Source of the DNA: Polynucleobacter sp. IMCC 30228
GTDB lineage: Bacteria > Pseudomonadota > Gammaproteobacteria > Burkholderiales > Burkholderiaceae
Reading direction: 5' to 3'
Assembly: GCF_021395205.1 (NCBI RefSeq)
Contig: NZ_JAJVCS010000002.1
Span: forward strand, 1 to 64,000
DNA length: 64,000 nt
This document shows positions 1 to 64,000 of this stretch, piece after piece; position 1 is the stretch's first letter; the number at the start of each line of letters is the position of its first letter. The notes under the pieces are model-generated. The model had not been told where the DNA came from and did no database searches. It saw nothing but the letters and a program-made list of their open reading frames with translations. The position numbers and the translations under genes were made by a program.

Positions 1-374
1 TTGCTGCTGCTAATCAGAATGACCCGACCCGCAAGATCAGTGCAGCAGGATCTATTTCAGCACGTCAGGCAACCTATCGTATTGTGTCGGCCAGTAGTGG
101 TGGCGGTGGCTATGTCATCGATGATCGGGGTCAAGTTGGCAAATGCGATGGAGTAGTGCTTATTTCAGGTATTGCTACTGATCTAGCCAAGAAAGCTTTC
201 GATCCGTATCAAGCTTCGATTGTTTCAGTCAAGGTTTATGACAACTTAAAGATTGTCTCAGCCACATTTTCTAATTTAGCTGAAGCTGCAAATGCGAGAA
301 ACGAATTAGCAACTAAGCTTACAGGTGCTACAGTAAGCTTGCCAGTTATTTTTGACGTGCCTCAATTACATTAG
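1..374 (+). CDS. C-terminal part of an unknown protein (5' end outside window)
   Basis: The frame is open from the left edge to a TAG at 372-374, giving about 123 visible residues of a protein that begins upstream. A GTG at 84 could start a 96-residue protein, but it has no convincing ribosome binding site, so I prefer the partial reading. The visible part has a polar segment, a glycine-rich turn (SSGGGGYVIDDRG), one cysteine and a mixed alpha/beta tail ending in PVIFDVPQLH. I recognise no domain and assign no function. The region between it and the next gene (375-486) shows only a short TAGGC/GCCTA hairpin at 411-422, too weak to call a terminator. Confidence 0.55.
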   Translation, partial: AAANQNDPTRKISAAGSISARQATYRIVSASSGGGGYVIDDRGQVGKCDGVVLISGIATDLAKKAFDPYQASIVSVKVYDNLKIVSATFSNLAEAANARNELATKLTGATVSLPVIFDVPQLH

Positions 375-486
375 ATAATATTATCAACATTCCACCTGTA
401 GGATTTATAGTAGGCTTGCCTAGGCTATATTTTTCCGTGGTAGCTCTCTCCGCCACAAAATAATAAAAAAGCTAATTAGTGGGATA

Positions 487-1263
487 TTAAAAATTCCAAT
501 ACAGTGCTTTTGGATTGTCGCTCAAAATTTGCTGCAATAAGCCACCATCAGATGTTAATTGGCGAAGCATTGCCAATTGTTTTTCATAATGCTCTTGTTC
601 TTCAAATTGGGTATGTGGCCAGTCGCTACCCCATAACAAATGAGTTGCCCCAATTGTATTAAGCCAATAATCAAATAATGCTTGATGATCGATGGCTGGT
701 GATCTATAGGTTGCACTTAACTTAACCCACAGTCGCCCGGTGTGGTTTTTTATTCCACTATTGTTTATTGTAAATTCTTGATTTTTTTGGGGTCTGCCAA
801 AGTGGTTAATCACAATATCAACCCCACTTGGAATCGCCAACAAAATTTCATTTAAACGGCCGTTATCATGATTTAATTCTAAATGCATGGCTAAACCTTG
901 AAGTAAGGCAATGAGATCTTGGTTGTCCTCAATCACTTTTAGGGGATATTGCTCGCCAGCAAGGTTTAGGCGCACGCCAGTAATGCCTTCATCTTTTAGC
1001 TTGCGTAAATGAGCAGAAGAGGTATTGGGTCTGACGACTGCTACCCCTTTTAATATTTTAGGGTTTTGTTTTATTGTTGTTAGTAAATAATCGTTATTAA
1101 AGCCAAGAAAACTGGGTTGAATTAAGATGCCTGCTTCAATGGCATTAGGCTTGGTAACTTTGCGCCAATCCTCAAATGCAGCATCGTATTTAACGGTATA
1201 GCGCGCAGTCGTACTTTGACTATCATTTTTACGAAAAATATGGAAATGAGTATCAATATTCAT
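487..1263 (-). CDS. Amidohydrolase-2 family metal-dependent hydrolase (PDC-hydrolase-like)
   Basis: This is a 258-residue TIM-barrel hydrolase of the amidohydrolase-related family that includes 2-pyrone-4,6-dicarboxylate lactonase (LigI). The N-terminus carries the metal motif H6-x-H8 (DTHFHIF), a mid-barrel His sits in VINHFGRP near residue 155, and the catalytic Asp lies in LLWGSDWPHTQ near residue 216. Its length is normal for the family. It is divergent from a Bug-type binding protein starting at 1322, 58 bases away, a common Burkholderiales pairing in which the receptor and hydrolase may share a substrate. The substrate is not readable from sequence; lactones of carboxylic acids are the usual guess. 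The family call is firm, the reaction is not. Confidence 0.8.
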   Translation of the reverse strand: MNIDTHFHIFRKNDSQSTTARYTVKYDAAFEDWRKVTKPNAIEAGILIQPSFLGFNNDYLLTTIKQNPKILKGVAVVRPNTSSAHLRKLKDEGITGVRLNLAGEQYPLKVIEDNQDLIALLQGLAMHLELNHDNGRLNEILLAIPSGVDIVINHFGRPQKNQEFTINNSGIKNHTGRLWVKLSATYRSPAIDHQALFDYWLNTIGATHLLWGSDWPHTQFEEQEHYEKQLAMLRQLTSDGGLLQQILSDNPKALYWNF

Positions 1264-1321
1264 ATTGGATATGGTAACTTAACCATCTTAAGATATAGGT
1301 TTACTCGATGAAGGGATTGCA

Positions 1322-2284
1322 ATGAAGCTGCTATTGAGGCTAATTTTATTAGCGTTATTAACAACAGTAAGTATGACGCAAGCGCAAGAGTGGCCAGCGC
1401 GGCCCATTAATTTAATTGTTAGTTATCCTCCTGGAGGTACTGCAGATTTAATGGCGCGAACAATTGCTACCCCATTGGGCAAGATCTTGGGTACCTCAAT
1501 TGTGGTTGAAAATAAGCCAGGCGCAAGTGGTCAAATTGCCGCTAGTTATGTTGCCAAGGCTAATCCAGATGGCTATATCTTGATGTTGGATGCTTCTTCT
1601 TACTCTGTTAACCCCTCTTTATTTCCCAAGTTGCCATATGATCCCAATAAAGAATTTAAGACTTTAGGTATTTTGGCCCAGTATCCGAACGTGCTGTTAG
1701 TTAACCCCAGTTTTCCGGCGAAGTCTGTTAAAGAGTTAGTGACGATGGCTAAAGCCAAGCCAAATAGTATTGCGTACGCATCCTCCGGTAATGGCTCGGC
1801 GCAACATTTAGCGGGCGCCTTGTTTGAAATTCAGGCCGGGGTAGAGATGCAGCATATTCCCTATAAAGGCGGTGGACCAGCATTAAATGATGTGCTTGGC
1901 GGTCAGGTGCCAGTATTTTTTGGCAGTGTGGCCTCGACTAAGCAGTATGTAGACGCGGGTAAATTAAACGCTTTGGCGGTTACAGGCAAAAAACGCGCCA
2001 CATCAATGCCGACGGTGCCCACCATGGCCGAAGCTGGTGTTGCAGGGTATGAAGTCTATGAGTGGAATGGTATTTTTGCGCCTGCTGCAACCCCCGCACC
2101 AATTCTATTGAAATTATCTGAAGCAATAACTAAGGTGATGCAAACGCCTGAAGTAAGAGACAAAGTAATCAGTCTGGGGGGCGAGATTTTTCAAGGCAAT
2201 GCAAATGAGGCGGATAAATTTATTAAGGCCCAGATGGCAGAATGGGCAAGGCTCGTGAAGAGCGGCAAGATAAGCGTCGATTAA
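1322..2284 (+). CDS. Bug/TctC-type tripartite tricarboxylate transporter receptor
   Basis: This is a periplasmic solute receptor of 320 residues. It has a cleavable signal peptide (hydrophobic residues 3-19, probable cleavage after TQA near residue 21) and then the typical start of the mature fold, [16 protein letters not shown] with TADLMAR, the loop that contacts a carboxylate in known Bug proteins. Later hallmarks are [18 protein letters not shown] and [19 protein letters not shown]. No TctA or TctB membrane partner lies nearby, which is usual for Burkholderiales, where many orphan receptors exist. It is divergent from the amidohydrolase and converges with the GIY-YIG gene, whose end overlaps its own by four bases. 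The ligand is unknown. Confidence 0.9.
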
Positions 2285-2541
2285 AGCTTAAAAAACGCTA
2301 TTTTTTTTGACCGAGGTAAGCGCTTGAGGGCTATTTCTGCTTTTGAGGCGCTGGAGCGGTCAGGATGGGGTTGACTGGCGAGCAAAATCACTGGTCTGCG
2401 GGAGCGGGTATACCGAGCACCAAGTCCTAAATTATGGGCCTCTAAGCGATGCTCAAGGCGATTGGTGATGCCGGCATAGTAGGTTTCATCGCTACACTCT
2501 AAGAGGTAGACATACCAAGAAAAATGGGTAGTTTTAGGCAT
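2281..2541 (-). CDS. GIY-YIG domain protein (YhbQ-like small nuclease)
   Basis: An 86-residue single-domain GIY-YIG protein. The signature appears as YVYLLEC near residues 10-16 followed by YYAGITN, with the conserved Arg in LEHRLEAHN and a downstream Glu in [11 protein letters not shown]. Stand-alone proteins of this size (YhbQ/URI type) are widespread, and their cellular role is mostly undefined, with DNA processing suspected. The ATG at 2541 is 75 bases from the clpB start on the other strand, so the two genes share an intergenic region. Its 3' end overlaps the last four bases of the convergent receptor gene. Confidence 0.85.
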
Positions 2542-2548
2542 ATTTCAG

Positions 2549-2576
2549 CTTGCAATTAGGGGATTTGCCCTTATAT
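2549..2576 (+). promoter_or_regulatory. Possible heat-shock (sigma-32 type) promoter for clpB
   Basis: CTTGCAA (2549-2555) resembles the sigma-32 -35 element CTTGAAA, and CCTTATAT (2569-2576) matches most of the -10 consensus CCCCATNT, with a 13-base spacer. It lies 40 bases ahead of the clpB start codon. ClpB is a classic sigma-32 target in proteobacteria, which makes the match plausible, but it is imperfect and read by eye. Confidence 0.35.
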
Positions 2577-2615
2577 TCTCATATGATATTAATTTTTGTC
2601 GCTTTAAGGTAAATC

Positions 2616-5225
2616 ATGAGAATCGATAAATTAACTAGTAAATTTCAGGAGGCGCTCAACGAGGCGCAAAGCATTGCTTTATCGAAAGATAATCAATACA
2701 TTGAGCCAGCGCATTTGCTCATGGCCATGTTACGCGAGCGAGATGGCGCAGCAAGAAGCTTATTAACCCGCGCTGGAGTCAATGTTGCCGGATTAGAAAA
2801 AGCGACTCAAAAAATCATTGATGGTTTTCCGGAAGTGCAGGGGACTAATGGAGAAGTGCAGGTTGGCCGTGATTTATCGGGCTGGCTCAATCTCACTGAA
2901 AAAGAAGCGAATAAGCGCGGCGATCAATTTATTGCTGGCGAACTTTTTTTATTGGTGATTGCTGATGATAAGGGTCCGTTAGGCAAAGCTGCTCGCGAAA
3001 ATGGTTTAACCCGTAAAGCCTTAGAAGCCGCAATTGATGTAGTCCGAGGAGGAGAGTCTGTGAATAGTGCCGATGCTGAAGGTCAACGTGAAGCCTTAAA
3101 AAAATATACCTTAGATTTAACTGAGCGAGCTCGTCTTGGCAAACTTGACCCAGTAATTGGGCGCGATGATGAGATTCGTCGCACGATTCAAATTTTGCAA
3201 CGCCGCGGCAAAAATAATCCCGTCTTAATAGGCGAGCCAGGCGTAGGTAAGACTGCCATTGTTGAGGGCTTGGCACAGCGTATTGTCAATGGTGAAGTTC
3301 CAGAAACTTTAAAAAATAAACGCGTATTAGTGTTAGATATGGCTTTGTTATTAGCTGGCGCTAAATATCGTGGTGAATTTGAAGAACGTTTGAAGGCTGT
3401 GCTAAATGATGTTGCCAAGGATGAAGGTAATACCATTATCTTCATCGACGAAATTCATACGATGGTAGGAGCAGGCAAGGCCGATGGGGCAATGGACGCA
3501 GGCAATATGCTTAAACCGGCTTTAGCGCGCGGTGAATTGCATTGCATTGGCGCAACTACCCTCGATGAATACCGTAAATACATTGAGAAAGATGCTGCAT
3601 TAGAGCGTCGCTTCCAAAAAGTGATGGTGGATGAGCCAAGTGTTGAGGCAACGATTGCAATTTTGCGCGGCTTACAAGAGCGTTATGAATTGCATCATGG
3701 TATTGAAATTACCGATCCCGCCATTGTTGCTGCGGCTGAGTTGTCACATCGGTATATTACCGACCGTTTCTTGCCAGACAAGGCCATCGATTTAATCGAT
3801 GAGGCAGGCTCACGCATTCGTATGGAAATCGACTCTAAGCCTGAGGTGATGGATAAATTAGAGCGCCGCCTGATTCAGCTCAAAATTGAACGCGAAGCGG
3901 TGAAGAAGGAAAAAGATGAGGCATCCAAAAAGCGCCTAGATTTGATTGAAGAAGAAATCAAACGTTTGGGCGCTGAATATGCCGATTTAGAAGAGATTTG
4001 GAAGGCCGAAAAGGGAGCAGTTTTGGGCGCCGCTACCCTGAAAGAGGAAATTGAAAAGATTAAAGCGGAAATTACGAAACTGCAGCGTGAAGGTAAATTA
4101 GAGCAAGTGGCCGAGCTGCAGTATGGCAAATTGCCCGAGTTAGAGCTAAAGCTAAAGTCCGCCGCAGCAGCAGAGGCAAAGGGCGATAAAGACGGCGTAG
4201 TTAAAAATAAACTCCTACGTACACAGGTTGGCGCTGAAGAAATTGCTGAAGTTGTCTCGCGCGCTACTGGCATTCCCGTATCGAAGATGATGCAAGGTGA
4301 GCGCGATAAATTATTAAAAATGGAAGAGTTATTACACAATCGCGTCGTGGGCCAGGAAGAAGCGATTCGAGCTGTCTCTGATGCCATTCGTCGTTCACGT
4401 GCAGGTTTATCAGAAGAGAATAGGCCCTATGGGTCATTCTTATTTTTAGGCCCCACCGGCGTAGGCAAAACCGAGCTCTGTAAAGCACTAGCGGGTTTCT
4501 TGTTTGATAGTGAAGATCATTTAATTCGGATTGATATGAGTGAGTTCATGGAAAAACACAGTGTGGCCCGCTTAATTGGTGCGCCCCCTGGCTATGTGGG
4601 TTACGAAGAGGGCGGCTACCTTACCGAGCAAGTAAGACGCAAGCCCTATAGCGTGATTTTGTTTGATGAAATTGAGAAAGCCCACCCTGATGTATTCAAT
4701 GTACTGTTACAGGTATTGGATGATGGTCGCTTAACTGATGGGCAAGGCAGAACGGTTGACTTTAAAAATACCGTGATTGTGATGACAAGTAATATTGGCT
4801 CGCATTTAATTCAATCGATGTCCAGCGAAGGTAAAAAACAAGCAGCCATTAAAGAAGCTGTCTTTGGCGAATTGAAAAATCATTTCCGCCCTGAGTTTCT
4901 GAATCGCATCGATGAAATTGTGGTGTTCCATGGACTTGATAAAAAGAACATTGCTTCCATTGCCAAGATTCTCTTGAAAAACTTAGCTGATCGCTTGGCA
5001 AAGGTTGATATGCAACTAGAGGTGAGTGACGCCGCCTTAGATAAGATTGCTGAAGTAGGTTTTGACCCAGTCTATGGTGCGCGACCATTAAAGCGGGCCA
5101 TTCAACAATACATTGAGAACCCAGTTTCAAAAATGATTTTGGAAGGCACCTTTGGACCGAAGGACGTAGTGCCAGTGGATGTCGATAAAAAAGGTGAATT
5201 TAGCTTTAAGCGGCAAGTGCATTAA
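2616..5225 (+). CDS. clpB: ClpB disaggregase (Hsp100 AAA+ chaperone)
   Basis: ATP-driven hexameric disaggregase that threads aggregated proteins with DnaK/DnaJ/GrpE in the cytoplasm. At 869 residues it is slightly longer than E. coli ClpB (857). Domains in order: Clp-N double repeat (about 1-145), first AAA+ module with Walker A GEPGVGKT near residue 206 and Walker B IIFIDEIH, the coiled-coil middle domain (about 400-530), second AAA+ module with GPTGVGKT near residue 612 and [14 protein letters not shown], and the C-terminal D2-small domain ([15 protein letters not shown]). No IGF/L ClpP-docking loop is obvious, as expected for ClpB. The ATG follows TTTAAGGTAAATC, an adequate ribosome binding site. 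A possible heat-shock promoter is upstream. Confidence 0.97.
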
Positions 5226-5234
5226 GCTTGATGG

Positions 5235-5262
5235 TGCCATTTCATCATATGGAATGGCATTT
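5235..5262 (+). terminator. Hairpin after clpB, possible weak terminator
   Basis: TGCCATT (5235-5241) and AATGGCA (5253-5259) form a perfect 7-bp stem with an 11-base loop, followed only by TTT. It begins 10 bases past the clpB stop, so a terminator or 3'-end stabiliser is reasonable, but the U-tract is short. Confidence 0.4.
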
Positions 5263-5426
5263 CCCTGGCTAAAATGCAGCGCAACAAACTTGCTCGAATT
5301 TATTTCAAGCACTGAATTATCATTTCATATAGTGAATTAATAACTGTAAGTTATTGATAATGTTGGCTTAAATATTTTTATATTCTGTTGTTATAAGGCT
5401 TGCAACTTGGCTTGTAATCTCTACAC

Positions 5427-5438
5427 TCTTATATAAGA
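5427..5438. promoter_or_regulatory. Perfect 12-bp palindrome upstream of aceA
   Basis: TCTTATATAAGA reads identically on both strands and is followed four bases later by a partial copy (TAAGAC). It lies 33 bases before the aceA start codon in an AT-rich leader, the usual place for a dimeric regulator's operator. The cognate regulator is not identified here. Confidence 0.4.
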
Positions 5439-5470
5439 CATAAGACTGATTTTATTTATCCAAGGAGAGC

Positions 5471-6772
5471 ATGATGAGTACACGCAAAGCAGAGGCAGCA
5501 GCAATTCAAAAGGATTGGGATACCAACCCTCGTTGGCAGGGTATTAAGCGTGGCTATACCGCTGATGATGTCGTGCGTTTACGTGGCTCACTCAAAATTG
5601 AACACACCCTCGCGAAGACTGGTGCTGAGAAATTATGGAATCTAGTTAATAACGAAGCCTATGTCAGTACTTTGGGGGCATTAACTGGCGGCCAGGCCAT
5701 GCAACAAGTGAAGGCAGGCATTAAAGCCATTTACCTATCAGGTTGGCAAGTAGCTGCCGATAATAATTCGTATGCAGCGATGTATCCAGACCAGTCTTTA
5801 TACCCAGTTGATTCGGTACCCAAAGTCGTAGAACGCATTAATAACACCTTTGAGCGGGCTGATCAGATTCAGTGGTCAAAGGGAATTAATCCTGGCGATC
5901 CGGGTTATATCGATTACTATGCGCCGATTGTTGCCGACGCTGAAGCTGGTTTTGGTGGCGTGTTAAATGCTTATGAATTAAGTAAGGCCTTAATTAAAAG
6001 TGGTGCAGCCGCTGTCCATTTTGAAGATCAATTATCGTCAGTGAAGAAGTGCGGACACTTAGGTGGCAAAGTTTTATTGCCCACTCAAGAATCAGTTCAA
6101 AAACTGATTTCAGCGCGCTTGGCAGCCGATGTGATGGGTACGCCAACAATTATTTTGGCGCGTACTGATGCTGAAGCAGCCGATTTAATTACTTCTGACT
6201 ACGATGAAAATGATCAACCCTTCCTAACTGGTGAACGTACGCCTGAAGGCTTTTATAAAACCCGCAAAGGCTTAGATCAAGCAATATCCCGAGGTTTAGC
6301 TTACGCTGCCTATGCCGATATGGTGTGGTGTGAAACAGGTACGCCCGATTTGGATTTTGCCCGTAAGTTTGCTGAAGCGGTGCGGGCTAAATTCCCCGGA
6401 AAAATGTTGGCCTACAACTGTTCACCTTCATTTAACTGGAAAAAGAATTTAGATGACGCGACAATTGCCAAGTTCCAACGCGAGTTGGGTGCAATGGGTT
6501 ATAAGTACCAATTTATAACCTTAGCTGGCATTCATTCGATGTGGTACAACATGTTTGATTTAGCACAAGACTACGCAACCCGCGGCATGACAGCGTATGT
6601 AGAAAAAGTACAAGAACCAGAATTTGCTGCGCGTGAGCGGGGTTATACCTTCGTCTCACATCAGCAAGAAGTGGGTACAGGCTATTTCGATGATGTAACA
6701 ACGGTCATTCAGGGTGGAAAGTCTTCGGTAACCGCTTTAACAGGCTCAACCGAAGAAGAGCAATTTCACTAA
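5471..6772 (+). CDS. aceA: Isocitrate lyase
   Basis: Cleaves isocitrate to glyoxylate and succinate in the glyoxylate bypass, needed for growth on C2 units such as the acetyl groups made by Xsc or PHB breakdown elsewhere in this window. At 433 residues it is the E. coli size class. The catalytic signature KKCGH is present ([12 protein letters not shown], near residues 195-206), with the Mg-binding region [10 protein letters not shown] and [13 protein letters not shown]. Two adjacent ATGs (5471, 5474) follow AAGGAGAG, a strong ribosome binding site. It stands alone: 245 bases separate it from clpB, and a strong terminator follows. Malate synthase is not in the window. Confidence 0.97.
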
Positions 6773-6828
6773 ATTTAGCTTCCTAAAGTAAGCGCAAATA
6801 CCGTAAAAGCGCCTAAAGTTGTTGTGAT

Positions 6829-6870
6829 GGCGCTCAAGAAACCTTACAAGGGTGACTTGAGCGCCTTTTT
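6829..6870 (+). terminator. Rho-independent terminator of aceA
   Basis: GGCGCTCAAG (6829-6838) pairs perfectly with CTTGAGCGCC (6856-6865) over 10 bp, followed by TTTTT. It lies 57 bases beyond the aceA stop and 18 bases before the HIT gene start, so it insulates the two genes. Confidence 0.9.
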
Positions 6871-6887
6871 CTATTACATTCTTAGTT

Positions 6888-7316
6888 ATGGCTAATTGCA
6901 ACTTATGTGAACAAGACGGCGGTATCGTCATCTGGAGTGGTGATGATTGCCGCGTAGTGCAGGTGGCAGACCCTGATTTGCCCGGTTTATGCCGTGTGAT
7001 TTGGAATCGCCACGTCGCTGAAATGACCGACTTAAGTTATTCCGAACGGGAAATTTTGATGACCATTGTATTTGCCGTTGAAGAAGCAATGCGTCAGGTG
7101 ATGCAACCAAACAAAGTTAATTTAGCATCATTAGGCAATCAAGTGCCTCATTTGCACTGGCATATTATTCCGCGTTATGAGGATGATCCATTTTTCCCTG
7201 ACTCTGTTTGGTCGCAACGTAAGCGGGGTGAAAAAATTAATCCGCTTTTAGTTAGACAGCAATTGGCTTTACAACTACCTAAAATGATTCGCGAAACGAT
7301 CGCTACTTTGCACTAG
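6888..7316 (+). CDS. HIT family protein (histidine-triad nucleotide hydrolase)
   Basis: A 142-residue histidine-triad protein. The triad HLHWHII (H-phi-H-phi-H-phi-phi) lies near residues 89-95, preceded by the substrate-cradle region VNLASLGNQVPHLHWH. Family members hydrolyse nucleoside phosphoramidates or dinucleoside polyphosphates; the true substrate cannot be deduced. The N-terminal CNLCEQDGG carries two close cysteines as in several proteobacterial HIT proteins. It starts just after the aceA terminator, so its promoter must be within or very close to that hairpin, and it converges on pxpA with a 26-base gap. Confidence 0.88.
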   Translation: MANCNLCEQDGGIVIWSGDDCRVVQVADPDLPGLCRVIWNRHVAEMTDLSYSEREILMTIVFAVEEAMRQVMQPNKVNLASLGNQVPHLHWHIIPRYEDDPFFPDSVWSQRKRGEKINPLLVRQQLALQLPKMIRETIATLH

Positions 7317-7342
7317 TTAAGCAATCCCGATACTACCCCTCT

Positions 7343-8077
7343 CTATGCGAGTAATTGTTTAGCGATGGCCTTGGCAAATACCAATGCATGCGGGTTATCG
7401 CCATGAATACACAGCGTATCTGCCTGCAATTGAATAGTAGTACCATCGATCGTTTGCACGGTTCCTTGGTGGGCCATCGCGATAGCCTGTGCTAGCGCTT
7501 CAGCTTCATCCGATAGTACCGCGCGAGGATTACTACGAGGAACTAATAAGCCGCTAGCTAAGTAACGTCGATCGGCAAAGACTTCTTGCCACAAGGGCAC
7601 TTTAAATTCTGCGGCTGCTTGTACAAAACAACTTGATGCTAGGCCATACAAGATGATGTCGTCACCAAGATCATGGACAGCTCTAGCAATACCACGCGCT
7701 AGTTCGAGATCTTTAGCTGCTTGAGTATACAAAGCACCATGCGGCTTAACATGATGCAACTTAGCCCCAGCAGCGAGCACAAATGCCTGCAACGCCCCGG
7801 TTTGGTACATCACAAAATCGTAGGCATCTTCAGCTGTAATGGCCATTTCGCGTCGCCCAAAACCATTTAAATCTGGTAGACCAGGATGAGCGCCAATGCG
7901 CACATTTTTTTCGACTGCTGCCGTCACTAAATTACGCATTCGCCGCGCATCACCAGCATGCCAGCCACAGGCAATGTTGGTCGAGCTAATATAGTTCAGC
8001 AATTCTAGGTCATGGCCCATATTCCATACGCCATAGCCTTCGCCCATGTCACTATTCAGATCAATTTTTTTATTCAT
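7343..8077 (-). CDS. pxpA: 5-oxoprolinase subunit A (LamB/YcsF family)
   Basis: A 244-residue LamB/YcsF protein, the subunit that with PxpB and PxpC makes the ATP-dependent bacterial 5-oxoprolinase, opening pyroglutamate to L-glutamate. Family signatures are the N-terminal DLNSDMGEGYG, NIACGWHAGD, GAHPGLPDLNGFGRR and VKPHGALYTQA. The ATG at 8077 overlaps the end of pxpBC by four bases, so translation is probably coupled, and it is the last gene of a TRAP-pxp operon. The operon partners make this role more secure than the family name alone. Confidence 0.93.
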   Translation of the reverse strand: MNKKIDLNSDMGEGYGVWNMGHDLELLNYISSTNIACGWHAGDARRMRNLVTAAVEKNVRIGAHPGLPDLNGFGRREMAITAEDAYDFVMYQTGALQAFVLAAGAKLHHVKPHGALYTQAAKDLELARGIARAVHDLGDDIILYGLASSCFVQAAAEFKVPLWQEVFADRRYLASGLLVPRSNPRAVLSDEAEALAQAIAMAHQGTVQTIDGTTIQLQADTLCIHGDNPHALVFAKAIAKQLLA

Positions 8078-9864
8078 GGTTTGCCTCCAAGAGCTATTTT
8101 AATTGCTGCAAGCGTCGTTTGTAGCTCTTCATCAGCATGTAAGTTTATTGCATCTGCTTCATTTAAGGTAACTGGGTTCAAGCGAATCTGCTGCCCAGGC
8201 TTTAACTGAGCTAATTTAGTTTGGGCACTACGAATAACTTCAGCAAGACGGGGATAACCCCCAGTCGTTTGGTGCTCAGCCATCATGATAATGGGCTCAC
8301 CAGATGCAGGTAGTTGCACGGTGCCTAGCATCATGCCTTGCGAAGCAATTTCAGGAAAAGGTATTTTCAAAGCAAAGTCACCTTGTAGGCGCATCCCCAT
8401 TCGGTTACTTTGGGGGGAAATAGTCCAGACTGTCTGCCAGAATAGCGCTTGCTCCTTTTTACTCAGTTGTTGCAAATGTAGCCCTGGTAAAGCATCAATT
8501 ACAGCAATTTTTTGATTAGCGATATAGGGTGATTGGATCGACCATTTGGGATAGTGCTGCGGCTTGGATTGATCAACTAAGGCCTGCAGCGCAGGCTCCA
8601 TATCAACTTGAGAAGACTGTATTAAGCTCAGAACGTCGCCTTTCTGCAGTCTTTTAGGGCCAATATTGGCACTTAAGTAGGAGCCCTTACGACCGAGAAT
8701 TGTTGGCGTATCGATGCCGCCACGAATAGCCAAGATCAGCCGGTAGCCCGATGCAATTTCAGCAAATTCGACTCTTGAGCCCGCCTTGATCGAAATGGGA
8801 CGGTTACCGGGAGTGAGTTGTCCATTAATTTTTACCTCACAGATACCACCAATCCAAGCGATGATGGCTGCGTTGTGAAAAATAAGGCGGGGTCCAATGG
8901 AAGTAATTTCCAGTGCAGCAGTATCGGGAGCATTGCCAACCAAAGCATTCGCCAACTGCAGGGCGGCTTGATCTACAGAACCACCAGGACTTACAGCCCA
9001 ATGCATCAAACCATATCGAGGAGCATCTTGAATCGTGGTGAGCGTGCCGGAATTCATGATTTCAAGATCAATTGGCTTGGGTTCATGACTTTGCACAAGG
9101 GCAATGTTGTGTTTGTTAGCAGTCGCCTCTACCGCCTCAATTTCTAGCAGTTCAGCAAAGGTAATTTCTTCAATCTGGATCTGATCGCCAGGCATAAAGA
9201 GCCCGGGAGGATTACGATTGACATCAAATAAGGTCTCGGGGCACTTACCAATTAAATTCCAACCACCTGGTGTAGCTTGGGGATAAATTGCTGTTTGCAA
9301 GCCGGCAATAGCGATTGAACCAGCAGGAACTGCAGCACGAGGCGACTTCAGCCGTGGTAATTTAAGTTGCGGATTTAAGCCACTGCAATATGCAAAGCCA
9401 GGCATAAAACCAACAATATCGACCGTAAAATTAGACTGCTGATGTAATTCAATGAACTCACGCGTAGTTAATTTGCATTGCGCTGCACTGGTTACTAAAT
9501 CAGGCGCTACGCGCTCGTCATAACAAATTCGAATGGTATGTACTTGATTGTTTGTTGGTGGTTTATTTTCCAGTGTGGGCAAAAAATTTTGCAATAAAAG
9601 ATCCATTTCGAGTTTGGCAAGGGCTCGCACCTCCTCGGGAGCGCGCTGCTTAAAGTGATAGCGAATGAGTAGAGTTTCGATACCTGGAATAATATCAAGT
9701 GCCCACTCAGGATGATTTTTAAAGAGCGTCTGGGTGAGTGCATGCACCGCTTTAATGGGTGAGCTGGTCTGTGAACAATCCAGCAAAAGACAGCTATCTC
9801 CCAGATTAAAATAGGGAATCGATGCAGCAGTATGATTGACTTGGTTTTTATTTACCGAGACCAT
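8074..9864 (-). CDS. pxpBC: Fused 5-oxoprolinase subunits B and C (PxpBC)
   Basis: A single 596-residue protein joining two normally separate subunits. Residues about 15-245 are the PxpB/KipI-type domain (allophanate hydrolase subunit 1 fold), with DIVGFMPGFAYCSGL, PRAAVPAGSIAIAG and PGGWNLIGKCP. A linker near 246-268 leads into the PxpC/KipA-type domain (about 270-590), with TTIQDAPRYGLMHWAVSPGG, ALEIT and MGMRLQGDFAL. Together with PxpA downstream it should hydrolyse 5-oxoproline with ATP. The gene follows dctM by 37 bases and overlaps pxpA by four. B-C fusions are known in this family, so this is a variant rather than a new enzyme. Confidence 0.92.
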   Translation of the reverse strand: MVSVNKNQVNHTAASIPYFNLGDSCLLLDCSQTSSPIKAVHALTQTLFKNHPEWALDIIPGIETLLIRYHFKQRAPEEVRALAKLEMDLLLQNFLPTLENKPPTNNQVHTIRICYDERVAPDLVTSAAQCKLTTREFIELHQQSNFTVDIVGFMPGFAYCSGLNPQLKLPRLKSPRAAVPAGSIAIAGLQTAIYPQATPGGWNLIGKCPETLFDVNRNPPGLFMPGDQIQIEEITFAELLEIEAVEATANKHNIALVQSHEPKPIDLEIMNSGTLTTIQDAPRYGLMHWAVSPGGSVDQAALQLANALVGNAPDTAALEITSIGPRLIFHNAAIIAWIGGICEVKINGQLTPGNRPISIKAGSRVEFAEIASGYRLILAIRGGIDTPTILGRKGSYLSANIGPKRLQKGDVLSLIQSSQVDMEPALQALVDQSKPQHYPKWSIQSPYIANQKIAVIDALPGLHLQQLSKKEQALFWQTVWTISPQSNRMGMRLQGDFALKIPFPEIASQGMMLGTVQLPASGEPIIMMAEHQTTGGYPRLAEVIRSAQTKLAQLKPGQQIRLNPVTLNEADAINLHADEELQTTLAAIKIALGGKP

Positions 9865-9901
9865 TATCTAAACTCAGGAAAAAAATTAGTGGCTAATTGC
9901 G

Positions 9902-11212
9902 CTACTTTATTTCTTTTTGCATCACTTGATCTGGCAACCAAGTAACCAATTCAGGCCAAATCGTAATTAAGCCCACTGCAATGACCATCATCATGAAAAA
10001 AGGAAAGGATACCTTAGCAATATAGTTACTATCTTTGCCTGTCATACTTTGCAGCACAAAAAGATTAAAACCGACTGGTGGGGTTACTTCGGCAATTTCC
10101 ACTAAGAGCACAATAAAAATCCCAAACCAGACTAAATCAAAGCCAGCAAGTTGCACCATTGGTAATACCGTTACTGTAGTCAGTGCAATCATTGAAATGC
10201 CATCTAGCGCAGTGCCCAATAAAATATAAATCACAGTTAATACTGCAATCAGCGCCCAAGGACTTAAATGTAAGCTCGCCACCCATTCAGCTAGGCCGCG
10301 TGGGATGCCGGTATAACTCATGACGATCGATAAAAATGAGGTTGCACCCAACACAAACATAATCATTGCGGTTAAGCGGGTTGCCGACAAAAGGCTCTCC
10401 CAAAAGTTTTTCCAGGTGAGGCTTTTACCCAGCGCAGCTAAAATTAGCGAGCCAACGACTCCGTAGGCTGCAGCTTCTGTGGCTGTTGCGTAGCCCTTTA
10501 ACATGACCCAAGTAATGAAAACAATTAGTGCTGTACACGGCAACAGCTGACCAATTGAATGGATGCGTTGGCGCAGAGAATATTTTTCAGCCTTTGGTGT
10601 TTTAGTCGGGTTGAGCAGTGCCCAAACGACAATGTAGCCAGAGAACAAAAGCATCAAAATCGCCGCAGGAATAAAGCCCGCTAAAAAAATTCGGATGATG
10701 GATTGATCGGCTGCGACAGCATAGACCACCATGATGATTGAGGGTGGAATCAAAATACCGAGTGTGCCCGCACAGGATAATGAGCCCAAAGTAATTTTTG
10801 GGTCATATCCGCGCTTGGTTAATTCAGGTAAGGCCGATTTAGCAATCGTGGCGCATGTTGCTGCAGATGAGCCTGAGACTGAGCCAAAAATACCGCAGCC
10901 TAAAATATTCACATGCATAAGTCTGCCAGGTAGCCAATTAAGCCAAGGCGCCAAACCAGTGAACATTTGCTCTGAGAGCTTGGTGCGAAATAAAATTTCG
11001 CCCATCCATACAAATAAGGGTAAAGCGGCCAGAGTATAGGAGGAGCTCGAATTCCACCAAGCATTGGCTAAATTAATCATGGTGTCTTTGTTGGAAAAAA
11101 GCCCCAAACCAATCCAGGCGGTAATGGCTACGCCAGCCGGAATCCAAATACCCATCATCAATAACACGGTCATCAGCACCAACAGCAAAAGCGCGATAGT
11201 GACAATGCTCAC
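9902..11212 (-). CDS. dctM: TRAP transporter large permease (DctM)
   Basis: A 436-residue, highly hydrophobic 12-helix-type large subunit of a TRAP importer. Signatures include GCGIFGSVSGSSAATCATIA with SALPELTKRGYDP, GTLGILIPPSIIMVVYAV and VEIAEVTPPVGFNLFVLQ. It should carry the translocation path and use the sodium gradient. Its start overlaps the end of the small subunit by four bases. Co-transcription with pxpBC-pxpA suggests that the cargo is 5-oxoproline or a related compound. Confidence 0.93.
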   Translation of the reverse strand: MSIVTIALLLLVLMTVLLMMGIWIPAGVAITAWIGLGLFSNKDTMINLANAWWNSSSSYTLAALPLFVWMGEILFRTKLSEQMFTGLAPWLNWLPGRLMHVNILGCGIFGSVSGSSAATCATIAKSALPELTKRGYDPKITLGSLSCAGTLGILIPPSIIMVVYAVAADQSIIRIFLAGFIPAAILMLLFSGYIVVWALLNPTKTPKAEKYSLRQRIHSIGQLLPCTALIVFITWVMLKGYATATEAAAYGVVGSLILAALGKSLTWKNFWESLLSATRLTAMIMFVLGATSFLSIVMSYTGIPRGLAEWVASLHLSPWALIAVLTVIYILLGTALDGISMIALTTVTVLPMVQLAGFDLVWFGIFIVLLVEIAEVTPPVGFNLFVLQSMTGKDSNYIAKVSFPFFMMMVIAVGLITIWPELVTWLPDQVMQKEIK

Positions 11213-11766
11213 AAGGTTTCTCCAAAATCACCAGCTGCTAAACGCTCTTCTTGGAGCGCTTGATAACGTGGTTTCTGATGTCGGAGAACGCGGATTAGCT
11301 CATCTATTACGGCAAGTGTAAAAATAAGACTACCGATTGCGACAAAAATTTGCGGGATCCACAAAGGCACCACAATTTGACCTGGTGATACATCACCAAA
11401 GTCCCAGCTTTGATAAGTAAATAAAGTAAATGCACTAAGTGCAAAGAGACAAAATCCTAATAAGAAGAGTAGAGAGATCCACTCCATGCGCCAACGCCAA
11501 AGAGGGTTAAGGCGATTAAGGACAATTTCGACGCGCACAATGCCGCCATGCTGAAAGGTTTGCGCTAGAATGAGAAAGGCAGAGGCGGCGCAGAGCCAAG
11601 CAATGAGATCGTCGGCGCCACGCAAATTAAGGCCGAATTCGCGTGACAGTGACATCGCCATCATTAATGCGCCAACAGTCAAAATACACAAAGCCGCCAA
11701 GATGGCGGCTCCGTTAATAATGACATCAAGTAAGCGACCCAATTGAGTTCGTCTAGACTCCGTCAT
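11209..11766 (-). CDS. dctQ: TRAP transporter small permease (DctQ)
   Basis: A 185-residue four-helix membrane protein of the DctQ family. Hydrophobic segments lie near residues 15-35, 50-70, 90-112 and 135-158. A conserved-looking segment (RGADDLIAWLCAASAFLILAQ) spans the second helix, and VRVEIVLNRL matches the usual loop. It pairs with DctM. It follows dctP by 24 bases and overlaps dctM, fixing it inside the operon. Sequence conservation in this family is low, so the neighbours carry much of the identification. Confidence 0.9.
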   Translation of the reverse strand: MTESRRTQLGRLLDVIINGAAILAALCILTVGALMMAMSLSREFGLNLRGADDLIAWLCAASAFLILAQTFQHGGIVRVEIVLNRLNPLWRWRMEWISLLFLLGFCLFALSAFTLFTYQSWDFGDVSPGQIVVPLWIPQIFVAIGSLIFTLAVIDELIRVLRHQKPRYQALQEERLAAGDFGETL

Positions 11767-11790
11767 ACTAAATCGGGCTCGCTAAGTAAA

Positions 11791-12771
11791 TTATTTTTTA
11801 AAGGTGGTAATAATTTTTTGCCCTTCTTCACCTGCTGACCTAATCCATTCGGCCACCATAATGCGTCCGACACGATCTAAATCATTTTTAAGTGCAGGAG
11901 ATGGTGGTCCAACCGTCATGCCATTTTTAGCCAAGATTTCTTTGTCGCTCTTGTTCTTCTTTTCTGAAACTTCCCAGCCCCGTTTTTGTGCCTCCGCACT
12001 TAATTTAACCAGAATCGCTTGAGTGGGTTTATCTAAAGAATCAAAATCTTTTTGATTAACCATAAGGATATTGTTTGGCAGCCATGCATCTACTTCATAG
12101 TAATACTTTAAGCTTTCCCAAACCTTAATATCCACGCCCGTTGCGCCAGAAGTCATCATGGCATTGACGGTACCCGTTGCTAATGCTTGGGCTAAGTCTG
12201 CAACTTGCACAGTAATGGGTTGTGCGCCTACTAATTCAGCAATCTTAGATGTAGCTGGATTATAAGCGCGCCATTTTAGGCCTTTAAGATCAGCCCCAGA
12301 AGTGATGGGGTTTTTAGAGTAAAGACCTTGAGGTGGCCAAGGTACAGCATATAAAACCTTGATGCCTTGTTTTTGTAGAGCCTTTTCAATGGGTTCTTTT
12401 GATAGGGCCCAAAGTTTGGCAGCTTCTTTATAGCTAGTTGCTAAAAATGGAATTGAGTCAACGCCAAAAATTGGATTTTCATTGGCCAAAGAGGAAACTA
12501 GTAATTCGCCCATTTGGGCTTGACCAGTCTGTACTGCACGTTTGATGCCATTAGCAGGAAAGAGGGAGCCGTTAGGATGAACCACAATTTTTAGTTTGCC
12601 ATTAGTCGCTTTTTCAATATCAGCTGCTAAAGTTTGTAAATTTTGGGTATGAAAATTACTCACAGGATAGGCGCTAGCTAAATCCCATTTAGTTTGCGCT
12701 TGGATTAAGCCCAACGGCGCAATAAGTAATGCTGCTAAGCTAATTTTAAAAAACCATTGCAACGATTTCAT
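11791..12771 (-). CDS. dctP: TRAP transporter periplasmic binding protein (DctP)
   Basis: A 326-residue DctP-type receptor. The signal peptide covers residues 1-25 (cleavage after IQA), followed by the mature fold with WDLASAYPVSNFHTQNLQTL. The substrate-carboxylate Arg typical of TRAP receptors is probably in LKWRAYNPATSK (about residues 165-176), followed by the TMM-like AMMTSGATGVD. It is first in the operon dctP-dctQ-dctM-pxpBC-pxpA, so its ligand is probably 5-oxoproline (inference from context). A purine-rich AGGAGAC lies just before the ATG. A small palindrome sits upstream at 12837-12852. Confidence 0.93.
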   Translation of the reverse strand: MKSLQWFFKISLAALLIAPLGLIQAQTKWDLASAYPVSNFHTQNLQTLAADIEKATNGKLKIVVHPNGSLFPANGIKRAVQTGQAQMGELLVSSLANENPIFGVDSIPFLATSYKEAAKLWALSKEPIEKALQKQGIKVLYAVPWPPQGLYSKNPITSGADLKGLKWRAYNPATSKIAELVGAQPITVQVADLAQALATGTVNAMMTSGATGVDIKVWESLKYYYEVDAWLPNNILMVNQKDFDSLDKPTQAILVKLSAEAQKRGWEVSEKKNKSDKEILAKNGMTVGPPSPALKNDLDRVGRIMVAEWIRSAGEEGQKIITTFKK

Positions 12772-12836
12772 GATTAAAGTCTCCTCTAGGGCGCCTATAT
12801 TAAGCCGCGATTCAAAATAGTAACATTTTCACTCAG

Positions 12837-12852
12837 CCATTTGGCTAAATGG
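12837..12852. promoter_or_regulatory. Short palindrome between DUF1841 gene and dctP
   Basis: CCATTT (12837-12842) and AAATGG (12847-12852) form a perfect inverted repeat around GGCT, 66 bases upstream of dctP on its strand. There is no T-run on the minus strand, so it is a better operator than terminator candidate. No regulator gene adjoins the operon. Confidence 0.25.
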
Positions 12853-12884
12853 AGTGCACCAAATTAGGGTTTGCGAGAAATTGT

Positions 12885-13316
12885 TTAAAGTAAGCGCTGC
12901 AAGGCTAATGAATATGCTTGCGCATCAGGGTTTCCACCAAGGCGCTGGGCCTCCCACATCACTTGACCAAGGCATTCCATGATTTGGTGTTGGGCTTCAT
13001 GTTCTGAGCCCAATTTTTGCACTAAGCGTTGTTGAATGTCGCGAATCCCTGGCGGCTGATCGATGGAAATTTGCTCGCTAATCGATAAATGCATGGAAAG
13101 ATGCAAAAAAGGATTAGTAACCCCACCTTCAGGTGTGTAGTCTTTCTGGAGTGCTGCTTCTGTATTACTCAAGAGGGGGTGGTACTCAGGATGTTGTGCA
13201 ATCCATTGAGTAGCCAGCGTCTCCAAGGGCGTCAAGATTTGGCTTTGAGTTTGTTTTTGCCACGTTTCGCAAAAGAAGCGCCGTACTTCTTCTCGGCTTG
13301 GATTAAAGAGCGCCAC
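12885..13316 (-). CDS. DUF1841 family protein
   Basis: A 143-residue protein beginning MALFNPSREEVRRFFCETW, the characteristic start of DUF1841, a beta/gammaproteobacterial family of unknown function. The visible middle part (NPFLHLSMHLSISEQISIDQ) has closely spaced His residues that could bind metal, an inference only. It overlaps the end of nth by 14 bases and is the last gene of the tyrB-phaZ-rsxB-nth run, so translation is likely coupled to nth. Its function is unknown. Confidence 0.85.
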   Translation of the reverse strand: MALFNPSREEVRRFFCETWQKQTQSQILTPLETLATQWIAQHPEYHPLLSNTEAALQKDYTPEGGVTNPFLHLSMHLSISEQISIDQPPGIRDIQQRLVQKLGSEHEAQHQIMECLGQVMWEAQRLGGNPDAQAYSLALQRLL

Positions 13317-13962
13317 GGATTTTTCCTTGACTCGTTTTATGGGGATATTGGCAGAGTGGCTCTACCAGACAATGCGCGCAATCGGGATTACGGGCTTTAC
13401 AAATATAACGACCATGCAGAATGAGCCAGTGATGCGCATCGAGTAAAAATTCTTTTGGTACACGCTTGAGTAATTGTTGTTCAACGGCTTGCACATCTTT
13501 GCCAGGAGCTAAGCCAGTACGATTCGAGACTCGAAAAATATGGGTATCAACTGCAATAGTGGGTTCGCCAAACGCCGTATTGAGAATGACATTAGCCGTT
13601 TTTCTACCCACCCCAGGTAAAGCTTCAAGATCTGCGCGAACACGTGGCACTTCCCCAGCATGCCGATCAAGCAGTAGTTGGCAGGTCGCTTGCAAGTGTT
13701 TTCCTTTAGTGCGAAATAAGCCGATATGTTGTATGTAGGGCTGAACGCCGGCCTCACCCAAGGCTAGTATGGCTTGGGGTGTATTAGCGACCTTAAAGAG
13801 TTGGCGTGTACCTTTATTAACGGAAATATCAGTAGCCTGTGCTGACAACAATACGGCTACAAGCAGTTCAAAAGGCGAGCTATATTCAAGCTCAGTTTCT
13901 GGATGTGGATTGTTGTTTTTTAATTGCTGAAAAAATGTTTCGCGTTGCGTTCGATTCATCAT
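13303..13962 (-). CDS. nth: Endonuclease III (DNA glycosylase/AP lyase)
   Basis: Removes oxidised pyrimidines and nicks abasic sites in base-excision repair. At 219 residues it is typical. It shows the helix-hairpin-helix LPGVGRKTANVIL containing the catalytic Lys, the catalytic Asp in AVDTHIFRVSNR, and a C-terminal 4Fe-4S loop C-x6-C-x2-C-x5-C (CKARNPDCAHCLVEPLC). It overlaps the upstream rsxB gene by four bases and the downstream DUF1841 gene by 14. The rnfB-nth adjacency is common in proteobacteria. Confidence 0.96.
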   Translation of the reverse strand: MMNRTQRETFFQQLKNNNPHPETELEYSSPFELLVAVLLSAQATDISVNKGTRQLFKVANTPQAILALGEAGVQPYIQHIGLFRTKGKHLQATCQLLLDRHAGEVPRVRADLEALPGVGRKTANVILNTAFGEPTIAVDTHIFRVSNRTGLAPGKDVQAVEQQLLKRVPKEFLLDAHHWLILHGRYICKARNPDCAHCLVEPLCQYPHKTSQGKIRGAL

Positions 13963-14657
13963 GGGTTGCCAGCGGCCTTCGTTTGTTCTTGGGCACGTGC
14001 AATAGCAGCAGCAATGATGGCGCGTTTACGTTCAATTTCAGTGAGCTCAGCGCTAGACTGTGCCTTAGTTAAATCTAATTCAGCCAACTTTGCTTGCGCC
14101 TTTAAGCTGAGGCGCACTTGATTATCTTTTTGCTCGCGGTCTAAGCGTGTTTCCCTTTGGTAATAGCGGCTGTGGGCTAAATCAGCGAGGGGTTGTGACC
14201 AGGCGTCCCAACCTGTCCTTTCGCCAGTCACGTCTACCATGCTGATGCAATCGACTGGGCACGGTGGAATGCATAAGTCACAGCCAGTACACCATTCAGT
14301 AAGTACCACGTGCATTTGTTTTGATGCGCCAACAATCGCATCGACAGGACAGGCTTGAATGCATAAGGTGCAGCCAATACATTGTTCGGGATGAATGTAT
14401 GCCACGGCACGCGGACGTTCTTTGCCATTGACTGGATTTAGTTCGAGCTGCGGAAAGTGGGCTTGAGGAAGATTGATTTCTAAAATACGAGTTAAGCGAG
14501 TAATACCTTCAGCACCCCCTGGCGGGCATTGATTGGGGGGAGCAGCCCCTGTAGACATCGCTTCTGCATAGCCACGACAATTTGGATAACTGCATTTAGT
14601 GCATTGGGTTTGTGGCAAGGCGTTTTCTAAAAGCGCTGCCAACTCCACTGCATTCAT
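13959..14657 (-). CDS. rsxB: RnfB/RsxB-type ferredoxin subunit, stand-alone
   Basis: A 232-residue iron-sulfur protein of the RnfB family. It has an N-terminal Fe-S binding 4-Cys region (CTKCSYPNCRGYAEAM, with a further Cys in PPNQCPPGG), then two 4Fe-4S ferredoxin motifs, CIGCTLCIQACPVDAI and CTGCDLCIPPCPVDCI. The C-terminal third is charged and helical. The hydrophobic N-terminal anchor of full RnfB is missing or very short, and no other rnf/rsx subunit is present, as is usual for betaproteobacteria that keep only this gene beside nth. The name is therefore by family; it may act as a soluble ferredoxin, perhaps serving Nth or another Fe-S protein. Confidence 0.85.
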   Translation of the reverse strand: MNAVELAALLENALPQTQCTKCSYPNCRGYAEAMSTGAAPPNQCPPGGAEGITRLTRILEINLPQAHFPQLELNPVNGKERPRAVAYIHPEQCIGCTLCIQACPVDAIVGASKQMHVVLTEWCTGCDLCIPPCPVDCISMVDVTGERTGWDAWSQPLADLAHSRYYQRETRLDREQKDNQVRLSLKAQAKLAELDLTKAQSSAELTEIERKRAIIAAAIARAQEQTKAAGNP

Positions 14658-14678
14658 AGTGAGACAAGGGAGGGCAAG

Positions 14679-15974
14679 TTAAGCCAATTTAGCAGGCGCT
14701 TTGCTAGCACGTGGAGGTGTCGTACGACGGGTATCTTCATGTGCTCGAATAAAGGCTTGGATGCGTGGATAGACTTTTTCGCGCCAACGGCGGCCAGAAA
14801 AAATACCATAATGACCCGCCCCCGATACTTCATAGTGATCTTTTTGCTCCAGTGGAATGCCTTTACATAATTTATGTGCTGCTCGAGTTTGGCCGCTTCC
14901 AGATATGTCATCTAACTCGCCCTCAATCGTGAGAAGGGCTGTAGTTTTAATGTCTTCTGGCTTAACGCGTTTTCCGGCCACTTCCCACGTCCCATTAGGT
15001 AAAGCAAAGTCTTGAAAAACTGTCTTAATTGTGTCGAGGTAATACTTGGCATCCATATCTAAGACCGCGTTATATTCATCATAGAAATGAATGTGTTGCT
15101 TAGCATCTAATTCGTCACCACGCACCAAATTTTGGAAGTAATCCCAATGGGATTGCAGATGATTCTGTGGATTCATCGCAATAAAGCCAGAGTGCTGTAG
15201 GAAACCAGGATAGACACTACGTCCAACCCCCGGATTGGGTGGGGGTACTTTATATATGACATGACTCTTAAACCATTCATACGATTTTTTATCAGCCAAT
15301 GAGTTCACCGCGGTAGGCGATTTACGTGCATCAATTGGTCCGCCCATCATAATCATTGACAGCGGCAATGGCTCACCTTGAGAAGCCATTAAAGCAACTG
15401 CTGCTAAGGTGGGTACGGTTGGTTGGCAAACTGAAATGACGTGTAGGTTTGCAACGCCAATATCACGCATAAAGTCTTGGATGTAATGAACATAGTCATC
15501 TAAACCAAACTCCCCTTCAGTCAAGGGAACTTGGCGAGCATCGACCCAGTCGGTGATAAAGACCTGGTGATCTTGCAATAAAGTACGCACGGTGTCACGT
15601 AAAAGGGTGGAGTGATGGCCCGATAGCGGTGCAACCAATAAAATCGTCGGATCATGCTTCATCTGATTAATTACTTGCGCATCATCTGAATAGCGTTTGA
15701 ATTGAATTAATTTGCAAAATGGTTTAGCAACTTTAGTGACTTCATGAATGACCACTTCGCTACCATAAGCATGCACGGAGCGGATACCAAATTCGGGCTT
15801 TTTATATTCTTTACCAAGTCGATAAAGCAATTCATAGCTGGCTGCTAAACGTTCAGATCCAGGGATTTTTGATAAGGGGTTCGATACATTCATGAAAGTA
15901 TCGGCGGCCGCTTTGGCCCAAGAGCTCATCGGTAGTAAAAGCGCTTTTTGAAATTCGTACATTTGATAGAGCAT
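14679..15974 (-). CDS. phaZ: Intracellular polyhydroxyalkanoate depolymerase
   Basis: Mobilises stored polyhydroxybutyrate. The 431-residue protein matches the Ralstonia PhaZ1 type: it begins MLYQMYEFQKALLLPMSSWA, has no signal peptide, and carries the unusual cysteine nucleophile in SVCQPTVPT. I count this Cys as residue 183, the same number as in the Ralstonia enzyme. Probable remaining triad members are the Asp in GELDDISGSGQT and the His in GAGHYGIFSGRRWRE. The C-terminal tail is basic and proline-rich. It lies 28 bases after tyrB and 21 before rsxB. No PHA synthase is in the window. Confidence 0.93.
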   Translation of the reverse strand: MLYQMYEFQKALLLPMSSWAKAAADTFMNVSNPLSKIPGSERLAASYELLYRLGKEYKKPEFGIRSVHAYGSEVVIHEVTKVAKPFCKLIQFKRYSDDAQVINQMKHDPTILLVAPLSGHHSTLLRDTVRTLLQDHQVFITDWVDARQVPLTEGEFGLDDYVHYIQDFMRDIGVANLHVISVCQPTVPTLAAVALMASQGEPLPLSMIMMGGPIDARKSPTAVNSLADKKSYEWFKSHVIYKVPPPNPGVGRSVYPGFLQHSGFIAMNPQNHLQSHWDYFQNLVRGDELDAKQHIHFYDEYNAVLDMDAKYYLDTIKTVFQDFALPNGTWEVAGKRVKPEDIKTTALLTIEGELDDISGSGQTRAAHKLCKGIPLEQKDHYEVSGAGHYGIFSGRRWREKVYPRIQAFIRAHEDTRRTTPPRASKAPAKLA

Positions 15975-16002
15975 AGGGCCTCCTGGCGACTAATATTAAG
16001 GC

Positions 16003-17205
16003 TTAGGCTGCTAAAACTTTAGCAATGGCTTGCGCTACTTTGTCAATATTTTTTGTATTGAGGGCGGCGACGCAAATACGGCCAGTGGATAAAGCATAAA
16101 TACTATCTTCTACTTGCAGGCGATGAACTTGTTCAGGGGTAAGCCCTGAGTACGAGAACATACCCCGTTGCGTTTGAATGAAATCAAAGTTTTGTTTTAC
16201 TCCGGCTGCCTTGAGTTTGGTAACAAGTTGAGTACGCATGGCCTTGATGCGCAGACGCATTTCCGCCAGCTCATCTTCCCACATTTTTCTTAACTCTGGT
16301 GAGCTTAAAATGGTCGCAACGACTGCGCCACCATGGGTTGGCGGGTTTGAATAATTCGTCCGAATGACCCGTTTTAGTTGGGAGAGTACGCGTGCCGCTT
16401 CATCGCGACTTTGGGTGACGATTGAGATTGCTCCAACTCGTTCGCCATACAAGGAAAATGATTTTGAAAAGGAACTCGATACAAAAAATGACATGCCTGA
16501 ATCAGCAAATAATCGTACCGCCAGCCCATCTTCTTCGATGCCGGCTGCAAAACCCTGATAGGCAATATCTAAAAATGGAATTAAGTCTCGTGTTTTAAAA
16601 ATGGTGACCAGTTGTTGCCACTGCTCAAGCGTCAGATCGGCACCAGTAGGGTTATGACAGCAGGCATGCAAGACGACTGCAGTGCGTGGTGGGAAAGATT
16701 CAAGGGATTGCACCATGCCGGCAAAATCAACACCACGGGTTTTGCTATCGAAGTAGGTGTACTCCAGCACTTTAAAGTTAGCCGACTCAAAAATACCGCG
16801 ATGATTTTCCCAAGTCGGGGCACTAATTGCCGCTGGTACGTTGGGTTCTAAACGCTTAATAAATTCAGCTCCCACTCGGAGGGCGCCCGTACCGCCTAAA
16901 CATGCTGCGGTGACCACTCGACCTTCTTTAAGGAGAGGGGAATCTGCGCCAAAGAGTAATTTTTGCACTTCGGAGTTGTAAGCTAGCGGACCCTCGATAG
17001 GAACATAACTCCGGGGGGTGCGTTTGGCTACGTGAGTGGCTTCTGCCTCAACGACTGCTTTAAGGACAGGTACTTTCCCCTCATCAGTGTAGTAAACACC
17101 GACGCCTAAATTGACTTTAGTGGGATTTTTATCGGCCGTATAGGCTTCGGTTGTGCCAAAAACAGGGTCTTTTGGGGCTAACTCAACAGAGGAAAACAGG
17201 GTCAT
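16003..17205 (-). CDS. tyrB: Class I aromatic/aspartate aminotransferase (TyrB-like)
   Basis: A 400-residue PLP enzyme of the gammaproteobacterial-type AspC/TyrB subgroup. It has the N-terminal PKDPVFGTTEAY and VNLGVGVYYTDEGKVPVL, HACCHNPTGADLT for cofactor contact, PFLDIAYQGFA, and the Schiff-base Lys in SSSFSKSFSLYGERVG. The C-terminal RGMFSYSGLTPEQV includes the segment that carries the substrate-carboxylate Arg in relatives. It transaminates aspartate and/or aromatic amino acids with 2-oxoglutarate; which it prefers cannot be read here. It heads the minus-strand run toward phaZ and is divergent from uvrB. Confidence 0.9.
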   Translation of the reverse strand: MTLFSSVELAPKDPVFGTTEAYTADKNPTKVNLGVGVYYTDEGKVPVLKAVVEAEATHVAKRTPRSYVPIEGPLAYNSEVQKLLFGADSPLLKEGRVVTAACLGGTGALRVGAEFIKRLEPNVPAAISAPTWENHRGIFESANFKVLEYTYFDSKTRGVDFAGMVQSLESFPPRTAVVLHACCHNPTGADLTLEQWQQLVTIFKTRDLIPFLDIAYQGFAAGIEEDGLAVRLFADSGMSFFVSSSFSKSFSLYGERVGAISIVTQSRDEAARVLSQLKRVIRTNYSNPPTHGGAVVATILSSPELRKMWEDELAEMRLRIKAMRTQLVTKLKAAGVKQNFDFIQTQRGMFSYSGLTPEQVHRLQVEDSIYALSTGRICVAALNTKNIDKVAQAIAKVLAA

Positions 17206-17321
17206 TGGATCGCTATAGTTCGGGTTAAGGGCTCTGGGTAAGGGGGCAACAAAAACAAGTTTTCAAAGCATTTCGCCCAAATTGAAATAAAAACGGCAAA
17301 ATCACCGTTTGTGCAAAATTT

Positions 17322-19511
17322 GTGTTGAAACGCTTCACAAATGAAATGATAGCTGAGATGCCCCCCAAGTTACCTAAACCGCCTAAATTAGCCAAGCCAG
17401 AGCCTGAGAGCGCCTTGTTGCTGGAAAAAGGCAAAAGTATGGCATTCGTCGATGCCAGCCATGAGCTAGATCCCGCCAAGTTTGTGACTTTCCCCAATTC
17501 TCCCTATCAGTTGTATCAACCTTTTCCTCCTGCCGGCGATCAGCCTCAAGCAATTGAGGCGCTCGTGAGTGGTATCGAGGATGGCTTGTCATTTCAAACC
17601 TTATTGGGCGTTACTGGTTCGGGTAAAACTTTTACGATGGCCAATGTCATTGCCAGAATGGGGCGCCCAGCCATTGTGTTTGCACCCAATAAAACCTTAG
17701 CGGCGCAACTGTATAGTGAATTCCGCGAATTTTTCCCCCGCAACGCGGTGGAATACTTTGTTAGTTATTACGATTACTACCAGCCTGAAGCCTATGTTCC
17801 CCAGCGTGATTTATTTATTGAAAAAGATTCTTCAATAAATGAACATATTGAGCAGATGCGTTTGTCGGCAACTAAGAGTTTATTAGAGCGACGTGATGTC
17901 ATCATTGTGGCAACAGTCTCGGCAATTTATGGCATTGGTAACCCAGGCGATTATCACAGCATGGTCATGACTTTGCGGCCTGGCGACAAAATGAGTCAAC
18001 GCGATATCGTCACCCGCTTAATTGCGATGCAGTATGAGCGTAATGAGGTGGATTTTCAGCGGGGCGTATTTCGGGTCCGTGGCGACACGATTGATATCTT
18101 CCCGGCCGAACATAATGAACTAGCCGTGCGCATTGAGCTCTTTGATGATGTGGTTGAAAGCTTGCAGTTTTTTGACCCTTTAACCGGGCGCATAAAGCAA
18201 AAAATTCCGCGCTTTACGGTTTATCCAAGTTCTCATTATGTGACGCCGCGAGCGACTATTTTGAAAGCCATTGAGACAATTAAAGTCGAGCTACGTGAGC
18301 GTCTTGAAGAATTTGTGCAGGCAGGTAAGTTGGTTGAGACCCAAAGACTTGAGCAGCGCACGCGTTTTGACTTAGAAATGCTAAGCGAGTTGGGATTTTG
18401 CAAAGGTATTGAAAACTATTCGCGCCATCTATCTGGCGCTGCCCCGGGCGAAGCCCCACCTACCTTGGTAGATTATTTGCCGCCTGATGCACTCATGTTT
18501 TTAGATGAGAGCCATGTACTTATTGGCCAATTTAATGGTATGTACAACGGTGATCGCTCACGCAAACAAACTTTAGTGGAGTTTGGCTTTCGTTTGCCTT
18601 CAGCGCTAGATAACCGACCGTTGAAATTTCCTGAGTTTGAAACCAAGATGCGGCAAGCCATTTTTGTTTCGGCAACCCCAGCTGATTACGAAAAAGGCAA
18701 AACTGGACAAGTGGTTGAGCAGGTTGCTAGACCAACAGGATTGGTTGATCCCGAGATAGAAGTTTTACCAGCTAGCACACAAGTAGATGATTTATTAATG
18801 CAAATTTCGGCGCGCGTTAAAGTCGGCGAGCGAGTTTTAGTTACGGTATTAACGAAGCGCATGGCTGAGCAGTTAACCGATTATTTGGGGGATAACGGGG
18901 TCAAGGTGCGGTATGTGCATTCGGATATTGATACGGTAGAGCGGGTAGAAATTATTCGTGATTTGCGCTTAGGCGCTTTTGATGTGTTGGTGGGGATTAA
19001 TTTATTACGCGAAGGCTTAGACATTCCTGAGGTGTCATTGGTAGCCATTTTGGATGCCGATAAAGAAGGTTTTTTGCGTTCTGAGCGTAGCTTGATACAA
19101 ACAATTGGCCGAGCAGCCCGCAATATTCGGGGAAAGGCCATTTTGTACGCCGACAAAATGACCGATTCGATGCGTCGAGCTATTGGCGAAACCAATCGTC
19201 GCCGTGAAAAGCAGGTGGCCTTTAATGCCCTTCATGGGATTGAACCCAAGGGCGTGAGCAAGCGCATTAAAGATATTATTGATGGGGTTTATGACGTGAG
19301 TGAAAAGCGTAGTGAATATTTGGTCGCGGAAGAGCGAGCCCGCTATGAAAGCTTGAGTGAAAAGCAATTATCCTTAGAAATCAAGAGCTTAGAGAAGCAA
19401 ATGAATGCAGAAGCCAAAAATCTAGAGTTTGAAAAGGCCGCCGCCACCCGCGATCGCTTAACTAAAGTGAAAGAAATGGCCTTTGGCGCCTTTTCTCATG
19501 ATAGGCTTTAA
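17322..19511 (+). CDS. uvrB: UvrABC system protein B
   Basis: Damage-verifying helicase-like subunit of nucleotide excision repair. Visible are Walker [11 protein letters not shown], the beta-hairpin region [14 protein letters not shown], Walker B LMFLDESH, helicase motifs [19 protein letters not shown] and [19 protein letters not shown], and the C-terminal UVR motif (about residues 685-720) that binds UvrC. At 729 residues it is about 50 longer than usual because of a Lys/Pro-rich N-terminal stretch before the conserved [12 protein letters not shown]. Alternative starts are ATG at 17358 and ATG at 17439; the latter follows GGAAAAAGG, the best ribosome binding site of the three. The true start is therefore open. 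Confidence 0.95.
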
Positions 19512-19571
19512 CTCTCTAGCCCTGTCTTAGTAAGAACGCCCTAGTAAAATAACCCTTTCAGTGAGAAGGCA

Positions 19572-19596
19572 AAGCTTGAGCAAATTAGTCGGGTAT
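19572..19596 (+). promoter_or_regulatory. IscR type-1 box (distal)
   Basis: This 25-base element matches the E. coli type-1 IscR consensus well in its right half (TTAGTCGGGTAT) and has the CTTGAG left half. It is the upstream copy of a tandem pair ahead of iscR. Holo-IscR would repress the isc operon from here (established for E. coli, inferred here). Confidence 0.7.
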
Positions 19597-19601
19597 CTGC
19601 T

Positions 19602-19626
19602 AAACTTGAGTGGATTAGTCGGATAT
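19602..19626 (+). promoter_or_regulatory. IscR type-1 box (proximal)
   Basis: This is a second copy in the same orientation, exactly 30 bases downstream of the first (ACTTGAG then ATTAGTCGGATAT). A TATTAT hexamer at 19624-19629 overlaps its end and could be the -10 box, so IscR binding would occlude the polymerase. The iscR start codon is 50 bases further on. Confidence 0.72.
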
Positions 19627-19676
19627 TATCCGTCCGGCTATGAGCTGTCCATAGCAACCCACAACATAGGTGATTT

Positions 19677-20246
19677 ATGAGACTTACAACTAAAGGTCGT
19701 TTTGCAGTAACCGCGATGATTGATTTGGCTTTGCGTGAAGCGCACGGCCCTGTGACTTTGGCTGGCATCAGTCAACGACAGAAAATTTCGCTTTCTTATT
19801 TAGAGCAACTATTTGGTAAGTTGCGTCGCTTCAACATTGTTGAAAGTACGCGTGGACCCGGTGGCGGCTATACCTTGGCGCTGAAGGCCGAACAAATTAG
19901 TGTCGCCGATATTATTGTTGCAGTTGATGAGCCTCTAGATGCAACGCAATGCGGTGGCAAGGGCAATTGCCATAATGAAGAGGACCATCTGGGCCGTTGC
20001 ATGACGCACGATCTATGGACTAACCTGAATGCCAAAATGGTTGAGTACCTGAATTCGGTTAGCTTGCGTGATCTGATGCAGCAACAAGAAGGTCGCGGAG
20101 TTGTCTTGCACGATTTGCGTGATAAGAAAATCAAGCTTAACGTGACTAAGCCCACCAAGCTAGCTCCTGCGCAAGCACTTAAAACCGAGGTTGCCCCCAA
20201 GCGACATATTGTGAATTCCGTTTTTAATTTAGCAGGACAAAATTAA
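19677..20246 (+). CDS. iscR: Fe-S cluster sensing repressor IscR (Rrf2 family)
   Basis: A 2Fe-2S cluster sensor that controls the isc operon. The winged-helix N-terminus MRLTTKGRFAVTAMIDLA and the recognition region SLSYLEQLFGKLR are typical. Cluster ligands are Cys92, Cys98 and Cys108 with His111. In E. coli the third Cys and the His are 104 and 107, so this protein has four extra residues in the second loop (HNEEDHLGR). It is also longer than E. coli IscR (189 versus 162) through a Lys-rich tail. It is first in the isc operon behind two type-1 IscR boxes, consistent with feedback repression. Confidence 0.96.
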   Translation: MRLTTKGRFAVTAMIDLALREAHGPVTLAGISQRQKISLSYLEQLFGKLRRFNIVESTRGPGGGYTLALKAEQISVADIIVAVDEPLDATQCGGKGNCHNEEDHLGRCMTHDLWTNLNAKMVEYLNSVSLRDLMQQQEGRGVVLHDLRDKKIKLNVTKPTKLAPAQALKTEVAPKRHIVNSVFNLAGQN

Positions 20247-20307
20247 TAAACCCATAACTCACATTCAATTTATCTAACGCATACTATTTTTAGAACATAT
20301 AAACGCC

Positions 20308-21567
20308 ATGAATGCCCCAGAAAGTCGAGTTTTACAACCCGTTTCTTTGTTTAGTCCAAAGCACTTCCCAGTCTATATGGATTACTCAGCAACTACGCCG
20401 ATTGATCCCCGTGTGGTTGACAAGATGCTGCCCTATTTGCGGGAGCAATTTGGGAATGCCGCGTCGCGTAGCCATGCATTTGGATGGGCTGCTGAAGAGG
20501 CGGTTGAAGAGGCGCGTGCTGAGGTAGCTAAGTTGGTTCATGCCGATCCGCGTGAAATTGTCTGGACTAGTGGCGCAACCGAAAGTATTAACTTAGCCCT
20601 AAAAGGTGCAGCCCATTTCTATCAAGAAAAAGGCAAGCACATCATTACGGTGAAAACGGAGCATAAGGCCACTTTAGATACCTGCCGTGAGCTTGAGCGC
20701 GAAGGCTTTGATGTTACCTATTTAGATGTTCTGCCCAGCGGGTTAATTGATTTTGCCCAATTAGAAGCAGCCATGCGTCCTGATACGATTTTGGTTTCGG
20801 TGATGTTTGTTAATAATGAAATTGGGGTGGTGCAAGACATTCCCCGCATTGGCGACTTAACGCGTTCACGCGGCATTATTTTGCATGTCGATGCGGCACA
20901 GGCAACTGGTAAGGTTGAAATTGATCTAGAGAAATTAAAGGTTGATTTAATGAGTTTCTCAGCCCATAAAACCTATGGACCTAAAGGAATGGGAGCCTTA
21001 TTTGTGCGGCGTAAGCCCCGCGTGCGAATCGAGGCACAAATTCATGGCGGTGGACACGAGCGTGGCATGCGCTCTGGCACTTTACCCGTGCATCAAATTG
21101 TAGGCATGGGCGAGGCCTTTCGAATTGCGCGTATTGAAATGGTGGCAGAAAATAAACGTATTCGGGCTTTACGCGATCGTTTATTAGCAGGGCTGAAAGA
21201 TATTGAGGAAGTGTATGTGAATGGCGATATGGATCAACGAGTTGCCCATAATTTAAATATTAGTTTTAATTATGTTGAAGGGGAATCGATGTTGATGGCC
21301 TTAAAAGATATTGCCATTTCTTCGGGTTCAGCTTGTACTTCAGCTTCGCTTGAGCCTTCCTATGTCTTACGAGCTCTTGGTCGTAATGATGAATTAGCCC
21401 ATAGCTCAATACGTTTTACGATTGGTCGTTTTACCACTGCAGAAGAAGTTGATTTCACGATTCAATTAGTGAAAGAAAAAATTGCCCGTTTACGCGAGCT
21501 TTCGCCCTTATGGGAAATGTTTAAAGACGGTATTGATATCAGCACCATTCAATGGGCTGCTCACTAA
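20308..21567 (+). CDS. iscS: Cysteine desulfurase IscS
   Basis: Takes sulfur from cysteine as a persulfide and passes it to IscU. At 419 residues it carries about 16 more N-terminal residues than E. coli IscS before [16 protein letters not shown]. The PLP Lys is K221 in [16 protein letters not shown], the mobile active-site Cys is C343 in [17 protein letters not shown], and the cofactor His lies in [10 protein letters not shown]. It follows iscR by 61 bases with no terminator. The ending [15 protein letters not shown] is the IscU-docking tail seen in group I IscS. Confidence 0.97.
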
Positions 21568-21580
21568 TAAAGGAAATATC

Positions 21581-21964
21581 ATGGCATATAGCGATAAAGT
21601 AATTGATCATTATGAAAATCCACGCAATGTGGGCTCGTTTACCAAGGGCGATGATCAAGTGGGCACAGGGATGGTTGGCGCGCCAGCATGCGGCGATGTG
21701 ATGAAGCTACAAATTCGTGTAAATAAGCAGGGCATCATCGAAGATGCGAAGTTTAAGACTTATGGCTGTGGCTCGGCTATCGCCTCTTCATCTTTGGTAA
21801 CCGAATGGGTTAAGGGAAAGACTTTAGACCAAGCGCTTGAAATTAAAAATTCCTTGATTGCTGAAGAATTGGCTTTACCTCCCGTTAAAATTCATTGCTC
21901 GATCTTAGCTGAAGATGCGATTAAAGCGGCTGTTAAAGATTACAAAGATAAACATCCCGCATAA
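21581..21964 (+). CDS. iscU: Fe-S cluster scaffold IscU
   Basis: A scaffold of 127 residues on which 2Fe-2S clusters are built before HscA/HscB release them. The three cluster cysteines are in GAPACGDVMKL, TYGCGSAIASSS and PPVKIHCSILAEDA, and the LPPVK motif recognised by HscA is intact. I start it at the ATG at 21581, which is preceded by AAAGGAAATATC and gives the canonical MAYSDKVIDHYENPRNVG. A longer reading from 21482 would run into iscS and is not real. It begins 13 bases after iscS. Confidence 0.97.
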   Translation: MAYSDKVIDHYENPRNVGSFTKGDDQVGTGMVGAPACGDVMKLQIRVNKQGIIEDAKFKTYGCGSAIASSSLVTEWVKGKTLDQALEIKNSLIAEELALPPVKIHCSILAEDAIKAAVKDYKDKHPA

Positions 21965-21979
21965 GCAAGGTAAAAGTAA

Positions 21980-22303
21980 ATGGCAATCACTCTCACTGAA
22001 AAAGCAGCAGCTCACGTCGCTCATAATATTGAAAAGCGCGGTAAAGGCTGCGGCTTGCGTTTAGGTGTGCGTACTACGGGTTGTTCGGGTTTGGCTTATG
22101 AGTTGGAGTACGTAGACGAAGCAGCGCCAGAAGATCAGATGTTTGAATCGAATGGCGTGAAGGTATTTGTAGATCCGAAGAGTTTGGCTTATATCGATGG
22201 TACCCAGCTTGATTTTGTGCGTGAGGGTTTGAACGAGGGGTTTAAGTTCCAAAATCCAAACGTAAAAGACGAGTGTGGTTGTGGCGAATCTTTCCGCGTC
22301 TGA
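21980..22303 (+). CDS. iscA: A-type Fe-S carrier IscA
   Basis: A 107-residue A-type carrier that delivers or repairs Fe-S clusters. It has the three conserved cysteines: one in [13 protein letters not shown] and the C-terminal pair in DECGCGESF. The start follows AAGGTAAAAGTAA. It is 15 bases after iscU, and its 3' end overlaps the probable hscB start. SufA/ErpA have the same fold, but position in the isc operon decides the name. Confidence 0.96.
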
Positions 22304-22808
22304 AGATTACTTCCAGTTTTTTGGGCTAAATCCGCAATTCCAAGTGAATGTGGCTGAGCTTGATCGCGCCTATTTAGCTGTGCAAAAAGAGGTTCACCCT
22401 GATCGGCATGCCCGCGGTACCGAAAGTGAGCAACGGCTTGCCATGCAGTTAGCCACCTTAGCTAATACGGCATATCAAACTTTAAAAAATCCAATTCAGC
22501 GGGGACTTTACTTATGCGAATTACATGGAGTAAATGCTCAGCTTGAAACCAATACCGCAATGCCAGCAGCTTTTTTATTACAACAAATTGCTTGGCGAGA
22601 AAATTTAGAAGAGCACGAAGACAATTTAGCTGCATTAGCTATTTTGAGTCAAGAAGTGCGTTTATCGTATCAAGACACGATGGCTGAGCTTACTGAGGCA
22701 ATTGATCGGGCAGGTAATTTTGTACGCGCAGCTGAGCTATTGCGTGGATTATTATTTATCGATAAATTTGCCACCGAGCTCGATGATGCAACTGCTGATT
22801 TAGCATAA
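22275..22808 (+). CDS. hscB: J-domain co-chaperone HscB
   Basis: This co-chaperone brings IscU to HscA and stimulates its ATPase. The J domain occupies about residues 10-80, with the HPD motif in [11 protein letters not shown], and the C-terminal three-helix bundle that binds IscU follows (about 95-175). It is 177 residues from a GTG at 22275; another GTG at 22281 is equally possible. Either start overlaps iscA, implying translational coupling. The usual beginning of the family ([12 protein letters not shown]) lies 10 to 12 residues in. Confidence 0.93.
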
Positions 22809-22846
22809 GCGAGCATATTTTTAATTCAGTCTATTGACAATCAATT

Positions 22847-24712
22847 ATGGCACTTTTACAAATCGCTGAACCTGGGATGTCGCTTGCACCGCATCAGCGG
22901 CGCATTGCCATTGGCATCGATTTGGGTACTACTAATTCCTTAGTGGCTTTGGTGCGAAATGCTTTGCCACAAATTTTAGTCGATGCACAAGGGCGTGAAT
23001 TATTGCCATCAGTCGTGCGTTATTTGCCGAATGGGCAAACTCAAGCGGGTTTCGAGGCCCTAGAGCACTTGATTACAGATCCTAAAAATACCATCGTGTC
23101 GGTTAAGCGCTATATGGGGCGAGGTTTGACTGATATAGCTCATTTAGAAAATGCTCCTTACGACTTTGTCGATCAACCTGGCATGCTCAAGTTGAGAACC
23201 ATTGCAGGTGATAAAAGCCCGATTGAAGTATCGGCAGAAATTTTGGCAAGGTTACGGCAATTAGCAGAAGATTCTGTTGCTGAGCCCATTGTGGGTGCTG
23301 TCATTACGGTACCCGCCTATTTTGACGAGGCACAACGCCAAGCTACCAAGGATGCCGCTAAATTGGCTGGGCTTGAGGTGTTGCGCTTACTGAATGAGCC
23401 TACTGCAGCAGCGATTGCTTATGGTTTAGATAATGGTGCGGAAGGTGTTTATGCGGTCTACGATTTAGGTGGTGGTACTTTTGACATCTCGATTTTGCGC
23501 ATGAGTAAAGGAGTCTTTGAGGTGCTTTCGACTGGTGGTGATACCGCCTTGGGTGGAGATGATTTTGATCAGCGCTTATTTTGTTGGGTTATTGAACAGG
23601 CTAAATTGCCACCATTATCTTTGCATGATCAACGGGCACTCTTATTGGCTTGTAAAGCAGCAAAAGAGCATTTGAGTCATGCGGCTCTAACCAGAGTACA
23701 TCTGAGCTTAAGTGATGGCGCGGTGGTAAATGTGGGTGTGAGCCAAGCCCAATTTTTTGAAATGACCCAAAATTTAGTGAGTAAAACCTTAGTTGCTGTA
23801 CGCAAAGCATTGCGTGACGCTGGCTTAAAAGCAGATGAAGTTAAAGGCGTGGTCATGGTAGGTGGAGCCACTAGGATGCCCAATGTGCAACGCGCCGTGG
23901 GCGAGCTATTTGGTACCGCGCCATTAAATAATTTAAATCCAGATCAAGTCGTAGCGCTAGGTGCTGCGATGCAAGCGGATTTATTAGCAGGCAATCAAAC
24001 GAAAAATAACGAATGGTTATTGTTGGATGTCATTCCCTTATCTTTAGGGATTGAAACCATGGGGGGCTTAGTAGAGAAAATTATTCCCCGTAATACGCCA
24101 ATACCCGTTGCGCGCGCCCAAGACTTTACAACTTTTAAAGATGGTCAAACTGCCCTATCTTTACATATCGTCCAGGGTGAGCGTGATTTGGTGCAAGATT
24201 GCCGCTCCTTAGGTCGCTTTGAATTGCGTGGCATTCCGCCGATGGTCGCGGGGGCAGCACGTATTCGGGTAACCTTTCAGGTTGATGCCGACGGTCTTTT
24301 AGCTGTGAGGGCGGTTGAGCAGGGCTCAGGCGCTCATGCGGCGATTGATATCAAACCCTCATATGGCCTAACAGACAGTGAAATTACGCGGATGCTACAA
24401 GATGGCTTTTCTTCAGCCAAAATTGACGTTCAAGCCCGCGCTTTACGTGAAGAGCAGGTTAGTGCGCAACGCCTGTTTGAGGCAATTGAAGCTGCGCTGA
24501 TAAGCGATGGCGATTTATTATCTTCGACTGAGCGAGCTGCTCTGGAAGTGGAATTGCAACTCTTAAAAATAACAGCAAGCCAAGAGCTGAATAGCGATAT
24601 TTTGCGTAAAGCCATTGATCGAGCAGCAAAGGCTAGTGATGGCTTCGCAGAAAAGCGAATGAATGCGAGCATTCAAAAAGCCCTTAAAGGCAAAAATGTT
24701 ACTGAAATTTAA
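22847..24712 (+). CDS. hscA: Hsp70-type chaperone HscA
   Basis: A specialised Hsp70 of 621 residues that drives cluster transfer from IscU. The nucleotide-binding domain shows [28 protein letters not shown] and [17 protein letters not shown]. The inter-domain linker region is near [14 protein letters not shown], and the substrate domain follows with a helical lid. As in other HscA proteins, the acidic DnaK-type C-terminal tail is absent. It lies 38 bases after hscB. Confidence 0.96.
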
Positions 24713-24721
24713 AAGGTCGCG

Positions 24722-25060
24722 ATGACGCAAATTGTGGTTTTACCGCATAGTGAATATTGCCCAGCTGGTACAGTGATCGAAACTGTTCCTGGTACGAGTA
24801 TTTGTGAAGCGCTATTGGAAAACGGCGTAGAAATTGAGCATGCTTGTGACATGGTTTGTGCTTGTACTACATGCCATGTGATCGTACGTGAAGGTCTTGA
24901 TAGCTTGAATCCACCTGATGATAATGAAGACGATATGTTAGATCGGGCGTGGGGTTTAAGTAGTCAGTCCCGTTTATCGTGTCAGGCCATTGTGGGGCAA
25001 AAAGATTTAGTGATTGAGATACCTAAATACTCTATTAATCACGCTAAAGAAAACCACTAA
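24722..25060 (+). CDS. fdx: ISC-type [2Fe-2S] ferredoxin Fdx
   Basis: Adrenodoxin-like 2Fe-2S ferredoxin of 112 residues that supplies electrons for cluster assembly. Ligands follow C-x5-C-x2-C (CDMVCACTTC) with the fourth Cys in RLSCQAIVG, and one extra Cys falls inside the first loop as in other Fdx proteins. Ten bases separate it from hscA. It is the last gene of the operon: no iscX follows, and it overlaps the convergent LacI-family gene by four bases, so no space is left for a separate terminator. Confidence 0.95.
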   Translation: MTQIVVLPHSEYCPAGTVIETVPGTSICEALLENGVEIEHACDMVCACTTCHVIVREGLDSLNPPDDNEDDMLDRAWGLSSQSRLSCQAIVGQKDLVIEIPKYSINHAKENH

Positions 25061-26094
25061 TTTTTATAGCTTTTTGGGCTTTTGCCAGTCGATTCACGAA
25101 TGACTAAGTTAACTGGCGTTTTAATTTCTTTTGGTAGGCCATGAACGCCATTAATTTGTGCAACTAAATGCTTTGCTGCTTCTCGCCACATTGAATTTGC
25201 ATTTACATGCATAGTGGTTAGGCTGGGCATGAGGTGACGCGAAAGCTCGAGATCATCAAAGCCCATGATAGATAATTTTTTAGGGACAGCGATCCCTTGT
25301 TTACTTGCCTCTAGTAAGGCGCCGAGGGCTAAAACGTCGTTACCACAAATAATGGCAGTCAATTTTGGCTCAATCCGTAGCAATTGCTTTAATGCATCGC
25401 GTGCTGCTTCAATGGTGTACGGGCATTCAATAATTAAGCTAGGCAATAAATCAATTTTATTTTTCTTTAAAAGACTGACGCTCCCTTTTACGCGATCGCG
25501 GGCGCGATCATTATTTGCGGTAATTCCCGCTATCATGCCAAATTTGATATGTCCTAAGTCCAATAAATGCTGGATACCGAGTTGAATCGCTTGCTGATTA
25601 TCAAAGCCCGAACAAAATCCTGAAATTGGCGCCTTTAAAGCGCCAATATGAATATAGGGCACCCCCCGATTTTGTAATAGCCGCAGTGTTTCGAGTTGCT
25701 GACTAATGCCAAAAAAAGCCATGCCTTCAACACCACGTAGCAATAAATTATTAATTTGATTGGCTTCAATATAAGGGTCGTAGTTGCTGCTCGCCACTAG
25801 TAACTGGTAGTGCGACTCTAGCAGTTGTTCTTGGAAGGCAGCTAGACCTTGGGCAAAAATTGCATTATCTAAAGTTGGAACGATCATGCCAATCGTGCCT
25901 GAGCGGCGCAACATTAAAGAGCGGGCGCTTGCATTGGGTATATAGCCTAGTTTTTTAATTGTTTTTTCTATATGTTCTTTCAGCGCTGGACGTACAGCTT
26001 CGGGCTGATTTAAGGCACGCGAAATAGTTGCGGTAGAGACCCCCGCAGCTTTAGCCACATGGTTTATGGTGATCGACTTAGCCAGTTTTTTCAT
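25057..26094 (-). CDS. LacI-family transcriptional regulator
   Basis: A 345-residue sugar-repressor-type regulator. The N-terminal helix-turn-helix INHVAKAAGVSTATISRALN (near residues 9-28) is followed by the hinge helix ASARSLMLRRSGTIG and a periplasmic-binding-protein-like effector domain (about 65-335). It is divergent from the ABC/hps operon with 142 bases between them, which contain a LacI-type palindrome at 26201-26214. By position it should control that operon, with the imported compound or a metabolite such as DHPS as inducer (inference). It overlaps the end of fdx by four bases on the opposite strand. Confidence 0.93.
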   Translation of the reverse strand: MKKLAKSITINHVAKAAGVSTATISRALNQPEAVRPALKEHIEKTIKKLGYIPNASARSLMLRRSGTIGMIVPTLDNAIFAQGLAAFQEQLLESHYQLLVASSNYDPYIEANQINNLLLRGVEGMAFFGISQQLETLRLLQNRGVPYIHIGALKAPISGFCSGFDNQQAIQLGIQHLLDLGHIKFGMIAGITANNDRARDRVKGSVSLLKKNKIDLLPSLIIECPYTIEAARDALKQLLRIEPKLTAIICGNDVLALGALLEASKQGIAVPKKLSIMGFDDLELSRHLMPSLTTMHVNANSMWREAAKHLVAQINGVHGLPKEIKTPVNLVIRESTGKSPKSYKN

Positions 26095-26200
26095 GCCAGA
26101 CGTACGCTATTAGAAAGTACAAGTGAAGACGAGTATTAGGGAAAATACTAAGTAATTTATTAAGGAATAGAGCTAATTTATAGCATTTTTATGCTTAAAA

Positions 26201-26214
26201 TGAAAGCGCTTACA
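26201..26214. promoter_or_regulatory. LacI-family operator candidate
   Basis: TGAAAGCGCTTACA has the perfect core AAGCGCTT with the central CG typical of LacI/GalR operators. It sits 23 bases before the proposed start of the first permease gene and 107 bases from the divergent regulator. A second weaker inverted repeat, AGTATT/AATACT, lies at 26132-26149. Repression of the operon in the absence of inducer is the simplest reading. Confidence 0.7.
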
Positions 26215-26236
26215 TTTATTTTCTATTTTTCTGTTT

Positions 26237-27016
26237 TTGGGGGTTGGCAAAATTTATAAAAAGTTGCTTAGGCCTATTTTATTTATAGCGGGTGTCTTAG
26301 TGGCTTGGTTCGCTTTGACTGAATGGTCTGGCTTGATCGCGCCGTTTCGTTTTCCATCGCCCACTGAAACTTGGAACTCTTTAAATATTATTACCTTTAA
26401 GGGGTATGGCGATGGCTTGCTTTATCAGCATATATTGCAGAGTGTCCTCTTGGTAACCTTAGGTTTTTTAGTGTCATCATCTTTAGGTGTTTTGTTGGGG
26501 ATTTTGATGGGAGCTAATAAGCGTATTGAAGCTTTCGTCAATCCGATTTTTTTAACTCTACGACCCGTCCCGCCATTGGCTTGGATTCCTTTGGCAATTG
26601 TTTGGTTAGGCTTAGGCGATGCGGCCAAAATAATGGTGATTTTTATTGCCGCTTTTATTCCTGCAGTGATTAATACCTATACTGGGGTTCGCTCAATTGA
26701 GGTGCCGCAGCGTGAAGCAGCCGCAATGTTAGGCATCAAGCAATTAACCTATTACCGCGAAGTGATATTACCAGGGGCGCTCCCCATGATTTTTACAGGA
26801 CTGCGCTTATCGTTGCAAGCCTCCTGGACAACCTTAGTAGCTGCTGAATTAATTGGCGCCACTTTTGGTCTGGGTTCGATTTTGCACCAAGCTGCGCAAG
26901 ATATTTATCCAGGCATGATCTTAGTAGGCATGTTTACTGTGGCACTATGCGGCTGGTTAATGACCCTGATCTTAGCTAAAGCAGAGCGGTGGGCGATGCC
27001 TTGGAAGCCCGTATGA
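26237..27016 (+). CDS. ABC transporter permease, SsuC/TauC type (1)
   Basis: A 259-residue inner-membrane permease of the nitrate/sulfonate/taurine class. It has six hydrophobic segments, the family start APFRFPSPTETWNSL, and the ATPase-contact loop REAAAMLGIKQLTYYREVILPGALPMIFTGLRL. The start is uncertain: the longest reading uses a TTG at 26237, and a TTG at 26264 is an alternative; no ATG exists near the N-terminus. It is the first gene of the operon, and its stop overlaps the ATG of the second permease. Two different permeases in one importer imply a heterodimeric channel. Confidence 0.88.
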   Translation: MGVGKIYKKLLRPILFIAGVLVAWFALTEWSGLIAPFRFPSPTETWNSLNIITFKGYGDGLLYQHILQSVLLVTLGFLVSSSLGVLLGILMGANKRIEAFVNPIFLTLRPVPPLAWIPLAIVWLGLGDAAKIMVIFIAAFIPAVINTYTGVRSIEVPQREAAAMLGIKQLTYYREVILPGALPMIFTGLRLSLQASWTTLVAAELIGATFGLGSILHQAAQDIYPGMILVGMFTVALCGWLMTLILAKAERWAMPWKPV

Positions 27017-27798
27017 AAATGACTCAGTACCTAGGGCGAGGCGAGTGGTGGTTTTATACCATTGTCGGCCTGCTCTGTTTTTTTGGTTTTTGGTATGGAG
27101 TAGTGGCAGCCAATGTAACTCCTCGGCAATTTTTGCCTGCCCCTCATGAGGTTTTACTGACTTTTATTAAGCTACTTCATGAGCCCTTTTCTGGCTACAC
27201 ACTTTTAACCCATATTGTTTCTAGTTTTAAGCGGTTTTTGTATGGTTTTTTATTAGCGGTGGCGATTGGCATTCCACTGGGTTTATTAATGGCGCTGTCT
27301 AAATGGGCTGATCGCATCATTACGCCATTTTTTGAAAGCATCCGCTTCGTTGCACCGATTGCCTGGATCCCATTTGCTGCTTTATGGTTTGGAACTGGTA
27401 TAGGTGGACCGATCCTAATTATTTTTATGGGCGCATTCCCACCGGTCTTAATTAATACATATCGCGGCGCCCTCTATGTTGAGCCAAAATATATTGAAGC
27501 AGCCCGAATGTTGGGCTCGGGCAAAATTAGACTGATGACGCAGGTCCTTTTTCCTGCAGCCATTCCAGCGATTGTGGCTGGTTTACGTATTTCGACGGGA
27601 ACGGGCTGGCAGGCAATGGTAGGCGCTGAGTTAATTGTCGCCTCTAGTGGCGTAGGCTACATGATGGTCAATGGCCAATCGAATATTCGTACCGATATTG
27701 TGATGAGTGGCATGATTGCGATTGGTTTAGTAGGTCTGGTGATTGATATTTTGTTACGTCAGGCTGAAAAATTTTCGACCCGCTACCAAGAGATTTGA
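27013..27798 (+). CDS. ABC transporter permease, SsuC/TauC type (2)
   Basis: Second permease of the same importer, 261 residues from the ATG at 27013, which overlaps the stop of the first gene as ATGA. The N-terminal topology (FYTIVGLLCFFGFWYGVV), the FLPAPHEVLLTFIKL segment and the coupling loop YIEAARMLGSGKIRLMTQVLFPAAIPAIVAGLRI are typical of TauC/SsuC. It differs clearly from permease 1, so this is not a recent duplication. The substrate is probably a sulfonate, judged from the hps genes downstream. Confidence 0.9.
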   Translation: MKMTQYLGRGEWWFYTIVGLLCFFGFWYGVVAANVTPRQFLPAPHEVLLTFIKLLHEPFSGYTLLTHIVSSFKRFLYGFLLAVAIGIPLGLLMALSKWADRIITPFFESIRFVAPIAWIPFAALWFGTGIGGPILIIFMGAFPPVLINTYRGALYVEPKYIEAARMLGSGKIRLMTQVLFPAAIPAIVAGLRISTGTGWQAMVGAELIVASSGVGYMMVNGQSNIRTDIVMSGMIAIGLVGLVIDILLRQAEKFSTRYQEI

Positions 27799-27801
27799 GT
27801 T

Positions 27802-28599
27802 ATGGCAAATATTGTTTTTGAAGACACCCAACGCAGTTTCAAGCAAAGCGGTAAAGAAGTATTAGCCGTTGGTGGAATTAATTTAACCGTAGCCGATAAA
27901 GAGTTTGTTGCCATAGTGGGACCGTCTGGTTGCGGTAAGACCACCTGTTTGCGCATGGTAGCGGGACTGGATATGCCTACTAAAGGCAAAGTCTTGGTAG
28001 GAGGCAAGGAAGTAAAAGGCCCTGGACCAGATCGCGCTGTGGTGTTTCAGCAATTTGCATTGTTTCCTTGGAAAACGGTAGCAGAAAATATTCAATTTGG
28101 CCTTAGAGCAAATGGCGTTGATTCAGCCGAAAGAGCCATCAGAACTGCTGATGCAATTAAATTAATGGGCCTAGATGGCTATGAGCTCGCTTATCCACAT
28201 CAATTATCTGGTGGCATGCAACAGCGAGTCGCCATTGCCCGAGCCTATGTTTTAAATCCTGAGGTATTGTTGATGGATGAGCCTTTCGGGGCGTTAGATG
28301 CACAGACCCGGGTAGTGATGCAAGAAGAATTAATTCGGCTGGCCCGTAAAAATCCCAAAACGGTTTTATTTATTACTCATGCGGTTGAGGAAGCAGTATA
28401 TTTGGCTGACCGGGTCGTTGTTATGTCAAGGCATCCAGGATTAATTCGAGAGATTATCGACATTAAATCGATACGTGATGCTGAAAATTGGGATAGTCAT
28501 TCACGGATTGAAGATGTGATGGATTTACCCTCTTTTGTGAAATTACGTAGTTCGATTTGGAGGTTGTTGCGGGAACATAATTTAGGCAGTGATCATTAA
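27802..28599 (+). CDS. ABC transporter ATPase, SsuB/TauB type
   Basis: A 265-residue ATPase with all motifs intact: Walker A GPSGCGKTT, Q-loop VFQQFALFPW, signature LSGGMQQRVAIARA, Walker B VLLMDEPFGALD and H-loop FITHAVEEA. It should form a homodimer under the two permeases. It begins four bases after permease 2 and is followed 27 bases later by the binding protein. Nitrate, sulfonate and taurine systems share this ATPase type, so specificity must come from the receptor and context. Confidence 0.93.
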   Translation: MANIVFEDTQRSFKQSGKEVLAVGGINLTVADKEFVAIVGPSGCGKTTCLRMVAGLDMPTKGKVLVGGKEVKGPGPDRAVVFQQFALFPWKTVAENIQFGLRANGVDSAERAIRTADAIKLMGLDGYELAYPHQLSGGMQQRVAIARAYVLNPEVLLMDEPFGALDAQTRVVMQEELIRLARKNPKTVLFITHAVEEAVYLADRVVVMSRHPGLIREIIDIKSIRDAENWDSHSRIEDVMDLPSFVKLRSSIWRLLREHNLGSDH

Positions 28600-28626
28600 T
28601 TTAAAAAGTAAACGGAGGAAGACAAA

Positions 28627-29697
28627 ATGAAGTTGAAGAAAATTGCATTAGGCTTTACAGTGAGCATTATTGGTAGCACCTTGCTGACGGTGAGTACCTT
28701 ATCGCAAGCGCAGACACCAAAACTAACTGAAATTAAAGTGAGTTATCAGCCTGCGGTTTATTGGGCCTTACCTTTTTATATTGCCAGCGAAAAAAATTGG
28801 TGGGCAGAAATGGGCCTTAAGCCCGAATTTAGTACCTTTCCAGCTGGTGTTCCGCAAATTGCTGCTTCGGCATCGAAATCGTGGGATGTTGGCGCTACAG
28901 GATCCGTTCCAGCTGTCCTTGGCTTTGTTCGCTTCGGCATTAAAACCATTGGTATCTCGAATGATGAATCTGCGGGTAATGCATTAGTAGCAACCGCTAA
29001 AGGGGCTGAGGCTTTTGCAAAAAATCCCCAGCAAGCACTTAAGGGCCAAGCAATTGTCTTAACTGGTAACTCCACCGGTGACTATGCGGTGCAATCTTGC
29101 TTAAAGAAATACGGCTTAAGTAAAACTGATGTCACTATTAAGAATATGGGTCAGGCGGAAATTATTTCTGCCATGTCTTCTGGAAATGCTGAATTTGGCG
29201 GCTTATGGGCACCAAATATTTATACCCTAGAAGAAAAGGCTGGCGGTAAAGTTCTTTGTAGCGGTAAAGAGGGGGGCGTAGTGGTTCCCGGGGCTTTAAT
29301 TGCACGCGGCGATTACGCTAAAGAAAATCCCCAAATGGTTGCAAAATTTTTAGCAGTATATTTGCACACCTGGAAATGGATGAATGCCAATAAACCTCAA
29401 GCCATTGCTTTGATGAAGAAATTTTATGAGCAGGGCGGTGTAACAATTTCGGAAGCCTCGATGCGTAAAGAATTTGATACACGTCCGACTTTTGATCTGG
29501 CTGGTGAGCTTAAGGTGATGGATCGTGCTAAAGGGCCTTCATTAATGGATGATTGGTTCACAGCAATTGGCGCTTTCATGCTTGCCACTGGTGCAATTCA
29601 AGCAGTTCCGCCTGCTAGTGAATACATAACCGATGAGTATATGAAGATGGTTAATGCAGATAAAAAATTACGTGAGTTTGCCAATAACGCGAAATAA
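28627..29697 (+). CDS. ABC transporter periplasmic binding protein, NitT/TauT type
   Basis: A 356-residue receptor with a signal peptide (hydrophobic residues 8-25, probable cleavage near SQAQ at 27-30) and a SsuA/TauA-like body: KVSYQPAVYWALPFYIASEK, DVGATGSVPAVLGFVRFG and a C-terminal segment rich in helices. GGAGGAAG precedes the ATG. Immediately upstream of hpsN, it most likely binds 2,3-dihydroxypropane-1-sulfonate or a related sulfonate. This is an inference; known DHPS importers of other bacteria are often TRAP systems. Confidence 0.85.
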   Translation: MKLKKIALGFTVSIIGSTLLTVSTLSQAQTPKLTEIKVSYQPAVYWALPFYIASEKNWWAEMGLKPEFSTFPAGVPQIAASASKSWDVGATGSVPAVLGFVRFGIKTIGISNDESAGNALVATAKGAEAFAKNPQQALKGQAIVLTGNSTGDYAVQSCLKKYGLSKTDVTIKNMGQAEIISAMSSGNAEFGGLWAPNIYTLEEKAGGKVLCSGKEGGVVVPGALIARGDYAKENPQMVAKFLAVYLHTWKWMNANKPQAIALMKKFYEQGGVTISEASMRKEFDTRPTFDLAGELKVMDRAKGPSLMDDWFTAIGAFMLATGAIQAVPPASEYITDEYMKMVNADKKLREFANNAK

Positions 29698-29710
29698 TTT
29701 ATCTTTTATC

Positions 29711-31895
<2,185 letters not shown>

Positions 31896-31903
31896 GATTT
31901 CCC

Positions 31904-32911
31904 ATGAAAGCCTTGGTTTATACCCAGCCAAATGAAATTCAATTTCTAGAGCGCCCTTATCCAGAATTAGTTCCGCATGAAGTGGTATTAAAAATTGAAT
32001 CTGTTGGGATTTGTGGCAGTGATATGCACGCCTTTCATGGCCACGACCCGCGGCGAAATCCTGGATTAGTGATGGGCCATGAATTTGCTGGAACGGTAGT
32101 CGAGAGTCTAGCTCCCGCTTTTCCTGTGGGAAAACGCGTAACAGGAAATCCCCTGATTACCTGTGGCACTTGTGAATATTGCTTGCAGGGCAGAAATAAT
32201 TTATGCGCCAATCGTACGATGGTGGGTATGACCAGACCGGGCGCGTTTGCTGAATTTATGAGTATTCCCGCAAGCTCTTTAATTTCTTTGCCGGTGGATA
32301 TGAATATTGATGCGGCAGCGTTAACTGAACCAGCTGCAACGGCAGTACATGCTATCAATTTATCGGTGAAGGCCTTACAGCGACCGATTCAAGAGGGGCG
32401 CGTACTGATTATCGGTGGTGGTGCTATTGGGATGTTAGCAGCACTGCTTCTAAAACATGATGGTGTGTTGCATTTAGATTTAGCTGAAGTGAATGCTTTG
32501 CGCAGAGCCTCAATTACTAAACAAGTGGCATGCAATACTTTTAATCCACTTGAAGTACCAGCGCAAGAAAATTATTATCATTTTGTGATGGACTGTGTTG
32601 GTAGTGCAGCAACACGCAAGTTGGCTCTTGCCAGTGTGAAGCCAGGTGGAGTGGTCATGCATGTCGGTCTACAAGATTGGGCTAGTGAAATCGATATGCG
32701 TAAACTGACGCTCGCAGAAATTACTTTACTGGGAACCTATACCTATTCCACCGTTGATTTACAGGCCACGGTGCAATTCCTCCATGATGGGGTGTTTGGC
32801 GACCTTAGTTGGCTAGAAAAACGGGGTTTACAAGAGGGCCCCCAAGCCTTTGCTGACCTTCATGCCGGTAAAACTGCCGCTGCAAAGGTATTGCTTAAAC
32901 CATTTTTGTAA
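31904..32911 (+). CDS. Zinc-dependent alcohol dehydrogenase, probable DHPS C2 oxidoreductase
   Basis: A 335-residue medium-chain dehydrogenase. Catalytic zinc region: GICGSDMHAFHG and GHEFAGTVVE. The structural zinc lobe has four cysteines as C-x2-C-x2-C-x7-C (CGTCEYCLQGRNNLC with the preceding TC). The nucleotide fold has VLIIGGGAIGMLAAL. It starts eight bases after the SDR gene. With the SDR it probably interconverts (S)- and (R)-DHPS through the 2-keto compound (family knowledge from Cupriavidus; assigned by context). A sorbitol-dehydrogenase-like polyol activity is the main alternative. Confidence 0.8.
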   Translation: MKALVYTQPNEIQFLERPYPELVPHEVVLKIESVGICGSDMHAFHGHDPRRNPGLVMGHEFAGTVVESLAPAFPVGKRVTGNPLITCGTCEYCLQGRNNLCANRTMVGMTRPGAFAEFMSIPASSLISLPVDMNIDAAALTEPAATAVHAINLSVKALQRPIQEGRVLIIGGGAIGMLAALLLKHDGVLHLDLAEVNALRRASITKQVACNTFNPLEVPAQENYYHFVMDCVGSAATRKLALASVKPGGVVMHVGLQDWASEIDMRKLTLAEITLLGTYTYSTVDLQATVQFLHDGVFGDLSWLEKRGLQEGPQAFADLHAGKTAAAKVLLKPFL

Positions 32912-32933
32912 TTAATTTGCGATAATCTGTTTT

Positions 32934-33665
32934 ATGTCTGAGCAAGCCTTGAAAGTTAAAGTTTGGCGTGGTGCTGAAACTGGCGAATTTGTCGAGTATT
33001 TAGTGCCGCGTAACCCCAATCAAACCGTTTTGGATGTGGTTACCTATATTCAGCGTAAACTCGATCCTACATTGAGCTATCGCTTTGCTTGTCGAGTAGG
33101 AATGTGTGGTTCGTGTGCTATGACAGTTAACGGTAAAGCGCGTTGGACCTGCCGTACCCATGTCTCGCATATCGTCGATGGCGATAGCCTAGAAATTGCC
33201 CCCCTCAATAACTTGCCAGTGATTAAAGACCTTGCTACCGATATGCGCGAGTTTTTTACTAAATGGACTGATGCGCGCGGATTTTTTAAAGGTAATAAAA
33301 CCCGTTTTGATGATTTTGCGACTGTGGTACCTGATTCCCCTGAGCGCCAGTTAGCGAATGCCGGTATTGAATGTATTGGCTGTGGAGTATGTTACGCCTC
33401 TTGCGATGTGGTTGCCTTGCGTCCAGCCTATTTAGGGCCTGCAGCATTGAATCGGGCTTGGACATTAGTCAATGATGTGCGTGATACTTCGCAGCTCGAG
33501 CGCTTAAGAGCGGTAGCTGGGGATGCGGGTTGTCATGTCTGCCATACCCAAGGAGAATGTTCAGAGCGCTGCCCGAAGGCCCTAGAGCCTACTGCTGGCA
33601 TTGCTGGCTTAAAGAAATTAGTTGGCCGTGCGGCGATGAAGGGAAGCCAGTGGGGCAAGCTCTAA
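32934..33665 (+). CDS. SdhB/FrdB-like iron-sulfur subunit
   Basis: Electron-transfer subunit of a succinate/fumarate:quinone-type oxidoreductase, 243 residues. The 2Fe-2S ligands are C-x4-C-x2-C-x11-C (CRVGMCGSC, then RWTC), the 4Fe-4S motif is CIGCGVCYASC, and the third cluster uses CHVC, EC and ERCPKALEP. It begins 22 bases after the zinc dehydrogenase and opens a block ordered B-C-D-fumarase alpha-fumarase beta-A, unlike the usual sdhCDAB order, so this is probably an accessory copy and not the TCA-cycle enzyme. Confidence 0.88.
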   Translation: MSEQALKVKVWRGAETGEFVEYLVPRNPNQTVLDVVTYIQRKLDPTLSYRFACRVGMCGSCAMTVNGKARWTCRTHVSHIVDGDSLEIAPLNNLPVIKDLATDMREFFTKWTDARGFFKGNKTRFDDFATVVPDSPERQLANAGIECIGCGVCYASCDVVALRPAYLGPAALNRAWTLVNDVRDTSQLERLRAVAGDAGCHVCHTQGECSERCPKALEPTAGIAGLKKLVGRAAMKGSQWGKL

Positions 33666-34036
33666 ACTTAAGTAAGGAGTTATCGATAGCTGGCGGGGTA
33701 AGGCAAGCTAAGCTCTGGTACCTGCAACGTATTAGCGCGATGGTTTTAGGTATCTGCGTTGCAATTCACCTAGCGATTATTTTTTATGCTATTCGAGGCG
33801 GTCTTACGGCAGGTGAAATTTTAGGGCGCACTCAAGGGAACTGGTTGTTCGCCATCTTTTATGAAATTTTCGTTTTAGCATGCTTTATTCATGCGCCCAT
33901 TGGTCTAGCTAATATTCTGCAAGAACATTTTCCGCAGTCGAAATGGAGTATTTTTTTTGCTTGGTTATTAGCCGGATTAATTCTTGTTTTAGGTAGCGCA
34001 GCAGTATGGGGTTTGGCAGTAGGAGGCGCAAGCTAA
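33650..34036 (+). CDS. SdhC/FrdC-like membrane anchor subunit
   Basis: A small membrane anchor with three hydrophobic segments (about residues 30-52, 68-92 and 103-125) and a candidate heme-ligand His in GICVAIHLAIIF plus another in CFIHAPIGLANI. I start it at a GTG at 33650, which overlaps the end of the iron-sulfur gene by 16 bases and gives 128 residues; a longer frame continuing back to 33530 is only overlap with sdhB. Its TAA shares one base with the next start codon. It should anchor the complex and hold the quinone site. Confidence 0.75.
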   Translation: MGQALNLSKELSIAGGVRQAKLWYLQRISAMVLGICVAIHLAIIFYAIRGGLTAGEILGRTQGNWLFAIFYEIFVLACFIHAPIGLANILQEHFPQSKWSIFFAWLLAGLILVLGSAAVWGLAVGGAS

Positions 34037-34398
34037 TGCAAAGTCGGCCAGTTGTTTCCTTCCGCTCTAAAACGCATCTTTCATATTGGGCGTATTTATT
34101 ACATCGCTTATCTGGCTTAGCTTTAGCTTTGTTTATTCCTCTCCATTTTTTTGTTTTATCTCAGTCCTTGCGAGGCCAGGCTGGTCTTGAGCAATATTTA
34201 CGTTTGACAGAGATGCCTATCTTTAAAATTGGCGAATGGATTTTAGTGATGTTTTTAACTTTACATTTAACTGGCGGTATTCGTTTATTAATGATTGAGT
34301 TTGGTCCTTGGCGGGGCTTACGTAAAGGCTCTATTCAGTTGGGCATTATTTTGGCGATCGCCTGTGGCTTATTATTTTTATATCTTGGAAGCGAATAG
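34036..34398 (+). CDS. SdhD/SdhC-like membrane anchor subunit
   Basis: The second anchor subunit, 120 residues, with three hydrophobic segments. It contains the family-type motif LSYWAYLLHRLSGLALALFI (compare HR-x-SG in SdhC proteins) and a further His in ILVMFLTLHLTGGIRLLM. The ATG at 34036 overlaps the preceding stop (TAATG), and an excellent ribosome binding site AGGAGG (34021-34026) decides the start. Two anchors imply an SQR with two membrane subunits, probably heme-bearing. Confidence 0.8.
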   Translation: MQSRPVVSFRSKTHLSYWAYLLHRLSGLALALFIPLHFFVLSQSLRGQAGLEQYLRLTEMPIFKIGEWILVMFLTLHLTGGIRLLMIEFGPWRGLRKGSIQLGIILAIACGLLFLYLGSE

Positions 34399-34404
34399 TC
34401 TTTT

Positions 34405-35280
34405 ATGCAAGTTGATCTTAAGGAAGTTGAAGAAGCCTGTAAGCAGTTATATATTCGCGCGCTCAAGATGCTGCCCGATGATATTAAGCAGGGCATAGCA
34501 CAACTAAAAGCGATCGAGACCGATGCCCGCGCACAAGTCGTTTTACAAACGATGGTTACCAATATTCAAATTGCCGAGCGCGACGATAATTTGCTCTGTC
34601 AAGATACCGGTTTACCAATCTATAATGTGAAGATTGGCAGTAACGTACAGGTTGATGGCATGGCTTTAAAAGCGGCAATTCGACAAGGTTGTGAACGTGC
34701 CACCCGTGAATATCCACTGCGCTCTTCAGTGGTTCATCCAATCACTCGTAAAAACAACCATACCTCTTGCGGTATTGAAATGCCAGCAATTCATCTTGAT
34801 TTTATGGCGGATGCGGAAACATTGGTGATTGAAATGATTCCCAAGGGAAGCGGGTCAGAAAATAATTCCTTCTTGAAAATGGCGATTCCAGCTGAGGGCA
34901 TGAAAGGTGTTAAAGCGTTTGTGATCGAGTGTGTGGTAGCCGCTGGTGGTAAAACTTGCCCACCAACCATTGTGGGTGTAGGGGTTGGTGGAACTTCAGA
35001 CCAATGTGTAGCATTGGCAAAAAAAGCTGCGACTCGGCCATTGGGAACAGCCTGTAGTGATACTGACGGCGCTTTATTGGAAACTGAATTAAGCGCTGCG
35101 GTGAATCATTTGGGAGTTGGACCGCAAGGCTTAGGGGGGGATGCGACGGCATTTGCAGTGCAGGTTGAAGTAGCTGCAACCCATATTACGATGAATCCTG
35201 TAGCTGTAAATATGCAATGTCATTCAGCCCGTCGTGCGCGGGCTACTTTTACGCCAGCTGGTCTTGTATATGGGTATTAA
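34405..35280 (+). CDS. Class I fumarase / tartrate dehydratase alpha subunit
   Basis: A 291-residue 4Fe-4S hydro-lyase alpha subunit (TtdA/FumA N-terminal type). Candidate cluster cysteines are in LLCQDTGLPIYNVKIG, NNHTSCGIEMPAIH and GTSDQCVALA. It starts six bases after the anchor gene. With the beta subunit next to it, it should add or remove water on a C4 dicarboxylate: fumarate to malate, or tartrate to oxaloacetate. The SQR genes on both sides favour fumarate, but a modified C4 acid cannot be excluded. Confidence 0.85.
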   Translation: MQVDLKEVEEACKQLYIRALKMLPDDIKQGIAQLKAIETDARAQVVLQTMVTNIQIAERDDNLLCQDTGLPIYNVKIGSNVQVDGMALKAAIRQGCERATREYPLRSSVVHPITRKNNHTSCGIEMPAIHLDFMADAETLVIEMIPKGSGSENNSFLKMAIPAEGMKGVKAFVIECVVAAGGKTCPPTIVGVGVGGTSDQCVALAKKAATRPLGTACSDTDGALLETELSAAVNHLGVGPQGLGGDATAFAVQVEVAATHITMNPVAVNMQCHSARRARATFTPAGLVYGY

Positions 35281-35301
35281 ACACTCGCAGGTTAGTTAAT
35301 A

Positions 35302-35913
35302 ATGGCCCATTACGAACTAGCTACTCCCGTTAGTGAAACCGCGATTCGTCAGCTACGAATTAATGATACGGTGACGCTGCAAAATACGCTCTTCGGTATT
35401 CGCGATGCTACGCAAATTCATTTATTTGATCGGGGCCGAAAAACCCGTTTTGATTTACATGGTCATGCAGTTATTCATACTGCACCCAATGTTCGTAAGG
35501 TAGCAGTTAGCACAGAGTTTCCCGTAGGCTATGAACCTGTTTGCATTGGCACCACAACTTCAGATCGGATGGAGCGCTTCACCCAACCATTAATGGCAGA
35601 AAATGGCGTGCGCATCATCATTGGGAAAGGCGGTTTGCGTGAAAGCTCAGCAAAAGCCTTTATTGAATTTGGCGGCGTTTATCTTGCCATTATTGGGGGC
35701 ACCGCTGCGCTAGAAACGACCTGGATTGAGCAAATTGAAGATGTCGATCTTGATGACTTAAATCCTGAGTCCTTATGGCGCTTTAAGATTCGTGATTTTG
35801 GCCCTTTATTAGTAGCGATGGATAGTTATGGTGGCAGCATCTATCAAAATGTTCAAAGCGAAGTAAATATTAATAAGCTAGCAGTATTGAAAAGTTTGGG
35901 AATTGATTCTTGA
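35302..35913 (+). CDS. Class I fumarase / tartrate dehydratase beta subunit
   Basis: A 203-residue beta subunit (TtdB/FumA C-terminal type), the length expected for a separate subunit. Family segments include RDATQIHLFDRG, GTTTSDRMERFTQPLM with substrate-binding residues, and IIGKGGLRESSAKAF. It follows the alpha gene by 21 bases, and its TGA overlaps the ATG of the flavoprotein gene. Two-subunit hydratases of this class include both fumarases and L-tartrate dehydratases, and the sequence alone does not separate them. Confidence 0.85.
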   Translation: MAHYELATPVSETAIRQLRINDTVTLQNTLFGIRDATQIHLFDRGRKTRFDLHGHAVIHTAPNVRKVAVSTEFPVGYEPVCIGTTTSDRMERFTQPLMAENGVRIIIGKGGLRESSAKAFIEFGGVYLAIIGGTAALETTWIEQIEDVDLDDLNPESLWRFKIRDFGPLLVAMDSYGGSIYQNVQSEVNINKLAVLKSLGIDS

Positions 35914-37643
35914 TGAATGCCACTCTTCCATTGAAAATAATTGAAACCGATATTCTCATCTTAGGGTCAGGTGGTGCTGGTTTATTTGCCGCTTTGCATG
36001 CCCATCAAGCAAATCCGAATTTACATATTACGATTGCCGTGAAGGGCTTATTGGGAAAATCCGGCTGTACCCGCATGGTTCAAGGCGGCTATAACGTTGC
36101 GCTAGCCGAAGGTGATTCGGTAGAGCGGCATTTTATGGATACGATCGAGGGTGGTAAATGGCTCTCAGACCAAGATTTAGCGTGGACTTTAGTCAGTACT
36201 GCGGTTGAACGTATTCATGAGTTAGAAAATGAGCTGGGATGTTTCTTTGATCGCAACCCCGACGGGACGATTCATCAAAAAGCCTTTGCTGGCCAAACTT
36301 TTGATCGTACGGTACATAAAGGTGACTTAACGGGTATTGAAATTATTAATCGTTTAGCTGAGCAGGTGTGGCAGCGCGGCATTCACCGCCTCGAAGAATA
36401 TCGGGCTATCGAGTTAATTCGTAGTGCCGATGGGACATCGTTAGCGGGTGTATTGATGCTCGATATGCGTACTGGTGAATTTATCTTGGTGCGCGCGAAG
36501 GCAGTTTTGTTAGCCACTGGTGGCGGTCCTACTATGTATAAATACCACACACCTTCTGGTGACAAGAGTTGCGATGGTTTAGCTATGGCATTACGTGCTG
36601 GCCTTGAATTGCGCGATATGGAAATGGTGCAATTTCATCCTACCGGCTTGTTAGCTGGCCCAGGAACACGAATGACGGGGACGGTCTTAGAAGAAGGTTT
36701 AAGAGGCGCAGGCGGATATTTGTTAAATGGCAAGCAAGAGCGCTTTATGAGTAATTACGATTCTCGCAATGAACGGGCCACGCGGGATATTGTGTCACGG
36801 GCCATTAATACTGAAATTCGTTCAGGGCGCGCCACTCCGCACGGCGGGGTCTATATACAAATGAGCCACTTAGGGCCGGAGAATGTACGCAAACTATTTA
36901 AAGGCATGGTAGAGCGTTGCGCTGATAGTGGTTTTGATTTGGCGGGTGACTTAGTTGAGGTCGTACCAACTGCACATTACATGATGGGCGGTTTAGTCTT
37001 TAACGCCGATTGCAGCACTGCGTTGCCAGGCTTATTTGCGGCAGGTGAAGATACTGGCGGTGTTCACGGTGCCAATCGCTTGGGCGGCAATGGGGTGGCT
37101 AATTCCACTGTCTTTGGCGGTATTGCTGGCGAGACGATGGCGCAATATGTACTGGGTAAATCATTATTACCTTGCGATATGAATGCGGTAATCACCAGTA
37201 TGAAAGAACACGAAGCCCCTTTAAGGCCAGTGCAGGGCAATATTGAATCGGTGCGCGATGCCTTGGCAGATTGTATGTGGAACGATGTGGGTATTTCGCG
37301 CAGCAAAGAAAGTCTATTGCAGGCGCGTACGCGATTAGATCAATTAGCTGCAGAATTAAATGACATTGGGGTAGGTAACGATTCTCGCGAGTTCAATTTG
37401 ACTTGGCAAGATTGGCTAAATTTACGCAATTTAATTTTAGTGAGTCGCACTATTAATGAAGCTGCGATCGCTCGTGAAAATTCCCGAGGCTCGCATTATC
37501 GTGAAGACTTCCCAGAAGCGGGTGATTTAGCAGGCTCTTATTACACTGTAGTTAATCTACGCCAGGGCCAACTCAATATTGAAAATCGCCAGGTGATGTT
37601 TACGCGTGTTCAACCTGGCGAAACTATCTTATTAGAAGCTTAA
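35913..37643 (+). CDS. SdhA/FrdA-like flavoprotein without the covalent-FAD histidine
   Basis: Catalytic flavoprotein of the SQR-like complex, 576 residues from the ATG at 35913 (TGATG overlap with the hydratase gene). FAD binding is shown by ILGSGGAGLFAALHA and LLATGGGPT. Succinate/fumarate-site residues match E. coli: His in QFHPTGLL, Arg in TRDIVSRA, His in PTAHYMMGG and Arg in GANRLGGNG. However, the segment that normally reads RSHTVSAQGG is GKSGCTRMVQGG here, so the His that binds FAD covalently is missing. E. coli enzymes lacking it lose succinate oxidation but keep some fumarate reduction. The enzyme may therefore reduce fumarate or act on another acid. Confidence 0.85.
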   Translation: MNATLPLKIIETDILILGSGGAGLFAALHAHQANPNLHITIAVKGLLGKSGCTRMVQGGYNVALAEGDSVERHFMDTIEGGKWLSDQDLAWTLVSTAVERIHELENELGCFFDRNPDGTIHQKAFAGQTFDRTVHKGDLTGIEIINRLAEQVWQRGIHRLEEYRAIELIRSADGTSLAGVLMLDMRTGEFILVRAKAVLLATGGGPTMYKYHTPSGDKSCDGLAMALRAGLELRDMEMVQFHPTGLLAGPGTRMTGTVLEEGLRGAGGYLLNGKQERFMSNYDSRNERATRDIVSRAINTEIRSGRATPHGGVYIQMSHLGPENVRKLFKGMVERCADSGFDLAGDLVEVVPTAHYMMGGLVFNADCSTALPGLFAAGEDTGGVHGANRLGGNGVANSTVFGGIAGETMAQYVLGKSLLPCDMNAVITSMKEHEAPLRPVQGNIESVRDALADCMWNDVGISRSKESLLQARTRLDQLAAELNDIGVGNDSREFNLTWQDWLNLRNLILVSRTINEAAIARENSRGSHYREDFPEAGDLAGSYYTVVNLRQGQLNIENRQVMFTRVQPGETILLEA

Positions 37644-37656
37644 ATTAGAGGCGTAA

Positions 37657-37699
37657 TTCAGCTAAGCTTTATACAAATAAATGAATCAGCTTAGCTGAA
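37657..37699. terminator. Long stem-loop between converging genes
   Basis: TTCAGCTAAGCT (37657-37668) and AGCTTAGCTGAA (37688-37699) are perfect 12-bp complements around a 19-base AT-rich loop, between the flavoprotein gene and the convergent Bug gene. No T-run follows on either strand, so it is a bidirectional 3'-end structure or Rho-independent-like signal of uncertain strength. Confidence 0.5.
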
Positions 37700-37713
37700 A
37701 GGGTTAATCAAAA

Positions 37714-38715
37714 TTATTGCGCCTGAATATTGCGGGCTTTAATTACCTTATCCCAAGTAGCCGACTCGGCCTTAATTAGCGCCTCAAGTTCTTTTGGCTT
37801 AGTTAGAAAACCAACATAACCATTTTGCTCTAGGCTAGCCTGCATTGTTTCAGACTCTAGGGCCTTGCCGGTGGCATTGTAAATCTTTTCAAGAATTACA
37901 TTCGGTGTGCCCATGGGTGCAGCTAAGGCAAACCAACCATTATTTTCAAATCCAGGTACACCAGCCTCTGCAACGGTAGGCACATTAGGCAATTGTTTCA
38001 TGCGCGCTTTGCTAGTGACACCAAATGCTTTAACTTGTCCGGATTTAACAAAACCATTGGTTGCTGGAAAATTTCCCAGCATAAAATCAATTTGCCCAGC
38101 AATGAGGTCGTTCATTGCTAACGCTTCACCCTTGTAAGGAATATGCGTAGCAGGAATGCCGGCAGCATAAATAAAATTTTCACCTGCCATATGTACTTGG
38201 CTGCCAATTCCTGCTGAACCAAAATTTAAGTTCTTCGTTTTAGCTAGCGCAATTAATTCTTTGACATTATTGACTGGTAATTTGGGATTGACGGCCAAGA
38301 CCATGGGGCCGCCAGCAACCGTCGTGATGTAAGTTAAGTCTTTCGCATAGTCAACTGGCATTTTTTTATATAAAAATGGATTAACAGTCATCATGCTGCC
38401 TGAAGCCAAAATCAGGGTATAGCCATCGGCTGGAGCTTTTGCTGCTGCTTCAGCGCCAATATTACCGCCCGCGCCAGCCCGATTCTCAATAATGACATTT
38501 TGTTTCAGGACGATGGAGAGTTGTTGTGCCAAAGCCCTACCCAAAATATCTGTCGTTCCCCCTGGGGCGAATGGAATAATTAACTTGATCGGCTTATCGG
38601 GCCAACTTTGCGCTTGGCCTAAAGGCCCATAGCTAAGTAAAAAAATTCCGCCAAACAGCGTAAAGATAAAAGCAAGCTGTGTACGTAGTTTGCTAAGTAG
38701 TTGATTTAACAGCAT
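37714..38715 (-). CDS. Bug/TctC-type receptor, possibly for sulfolactate
   Basis: A 333-residue periplasmic receptor with an N-terminal hydrophobic signal (residues 13-33, cleavage near GQAQ at 34-37) and Bug hallmarks WPDKPIKLIIPFAPGG with TTDILGRALA, ENRAGAGGNIGAEAAAK and VPTVAEAGVPGFENNGW. It is divergent from slcC with 127 bases between them, which hold two inverted repeats. Sulfolactate uptake by a TTT-type transporter is known from Chromohalobacter, so a sulfolactate ligand is an attractive inference. No TctA or TctB membrane partners are in the window. Confidence 0.88.
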   Translation of the reverse strand: MLLNQLLSKLRTQLAFIFTLFGGIFLLSYGPLGQAQSWPDKPIKLIIPFAPGGTTDILGRALAQQLSIVLKQNVIIENRAGAGGNIGAEAAAKAPADGYTLILASGSMMTVNPFLYKKMPVDYAKDLTYITTVAGGPMVLAVNPKLPVNNVKELIALAKTKNLNFGSAGIGSQVHMAGENFIYAAGIPATHIPYKGEALAMNDLIAGQIDFMLGNFPATNGFVKSGQVKAFGVTSKARMKQLPNVPTVAEAGVPGFENNGWFALAAPMGTPNVILEKIYNATGKALESETMQASLEQNGYVGFLTKPKELEALIKAESATWDKVIKARNIQAQ

Positions 38716-38773
38716 TTTGATGTCTCCAAGAGGATAAATTATATTGATACTTTTTAATTTTCTTACTTTTTAG

Positions 38774-38816
38774 CACTTGCAGTAACTATGAACTATATCC
38801 TTAGGTATTGCAAGTG
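38774..38816. promoter_or_regulatory. Spaced inverted repeat upstream of slcC
   Basis: CACTTGCA (38774-38781) and TGCAAGTG (38809-38816) are perfect 8-bp complements 27 bases apart, between the divergent Bug gene and slcC. The spacing suits a looped or paired regulator site. It abuts the second palindrome at 38817. Confidence 0.45.
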
Positions 38817-38842
38817 ATCTAAATCATCTATATGATTTAGAT
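38817..38842. promoter_or_regulatory. 26-bp palindrome touching the slcC start codon
   Basis: ATCTAAATCAT (38817-38827) and ATGATTTAGAT (38832-38842) are perfect 11-bp arms around CTAT. The element ends on the base before the slcC ATG and occupies the whole ribosome-binding region; no Shine-Dalgarno sequence is visible. It is a strong operator candidate for the GntR regulator at 42324 or another factor, or an RNA hairpin at the start codon. Confidence 0.65.
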
Positions 38843-39781
38843 ATGTCAATTATTTTTATCTCCGAGTTTATTTCTAGCCAAGCCTTGGCAGCCCTGAAAA
38901 CCCACCATCAAGTCCATTACGAGCCGGAGAGCTATCAACAGCCCGCTACTTTAATTGCTTCACTGCAGCATGTTGAGGGATTAATTGTGCGTAATCTGAC
39001 TCAAGTGAATGCTGAATTATTAGCTGCTGCACCAAACTTAAAGGTGGTAGGGCGCTTAGGGGTGGGTCTAGAAAACATTGATTTACCTGCTTGCGCTGCG
39101 CGCAATATCAAGGTCATACCTGCAACTGGAGCAAATGCTGAATCGGTTGCTGAATACGTGCTGGGGGCAGCTATTGCTTTGGGTCGTGGTTTTTTACCAG
39201 CTACCGAGCAAACCCTTGCAGGGAAGTGGCCGCGGCCACGTTTTTCTATTTGCCACGAATTGGCAGGCAAAACGCTAGGTATTGTGGGATTTGGCAGTAT
39301 TGGTAGGGTGGTATTTCATAAGGCGCATGCCTTTGGCTTGCAATGTGTGGCGTACGATCCGATGTTAACGGGGGCTGCGGTTGAAATTGGGCAGCAGGCT
39401 ATCCCTTTGTTGCCCCTGAATGATTTGCTTGCTAGTAGTGATGTCATTAGTTTGCATTTACCACTTTTGCCCGCTACCAAAAATTTGTTTTCTCATGCAA
39501 CCTTGGGCTTGATGAAGCAAGGCGCTTTACTCATTAATACTGCGCGCGGCGGTATTGTCGATGAACTCGCTTTGGCCGAACATTTGCGCTCAGGAAAATT
39601 AGGCGGCGCTGCGCTCGATGTCTTTGAGGGCGAGCCTGCCAAAAATTTAAGCCATTTTTCCGGCCTAGAAAATCTCATTTTAAGCCCGCATATTGCTGGA
39701 GTGACAGTGGAAAGTAATGAGCGGGTGAGCCAATTGATTGCTACAGAAGTTAACCAATTTTTTCGGTCTTCGGCGATATGA
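38843..39781 (+). CDS. slcC: (S)-sulfolactate dehydrogenase (D-2-hydroxyacid dehydrogenase family)
   Basis: A 312-residue D-isomer-specific 2-hydroxyacid dehydrogenase: NAD fold GKTLGIVGFGSIGRVVFHKA, Arg-containing INTARGGIVDE, the Glu of EGEPAKN and the catalytic His in LILSPHIAGVT. Within slcC-comC-suyAB it matches SlcC, which oxidises (S)-sulfolactate to sulfopyruvate so that ComC can make the (R)-form used by SuyAB. The last four bases overlap comC. The ATG is directly preceded by a palindrome and lacks a Shine-Dalgarno site. Family membership is certain; the substrate rests on synteny. Confidence 0.85.
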   Translation: MSIIFISEFISSQALAALKTHHQVHYEPESYQQPATLIASLQHVEGLIVRNLTQVNAELLAAAPNLKVVGRLGVGLENIDLPACAARNIKVIPATGANAESVAEYVLGAAIALGRGFLPATEQTLAGKWPRPRFSICHELAGKTLGIVGFGSIGRVVFHKAHAFGLQCVAYDPMLTGAAVEIGQQAIPLLPLNDLLASSDVISLHLPLLPATKNLFSHATLGLMKQGALLINTARGGIVDELALAEHLRSGKLGGAALDVFEGEPAKNLSHFSGLENLILSPHIAGVTVESNERVSQLIATEVNQFFRSSAI

Positions 39782-40788
39782 AACTTACTTTTCAGCAAAT
39801 CGTTGATTTAGCCTCTTCAGGTTTGCAAGCGGCGGGGATTGATGCTAAATCAGCATATGAAACTGCGCAATTTTTAGCTCTAGCTGAAGCCGATGGTCTA
39901 GCGTCCCATGGCCTAGCGCGCGTAGCGCAATATGCGGGGCATGCGAAGAGTGGGCGGATTGCACTCAAGGCAAGTCCCCGAGTACAAATGTTCAAATCGG
40001 CGGCAGCTTTAGTTGATGCACGCGATGGCTTAGCTTTTCCTGCCTTACGCTTTGCCACTGACCTATCGGTTAACTTAGCTGCAAACTTTGGTATTGGTAT
40101 AGTTGCTGTAACAAATAGCCATCATTTTGGCGTGGCAGGGCATTACACCGAGGCTGCGGCACGAGCTGGTTATATTTCATTATTATTTGGCAACACCCCT
40201 GCAGCGATGCCGATGGCTGGTGGAAGTAAGGCCATTTTTGGTACTAATCCCTTGGCCGCTGCTTTTCCTGTACTCAACAGCAATCCATTGGTCATCGATA
40301 TGTCGCTCTCAGCAGTGGCGCGGGGTAAATTGTTGCTTGCAGCCAAAAAAGGCGAAGCGATACCCGCAGGTTGGGCGCTCACTGCTGATGGCAAGCCAAC
40401 GACGGATCCGCAGGCCGGTTTACAAGGTGTAATGGTGCCTTTAGGTGGAGACAAAGGCGCTTTATTAGCACTTGTCATTGAGTTACTGGTAGTTGGCTTA
40501 TCTGGCAGTCAATTTTCATACGAGGCTGATTCCTTTTTTAACGCTAAAGGCAATCGTCCGCGCCTTGGTCAGTTACTGATTACGATTGATCCCGGCCTTT
40601 CTGGCAAAGGTATTTTTCAAAGCCGCATGAACAATTTTCTTGCGCAAGTAGCACAAGATCGTGCCGTGCGCTTGCCAGGGCAGCGCCGTTTTAATTTACG
40701 TGCAGCAGCATTTTTAGTTGGAACCGAAGTACCCGATGCTTTACTGGAGGAAATTCAGGCTGGCATTCAGCAGTCGTGGAAGACTTAA
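39778..40788 (+). CDS. comC: (R)-sulfolactate dehydrogenase ComC (Ldh family)
   Basis: A 336-residue malate/L-lactate/L-sulfolactate dehydrogenase-family enzyme, a fold distinct from classical LDH. Conserved segments are VTNSHHFGVAGHYTEAAARA with the catalytic His, GTNPLAAAFP, and the C-terminal GQRRFN. It overlaps slcC by four bases and precedes suyA by 29. With SlcC it inverts sulfolactate through sulfopyruvate, as described for Chromohalobacter salexigens. Methanogens use the same family in coenzyme M synthesis, which is the origin of the gene name. Confidence 0.86.
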   Translation: MKLTFQQIVDLASSGLQAAGIDAKSAYETAQFLALAEADGLASHGLARVAQYAGHAKSGRIALKASPRVQMFKSAAALVDARDGLAFPALRFATDLSVNLAANFGIGIVAVTNSHHFGVAGHYTEAAARAGYISLLFGNTPAAMPMAGGSKAIFGTNPLAAAFPVLNSNPLVIDMSLSAVARGKLLLAAKKGEAIPAGWALTADGKPTTDPQAGLQGVMVPLGGDKGALLALVIELLVVGLSGSQFSYEADSFFNAKGNRPRLGQLLITIDPGLSGKGIFQSRMNNFLAQVAQDRAVRLPGQRRFNLRAAAFLVGTEVPDALLEEIQAGIQQSWKT

Positions 40789-40817
40789 TAATTAAATGAT
40801 TTTTAAAGGAGAAGTTG

Positions 40818-41099
40818 ATGATACATTTCGTCGTGCATGAGCCAGGAGACGTCGTTGGCGTAGTGGTGGTTGAGGGTGTTAAAGCAGGTACCGACTTAAC
40901 TGGTTGGGTGATGGATGGGGACAGCACTGTCACAATTAAATCTGAGAGCGATATTCCTATTGGGCACAAAATTGCCCTCCAAGATTTAAAGACCGGTGAC
41001 ACCATTATTAAATATGGGGTTGATATTGGCAAGGTGGTTGCGCCGATTAAAAAAGGCGAGCATACCCATGTTCAAAATGTAAAGACCAAGCGCTGGTAA
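40818..41099 (+). CDS. suyA: (R)-sulfolactate sulfo-lyase small subunit
   Basis: A 93-residue SAF-domain protein (UxaA N-terminal type) beginning MIHFVVHEPGDVVGVVVVEG, with IPIGHKIALQDLKTGDTIIKYG as the core. The ATG at 40818 follows AAAGGAGAAGTTG, a strong ribosome binding site; a TTG three bases earlier is less likely. With SuyB it forms the lyase that splits (R)-sulfolactate into pyruvate and sulfite in the cytoplasm. The separate small and large subunits, rather than a fused altronate dehydratase, are the SuyAB arrangement. Confidence 0.92.
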   Translation: MIHFVVHEPGDVVGVVVVEGVKAGTDLTGWVMDGDSTVTIKSESDIPIGHKIALQDLKTGDTIIKYGVDIGKVVAPIKKGEHTHVQNVKTKRW

Positions 41100-41139
41100 T
41101 TGATAAACGCCTGATCAGAGTAAAAGAAAGAGATAAAAA

Positions 41140-42312
41140 ATGATGAATTTAAAAGACGCAAGTTTCATGGGTTATCGTCGTGAAAATGGCCGCATGGGTA
41201 TTCGTAATCATGTCATCATCCTGCCTTTGGATGATTTGTCGAATGCTGCCTGCGAAGCGGTGGCTAACAATATTAAAGGGACGATTGCCATTCCCCATCC
41301 TTATGGTCGCTTGCAGTTTGGTGCCGATTTGGAATTGCATTTCCGTACCCTAATTGGCGCAGGCTGTAATCCGAATGTAGCAGGCGTGGTGGTAATTGGT
41401 ATCGAGCCCCAATGGACTGGCAAAGTAGTTGAGGGTATTAAAAAATCGGGCAAACCAGTTGAAGGGTTTTGGATCGAGCGTAATGGCGATACGGCTACCA
41501 TTGCTAGTGCGAGTAAAGCCGCCTATGCGATGATGAAGCATGCTTCTAAGCAACAGCGTGTCTCAGCGCCATTATCGGAGTTATGGGTTTCAACCAAATG
41601 CGGCGAATCGGATACCACTTCAGGTTGCGCTTCAAACCCAGCAGTAGGCAATGCTTTCGATAAATTATATGAAATTGGCTCAACGCTTGTGTTTGGTGAA
41701 ACTACTGAATTAACTGGTGGTGAGCACTTGGTTGAGGCACGTTGCCGCACACCAGAAGTTAAAAAACAATTTCGCGCTATGTTCGATCGCTATCAAGATG
41801 TGATTGAGCGGAATAAAACCAGCGATTTATCGGATTCACAACCAACCAAAGGCAATATTGCTGGCGGCTTAACCACGATTGAAGAAAAAGCCTTAGGCAA
41901 TATTCAGAAAATCGGTAAGAAATGTATTGTAGATGGCGTATTGGATAAAGCTGAAGTTCCAGCAATGAAGGGCTTGCATTTTATGGACTCTTCTTCAGCC
42001 GCTGCCGAAATGGTCACTTTATGTGCCGCTTCTGGTTTTGCAGCCCACTTGTTTCCTACTGGCCAAGGTAATGTAATTGGTAATCCAATTCTACCGGTGA
42101 TTAAACTTTGCGCTAATCCAATGACAGTACGTACCATGTCAGAGCATATTGATGTTGATGTGTCGGGAATATTGCGGCGTGAAGAAACCTTAGATTCTGC
42201 GGGTGATAAATTATTAGATGCTTTAATGCGTACAGCTAATGGCGAATTAACGGCAGCAGAAATTTTAGGTCACCGTGAATTTGTGATGACGCGTTTATAT
42301 GAATCTGCTTAA
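41140..42312 (+). CDS. suyB: (R)-sulfolactate sulfo-lyase large subunit
   Basis: A 390-residue UxaA-family catalytic subunit. It begins with the family pattern [20 protein letters not shown], then [20 protein letters not shown] and [18 protein letters not shown], with cysteines likely to bind a metal as in altronate dehydratase relatives. It releases sulfite from (R)-sulfolactate, the key desulfonation step. It begins 40 bases after suyA and is followed by a GntR regulator 11 bases later. Altronate or galactarate dehydratase is the alternative, but slcC, comC, hpsN and xsc nearby make SuyB much more likely. Confidence 0.92.
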
Positions 42313-42323
42313 GCTATAACGGT

Positions 42324-43043
42324 ATGAAGTCCCTGACCGCCTATCAAGAGGTGAAGCAAAAAATCACCGCTGATTTGGTCAGGGGCCGTTTTCCCATTGG
42401 GCAGGCCTTGCCGGCAGAAAAAGATTTGTCTCAAGAGTTTGATGTTTCGATTGGAACATTACGCAAGGCAGTCGATGAGTTAGTAGCCGAAGGAATTGTT
42501 ATTCGGCGGCAAGGGAAGGGTACTTTTCAGGCCGAGCATGACTCGAAGCGTCAGCTGTATTACTTCTTTCATGTTGTGCGGCATGATGCCGATAAAAAAA
42601 TTACTCCGCGCGTTGAGCTGGCCTCATTAAATAGCGCCTTAGCAAGTCGTGAGGAGGCAATGAAGCTGGACATTAAAGAGGGATCGCCCGTTTGGCGTAT
42701 TGTCAATCGACTTTACCTAGAAGAGCAGTGCGTGATGATTGATCAAATTACGCTTGATAAAAAACGCTTTAAAAATTTAACCCGAACGATCTTTGAAAAT
42801 CGCCAAGGCAGTATTTATCAGTTATACCAAGTGAAGTATGGCCAGTCGGTAGCGCGCACGCGTGAACGCTTAAGGGCTGGGTTAGCAGGCAAGCAATTTG
42901 CAAGTTGGCTAGAGTTAAAACCCCAATCGCCTGTAATTACGATTCGTCGAGTCGCTTTTAATTTACAAGATGAGCCGATTGAGTGGCGTATTTCAACCGT
43001 AAATACCACGCAGCATGAATACTTTAATGAGCTAGTAGTTTAG
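42324..43043 (+). CDS. GntR/HutC-type regulator of the suy operon
   Basis: A 239-residue regulator with an N-terminal GntR winged helix (LPAEKDLSQEFDVSIGTLRK with AVDELVAEGIVIRRQGKGTF, about residues 25-70) and a C-terminal UTRA effector domain (about 90-235). It lies 11 bases after suyB on the same strand, so it is co-transcribed and probably autoregulated. The operator may be the palindrome at 38817-38842 ahead of slcC and perhaps the site at 45916 ahead of xsc. The inducer could be sulfolactate (inference). It converges with the VWA gene, leaving three bases between them. Confidence 0.88.
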   Translation: MKSLTAYQEVKQKITADLVRGRFPIGQALPAEKDLSQEFDVSIGTLRKAVDELVAEGIVIRRQGKGTFQAEHDSKRQLYYFFHVVRHDADKKITPRVELASLNSALASREEAMKLDIKEGSPVWRIVNRLYLEEQCVMIDQITLDKKRFKNLTRTIFENRQGSIYQLYQVKYGQSVARTRERLRAGLAGKQFASWLELKPQSPVITIRRVAFNLQDEPIEWRISTVNTTQHEYFNELVV

Positions 43044-43046
43044 GGT

Positions 43047-44804
43047 CTACCGTTTAGTTTGATCTGCTAACTCTTGAGCCCAATTACTAATTGCAGTAAC
43101 GACTAGCGCAGCTGCAGGGAGCTGACTGTCTTTGCTTGTATGAAGTTCCCAACTTAAGCGTTGTTTAAATGCGCTACGCATTTCTTCACCGATACCACAG
43201 CCCCAGACTTGAATTTTTGTTTGCTGGGTCCACGCCAAGACATGAAGTAAGTGGTCGAGCAAAAATGCTTCACCGTTAGCCTGCTGGGTTGCGCGATCCA
43301 TTGGACAACCATCTGATAGCAGAATTATTTTTTTATCGTGAATAGCTGAGCCGCTCTTAGCTATGCGATTTGTAGCCCAGAGCAAAGCTTCGCCATCTAA
43401 GCTCTCGCGATAGAGGTCGGGCTTTAATAGGGCGGCCATGCCTAAACGGGCCTTACGCCAACTGGTTTGATGATCTTTAAAAATCCAATGCGCACGTTCA
43501 TTGAGGCGCCCTGGGTTTGCGCCAGAGCCTGCTTTTTGCCATTCTTTAAAAGGCCTGCCACCTTGCCAGGCCAGTGTGCTGTAGCCTAAGACTTCTGTAG
43601 CTACACCGGCAGACTCTAGTATTCGCACCATGACATCGATAAAACTAGCCAGTGCGAGACGCTGTGCTTTCATTGAGCCTGAGCAATCCAATAGAAAGGT
43701 AATTTGAGTGCGCGCCAGCGGTTTTGTAATCTGTTGCTTTTGGACGGGCGCTTGCAAAGGTGAAGAAATGACGCGAATGAGATGGCGACGATCGAGCAGT
43801 CCTTCATTGGCTGTATTTTGCCACTGACTCAATTGGGGCTGAGCTAGGAGGGCAGTGTAGATCCGCATAAATTTCCCCCAAGGAATTTGCCAAGCCTGAA
43901 TACACTGATCTATTTCAGTGCGATAACTGTGTAATTGCGCCATCCGCACCGCAGTTTCTGCCTTTATTTCAAGATCATAAGCAGAGTTATAAATGGGATA
44001 CTGATTGAGTATTGCCTGAGTTTCTCTGAATTGGGCTTGTTTACTACTGCTAGTATGCGGTTTTTCGGTGATGCTAGTGTTAGTTTCCTGCGGTGGTAGC
44101 CAATCAATTAATAAAGCAGTCGTATTGGCCTGTTTGCGTTTTGACCGCAAGCTAGGTTGACTTTGATATTCGTTACGTACGAGCGTGCAGACCATAGCTA
44201 CTAATAAGAGGGCCTGCTCTGCATAAGCTTCCTGTTGGGTTTGACAGGCTTTAAGTTGTTTAAGAATGGGGCCAGTATCTGTAGATAAGCCGGCACGGGT
44301 TGCCTCTACCGTATCTTGCATCAGTTGCGGTAACTCTTGATTATTCAGCCGCATCCAGACCATACTAAAAATAGCTAGTAAGAGTAAGCCAATGCTGCCT
44401 TCAGCTTGGCCCGATGTCATCCATTGGGTAAGCCAAGCAATAAATTGTTGACGTAAATTTTTTTTACTGCCAACTAAGTAATTAGGACAAATACTTTCTA
44501 CCCGTATTTGTTCTAAAACTTCGAAAATAAAAGATCCAAATTGATCTTCTGGGCTCAGGGACCGATGTAAAGCATGATCGGAATACCGTAAACGCAAGGC
44601 AATTCCATCGAGTATGCCGCGCGCCTGAAACCACGATGGCTGCTGATGCTCTAAGAGCAGATGGGGCGCTAACTGGCCAAAAGGTTTGGCGGCTTGATAC
44701 AGCTGCCAATTACGTATTTCTGTACTTAAATCGCCAGATAAGGAGCGGATAACTGCCGCGAATTGGTCTTGGCGCTGAAAATCATGATGCGATTGATTTT
44801 GCAC
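43047..44804 (-). CDS. CobT-like VWA-domain protein
   Basis: A 585-residue protein whose C-terminal half is a von Willebrand A domain with a MIDAS motif D-x-S-x-S (FLLDCSGSMKAQR, near residue 375), followed by ILLSDGCPMD. The N-terminal half is helical and resembles CobT. It follows a CobS-like AAA+ gene by 13 bases, forming a MoxR-type AAA+/VWA pair. Such pairs (CobS-CobT, NorQ-NorD, CbbQ-CbbO) remodel a partner enzyme or help metal insertion. No cobN or other cobalamin gene is near, so the target may instead be an enzyme of the surrounding sulfonate pathway. Confidence 0.82.
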   Translation of the reverse strand: MQNQSHHDFQRQDQFAAVIRSLSGDLSTEIRNWQLYQAAKPFGQLAPHLLLEHQQPSWFQARGILDGIALRLRYSDHALHRSLSPEDQFGSFIFEVLEQIRVESICPNYLVGSKKNLRQQFIAWLTQWMTSGQAEGSIGLLLLAIFSMVWMRLNNQELPQLMQDTVEATRAGLSTDTGPILKQLKACQTQQEAYAEQALLLVAMVCTLVRNEYQSQPSLRSKRKQANTTALLIDWLPPQETNTSITEKPHTSSSKQAQFRETQAILNQYPIYNSAYDLEIKAETAVRMAQLHSYRTEIDQCIQAWQIPWGKFMRIYTALLAQPQLSQWQNTANEGLLDRRHLIRVISSPLQAPVQKQQITKPLARTQITFLLDCSGSMKAQRLALASFIDVMVRILESAGVATEVLGYSTLAWQGGRPFKEWQKAGSGANPGRLNERAHWIFKDHQTSWRKARLGMAALLKPDLYRESLDGEALLWATNRIAKSGSAIHDKKIILLSDGCPMDRATQQANGEAFLLDHLLHVLAWTQQTKIQVWGCGIGEEMRSAFKQRLSWELHTSKDSQLPAAALVVTAISNWAQELADQTKR

Positions 44805-44817
44805 AATTTAAATTTAT

Positions 44818-45798
44818 TTAACTGTGTAACTCAGCATCAAAACAACGTTGATAGTACTCGGCTACTAGAGATTGTTCTTCAGCAGCGCATTTATTCAAAA
44901 ATGCTAAACGAAAAGCCATCGATAAATCGTTAAAAATGCGCCAATTTTCAGCCCACGTAATTAATGTACGGGTAGAAATGAGGGTTGATAAATCGCCTGC
45001 CGCAAAACCGTTACGCGTGAGACTTGCTAGGTGCACCATTGAGTCGACTACATTTTGCATGGGGTGAGAAGCCATTTCTGGTACGCGAGCTAAGACAATT
45101 TTAGCCTCTTGATCAGGCGAAAGATAATTGAGTGCAGCAACAATATCCCAGCGGTCCATTTGGCCATGGTTGAGCAATTGCGTGCCATGATATAAGCCAT
45201 TCCAATTACCTAAGCCAACAGTATTGCTCGTCGCAAAAATACGAAACGCGGGGTGGGGTGCAATGACCCGATTTTGATCTAATAAAGTCAGCCGCCCTTC
45301 GCGCTCTAACATGCGCTGAATTACAAACATAACCTCGGGCTGCCCCGCATCGTATTCATCTAGCACCAACGCCATAGGGCGCTGTAAGGACCAAGGGATT
45401 AAGCCCTCCTGAAACTCGGTTACTTGTTTACCCTCACGGAGAGCAATCACATCTTTGCCAATTAAATCCATGCGGCTAATTTGGCCATCGAGATTAATTC
45501 GTAAACAAGGCCAATTGAGTCGCGCAGCAATTTGTTCAATATGGGTTGATTTCCCTGTGCCATGCATCCCCTGCAATAAAACCCGCCGATTAAAAGCAAA
45601 TCCCGCCAGCACCGCCAGTGTGACGTCTGCATTCAGGCAGTAGGCTGGATCAATTGGGGGCACGAATTCATTCGGCTGACTGAAAGCGGGGACGACAAAA
45701 TTAGCCCTCAATGCGCATTCAGGAAAGGCCTCTTTTGCTTCCACTTGCCGATCGGGTTGCAGTAGACTTAAATCTGCTAAAACACTGGGGCTGGACAT
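44818..45798 (-). CDS. CobS-like AAA+ ATPase
   Basis: A 326-residue AAA+ ATPase closely resembling the CobS subunit of aerobic cobaltochelatase. Walker A is GMHGTGKSTHIEQIAARLNW, the following segment ISRMDLIGKD and Walker B LVLDEYDAGQPEVMFVIQRM are CobS-like, the sensor-1 region is FATSNTVGLG, and the C-terminus (AEEQSLVAEYYQRCFDAELH) also fits. It precedes the VWA gene in one operon and is divergent from xsc, sharing a 157-base intergenic region with a palindrome. The family call is strong. The biological target is open because CobN is absent from the window. Confidence 0.86.
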   Translation of the reverse strand: MSSPSVLADLSLLQPDRQVEAKEAFPECALRANFVVPAFSQPNEFVPPIDPAYCLNADVTLAVLAGFAFNRRVLLQGMHGTGKSTHIEQIAARLNWPCLRINLDGQISRMDLIGKDVIALREGKQVTEFQEGLIPWSLQRPMALVLDEYDAGQPEVMFVIQRMLEREGRLTLLDQNRVIAPHPAFRIFATSNTVGLGNWNGLYHGTQLLNHGQMDRWDIVAALNYLSPDQEAKIVLARVPEMASHPMQNVVDSMVHLASLTRNGFAAGDLSTLISTRTLITWAENWRIFNDLSMAFRLAFLNKCAAEEQSLVAEYYQRCFDAELHS

Positions 45799-45915
45799 GC
45801 TTCCTTCTCCAAAAGACCATCATCGAATCGATCCAAATTTCTACTCCAATATATTCCATATAATGGTTTAATCGCTTGACTTAAGCTAAAATCCCTGATT
45901 ATTATGCAAATTATA

Positions 45916-45928
45916 GAACAAATTGTTC
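45916..45928. promoter_or_regulatory. Palindrome in the CobS-like/xsc divergent region
   Basis: GAACAAATTGTTC has perfect 6-bp arms around a central base, 27 bases before the xsc ATG. It is suited to a dimeric repressor or activator and could coordinate xsc with the divergent AAA+/VWA genes. No regulator gene lies directly beside it. Confidence 0.45.
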
Positions 45929-45955
45929 CATTTAATCGAATAGGAAATCATCCCC

Positions 45956-47764
45956 ATGTCTAAAAATATGCCCAATTTAAGTAGTGGCCCCCACAAAATG
46001 ACGCCCTCAGAGGCCTTTGTCGAGACGCTGGCTGCCAATGATGTCAAGGATATTTTTGGCATTATGGGCTCGGCATTTATGGATGCGATGGATATCTTTG
46101 CGCCTGCAGGTATTCGTTTAATTCCGGTAGTGCATGAGCAGGGTGCTGCGCATATGGCAGATGGCTATGCGCGAGTCAGCGGCAGGCATGGGGTAGTCAT
46201 TGGTCAAAATGGCCCAGGCATTAGTAATTGCGTTACTGCAATTGCAGCAGCTTATTGGGCACACAGCCCCGTGGTGATTATTACCCCTGAGACCGGCACG
46301 ATGGGAATGGGCTTAGGTGGCTTTCAGGAAGCGAACCAATTACCGATGTTTGAAGAGTTCACCAAATATCAAGGGCATGTGAATAATCCCAAGCGGATGG
46401 CTGAATTTACTGGGCGCTGTTTTGATCGGGCCATGTCGGAAATGGGGCCAACTCAACTCAACATTCCCCGTGATTATTTTTATGGTGAAATTGAAGTCGA
46501 GATTCCTCAGCCCAATCGCTTAGATCGTGGGCCCGGTGGAGAGACTAGCTTAGATGCTGCCGCCGAGCTTTTAGCAAATGCCAAGTTTCCCGTGATTATT
46601 TCGGGTGGTGGTGTGGTTATGGCCGATGGCGTTGAAGAATGTAAAGCCTTAGCTGAGCGCCTTGGTGCGCCGGTGGTGAATAGCTATTTACACAATGACT
46701 CCTTTCCTGCTAGTCATCCGCTGTGGTGTGGTCCTTTGGGATATCAAGGTTCTAAGGCGGCGATGAAATTAATTTCTCAGGCTGATGTGGTGGTGGCTTT
46801 AGGTTCACGCTTGGGCCCCTTTGGCACTTTGCCCCAGCATGGCATGGATTACTGGCCCAAGCATGCCAAGATTATTCAGATCGATGCAGACAATAAGATG
46901 CTGGGTTTAGTGAAGAAAATTTCCGTAGGTATTTGTGGCGATGCCAAAGCGGCAGCGATTGCCTTAAGTAAGCGTTTAGAAAAGAAAACCTTAGTAGCTG
47001 ATGCCAATAAAGCAGAGCGGGCGAAAATCATTGCGGCCGAAAAGGCTGCGTGGGAAAAAGAATTAGACGCATGGACTCATGAAAAAGATGCCTTTAGCCT
47101 TGACATGATTGAAGAGCAGAAAAAAGAAAAGACACCGCTGGGCGGGGAATATTTACATCCACGTGAGGTACTGCGTGAATTAGAGAAAGCAATGCCCTCA
47201 GATGTGATGGTTTCAACCGATATTGGTAATATTAATTCGGTTGCCAACAGCTATTTACGCTTTGAAAAGCCACGCAGTTTTTTCGCGCCAATGAGTTTTG
47301 GTAACTGCGGCTACGCTCTGCCAACTATTATGGGCGCCAAAACTGCTGCGCCCAATCGCCCCGCAATTGCCTATGCTGGCGATGGTGCCTGGGCGATGAG
47401 TATGGTCGAAATCTTAACAGCGGTTAGGCACAACATACCTGTAACAGCAATCGTCTTTCATAATCGCCAGTGGGGAGCTGAAAAGAAAAATCAAGTCGAT
47501 TTCTATAATCGGCGTTTTGTTGCGGGTGAATTGGAGAGCCCCAGTTTTGCTGAAATTGCTAAGTCGATGGGCGCCGAAGGTATTGTGGTCGATCGCTTAG
47601 ATCAAGTAGGGCCAGCCCTAAAGCAAGCAATTGAGATGCAAATGAAGGAAGGGAAAACCTGCGTAATAGAAATTATGTGCACCCGTGAATTAGGTGATCC
47701 ATTCCGTCGCGATGCTTTATCAAAACCGGTCCGTTTATTGGAAAAATACCAAGATTACGTGTAA
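45956..47764 (+). CDS. xsc: Sulfoacetaldehyde acetyltransferase
   Basis: ThDP enzyme that converts sulfoacetaldehyde plus phosphate to acetyl phosphate plus sulfite. At 602 residues it has the three-domain acetolactate-synthase-like layout: activating Glu in VVHEQGAAHMADGYARVSGR, central domain with GGGVVMADGVEECKALAERL, and the ThDP motif GDGAWAM through VFHNRQWGAEKKNQ. The Xsc-typical segments GQNGPGISNCVTAIAAAYWA and ETGTMGMGLGGFQEANQLPM are present. It is transcribed alone from the divergent region shared with the CobS-like gene. The usual partner pta is absent here, so acetyl phosphate must be used by an enzyme encoded elsewhere. Confidence 0.95.
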   Translation: MSKNMPNLSSGPHKMTPSEAFVETLAANDVKDIFGIMGSAFMDAMDIFAPAGIRLIPVVHEQGAAHMADGYARVSGRHGVVIGQNGPGISNCVTAIAAAYWAHSPVVIITPETGTMGMGLGGFQEANQLPMFEEFTKYQGHVNNPKRMAEFTGRCFDRAMSEMGPTQLNIPRDYFYGEIEVEIPQPNRLDRGPGGETSLDAAAELLANAKFPVIISGGGVVMADGVEECKALAERLGAPVVNSYLHNDSFPASHPLWCGPLGYQGSKAAMKLISQADVVVALGSRLGPFGTLPQHGMDYWPKHAKIIQIDADNKMLGLVKKISVGICGDAKAAAIALSKRLEKKTLVADANKAERAKIIAAEKAAWEKELDAWTHEKDAFSLDMIEEQKKEKTPLGGEYLHPREVLRELEKAMPSDVMVSTDIGNINSVANSYLRFEKPRSFFAPMSFGNCGYALPTIMGAKTAAPNRPAIAYAGDGAWAMSMVEILTAVRHNIPVTAIVFHNRQWGAEKKNQVDFYNRRFVAGELESPSFAEIAKSMGAEGIVVDRLDQVGPALKQAIEMQMKEGKTCVIEIMCTRELGDPFRRDALSKPVRLLEKYQDYV

Positions 47765-47825
47765 GTTTAGCGGTATCGATGCAGGCTTAGCCCCTAAAAG
47801 CTAAGCTTTCTAGGGAGTTATCGCT

Positions 47826-47856
47826 TAGGGATATTCCCTAGGGTTAATAACCCTAG
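47826..47856. promoter_or_regulatory. Overlapping CTAGGG palindromes upstream of the HU gene
   Basis: TAGGGA-TAT-TCCCTA (47826-47840) overlaps CTAGGGTT-AAT-AACCCTAG (47838-47856), and another CTAGGG lies just upstream near 47810. They sit between xsc and the HU start. They may be operator sites of the HU gene or a 3' structure of xsc; the lack of a T-run argues against a simple terminator. Confidence 0.4.
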
Positions 47857-47913
47857 CTAGTGATACGATATTTACTGTTTCAGCGCGCCAAAAATTAAAT
47901 AAAGGAGTTTCAA

Positions 47914-48195
47914 TTGAATAAATCAGAATTAGTGGAAAAAATTGCCGCAGATGCCGAATTATCTAAAGCATCTGCCGACCGTGTTCTAAGTTCGGTTATC
48001 GACAATATTATTAAAGCGGTTACTAAAGGTGGCGTAGTGCAACTGATTGGTTTTGGCACCTTTAAATCGGGTAAAAGAGCGGCTCGACTAGGGCGTAACC
48101 CTGCTACTGGTGCAGAAATTAAGATTCCCGCTGCGAAGACCGCCAAATTTTCAGCAGGTAAAGCTTTTAAAGATGCGGTTAATAAGCGTAAGTAA
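47914..48195 (+). CDS. HU-family DNA-binding protein
   Basis: A 93-residue histone-like nucleoid protein. The family signature [21 protein letters not shown] lies near residues 46-66 and includes the DNA-intercalating Arg-Asn-Pro arm. The start is a TTG at 47914 ([15 protein letters not shown] follows), fixed by a strong AAAGGAG seven bases upstream. It has its own promoter region downstream of xsc and a strong terminator, so it is a housekeeping gene sitting between two sulfur-related blocks. Low start-codon strength may limit its dose. Confidence 0.95.
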
Positions 48196-48210
48196 ATTTA
48201 AATTCTTAAT

Positions 48211-48242
48211 AAAAAAACCGCCATCTGCTGGCGGTTTTTTTT
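48211..48242 (+). terminator. Rho-independent terminator of the HU gene
   Basis: CCGCCA (48218-48223) pairs with TGGCGG (48229-48234) around TCTGC, flanked by an A-run before and eight T after, so it may stop transcription in both directions (the soeC gene converges from the right). Confidence 0.93.
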
Positions 48243-48274
48243 AAGCTTTGTTTTAATGACAGCGTTAATTATTT

Positions 48275-49210
48275 TTATGAAACCCGTTGATAATATAAAT
48301 TTTGCGGATGGTTTGCTTCAGCAAAAAACATCCAACGCTCCGCAATTAAACCGCTACAGTGAATGATAAAAGCGACCATGATCCAGCTATAGCTTTGTGC
48401 GGAAATAGCATATGCTAAGGCGATCATCGGGACAAAGTAGGCATTAAAGAAAATAATTTTTCGTAAATTACTGATTACTAAATTACTTTGCTGATGAAAA
48501 AATTCGCGGGTATTAAAGCTGCCACCCATTAAGCCCATGGAAGTTTGCCGAAGTTGAGGATTTTTAATTCCTGTAGCAGAATTTAAATTCGAAATAGGCT
48601 TTAGGCGTTGATTCCGGCGCCAAATCCATAACTTAATGTTGAGACAGGCGAAAAGTAAAATGAAACCAAAGCCCGCTAGAAGTGATGGCTCGATTGCTGG
48701 AATGACAGAGGGCCAAATAGCAATTAAGCTGGCGAATAAGAGCCAGCCCGATGTGAGGCCTAGCGCCATGAAATTAACCAAGGTTAGGGGGCTGGCCCAC
48801 TCTTGAATAAAGCGAATGCATTGATAAATTTGCGCAGTACAAACCCACAAAGCAATAGCCAGAATAATTAGAGCAAGCCATAACCAAGTTGGTTGTTGCT
48901 GGTTAATTGTAAAGAGCCAAGCTAAGCCGGTAACGGCAATGAATAGGGGTAAAACTAGCACCTCACGAGAAAGCCATGAAGTACGCCACATTAGCATAGC
49001 CCGCCAAGCGCGCTCGGGGTGACCCAAGTGAAAAAATGAGGCTAGTAAGCTAATCAATAGTAGTGCTAAGGCTACTGGCAAAGCAAGCCAAGCAAGAAAT
49101 TCACTCGGCAATATTACAGTGCGCAAATTGATAAGGGCAATAGAAATAATTAAACCTTGAGCCATTCCCGCTAAGGTAGTAAAAAAAATGAGAGAAAAAT
49201 TAGGTTGCAT
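48275..49210 (-). CDS. soeC: DmsC/NrfD-like membrane anchor, probable SoeC
   Basis: A 311-residue membrane protein of the DmsC family with about eight hydrophobic helices (FSLIFFTTLAGMAQGLIISI at the N-terminus; LGHPERAWRAMLMWRTSWLS is the conserved loop after helix 2). It anchors the AB dimer and passes electrons to quinone. Its start overlaps the last base of soeB. In a sulfonate-degrading context the complex is most simply a SoeABC sulfite dehydrogenase; DMSO or polysulfide reductase anchors look similar. Confidence 0.8.
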   Translation of the reverse strand: MQPNFSLIFFTTLAGMAQGLIISIALINLRTVILPSEFLAWLALPVALALLLISLLASFFHLGHPERAWRAMLMWRTSWLSREVLVLPLFIAVTGLAWLFTINQQQPTWLWLALIILAIALWVCTAQIYQCIRFIQEWASPLTLVNFMALGLTSGWLLFASLIAIWPSVIPAIEPSLLAGFGFILLFACLNIKLWIWRRNQRLKPISNLNSATGIKNPQLRQTSMGLMGGSFNTREFFHQQSNLVISNLRKIIFFNAYFVPMIALAYAISAQSYSWIMVAFIIHCSGLIAERWMFFAEANHPQNLYYQRVS

Positions 49211-49866
49211 TAGTTTTCATCCATTACAGCTTGAATGGTGTCCATAATTGAGCGGGGTAAATATTGATTGGCTGGTTGTGTTTCCCATTCGGGCATTAGC
49301 GAATATCCACCGCGTTCTTTAATGGCGATACTGGCTTCTGATAGGGGATCATGCACGTCACCAAAAATACGCGCACCGGTGGGGCAGGCTAATACGCAGG
49401 CAGGTTTACGTTCACTTTCGGGCAAAGTTTTGCTATAGATGCGATCAACGCATAAAGTACATTTAGTCATTACCTGACGTTCTTCGTCGAGCTCGCGTGC
49501 GCCATATGGGCAGGCCCAAGCACAATATTTACAGCCAATGCATTTATCGTAATCAACTAAAACAATGCCATCTTCAGCCCGTTTATAACTTGCCCCAGTA
49601 GGGCATACAGGCACACAAGGGGGATCTTCACAATGCAAACACGACTTAGGAAAATGCACGGTTTCCATTTTTGGAAATGAACCCGCTTCATAGGTTTGTA
49701 CGCGGTTAAAAAAAGTGCCAGTCGGATTTTCACCGTATGCATGCAAATCGGTTAACGGACCAGCTGAGCCTTGGGTATTCCACTCCTTGCAAGAGGTAAC
49801 GCAAGCATGACAACCAACGCAAACATTTAAATCGATGACGAGGGCAAGTTGTTTATTGGTTTTCAT
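49210..49866 (-). CDS. soeB: Four-cluster ferredoxin-like subunit, probable SoeB
   Basis: A 218-residue electron-transfer subunit with four 4Fe-4S cysteine groups: CVGCHACVTSCKEWN, CLHCEDPPCVPVCPTGA, CIGCKYCAWACPYGA and CTLC with CVLACPTGA. It has no signal peptide. It starts four bases inside the end of soeA and overlaps soeC by one base, so the three genes are one operon. It links the molybdenum subunit to the membrane anchor. Confidence 0.87.
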   Translation of the reverse strand: MKTNKQLALVIDLNVCVGCHACVTSCKEWNTQGSAGPLTDLHAYGENPTGTFFNRVQTYEAGSFPKMETVHFPKSCLHCEDPPCVPVCPTGASYKRAEDGIVLVDYDKCIGCKYCAWACPYGARELDEERQVMTKCTLCVDRIYSKTLPESERKPACVLACPTGARIFGDVHDPLSEASIAIKERGGYSLMPEWETQPANQYLPRSIMDTIQAVMDEN

Positions 49867-52763
49867 TGAAACTCCCCAGCATTTTTTGCATTCTTACCTA
49901 AGGGCATACCAGGTACTGTGAAGGCTTTCACTTGTGGCCAAGTTTCTGCAGGTTCACTAGCATCGGCTAAAGCTAATTTGACCCGCACGTCATACCAACC
50001 TGCTTGACCTGTAATGGGATCGGAATTGCTGACAGTAAAGCCGCCTAAGGCCAATTCTTCGGTAATAAGATGGTTCAGTAGGAACCCTTTTTTTGACTCG
50101 TCGGCATTAGCAGCTAAGCTCCAAGCCGACTCTGCTTTGCCAATCGCATTCCAAGTCCAAACTGTGCCTGGGTCAACTGCTTCGGAATGGCGTGCCATGC
50201 ATTTCACTTTGCCCCATTGCGATTCAATCCAAATCCAGGCGCCATCAGCAATGCCTTGATCGGTGGCCGTCTTGGTATTCACAAATAAATAATTATGGCT
50301 ATGAATTTGCCTCAGCCATGCATTTTGGGAATCCCAAGAGTGATACATCGCCATGGGCCGTTGGGTAATTGCGTTTAAATTAAAAGTCGCTAAGTCCGTC
50401 ACTTCTTCTTCGAGTGGGGGATACCAAAATGGTAAGGGATCAAAATATTTTTCAATCCGTTTTTTTAGATGCTCGGGGGGTTTGCGACCTGGGCGCTTAC
50501 CTTGCGCTGCTAAACGAAATTTTTGCAAGATATCGGAATACACCGCAATCATAATCGGATCATTTTTTTGCCGGATCGCATTGGCTTTAGCAAAATCGAG
50601 GTAGCTACGATTCCAATTGCGCATGTAATGATGTTCTTCGGGCATGTGATATTGAAATACACAATTGTTATCGGCGTATTGTTGCCATTGATTTGCATTC
50701 GGCTCGCCGCGCAAACTTTTCTCTCCTTCTTTGCCGCGCCAGCCCGCTAAAAATCCAATGCCAGAATCAGGCGCGGTTTCAAAGCGGGTAATGAAATCGG
50801 TATAGCCAGTAAATTTACGTTGGCCATCTGCGGTTGTAAACGCAGGTAATTTCAGGCGGGAAGCCAATTCAACAAGCACCTCTTGAAAGGGCTTGCATTC
50901 TCCCATCGGCGCCAATACCGGAATACGGACTGAATCTACAGGCCCATCAAATTCCGAGATCGGACGATCGAGCATGCTCATCACGTCGTGACGCTCTAAA
51001 TAAGTTGTATCGGGCAAAACTAGATCTGCAAAATCAACCATCTCCGACTGGAAGGCATCACACACCACTAAGAAAGGAATTTTAAATTCACCATCAGCAT
51101 TTTTCGAATTTAATAACTCACGCACTTGCATGGTATTCATGGTGGAATTCCACGACATATTAGCCATGAAAATCATCAGCGTATCGATGGTGTAGGGATC
51201 ACCTTTAACTGCATTGGTAATCACGTTGTGCATTAAGCCATGTGCTGCTAAGGGGTGCTCCCAAGAATAGGCCTTATCTATGCGTAGGGGTTGCTCATTA
51301 TTATCCAGCGCGAGGTCTTCAGGTTGAGTGGGCCAACCAAGCGGCGCTTTACCAAGCGGGGTATTAGGTTTGACATCAGCCTCAGAAGAGGGTGGTTTGA
51401 CATTGGGCGGTACCTGTCTTGGATAGGGCGCCTTATGGCGAAAGCCACCTGGGCGATCGATGGTGCCTAGCAATGACATTAAGACGGCTAGCCCCCGGGT
51501 CGTTTGAAAACCATTTGAATGAGCCGAAAGACCGCGCATTGCATGAAATGCAACAGGGCGGCCAATCACTTTATCGTGCTCAACACCCCATACGTCAGTC
51601 CACTGAATCGGTAACTCGAAGGCTTGTTCGAAAGCGGCATGCGCCATTTCTTTAGCGAGCTGCCGAATCCGCTCAGCCGCAATACCCGTAATCGAGGCAG
51701 CCCACTCTGGCGTGGTATCAGCAACTTGACGACGCAGTAACTCAAATGCAGGCGCAACTTTTTTACCGGCATGAGGGCCTGCGCCCATGATGTATTCACC
51801 GCTGAGGGCAGGCGATACTCCAGCCTCAAAGCAAGGACGAGCACTATTGGTTTTTTCATCCCACACATATTTATTGTGCGGTAGATCCAGGTTAATTTGC
51901 TCGCTATCGGGATCATACAAAAATAGCCCCTCTTCTGGGCCAGAATCTAAACAAACCAATTGCCCTGAATTACTATAGCGCTGCAAAAATGGGGCATCGA
52001 ACTTCTCCTCACGAATGAGCTCATGCATCAACGCCATAAATAAGGCGCCATCCGTACCAGGTTTAATGGGTATCCATTCATCGGCAATTGCTGAGTAACC
52101 TGTGCGCACTGGATTAATAGAAATAAAGCGGCCGCCGGCACGCTTAAATTTGGATAAAGCAATTTTCATCGGGTTGCTGTGATGATCTTCAGCGGTACCA
52201 ATCATAATAAATAATTTAGCTCGATCTAAATCAGGACCACCAAATTCCCAAAAGCTACCACCGATGGTGTAGATCATGCCTGCAGCCATATTGACAGAAC
52301 AAAAGCCACCATGGGCGGCATAATTTGGCGTACCAAATTGACGCGCAAACAAACCGGTTAAGGCTTGCATCTGATCGCGGCCAGTAAACAGAGCAAATTT
52401 CTTTGGATCGGAAGCACGAATTTTTGCTAAGCGCTCGCTTAAGATTTCAAATACTTGCTCCCAACTAATCGGTTCAAAAGCACCTTCACCCCTAGCACTA
52501 CCGGCTTTACGTAAGAGGGGCTGAGTAATGCGAGCAGGTGATTTTTGCTTCATGATTCCTGCTGAGCCCTTGGCGCAGATCACGCCCTTGTTTAAGGGGT
52601 GATCAGGATTACCATCGATGTAGACGAGTTCGCCCTCGCGCAGGTGGGCGCGAATGCCGCAACGGCAGGCGCACATATAGCAAGTGGTTTTCTTAATTTC
52701 ATCGATTGGCTGTTGCTGACCAATGGGATCGTGAACGGGGGCACTGGAAAAGAGTTTGAACAT
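49863..52763 (-). CDS. soeA: Molybdopterin oxidoreductase, probable SoeA sulfite dehydrogenase
   Basis: A 966-residue catalytic subunit of the DMSO-reductase superfamily. The N-terminal 4Fe-4S motif is C-x2-C-x3-C (CYMCACRCG) with the fourth Cys in GVICAKGSAG, and a Cys in HGGFCSVNMAAGM is the likely molybdenum ligand. The N-terminus (MFKLFSSAPVHDP) has no twin-arginine signal, so the enzyme should face the cytoplasm. That is the distinguishing feature of SoeABC, which oxidises cytoplasmic sulfite to sulfate. Sulfite is exactly what SuyAB and Xsc, encoded upstream, release. The assignment rests on topology and context; other respiratory molybdoenzymes are possible. Confidence 0.82.
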   Translation of the reverse strand: MFKLFSSAPVHDPIGQQQPIDEIKKTTCYMCACRCGIRAHLREGELVYIDGNPDHPLNKGVICAKGSAGIMKQKSPARITQPLLRKAGSARGEGAFEPISWEQVFEILSERLAKIRASDPKKFALFTGRDQMQALTGLFARQFGTPNYAAHGGFCSVNMAAGMIYTIGGSFWEFGGPDLDRAKLFIMIGTAEDHHSNPMKIALSKFKRAGGRFISINPVRTGYSAIADEWIPIKPGTDGALFMALMHELIREEKFDAPFLQRYSNSGQLVCLDSGPEEGLFLYDPDSEQINLDLPHNKYVWDEKTNSARPCFEAGVSPALSGEYIMGAGPHAGKKVAPAFELLRRQVADTTPEWAASITGIAAERIRQLAKEMAHAAFEQAFELPIQWTDVWGVEHDKVIGRPVAFHAMRGLSAHSNGFQTTRGLAVLMSLLGTIDRPGGFRHKAPYPRQVPPNVKPPSSEADVKPNTPLGKAPLGWPTQPEDLALDNNEQPLRIDKAYSWEHPLAAHGLMHNVITNAVKGDPYTIDTLMIFMANMSWNSTMNTMQVRELLNSKNADGEFKIPFLVVCDAFQSEMVDFADLVLPDTTYLERHDVMSMLDRPISEFDGPVDSVRIPVLAPMGECKPFQEVLVELASRLKLPAFTTADGQRKFTGYTDFITRFETAPDSGIGFLAGWRGKEGEKSLRGEPNANQWQQYADNNCVFQYHMPEEHHYMRNWNRSYLDFAKANAIRQKNDPIMIAVYSDILQKFRLAAQGKRPGRKPPEHLKKRIEKYFDPLPFWYPPLEEEVTDLATFNLNAITQRPMAMYHSWDSQNAWLRQIHSHNYLFVNTKTATDQGIADGAWIWIESQWGKVKCMARHSEAVDPGTVWTWNAIGKAESAWSLAANADESKKGFLLNHLITEELALGGFTVSNSDPITGQAGWYDVRVKLALADASEPAETWPQVKAFTVPGMPLGKNAKNAGEFQ

Positions 52764-52865
52764 ATTGTTTAGCTTTTGATAAATTAAAATCTAAGAGGTA
52801 GGATACACAAAATTGGCGAAGAATGTGGCTTTAAAAAAAGTCGGGCAATAAATGCGTTAAAAAAG

Positions 52866-53555
52866 CTAGCTAGAGGCTTTAACTAAGCGTAACTTAGGAT
52901 AATTCGCTTTAGCGCCATCAAGGAAATTTTCAATTGATCGGGTTAAGTAGCCTTCAAAATTAATTTTAGTCTCGTGGTTAAAAATATATTTACGGGTAGC
53001 ATAAGCAAAGAAACTACCATGTAAGACCCAAACAAATTCTCGCTCATCATCGGAGATTGGCCCCCAGCTTTTATCATCACCGCAGAGGGCTCTTAAGGCC
53101 ATGCAAACTGGATCAATCAGCCGTTGACGAATCATCTTGAGGTATTTCTGATTCATGCCAGTGCCCGCTAAACCTGAATATAAATACACCCGAATCCACC
53201 GGCGCGAGAAGCTATCCTCAAAATATTGTTGATAAAAGGTTACGAGGCGCTTTTTTAGGGGAATAGTTTGGTTTTCTAGTAACGCATCCCACTCTTTTTG
53301 CCAAGAGTCTAAGAAGATGATTTCGAACACTTCTTCCATCAAGACCTGTTTTGAAGGGAAGTAGCGGTAGAGTAGGGGCTGGGTAATGCCTAGGCGCTCA
53401 GACAGTTCCCTAGTTTTGCCAGTAAAGCCTAGTTCAGCAAAGTAATCGATAGCCCCCGCCAAAATGAGCTCGCGCCGCTGACTCGGCGCCATTCTGATGC
53501 GCGATTTTTGTGGCGCCTTTTTGGCTGGTTTGCGTTTAGCAACTTTAAGGGGCAT
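52866..53555 (-). CDS. TetR-family transcriptional regulator
   Basis: A 229-residue regulator with a Lys-rich N-terminal extension and then the TetR helix-turn-helix (RRELILAGAIDYFAELGFTG with SERLGITQPLLYRYFPSKQV, about residues 28-72), followed by a ligand domain. It is divergent from fhs with 243 bases between them, which contain a large inverted repeat around a promoter-like sequence. It is also upstream of soeA in the same direction (102 bases), so it could affect both the sulfite dehydrogenase and the fhs-Rieske operon. The inducer is unknown. Confidence 0.88.
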   Translation of the reverse strand: MPLKVAKRKPAKKAPQKSRIRMAPSQRRELILAGAIDYFAELGFTGKTRELSERLGITQPLLYRYFPSKQVLMEEVFEIIFLDSWQKEWDALLENQTIPLKKRLVTFYQQYFEDSFSRRWIRVYLYSGLAGTGMNQKYLKMIRQRLIDPVCMALRALCGDDKSWGPISDDEREFVWVLHGSFFAYATRKYIFNHETKINFEGYLTRSIENFLDGAKANYPKLRLVKASS

Positions 53556-53678
53556 ATGGTGTTATAAAACCTAGTAAATGCTGCAATATTGAAATACCCA
53601 AAAATCGTAAAAAGCTTGATAAGCTATTGTATTTACTTGGATGCCCCTTAGCGTTGCAGGTCGTCTAAGTAGTTTCCC

Positions 53679-53752
53679 TAATTAATCGTTGATAAATACT
53701 GTGAAATTTTTGCATTAATGTTGTATAGTTCTAATTATCAATAGATTAATTA
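53679..53752. promoter_or_regulatory. Inverted-repeat operators flanking a promoter between tetR and fhs
   Basis: A 17-base element at 53679-53695 (TAATTAATCGTTGATAA) recurs inverted at 53735-53752 as TTATCAATAGATTAATTA, identical except for a two-for-one base change in the centre. Between them lie GTGAAA (53701-53706) and TATAGT (53724-53729) with 17-base spacing, a plausible promoter facing fhs. Each element is itself quasi-palindromic (TnATnAA...TTnATnA), as expected of TetR operators. Confidence 0.6.
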
Positions 53753-53798
53753 AGCTTTAGGCCGTCTTCAGATAACCGTTAATTTTACAGAGGTTCAA

Positions 53799-55469
53799 AT
53801 GCCAAGTGATATCGAAATAGCTCAAAAAGCGACCATGAAAAAGATCGCCGGAATTGCCAAGGAGCGCTTAGGCATTCCTGAAGACTCGCTAGAGCCATTT
53901 GGGCATTACAAGGCCAAGGTCTCATTAGCTTATTTAGATACCTTAAAAAACAAAAAAGACGGCAAACTTATCTTAGTAACAGCAATTAGTCCAACCCCCG
54001 CAGGCGAAGGTAAAACCACCACTACGGTTGGCTTGGGCGATGCGCTGAACCATATCGGCAAAAAAGCCATGATTTGTTTGCGTGAACCCTCTCTTGGCCC
54101 AGTGTTTGGCGTAAAGGGCGGGGCAGCCGGGGGAGGCTACGCCCAAATCGTGCCCATGGAAGATATTAATTTGCATTTCACGGGCGATTTTTCGGCGATT
54201 GCCTTGGCTAATAACTTGCTAGCGGCTTTAATTGATAACCATATTTATCATGGCAATACCTTGGGTATTGATGTGCGTCGTATTCAATGGAAGCGGGTAG
54301 TGGATATGAATGACCGCGCTTTACGCTCCATTACTGCTGGCTTGGGAGGCCCTGGTAATGGCTACCCCCGTGAAGATGGCTTTGATATTGTGGTTGCCTC
54401 AGAGATCATGGCAATTTTCTGTTTGGCCACGTCAATCGAGGATTTAAAAGAGCGTTTGTCAAAAATTGTGGTTGGCTATACCCGCGATTTAAAGCCCGTT
54501 TTAGCAAAAGATCTGAATGCGCATGGTGCCATGACGGTATTGCTTAAAGATGCGCTGGCACCTAATTTGGTGCAAACCTTAGAAAATAATCCAGCCTTTG
54601 TTCATGGTGGCCCCTTTGCCAATATTGCCCATGGTTGTAATTCAGTTATTGCCACTCAAGCCGCATTGAAGTTAGCGGATTATGTAGTGACAGAGGCAGG
54701 GTTTGGTGCGGACTTGGGCGCTGAAAAGTTTATTGATATTAAATGCCGTAAGTCAGGTTTGCGTCCTGCGGCTGTCGTGATCGTAGTAACAGTGCGCGCG
54801 ATGAAGTATCACGGTGGAGTTGATGTTGCCAATTTAACTAAAGAAGACTTAATTGCCTTAGATAAGGGTTTGGTCAATTTGGAGCGTCACGTTGAAAACA
54901 TTACTCAGGTCTATAACTTACCCTGCGTTGTTTCGATCAATCAATTCTTGAGTGATACCGATGCAGAAATCGATTTGATTCGTAAGCGGATGGATCGTTT
55001 TGGAGCAAAAGTAGTAGTGGCTTCGCATTGGGCCCATGGCGGTAAAGGTGCGGCAGATCTAGCCAAGATTGTTGTTGACCTTTGCGAATCTGATAAAAAA
55101 ATGCAGTTTGTTTACGAAGAAGAAGATACGCTTTGGGAAAAAATTAATAAAATCGCAAAACGGGTTTACCGTGCTGGGGAAGTAAATGCGGATTCAAAAG
55201 TCCGTGCGCAAATTGCCAGTCTGCAGGAGCAGGGTTATGGGCATTACCCAGTATGTGTAGCCAAAACTCAAAGTTCTTTTTCAACCGATGCAAAATTACG
55301 TGGCGCTCCAGAGGGACACACCATTACTGTGCGTGAAGTTCGCTTGGCTGCTGGCGCTGAATTTATCGTCATGGTTTGTGGTGACATCATGACCATGCCT
55401 GGTTTACCTAAGGTACCTTCGGCAGAAAAAATTGACTATATTGACGGCAAAGTAACAGGCCTTTTTTAA
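53799..55469 (+). CDS. fhs: Formate-tetrahydrofolate ligase
   Basis: ATP-dependent synthesis of 10-formyl-THF from formate and THF, reversible in the direction of ATP and formate. At 556 residues it is the standard length. The nucleotide loop is [18 protein letters not shown], followed by [20 protein letters not shown] and [14 protein letters not shown]. The ATG follows AGAGG. It is the first gene of the cluster behind the TetR site, 57 bases before the Rieske alpha gene, with no terminator between. Its placement with an oxygenase and a PanB-like enzyme suggests use in a catabolic C1 route in addition to housekeeping. Confidence 0.96.
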
Positions 55470-55526
55470 TCAGCAATCTTTTATCAGCGTAACTTCAATC
55501 AATTTATCTTAATTAGGGAGCGAAAT

Positions 55527-56747
55527 ATGTCTCGTAATTCTGCCGAATGGCTGCAAACCCCAAGTTTTCCGAACTCACATTTTGTCGACAGCCGCATTTA
55601 CACCGATGAAGGTTTATTTAAAGAAGAGCAAGAAAAAATCTTTAACAAAAGCTGGATTATTGCTTGCCATGAGAGCGAGTTAGTTAATGCTTTCGATTAT
55701 CGTACCTTTAGCCATCCAGGCGGAGCGCCCTTAATTATTGTGCGCGGTGAAGATATGCAGGTCCGCTCTTTTTACAATATTTGCCCACACCGTGGCAACA
55801 CGTTGTTGTACGATCCGGTGGGCAATGCGAAGCGCATCACTTGTATTTTCCATGCTTGGATGTTTGATACCAAAGGTAAGTGTATAGAAATTTCACGTGG
55901 CACACAGGGCTACCAAGATCGTTATACCTGTGAAAATGCTGGCTTGAGAGAAGTTAGAACTGAAATTGGTTACGGTGGCTTCGTTTGGGTTAACGTTGAT
56001 GATCAAGCGCCAACACTAAAAGAATATATCGGCGATTCGATGAATATGCTGGATGATAATTTATCGATGCCATTAGAAGTATTCCACTACCACAAGGCTA
56101 TCGTCGATACGAACTATAAATTGTGGCACGACACTAACAGTGAGTTTTATCACGATTACATGCACTACTTCAATAAAGCTACAGGCATGATGCAGCCTGG
56201 TTATTTTGATCGCAAATATACCGGTTATCCCAATGGTCACGCAACGGTAGGTTCAATGGAAGTAAAGTATGACGCCTATACCAAAGGTAGCAAAGAACGT
56301 GCTGTAGGTTGGCCTGGGCTTGCGCCAGGGGGCTGGATCTTGATTGATATCTTTCCTGGGATGACATTTAATTTACGCACGTCGGTTTTACGCATGGATA
56401 CCGCTATTCCACTCGGCCCTAATAAATTGATTATTGAATTTAGGGGTCTTGCACCGAAAAGCGATACTCCAGAACAGCGTGCTGAACGTATTCATGATCA
56501 CAATGTCATTTGGGGTCCATTTGGCCGTAATCTGCATGAAGATTTGCTTGGCGTTCATGGTCAAGGCAGAGCGATGCGCGATGGGACTGATAGCAAGTGG
56601 GTGATTCATGGTCGCGAGGAAAATTCGACGATTCATGATGAAGTTGGTATGCGTCATTTTTATGCAGAGTGGAGCAAAAAAATGCAACGGCCCGCTTTTA
56701 ATCCGCTTGGCGATAACAAGTTAAATGCTGTGAAAGAAGTTGCTTAA
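55527..56747 (+). CDS. Rieske non-heme iron oxygenase alpha subunit
   Basis: A 406-residue oxygenase alpha subunit. The Rieske cluster is C86-x-H88 and C106-x2-H109 (ICPHRGNT and CIFHAW). The mononuclear iron site is in HDTNSEFYHDYMHYF, with E206, H209 and H213 as the likely residues, and a third acidic ligand probably near NLHEDLLGV. Most family members have Asp in the bridging position and a longer gap between the two His. GAGCGAAAT is a modest ribosome binding site. With beta, reductase and ferredoxin genes following, this is a complete hydroxylase or demethylase system; the substrate is unknown. Confidence 0.9.
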   Translation: MSRNSAEWLQTPSFPNSHFVDSRIYTDEGLFKEEQEKIFNKSWIIACHESELVNAFDYRTFSHPGGAPLIIVRGEDMQVRSFYNICPHRGNTLLYDPVGNAKRITCIFHAWMFDTKGKCIEISRGTQGYQDRYTCENAGLREVRTEIGYGGFVWVNVDDQAPTLKEYIGDSMNMLDDNLSMPLEVFHYHKAIVDTNYKLWHDTNSEFYHDYMHYFNKATGMMQPGYFDRKYTGYPNGHATVGSMEVKYDAYTKGSKERAVGWPGLAPGGWILIDIFPGMTFNLRTSVLRMDTAIPLGPNKLIIEFRGLAPKSDTPEQRAERIHDHNVIWGPFGRNLHEDLLGVHGQGRAMRDGTDSKWVIHGREENSTIHDEVGMRHFYAEWSKKMQRPAFNPLGDNKLNAVKEVA

Positions 56748-56780
56748 CTTACAGACTGCTTTATTTTTGAGAGAGTAATA

Positions 56781-57239
56781 ATGGATGATCGTATACAAAT
56801 TTCAGAGCTTATTTATAAAAGTTTTTTGACTTTAGACGATTTGAATTTTGCCGGTTTTATAGCCTTATGTGATCCTCAGTACCACTACAAAATTACGGCT
56901 TATAGCCCTGAAATACGTAAAGAGATGATTTGGCTAGAGGAGTCGCGTGATTCTCTCAAGTTGTTATTTGATAACTTACCAAAACATAATAGCGATCACT
57001 CACGCCTCTCTCGCTTAGGGAATGTGTACTTAGTCAGTAAAGCAGGCGCCCATGAGTGGGATGCAGTCACTTTTCTAGAAGTTTTTAGAACTACCCTAGA
57101 TGGGGGTGCAACCGAATTATTTGCGGTGGCTAAGGTGTATGACAAGATTACTGAAGCCAACAAAGAATTTAAATTACTGAGTCGTGAAATTAAGATGGAG
57201 ACCCGCATGTTTGGCTTTGGTCACCATATTCCTTTTTAA
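56781..57239 (+). CDS. Ring-hydroxylating oxygenase beta subunit
   Basis: A 152-residue NTF2/SnoaL-fold small subunit. Family-like features are the N-terminal helix pair IQISELIYKSFLTLDDLNF, the strand segment YKITAYSPEIRKEM and DHSRLSRLGNVYLVSK, and the C-terminal FKLLSREIKMETRMFGFGHH. It packs under the alpha trimer to form an alpha3-beta3 hexamer and is usually structural. It starts 33 bases after the alpha gene, following GAGAG. Its presence argues against the alpha-only quaternary-amine oxygenases. Confidence 0.82.
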   Translation: MDDRIQISELIYKSFLTLDDLNFAGFIALCDPQYHYKITAYSPEIRKEMIWLEESRDSLKLLFDNLPKHNSDHSRLSRLGNVYLVSKAGAHEWDAVTFLEVFRTTLDGGATELFAVAKVYDKITEANKEFKLLSREIKMETRMFGFGHHIPF

Positions 57240-57257
57240 GGCTTGATAAGTACCACG

Positions 57258-58307
57258 ATGAAAGTTGAATTAATCGGCGCGGGCGAAACTACCCAAGTTT
57301 ATGAGTCTAAAGCGAGCAGCCGCCTTTTATATTCTGGGTTAAAAGAGGGTGCGGATGTGCCCTATGAGTGTGCGACAGGAACCTGTGGTACTTGTAAGGT
57401 CAAGCGCATTTCTGGAGAATTTAGTTGGTTATGGGCTGAAGCTCCGGCACGTGCTCTGCTGAAATCGACGGATGATTTTTTATTATGCCAGTGTGCGGCC
57501 TCAACTGATTTAAAAATCGAGGTTCGTTCAAAATTAAAGCCGCTTAAGGCAGTCGACCAAAGGCCACAATGGTTAACCGGTGAAATTTATGCTGCGGCTA
57601 CGGTTGCCCCAGGCGTAATGACTTTTTCGGTAAAACTTTCACAGCCAATCTCTTTTATGCCAGGGCAATTTATGGTCTTAGAGTTTGCAGGGATACAAGG
57701 TGGACGAGCATGGTCAATGACCAATCAGGCCAAATTCACGGATACGCTAGATTTTGTCATTAAAAAGAAACCCCAAGGACTCTTATCTGATTACTTATTT
57801 GAGCAAGAAAATGTAATTGGGCTGAAGGCTAATTTATTTGGCCCCATTGGCAAAGCAGTTTACGAGGGTGAGTTAGATCGAGATTTAGTCTGTATAGCAG
57901 GCGGGACTGGCATGGCTGGAATGATGTCGATTTTGGCAGCCTTCATCGCCTCTGGGGCATACCTGCGTAATCGTGCTGATGTATTTTTTGGTGTCCGCAC
58001 TCCCGCCGATTTATTTTTTGTCAGCGAGCTAAGACAATTTGTCGAGCAGTCAAAAGGCGCTCTAAAGGTCTTGGTAGCCTTTTCAGATGGCCCTGCGAGC
58101 GCTGCATTAATCGCAGCAAACCCACTGCTAACCTTCGATCAGGGTTTTGTACATGAAGTGGCCATGCGCGTGATGGAAGGACAATTTACCCCCAAAACAA
58201 GAGCCTATTTGGCAGGACCGCCTCCCTTAGTAGATGGTGCCCTAAGAATGCTGTTATTAAAAGCGCGCATACCAGCAACAGAAATTTTATACGACAAATT
58301 TGGTTAA
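57258..58307 (+). CDS. Oxygenase reductase (2Fe-2S, FAD, NAD)
   Basis: A 349-residue NADH-dependent reductase. A plant-type 2Fe-2S domain comes first (C-x4-C-x2-C in CATGTCGTCK and a fourth Cys in LLCQCAAS), then an FAD domain whose usual R-x-Y/F-S motif reads RAWSM, and an NAD domain with CIAGGTGMAGMMS and LAGPPPLVDGAL. I start at the ATG at 57258; a TTG at 57243 gives five more residues but overlaps the only purine-rich site. It would pass electrons to the Rieske ferredoxin encoded next. Confidence 0.88.
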   Translation: MKVELIGAGETTQVYESKASSRLLYSGLKEGADVPYECATGTCGTCKVKRISGEFSWLWAEAPARALLKSTDDFLLCQCAASTDLKIEVRSKLKPLKAVDQRPQWLTGEIYAAATVAPGVMTFSVKLSQPISFMPGQFMVLEFAGIQGGRAWSMTNQAKFTDTLDFVIKKKPQGLLSDYLFEQENVIGLKANLFGPIGKAVYEGELDRDLVCIAGGTGMAGMMSILAAFIASGAYLRNRADVFFGVRTPADLFFVSELRQFVEQSKGALKVLVAFSDGPASAALIAANPLLTFDQGFVHEVAMRVMEGQFTPKTRAYLAGPPPLVDGALRMLLLKARIPATEILYDKFG

Positions 58308-58356
58308 TATCTGTCAAATTTTATGAAAATAATTCTCTACATTTATTGGAAATAGC

Positions 58357-58665
58357 ATGGCTTCAACTTTTATCTGTAAAAAATCGGATATTCCGCAAGA
58401 TGGATTTAAGGTTTTTGATGTTGCTGATGGCAAATTACTGATTGCCAATTCAGATGATGGCTACTATGGCTACAACGGCTATTGCCCACACCAAGAAGTT
58501 TGCCTTGCGGAAGCCCTTTATGACGGTAAGGTTTTAACTTGTCATGAGCACTTGTGGCAGTGGGACATTGTTTCTGGCGAGCCGCAGGGCTTGGCTGAAG
58601 GGCCTTTAGTTACAAAGCCAATTGAGCAAATTAATGATGAAATTCACTTGCTAGACGCCGCATAA
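58357..58665 (+). CDS. Rieske-type ferredoxin
   Basis: A 102-residue Rieske ferredoxin with C-x-H (YCPHQEVCLAEAL) and C-x2-H (LTCHEHLWQWD) cluster motifs and the compact beta fold of BphF/CarAc-like proteins. It carries electrons one at a time from reductase to the alpha subunit. Together the four genes 55527-58665 form a three-component oxygenase. It starts 49 bases after the reductase gene. Confidence 0.92.
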   Translation: MASTFICKKSDIPQDGFKVFDVADGKLLIANSDDGYYGYNGYCPHQEVCLAEALYDGKVLTCHEHLWQWDIVSGEPQGLAEGPLVTKPIEQINDEIHLLDAA

Positions 58666-58732
58666 TCACCTATTTTTACGTATTTAAAAGAACTCTTGCA
58701 GAACTAAGGGATAACACCGATTCAGAATTTTA

Positions 58733-58777
58733 TAAATTCCTATATTTTCCAATGGTAGGCTTATTTATAGGAATTTA
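58733..58777. promoter_or_regulatory. 12-bp inverted repeat upstream of the second binding protein
   Basis: TAAATTCCTATA (58733-58744) and TATAGGAATTTA (58766-58777) are perfect complements 21 bases apart, in the 158-base gap between the ferredoxin and binding-protein genes. The left arm also lies in a smaller hairpin, GAATTT-TAT-AAATTC. An operator pair or internal promoter control site is likely; AT-richness makes a terminator unlikely. Confidence 0.5.
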
Positions 58778-58823
58778 AATAACGACCAGTTAATCAAACT
58801 GGGTAATAAATTGGGAGACACGA

Positions 58824-59948
58824 ATGAAATTTGCATCAATTAAAAAATATAGCTTGAAATATTTGTTGGCTGGGCTTGTAAGTGCTGGCTGTATTTCGCC
58901 TGGTTTAGCCCAAACAATTGATTATGGAAAAGTGGGCTCGCCAGTTAATTTAGTGGTGGGCTATCAACCCTATTACACAGAGGCTTGGTCGGGCGTGATT
59001 ATGCGCGGTAAAAAGTTTTACGAAAAATATTTACCCAAAGGCTCCACAGTTGAGTTTCAAGTCGGCTTGCAGGGCGCTATTATTGTAAATAATATGTTGG
59101 CGGGTAAACAACAAATTGGTTACGTTGGCGATATGCCTGCGATTGTTTCCACTACCAAGCCAGAGGTTGCCGATATTCGTCTTGTTGGTGTGTTGGGTAT
59201 GGGCAAGGATATGTGCAATATTGTTTTAGTAAGGCCTGATGCGCCAGATTTTAAAACGCCCAAAGATGCCTTTCAATGGTTAAACGGTAAAATTATGGCC
59301 TCACCGAAGGGCTCTTGTACCGACAGGTTTGTGCAAGATGCTTTCAAAAAAGAAAATGTTAAACCTGAAAATTACCTGAACCAAAATATTGAAGTAATTA
59401 CCAGTAACTTTAGAGCGAAAAAAATTGATGGCGCTGCAATTTGGGAGCCAACCGCCTCTAAATTAGTTGAAGAAGGTTTGGCGAAGCGGGTTGCCTCGGG
59501 TTTTACGGTTGGCTTAAGCGACGGCGGTTTTTTAACCATGCGTGACGATTTAATTAAAGCTAGGCCTGACGTTGCCCAAGCTTGGTTGAACGCTGAGCTA
59601 GATGCGCAACTCTTTTTGGCTGATGAGAAAAATGCTAAAGAGGTAATTGATATTGCTATGGCCCAACTTACTGGCTTTACCCGTTCATCTATTTCTAAAT
59701 CGGTGTATGGTCAAAGCCCAGATCAACTGGGTAGTAAAGTACGTTTTAATTTGCCATTTACCTTTACTCCTGATGTTCGCTCACTACTTACGGGGGCCAC
59801 AACGTTTTTAAAAGATATGAAGGCAATTAATGTTTCTGAATTACGCAGTGACGCGATCGTTTCCAAGTTTGCTGACGAAGCTTTGAAGGCGAGAAATTTA
59901 AAAGCGCCAATTGGTGATGTAGCAGTAATTAATCCGGCACCAATTTAA
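58824..59948 (+). CDS. ABC transporter periplasmic binding protein, NitT/TauT type (second system)
   Basis: A 374-residue receptor with a signal peptide (residues 1-30, cleavage near GLAQ) and a SsuA/TauA-like fold: VNLVVGYQPYYTEAWSG, QIGYVGDMPAIVST, MASPKGSCTDRFVQDAFK and IDGAAIWEPTASKLVEEG. GGGAGAC precedes the ATG. A strong terminator follows it and separates it from the permeases, a layout that gives receptor excess. The ligand is presumably the substrate of the neighbouring Rieske oxygenase; no specific compound can be read from sequence. Confidence 0.85.
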   Translation: MKFASIKKYSLKYLLAGLVSAGCISPGLAQTIDYGKVGSPVNLVVGYQPYYTEAWSGVIMRGKKFYEKYLPKGSTVEFQVGLQGAIIVNNMLAGKQQIGYVGDMPAIVSTTKPEVADIRLVGVLGMGKDMCNIVLVRPDAPDFKTPKDAFQWLNGKIMASPKGSCTDRFVQDAFKKENVKPENYLNQNIEVITSNFRAKKIDGAAIWEPTASKLVEEGLAKRVASGFTVGLSDGGFLTMRDDLIKARPDVAQAWLNAELDAQLFLADEKNAKEVIDIAMAQLTGFTRSSISKSVYGQSPDQLGSKVRFNLPFTFTPDVRSLLTGATTFLKDMKAINVSELRSDAIVSKFADEALKARNLKAPIGDVAVINPAPI

Positions 59949-59958
59949 TTTTTATGCG

Positions 59959-59988
59959 ACCCCCTTTGTAATTAAAGGGGGTTTTTTT
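59959..59988 (+). terminator. Rho-independent terminator after the binding-protein gene
   Basis: ACCCCCTTT (59959-59967) pairs with AAAGGGGGT (59974-59982) over 9 bp with a six-base loop and a seven-T run. It begins 11 bases after the receptor stop and 80 bases before the permease gene on the same strand, so downstream genes rely on read-through or a second promoter. Confidence 0.93.
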
Positions 59989-60038
59989 CGAGTATTAATT
60001 TATCAAATGATTTTTAGTTTACCGATTATTGCTATTTC

Positions 60039-60920
60039 ATGACGAATTCAAATGATTCAAATCCAACAGTAAAGCAGCAGCGGCTGAGTTTCGAAATTCG
60101 CGAAGGCTCGTTGTTGGCGAAAATTTTAAGCCCACGCCTTTTTTTGATGCTGGTAGGTTTCATTATTTTTTTAGGTTTTTGGCACTTATCCGTTGAGGTT
60201 TGGCGGTTACCACGTTTTGCACAAATGCCAGCTTTGCGCACCGTTGTTACCGAGATACTCAGCCCCAATCCCACTTATGGCATTTCTATTTTTGTCGGCG
60301 AATACTATCAACATATTCTTGCCAGTTGCCTGCGTGTTTTCATTGCTTTTGCGTTGGCGACAATTTTAGGTGTGCCGCTTGGGCTTTTCTTAGGTTGGTC
60401 GACGAAATTTAGGGAATATGTCTTTCCGGTGTTTGAAATGTTGCGACCCATACCGATCTTAGCTTGGGTGCCACTGGCCATCATTATGTTTACTAGCCTA
60501 GAGGCGCCAGTCATTTTCTTGGCTTTTCTAGCTTCATTTTTTGTGACCGCCCTAAATACCATGCTCGGTGTCGAATCGATTGATGAGTCTTATTTCAGAG
60601 CTGCAAAGTGTTTAGGTGCTAAGGACTACCAAGTCTTTTTAAATGTGGTGATTCCAGGGGCTACGCCGTTTATTTTTACGGGCTTACAAATTTCGATTGG
60701 CGTTTGTTGGTTTTCTCTAGTGGCAGCTGAAATGGTCTCGGGGCAGTTTGGACTTGGCTACATTATTAATACTTCATATACCAATGTACGTTATCCAACC
60801 ATCATTATTGGGATGGTGACTTTAGGGTTTATCGGTTACTTAACGAGCGCAATGGTGCGTGCGGTTGGTAAGCGATTGATGCAATGGCGTATGCGTGAGT
60901 TAGCGCTATCTGGAAATTAA
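60039..60920 (+). CDS. ABC transporter permease (second system, 1)
   Basis: A 293-residue SsuC/TauC-type permease with six hydrophobic segments, an extended N-terminal cytoplasmic stretch, and the coupling loop YFRAAKCLGAKDYQVFLNVVIPGATPFIFTGLQI. Conserved FEMLRPIPILAWVPLAIIMF lies before it. It begins after the internal terminator and is followed by an ATPase gene three bases later. Its partner is probably the other permease at 61776, giving a heterodimeric channel. Confidence 0.9.
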   Translation: MTNSNDSNPTVKQQRLSFEIREGSLLAKILSPRLFLMLVGFIIFLGFWHLSVEVWRLPRFAQMPALRTVVTEILSPNPTYGISIFVGEYYQHILASCLRVFIAFALATILGVPLGLFLGWSTKFREYVFPVFEMLRPIPILAWVPLAIIMFTSLEAPVIFLAFLASFFVTALNTMLGVESIDESYFRAAKCLGAKDYQVFLNVVIPGATPFIFTGLQISIGVCWFSLVAAEMVSGQFGLGYIINTSYTNVRYPTIIIGMVTLGFIGYLTSAMVRAVGKRLMQWRMRELALSGN

Positions 60921-60923
60921 GCA

Positions 60924-61775
60924 ATGAATGAATCTGTAAAAACAAGCCAACATATGGGTCGTGGTCAAATTTCAATTGATAACGTCGTCAAAATTTATGA
61001 TCCTGAAGGTGCTGCAGTGATGGCAGTCGATCATTGCTCGCTGGAAATCGCAGCTGGTGAAATTTGCATGATTGTTGGCCCATCAGGTTGCGGTAAAACT
61101 ACTCTATTGAATGCGATAGCAGGCTTTCATAGTATTAATAGTGGCAGCATTACGCTGGATGGAAAACTTCTCTGTGGCCCCGGTAAGCCCCAAGCAACAC
61201 CCGGCTCTGATCGCATCGTAGTCTTTCAAAACGGCGCTTTATTTCCCTGGAAAAATGTGCTGGATAACATGATGTTTGGGCCTGTAATGGCCGGCAAAAT
61301 GGGTATCAAAGAAATTAAAGAAAAAGCCTTTTCGATGATGGCTGATGCAGGGCTCTCGGGTACTGAAAATAATTTTCCTGGTGAGCTTTCCTCAGGCGTT
61401 CGGCGCCGCGTTGAAATAGTGCGCGCGTTAATGAACGACCCGAGTGTGTTGTTGTTAGATGAACCCTATCGCGCGCTAGATTCATTAACAAAATCGGTAA
61501 TGCATGAAGCTCTGTTGGATATTTATTATAAAAATAAAGTTACTATATTTTTTATTACTCATGATTTACAAGAGGCTTTATTTTTGGGCAATAAAGTAGC
61601 GATTATGACAAGTCGCCCTTGTAAGCCAAAAAAGGTATTAACCGTTGATATTCCGTATCCAAGAAGTTATAGCGTAGTAACCGATCAACGCTTTAGAGAT
61701 TTAATGGAAGAGACTAGTGATTTAGTGCATGAAGAGGCGAAAAAATCATTCGCTGCTGGCGAAAGGGAGGGCTAG
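60924..61775 (+). CDS. ABC transporter ATPase (second system, 1; degenerate signature motif)
   Basis: A 283-residue ATPase of the SsuB/TauB class. Walker A GPSGCGKTT, Q-loop VFQNGALFPW, Walker B VLLLDEPYRALD with catalytic Glu, and H-loop FITHDLQEA are intact. The signature motif, normally LSGGQ or LSGGM, reads LSSGV at residues 155-159. The second ATPase of this system has a good signature but lacks the H-loop His, so the two look like an asymmetric heterodimer. It lies between the two permeases and touches the next gene (stop TAG, next start two bases on). Confidence 0.9.
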   Translation: MNESVKTSQHMGRGQISIDNVVKIYDPEGAAVMAVDHCSLEIAAGEICMIVGPSGCGKTTLLNAIAGFHSINSGSITLDGKLLCGPGKPQATPGSDRIVVFQNGALFPWKNVLDNMMFGPVMAGKMGIKEIKEKAFSMMADAGLSGTENNFPGELSSGVRRRVEIVRALMNDPSVLLLDEPYRALDSLTKSVMHEALLDIYYKNKVTIFFITHDLQEALFLGNKVAIMTSRPCKPKKVLTVDIPYPRSYSVVTDQRFRDLMEETSDLVHEEAKKSFAAGEREG

Positions 61776-62597
61776 TTGATGATTCGCTCAGTGCAAAAAT
61801 TCTTTTTTAATCGCTCTTCCCGTCGAGCCACGATTGCAATCATTGTCTTTCTGTTGTTTTGGGAAACCTGTTCACGTTCAATGGGCTGGTTCGGTTTTCA
61901 AGTGCCGTGGATTGGCAAAATTCCCGCTCCCTCTGCTGTTATTACAGCCTGGATTCCATTGCTTACCGATAGCGGCTATTGGACGAGTTGGTACTTAAGT
62001 TCTAAACGCGTCTTCACCGGTTTCTTAATGGCCATGATTCTCGGTATTCCTTTCGGATTATTGTTAGCGATTAATCGGACGGCCTATGGAATCATGTTTC
62101 CAACTTTTGAGGTATTACGTCCCATACCACCTTTGGCATGGGTGCCTGCAGCGATTATTTTCTGGCCTACTGCCGAAATGTCCATTGCATTCGTCACCTT
62201 TTTAGGCGCCTTTTATACGATTGTGATTAATGTGCTTGGTGGAGCGCAATCGATTGACCAGCGTTTTTTCCAGGCTGCCCGCTCAATGGGTTCATCACAA
62301 TGGGATATTTTTAAACGAATTGTCTTGCCAGCTACGGTACCCTCCATTGCGGTTGGTGCTTCAGTGGGAATGGGTATTACCTGGGAAGTAGTAGTTGCAG
62401 CTGAAATGATTTCTGGCGGCGGTTCAGACGGCGGTGGTAAGGGCGGTGGGCTTGGCTTCTTTATTTGGGACTCTTATTTAGGGGGCTCGTACCAACAAAT
62501 TGTAGTGGGAATGATTTCGATTGGTATTGCGGGATATTTATCAAGCTCACTAATTCGCGTCTTAGGTGATCATTTCTCAAAATGGACTCGCAGGTAA
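61776..62597 (+). CDS. ABC transporter permease (second system, 2)
   Basis: A 273-residue SsuC/TauC-type permease. Features are VPWIGKIPAPSAVITAWIPL, FEVLRPIPPLAWVPAAIIFW and the coupling loop FFQAARSMGSSQWDIFKRIV. A glycine-rich insert (SGGGSDGGGKGGGLGF, about residues 208-223) replaces the short turn seen at that point in the first permease, probably a flexible periplasmic or membrane-edge loop. The start is TTG at 61776 or ATG at 61779. It is followed directly by the second ATPase. Confidence 0.9.
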   Translation: MMIRSVQKFFFNRSSRRATIAIIVFLLFWETCSRSMGWFGFQVPWIGKIPAPSAVITAWIPLLTDSGYWTSWYLSSKRVFTGFLMAMILGIPFGLLLAINRTAYGIMFPTFEVLRPIPPLAWVPAAIIFWPTAEMSIAFVTFLGAFYTIVINVLGGAQSIDQRFFQAARSMGSSQWDIFKRIVLPATVPSIAVGASVGMGITWEVVVAAEMISGGGSDGGGKGGGLGFFIWDSYLGGSYQQIVVGMISIGIAGYLSSSLIRVLGDHFSKWTRR

Positions 62598-62612
62598 TTG
62601 GGTGCTAACGCT

Positions 62613-63485
62613 ATGACAAATATCAATATGAAAAATAAAGCTACAGGCGAAATTGTGCTCAAGTCAGTGAGTAAATCTTATGGCTACGGTGACAGCCTTA
62701 AAGAAGTGATTAAAGATTGCTCGCTCACTATTGAGTCTGGAAAGTTAACGGTCATGATTGGCCCTTCAGGATGCGGTAAAAGTACCCTAATTCGTTTGTT
62801 AGCGGGCTTTGAAAAACCAACTAGCGGCGCTTTAACTATAGATGGCAAGTCGATTACTGGGCCAGGCAAAGATCGCTTAGTGGTATTTCAAGAATCGGCT
62901 TTATTTCCTTGGCAAACTACCGCAGATAATATTATGTTTGGTCCGATTGCGCGGGGTGAAAATACCAAAGAATCGCGCGATTTGGCCGGCTTTTTGTTAA
63001 ATAAAGTAGGCTTAAGTCAATTTAAAGCAAAATTTCCAAATCAATTATCGGGTGGCATGCAAAGGCGTTGTGAATTAGCGCGGGCTTTGGTTAATTTACC
63101 CGAGGTGATGGTGCTCGACGAACCATTTCGTGGTTTAGATGAAATGAGTAAAGAGTTAATGTGGGAATACTATGCAAATTTGTATGAAGAAAATCGACAT
63201 ACAAATTTTTTTGTCACTACCGATATTGACGAAGCTATTTTTTTGGCTGATCGCTTAATCATTATGACAAATATTCCTACTCAAGTAGCGCACGTTATCG
63301 AGGTTGATATTCCTAGGCCTAGAAGGCTAAAAAGCTTATTCGAGCTAGACCGTGCAAATGAAATAAAAATGGAAGCCTTAAAGATTTTGCATACTGAGGC
63401 AATGAAATCATTTAAGAGTGGAAGTAAGGCGGCTGCAGATTTTATTGACGCCTATTCAAAACGGGTTGAGCCGCTTGCGTCTTAA
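62613..63485 (+). CDS. ABC transporter ATPase (second system, 2; H-loop His replaced)
   Basis: A 290-residue ATPase. Walker A GPSGCGKSTLIRLLAGF, Q-loop VFQESALFPW, signature LSGGMQRRCELARA and Walker B VMVLDEPFRGLD are normal, but the H-loop reads FVTTDIDEA in place of F-x-T-H-D, so the switch His is Thr203. I start at the ATG at 62613; a TTG at 62598 adds five residues. It ends 45 bases before the PanB-like gene on the same strand, with no terminator between. Confidence 0.9.
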   Translation: MTNINMKNKATGEIVLKSVSKSYGYGDSLKEVIKDCSLTIESGKLTVMIGPSGCGKSTLIRLLAGFEKPTSGALTIDGKSITGPGKDRLVVFQESALFPWQTTADNIMFGPIARGENTKESRDLAGFLLNKVGLSQFKAKFPNQLSGGMQRRCELARALVNLPEVMVLDEPFRGLDEMSKELMWEYYANLYEENRHTNFFVTTDIDEAIFLADRLIIMTNIPTQVAHVIEVDIPRPRRLKSLFELDRANEIKMEALKILHTEAMKSFKSGSKAAADFIDAYSKRVEPLAS

Positions 63486-63530
63486 TTTTATAGTGTGGTT
63501 TGTAATTTATGTTAATGAGGAGATTTAGAA

Positions 63531-64000
63531 ATGTCTGATACACCAGTAAAAAGAAAAAAAATGACCATTCCGATGTTGAATGCGAAGAAAAAGAATAAAG
63601 AGCCGATCGTTCAGCTTGCAGTTTATGACTATGAGAATGCCATCATTGCCGATCGTTTAGGTATTGATATTCTTTGTGTTAGTGATACTGGTGGCATGGT
63701 GCTATTTGGCCATGAATCAACCACTTCAGTGTCATTTGAAGAAGTCATGTTTATGGCTCAAGCAGTAAAGCGTGGCTCGCAATATGGTTTACGCATGGTT
63801 GATATGCCCTACATGAGTTTTCATCTTTCCGAGCAACAGGCTGTTGATAATGCTGCTCAATATGTTGCAAAAGCTGGTGCCGAAGTGATGAAGTGCGAAG
63901 GCAATATTCATCACGCCCGCAATATTGAAGCAATTATTAAAGCTGGTATCCCTGTGCAAGGCCATATCGGTATTTGCCCAATGAGAATGCCTCAATTAGG
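63531..64000 (+). CDS. PanB-like ketopantoate hydroxymethyltransferase-family enzyme (cut by window edge)
   Basis: An open frame of at least 156 residues running off the right edge, starting at an ATG eight bases after GAGGAG. It aligns with PanB along its whole visible length: AVYDYENA for TAYDY, CVSDTGGMVLFGHESTTSVS with the metal Asp, RMVDMPYMSF with the second metal Asp, the Lys-Glu pair in EVMKCEGN, and IPVQGHIGICP with the His. PanB moves a C1 unit from methylene-THF to ketoisovalerate. Differences such as SDTGG for GDSLG and CPMR for TPQ, and its place at the end of a catabolic operon, suggest a specialised paralogue rather than the pantothenate enzyme. Confidence 0.82.
   Translation, partial: MSDTPVKRKKMTIPMLNAKKKNKEPIVQLAVYDYENAIIADRLGIDILCVSDTGGMVLFGHESTTSVSFEEVMFMAQAVKRGSQYGLRMVDMPYMSFHLSEQQAVDNAAQYVAKAGAEVMKCEGNIHHARNIEAIIKAGIPVQGHIGICPMRMPQL

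What the first reader, a model, noticed from the sequence alone, without database searches (positions are those of the whole stretch)
53799..64000. Rieske oxygenase cluster with two folate C1 enzymes and its own importer
fhs, a four-component Rieske system, an ABC importer with two permeases and two ATPases, and a PanB-like enzyme are consecutive on one strand behind one TetR control region. Fhs and PanB both handle THF-bound C1 units. A consistent model is import of a compound, oxidative demethylation or hydroxymethyl formation, and retro-aldol transfer of the C1 unit to THF by the PanB-like enzyme, with Fhs recovering formate and ATP. I know of no described pathway with this set.
Basis: inference. 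Interest (0 to 1): 0.8.

Follow-up and report, generated by a model that had tools for sequence, protein, structure and literature searches.

The report
Methanesulfonate-degradation gene cluster with folate enzymes
A freshwater-type bacterium carries what looks like a gene set for importing and burning methanesulfonate, a one-carbon sulfur compound; the set is largely known already, but the job of its altered PanB-type enzyme (a vitamin B5 enzyme relative) is not.

Summary
The genes are all there: fhs, oxygenase alpha and beta, reductase, Rieske ferredoxin, SsuA-like binding protein, two permeases, two ATPases, a PanB-like enzyme, with a divergent TetR gene. The run continues past the window with TauE/SafE, a GcvT-like protein, SoxC-type sulfite dehydrogenase and cytochrome c. 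It is not an undescribed set: by annotation, every gene but fhs and the regulator is listed in the published methanesulfonate (msm) region of Filomicrobium. The oxygenase lies in the MsmA family but has the short Rieske spacer (17, not 26), a form a 2015 paper calls unproven; besides the spacer only two positions separate the forms across 71 sequences. The PanB-like protein is a separate clade with intact catalytic residues and many fixed changes around them. In class and phylum samples of 369 and 398 genomes it occurred in four genomes in all (this one included), always within about 21 kb of msm genes. Best reading: methanesulfonate is oxidised to sulfite plus a C1 unit that is oxidised on tetrahydrofolate, Fhs yielding formate and ATP. 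The PanB-like and GcvT-like proteins probably pass the C1 unit on; this is unproven. Links of PanB-like with Fhs (for) and Fae (against) do not survive correction for kinship.

The parts
52866..53555 (-). TetR-family regulator, divergent from fhs
   Evidence: PF00440; same place in L010 and L012 at 76% identity
53556..53798 (.). divergent control region; inverted repeat TTGATAAATA / TAATTATCAA at 53689-53698 and 53732-53741 lies in the block conserved with L010 and L012 (candidate operator)
   Evidence: function inferred
53799..55469 (+). fhs, formate-tetrahydrofolate ligase; only copy found in the genome
   Evidence: NF010030 905.9 bits; single genome match
55527..56747 (+). MsmA-like oxygenase alpha subunit, Rieske motif CXH-X17-CXXH
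56781..57239 (+). MsmB-like oxygenase beta subunit
   Evidence: no family hit; AlphaFold model and Foldseek to terephthalate dioxygenase and HcaF beta subunits
57243..58307 (+). MsmD-like reductase (2Fe-2S, FAD, NAD domains)
58357..58665 (+). MsmC-like Rieske ferredoxin
   Evidence: PF00355
58824..59948 (+). MsmE-like periplasmic binding protein, SsuA-like
   Evidence: TIGR01728 92 bits, below its cut-off 163.5; homologues at 44-61% beside long-spacer msmA
59958..59983 (+). intrinsic terminator-like hairpin inside the gene run
   Evidence: also in L008, L009, L010, L012, L060
60039..60920 (+). ABC permease 1 (MsmF-like)
   Evidence: PF00528
60924..61775 (+). ABC ATPase 1 (MsmG-like)
   Evidence: PF00005
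61776..62597 (+). ABC permease 2 (MsmH-like)
   Evidence: PF00528
62598..63485 (+). ABC ATPase 2
   Evidence: PF00005
63531..64000 (+). PanB-like protein (PanBL), continuing past the window to contig position 64397
   Evidence: PF02548 263 bits; own clade, fixed changes
48275..52763 (-). neighbour: membrane subunit, 4Fe-4S subunit and molybdopterin subunit of a DMSO-reductase-family oxidoreductase (SoeABC-like sulfite dehydrogenase by recall, not tested); homologue of the Mo subunit also upstream in L010 and L012
   Evidence: PF00384 etc. for the Mo subunit; L010/L012 82-88%; no NCBIfam cut-off reached; the other two subunits named from their sequence only
45956..47764 (+). neighbour: xsc, sulfoacetaldehyde acetyltransferase
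   Evidence: TIGR03457 1058 bits, cut-off 676.4

Best explanation
The stretch is a methanesulfonate-type (msm) catabolic cluster with a short-spacer oxygenase, in a Polynucleobacter-like bacterium. The SsuA-like importer brings in methanesulfonate. The four-component Rieske oxygenase hydroxylates it, giving sulfite and formaldehyde, or their adduct hydroxymethanesulfonate. Sulfite is exported (TauE/SafE) and oxidised (SoxC-type dehydrogenase with cytochrome c, and perhaps the neighbouring Mo enzyme). The C1 unit is moved onto tetrahydrofolate with the help of the GcvT-like and PanB-like proteins, oxidised as methylene- to formyl-THF, and released by Fhs as formate with ATP; a formate dehydrogenase elsewhere finishes the oxidation. 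Shown by sequence: gene identities, family placement, co-occurrence, intact catalytic residues. Inferred: the substrate, the direction of Fhs, and the reactions of the PanB-like and GcvT-like proteins.
For: Alpha subunit sits inside the MsmA family (71-row clade, SH-aLRT 100, quick tree); 103 positions are near-invariant (97% or more) over 45 short-spacer and 26 long-spacer rows and, the spacer apart, only 2 are fixed differently between them. The gene set is the one listed for the Filomicrobium msm region in print. Gamma MAGs L072 and L075 combine a long-spacer MsmA with the reductase-ferredoxin-importer order of the window, PanBL, GcvT-like and TauE genes. Xsc and SoxC-type neighbours reach their curated cut-offs. 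PanBL (all hits 64% identity or more) is in 24 of 50 genomes chosen for this oxygenase, against 3 of 369 class-level genomes and 2 of 398 phylum-level genomes, own genome counted in both; the three others (G502, G661, G889) all have msm genes on the same contig, within about 21 kb. Fhs is in 26 of 27 PanBL genomes and 16 of 27 without. Own genome: one Fhs match, in this cluster, no Fae, no glutathione formaldehyde dehydrogenase at E<=1e-150, one formate dehydrogenase alpha over cut-off.
Against: The short spacer (X17) fails the X26 signature proposed for proven methanesulfonate monooxygenases, and the authors of PMC4433239 warn that short-spacer 'MsmA' is unproven. Two genomes (PBA: L017 and L059; RH-27jun17-3: L060, a fragment 99% like the window, and L058) carry both kinds, which would be odd if they were fully redundant. 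26 of the 50 oxygenase genomes had no PanBL match (one of them, L046, has a fragment at a contig end). The Fae contrast (2 of 27 with PanBL, 9 of 27 without, p=0.04; in the short-spacer clade 1 of 13 against 9 of 11, p=0.0005; G417 with the fragment counted as without) rests on related genomes: on independent pairs of the tree it shows nothing, and the Fhs link, though all one way, cannot reach significance. Glutathione formaldehyde dehydrogenase shows no pattern (14 of 27 with PanBL, 15 of 27 without, counted).
Confidence: 0.72

Rival explanations
1. The short-spacer oxygenase acts on a different small organosulfur compound (another sulfonate, a sulfinate or a sulfone), so the cluster shares logic and ancestry with msm but not its substrate.
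For: Spacer of 17 in the window and in 48 of 74 loci where it could be read; two genomes hold both kinds; PMC4433239 discussion; PMC5023235 passage: methanesulfonate-use genes among the silent modules in Methyloversatilis FAM5, in a study of growth on methanol and methylamine.
Against: Only 2 fixed differences outside the spacer; shared importer type and shared PanBL/GcvT-like/TauE genes with long-spacer clusters; L072/L075 mix both.
Confidence: 0.2
2. One reading: demethylation of methylated amines, methoxyaromatics or branched hydroxy acids with retro-aldol C1 transfer by the PanB-like enzyme.
For: PanBL keeps the catalytic residues of PanB; Fhs goes with it.
Against: Sulfonate-type importer, TauE/SafE, SoxC-type dehydrogenase, xsc nearby; MsmA family placement; published msm gene set.
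Confidence: 0.04
3. The PanB-like gene is a spare pantothenate gene that supplies coenzyme A and sits here by chance.
For: It is a PF02548 member with intact catalytic residues and just passes the TIGR00222 panB cut-off (214.2 bits, cut-off 207.55), though not that of PRK00311 (242.6, cut-off 272).
Against: 24 of 27 PanBL genomes have at least one further PanB homologue; PanBL is one clade (SH-aLRT 100) with 17 positions fixed differently from 22 canonical rows; oxygenase or other msm genes are on the same contig in 23 of the 27 other PanBL genomes, the remaining four being on separate draft contigs.
Confidence: 0.04

Closest known systems
msmABCD/msmEFGH methanesulfonate region of Filomicrobium strain Y (KM879220; PMC4433239 Table 1)
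   Same: by annotation: alpha, beta, ferredoxin, reductase; SBP, permease, ATPase, permease plus a further ATPase; TauE/SafE, GcvT, PanB, SoxC, cytochrome c
   Different: Rieske spacer 17 instead of 26; order A-B-reductase-ferredoxin instead of A-B-ferredoxin-reductase; one strand instead of divergent msm operons; fhs first in the run; TetR instead of LysR; two further ABC genes of Filomicrobium absent. Sequences not compared directly
Short-spacer 'MsmA' genes of Methylibium and Methyloversatilis (L014, L016)
   Same: alpha subunit 83% and 79% identical, same oxygenase and importer order
   Different: no PanBL, but Fae present; extra cNMP-binding domains on ferredoxin and permease
Ketopantoate hydroxymethyltransferase PanB (E. 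coli 1m3u)
   Same: family; D45, D84, K112, E114, H136, E181 kept in all 30 rows, 27 distinct genes
   Different: T23A, L42C, G44S, L47G, H68M, Q142M, G201S, I202L, Q211V, V214I, F229H and others fixed; separate clade
GcvT-fold folate proteins (T-protein, DmdA, TMAO demethylase GcvT domain)
   Same: folate-binding domain and the conserved Asp, 14 of 14 rows
   Different: a His and two Asn that three T-proteins share are Phe, Arg and Gly in all 14 rows

Membership tests
Methanesulfonate monooxygenase MsmABCD | alpha subunit with CXH-X26-CXXH Rieske motif (signature proposed in PMC4433239) | tested here: not met
   window has X17; 26 relatives have X26
Methanesulfonate monooxygenase MsmABCD | alpha subunit in the MsmA sequence family | tested here: met
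   71-row clade, SH-aLRT 100; 50-59% identity to X26 rows. A proven MsmA sequence was not at hand; the X26 rows stand for it
Methanesulfonate monooxygenase MsmABCD | four components: alpha, beta, Rieske ferredoxin, reductase | tested here: met
Methanesulfonate monooxygenase MsmABCD | oxidises methanesulfonate | not testable with these tools
   no experiment; unproven for short-spacer forms according to PMC4433239
MsmEFGH importer | SBP, permease, ATPase, permease next to msmABCD | tested here: met
   same order in Filomicrobium
PanB (ketopantoate hydroxymethyltransferase) | catalytic and Mg-ligand residues | tested here: met
   six of six positions in 30 of 30 rows; roles of the residues recalled
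PanB (ketopantoate hydroxymethyltransferase) | other residues fixed in canonical PanB, and place in the canonical clade | tested here: not met
   17 positions differ; separate clade
PanB (ketopantoate hydroxymethyltransferase) | curated NCBIfam scores | tested here: inconclusive
   TIGR00222 214.2 bits, cut-off 207.55: passed; PRK00311 242.6, cut-off 272: not passed
GcvT (aminomethyltransferase) | curated score for GcvT | tested here: not met
   PRK00389 167.3 bits, cut-off 300; TIGR00528 135.1, cut-off 235.85
Formate-tetrahydrofolate ligase | curated score reached | tested here: met
   905.9 bits, cut-off 652
Xsc sulfoacetaldehyde acetyltransferase (neighbour) | curated score reached | tested here: met
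   1058 bits, cut-off 676.4

The most novel reading that the evidence does not exclude
The PanB-like protein is a new folate enzyme made for methanesulfonate breakdown: a hydroxymethanesulfonate (or formaldehyde):tetrahydrofolate hydroxymethyltransferase. Hydroxymethanesulfonate, the first product of the oxygenase and a stable formaldehyde-sulfite adduct, would take the place of ketopantoate at the Mg2+. Sulfite would be the leaving group in place of the keto-acid enolate, and the C1 unit would go straight to methylene-THF, so that free formaldehyde never builds up and Fae is not needed.
Probability: 0.2. Interest if true: 0.75.

Novelty: new variant of a known kind. Interest (0 to 1): 0.42.

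Why it matters
Methanesulfonate is a major oxidation product of marine dimethyl sulfide, so who consumes it bears on the sulfur cycle. The cluster puts a probable pathway into a Polynucleobacter-like bacterium. It also points to two altered folate enzymes that travel with the oxygenase and have no assigned reaction. That makes an open question testable: how bacteria without the Fae/methanopterin route deal with the C1 unit from methanesulfonate.

Tried and rejected
NCBIfam and Pfam gave no name for the beta subunit, so it was settled by model and fold search. A plasmid search with PanBL gave 134 records, all under 60% identity (the 20 listed 34-36%), so no PanBL. Two plasmid records with long-spacer msmA show no PanB gene in the listed stretch: Paraburkholderia graminis PHS1 and Methylobacterium nodulans; PLSDB tables are incomplete. 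An anti-correlation of PanBL with Fae looked strong by Fisher test but fails on independent pairs, so I do not lean on it. Promoter-like sites are no more frequent than in shuffles (30 against 32.1), and terminator-like sites likewise (18 against 17.4); only the 59958-59983 hairpin is backed, by its recurrence. A search for further conserved neighbours of PanBL gave only regulators (LysR; an NtrC-type regulator and a histidine kinase) and an ABC-2-type protein, no metabolic clue. The PanBL model (mean pLDDT 80.4) was not searched further: it would only repeat the family assignment. 'Pocket' for the changed PanBL positions is an inference; I had no coordinates of a PanB structure. Literature searches for methanesulfonate with monooxygenase, glycine cleavage and tetrahydrofolate, with panB and hydroxymethyltransferase, and for hydroxymethanesulfonate with tetrahydrofolate found no paper in the held library; subscription journals are mostly not held.
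Full report
What is there. The window is contig C9, positions 1-64000, of a 2.38 Mb genome of 16 contigs (99.99% complete). The genus is Polynucleobacter by its relatives: the oxygenase hit L009 is a MAG titled Polynucleobacter meluiroseus, and a genome rated same genus has its fhs and oxygenase matches at the same contig positions (G816 against G399/L009). From 53799 to the window end and on to contig position 68356, the genes on the + strand form one run: fhs, oxygenase alpha, beta, reductase, Rieske ferredoxin, binding protein, permease, ATPase, permease, ATPase, PanB-like, TauE/SafE, GcvT-like, SoxC-type sulfite dehydrogenase, cytochrome c. Gaps are 0-158 bp, and the last two genes overlap. 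A TetR gene stands divergently in front. A hairpin with a T run sits behind the binding-protein gene at 59958-59983. My stem finder reports such an element at this junction in 10 of 40 loci, among them all five of the same genus (L008, L009, L010, L012, L060), in L010 with another stem sequence, so here it is probably real. It would let the binding protein be made in excess over the permeases. One transcript for the whole run is likely but not shown.

What it is. A scan of one genome per species with the alpha subunit gave 79 loci. Their Rieske motifs fall into two kinds: spacer 17 in 48 loci and the window, spacer 26 in 26 loci, 5 not readable. Spacer 26 is the proposed mark of proven methanesulfonate monooxygenase (PMC4433239: abstract, passages, sections 15 and 18 seen). 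That paper also names short-spacer relatives in Methylibium, Methyloversatilis, Ralstonia, Rhodocyclaceae and Thiobacillus as unproven. The quick tree of 75 rows (5 rows under 370 aa dropped) puts the window with 42 other short-spacer rows (SH-aLRT 97) inside a family of 71 rows (100) that also holds all 26 long-spacer rows; two deep short-spacer rows, L049 and L053, stand apart, and the long-spacer rows fall into two groups whose order relative to the short-spacer clade is unresolved. Over 45 short-spacer rows (window included, the four outgroup rows left out) and 26 long-spacer rows 103 positions are near-invariant (97% or more), and only two (Y83, V193) are fixed differently (at 93% and 90%); the EFYHDYMH stretch, the probable mononuclear-iron motif, is the same in the window and the rows compared, L014, L047, L059 and L072. 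So the active site is most likely the same. I do not file the enzyme as methanesulfonate monooxygenase in the strict sense, because the spacer test is not met; I say that it most likely works like one.

The gene set. Table 1 of PMC4433239 lists, in a bacterium isolated on methanesulfonate, TauE/SafE, GcvT, 3-methyl-2-oxobutanoate hydroxymethyltransferase (PanB), SoxC, SoxD, two ABC genes, a further ATPase, MsmH, G, F, E and MsmA, B, C, D. The cluster here holds the same set, the two ABC genes apart, plus fhs and another regulator. This is a comparison of names and order; the Filomicrobium sequence was not at hand. Two gamma MAGs, L072 and L075, carry a long-spacer MsmA together with reductase, ferredoxin and importer in the window's order (43-78% identity), PanB-like, GcvT-like and TauE genes, which ties the two kinds together. 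Xsc at 45956-47764 shows that the surroundings are a sulfonate region.

How widespread. In the genus 7 of 186 genomes have the alpha subunit; in the family sample 3 of 398, own genome counted in both. Fhs is in 7 of 61 genomes of the genus, so it too is an accessory gene here. fhs stands 30-280 bp in front of the oxygenase in L010, L011, L012, L019, L025 and L027, 581 bp in front in L064, and elsewhere in the locus in L031 (a fragment at the contig end), L041, L046 and L078: 11 of 79 loci, many of them cut short. fhs and PanBL lie on one contig within 15 kb in 9 of 28 PanBL genomes (G000, G401, G406, G410, G416, G433, G445, G502, G889). G889, met in the phylum sample, has fhs, PanBL, long-spacer msm genes, importer and a SorA/SoxC-like gene in 19.5 kb.

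The PanB-like protein (PanBL). I took 50 of the oxygenase-bearing genomes; 24 have PanBL at 64-99% identity. L046 (G417) has a 45-residue fragment at a contig end that this count misses. In class and phylum samples PanBL was found in 3 of 369 and 2 of 398 genomes, own genome counted in both, and the three other carriers all have msm genes on the same contig within about 21 kb. PanBL is one clade (SH-aLRT 100, quick tree) apart from canonical PanB and from a second paralogue. Against 22 canonical rows, six residues known in E. coli PanB (roles recalled) as Mg ligands and catalysts are kept in 30 of 30 rows (27 distinct genes; three genes were entered twice). Seventeen other positions that are fixed in canonical PanB are fixed to another residue, among them T23, L42, G44, L47, H68, Q142, G201, I202, Q211, V214 and F229 (one residue each in 30 of 30); several lie next to the catalytic ones in the sequence. 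That they line the substrate pocket is my inference. 24 of 27 PanBL genomes have at least one other PanB homologue. The window's PanBL just passes one NCBIfam panB cut-off and fails the other. So it is most likely a PanB-type C1 enzyme with another substrate, not a spare pantothenate gene.

The GcvT-like protein. A homologue was found in 15 of 22 PanBL stretches at E<=1e-4, mostly next to TauE and PanBL. It keeps the folate-site Asp (role recalled) in 14 of 14 rows (one row under 230 aa was left out) but has Phe, Arg and Gly where three T-proteins have His, Asn and Asn. It scores below the GcvT cut-offs.

C1 route in this genome. Fae: none. Glutathione-dependent formaldehyde dehydrogenase: none at E<=1e-150. 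Fhs: one match, in this cluster. Formate dehydrogenase alpha: one over cut-off on C13. Other formaldehyde enzymes were not searched for. That favours the folate route with Fhs working towards formate and ATP. Over 54 genomes Fhs goes with PanBL (26 of 27 against 16 of 27; the one exception, G398, has its contig broken exactly at the oxygenase start) and Fae goes against it (2 of 27 against 9 of 27; in the short-spacer clade 1 of 13 against 9 of 11; G417 counted as without PanBL). But relatedness inflates these numbers: on independent pairs of the oxygenase tree the Fae contrast vanishes, and the Fhs link (about 3 pairs for, 0 against, 1 level) is too small to test. Glutathione formaldehyde dehydrogenase is equally common on both sides (14 and 15 of 27). 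Many of these genomes are drafts or MAGs, so absences are soft.

Mechanism and its limits. Best reading: methanesulfonate enters, is hydroxylated to hydroxymethanesulfonate, which is formaldehyde plus sulfite in equilibrium (recalled chemistry); the C1 unit goes to tetrahydrofolate and on to formate; sulfite is exported and oxidised. Which of PanBL and the GcvT-like protein does the C1 transfer, or whether PanBL builds a hydroxymethyl keto acid instead, cannot be told from sequence. The boldest reading that the data allow is that PanBL takes the C1 unit straight from hydroxymethanesulfonate, with sulfite as leaving group in place of the keto-acid enolate.

Against my reading. The spacer test is failed. 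Two genomes hold both oxygenase kinds (PBA in L017 and L059; RH-27jun17-3 in L058 and L060, the latter a fragment). 26 of 50 oxygenase genomes gave no PanBL match. In the papers seen here, expression is reported only as silent methanesulfonate-use genes in Methyloversatilis, in a study of methanol and methylamine growth (PMC5023235, passage). 'Methanesulfonate oxidation' is named as a variable trait of the freshwater genus Zwartia (PMC12381374, passage). I saw passages only of PMC5068391, PMC6794327 and PMC4814558.

Verdict. It is a variant of a known kind, with one open and testable question: the reaction of the PanB-like enzyme.

Noticed in passing
L014 12776-13504 and 14874-16208; also L016, L020, L026, L041, L072: In relatives of this cluster the Rieske ferredoxin and the first ABC permease are each fused to a cyclic-nucleotide-binding (PF00027) domain: 12 of 12 proteins from 6 chosen loci. 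By open-frame length, 35 of 45 loci of the short-spacer clade have a ferredoxin extension and 31 of 38 a permease extension (counted; four of the 45 are too short to read the spacer); the window and its same-genus relatives lack both. Control of electron transfer and of import by the same kind of small-molecule domain would be unusual; one paper search with four terms found nothing.
   Followed up: partly
L006 6805-7686 (contig C10): A third PanB homologue in this genome sits in a branched-chain-type ABC operon next to a PanE-like gene (named from the sequence). In its group the Mg ligand D84 is Cys in 5 of 9 rows and E114 is Gln in 6 of 9, both so in the own copy; probably not a normal PanB.
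   Followed up: partly
window 38843-47764: Sulfonate neighbours: a protein similar to L-sulfolactate dehydrogenase (211.6 bits, below the cut-off of 500), a 2-hydroxyacid dehydrogenase, an altronate-dehydratase-type protein (SuyB-like by recall) and Xsc over cut-off; with a Pta-like gene at contig 68400-69314 (named from the sequence) this looks like a second, C2/C3-sulfonate pathway.
   Followed up: partly
L017/L059 and L058/L060: Two genomes (Burkholderiaceae bacterium PBA; MAG RH-27jun17-3) carry both a short-spacer-type and a long-spacer MsmA-type oxygenase (L060 is a fragment).
   Followed up: no
L122 10684-13042 and other PanBL stretches: Regulators beside PanBL differ: an NtrC-type response regulator in L118, L120, L122, L123, L134 and a histidine kinase in L120, L121, L122, L134; a LysR gene in L124, L127, L128, L129, L131, L133, L137; the window has TetR before fhs.
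   Followed up: no
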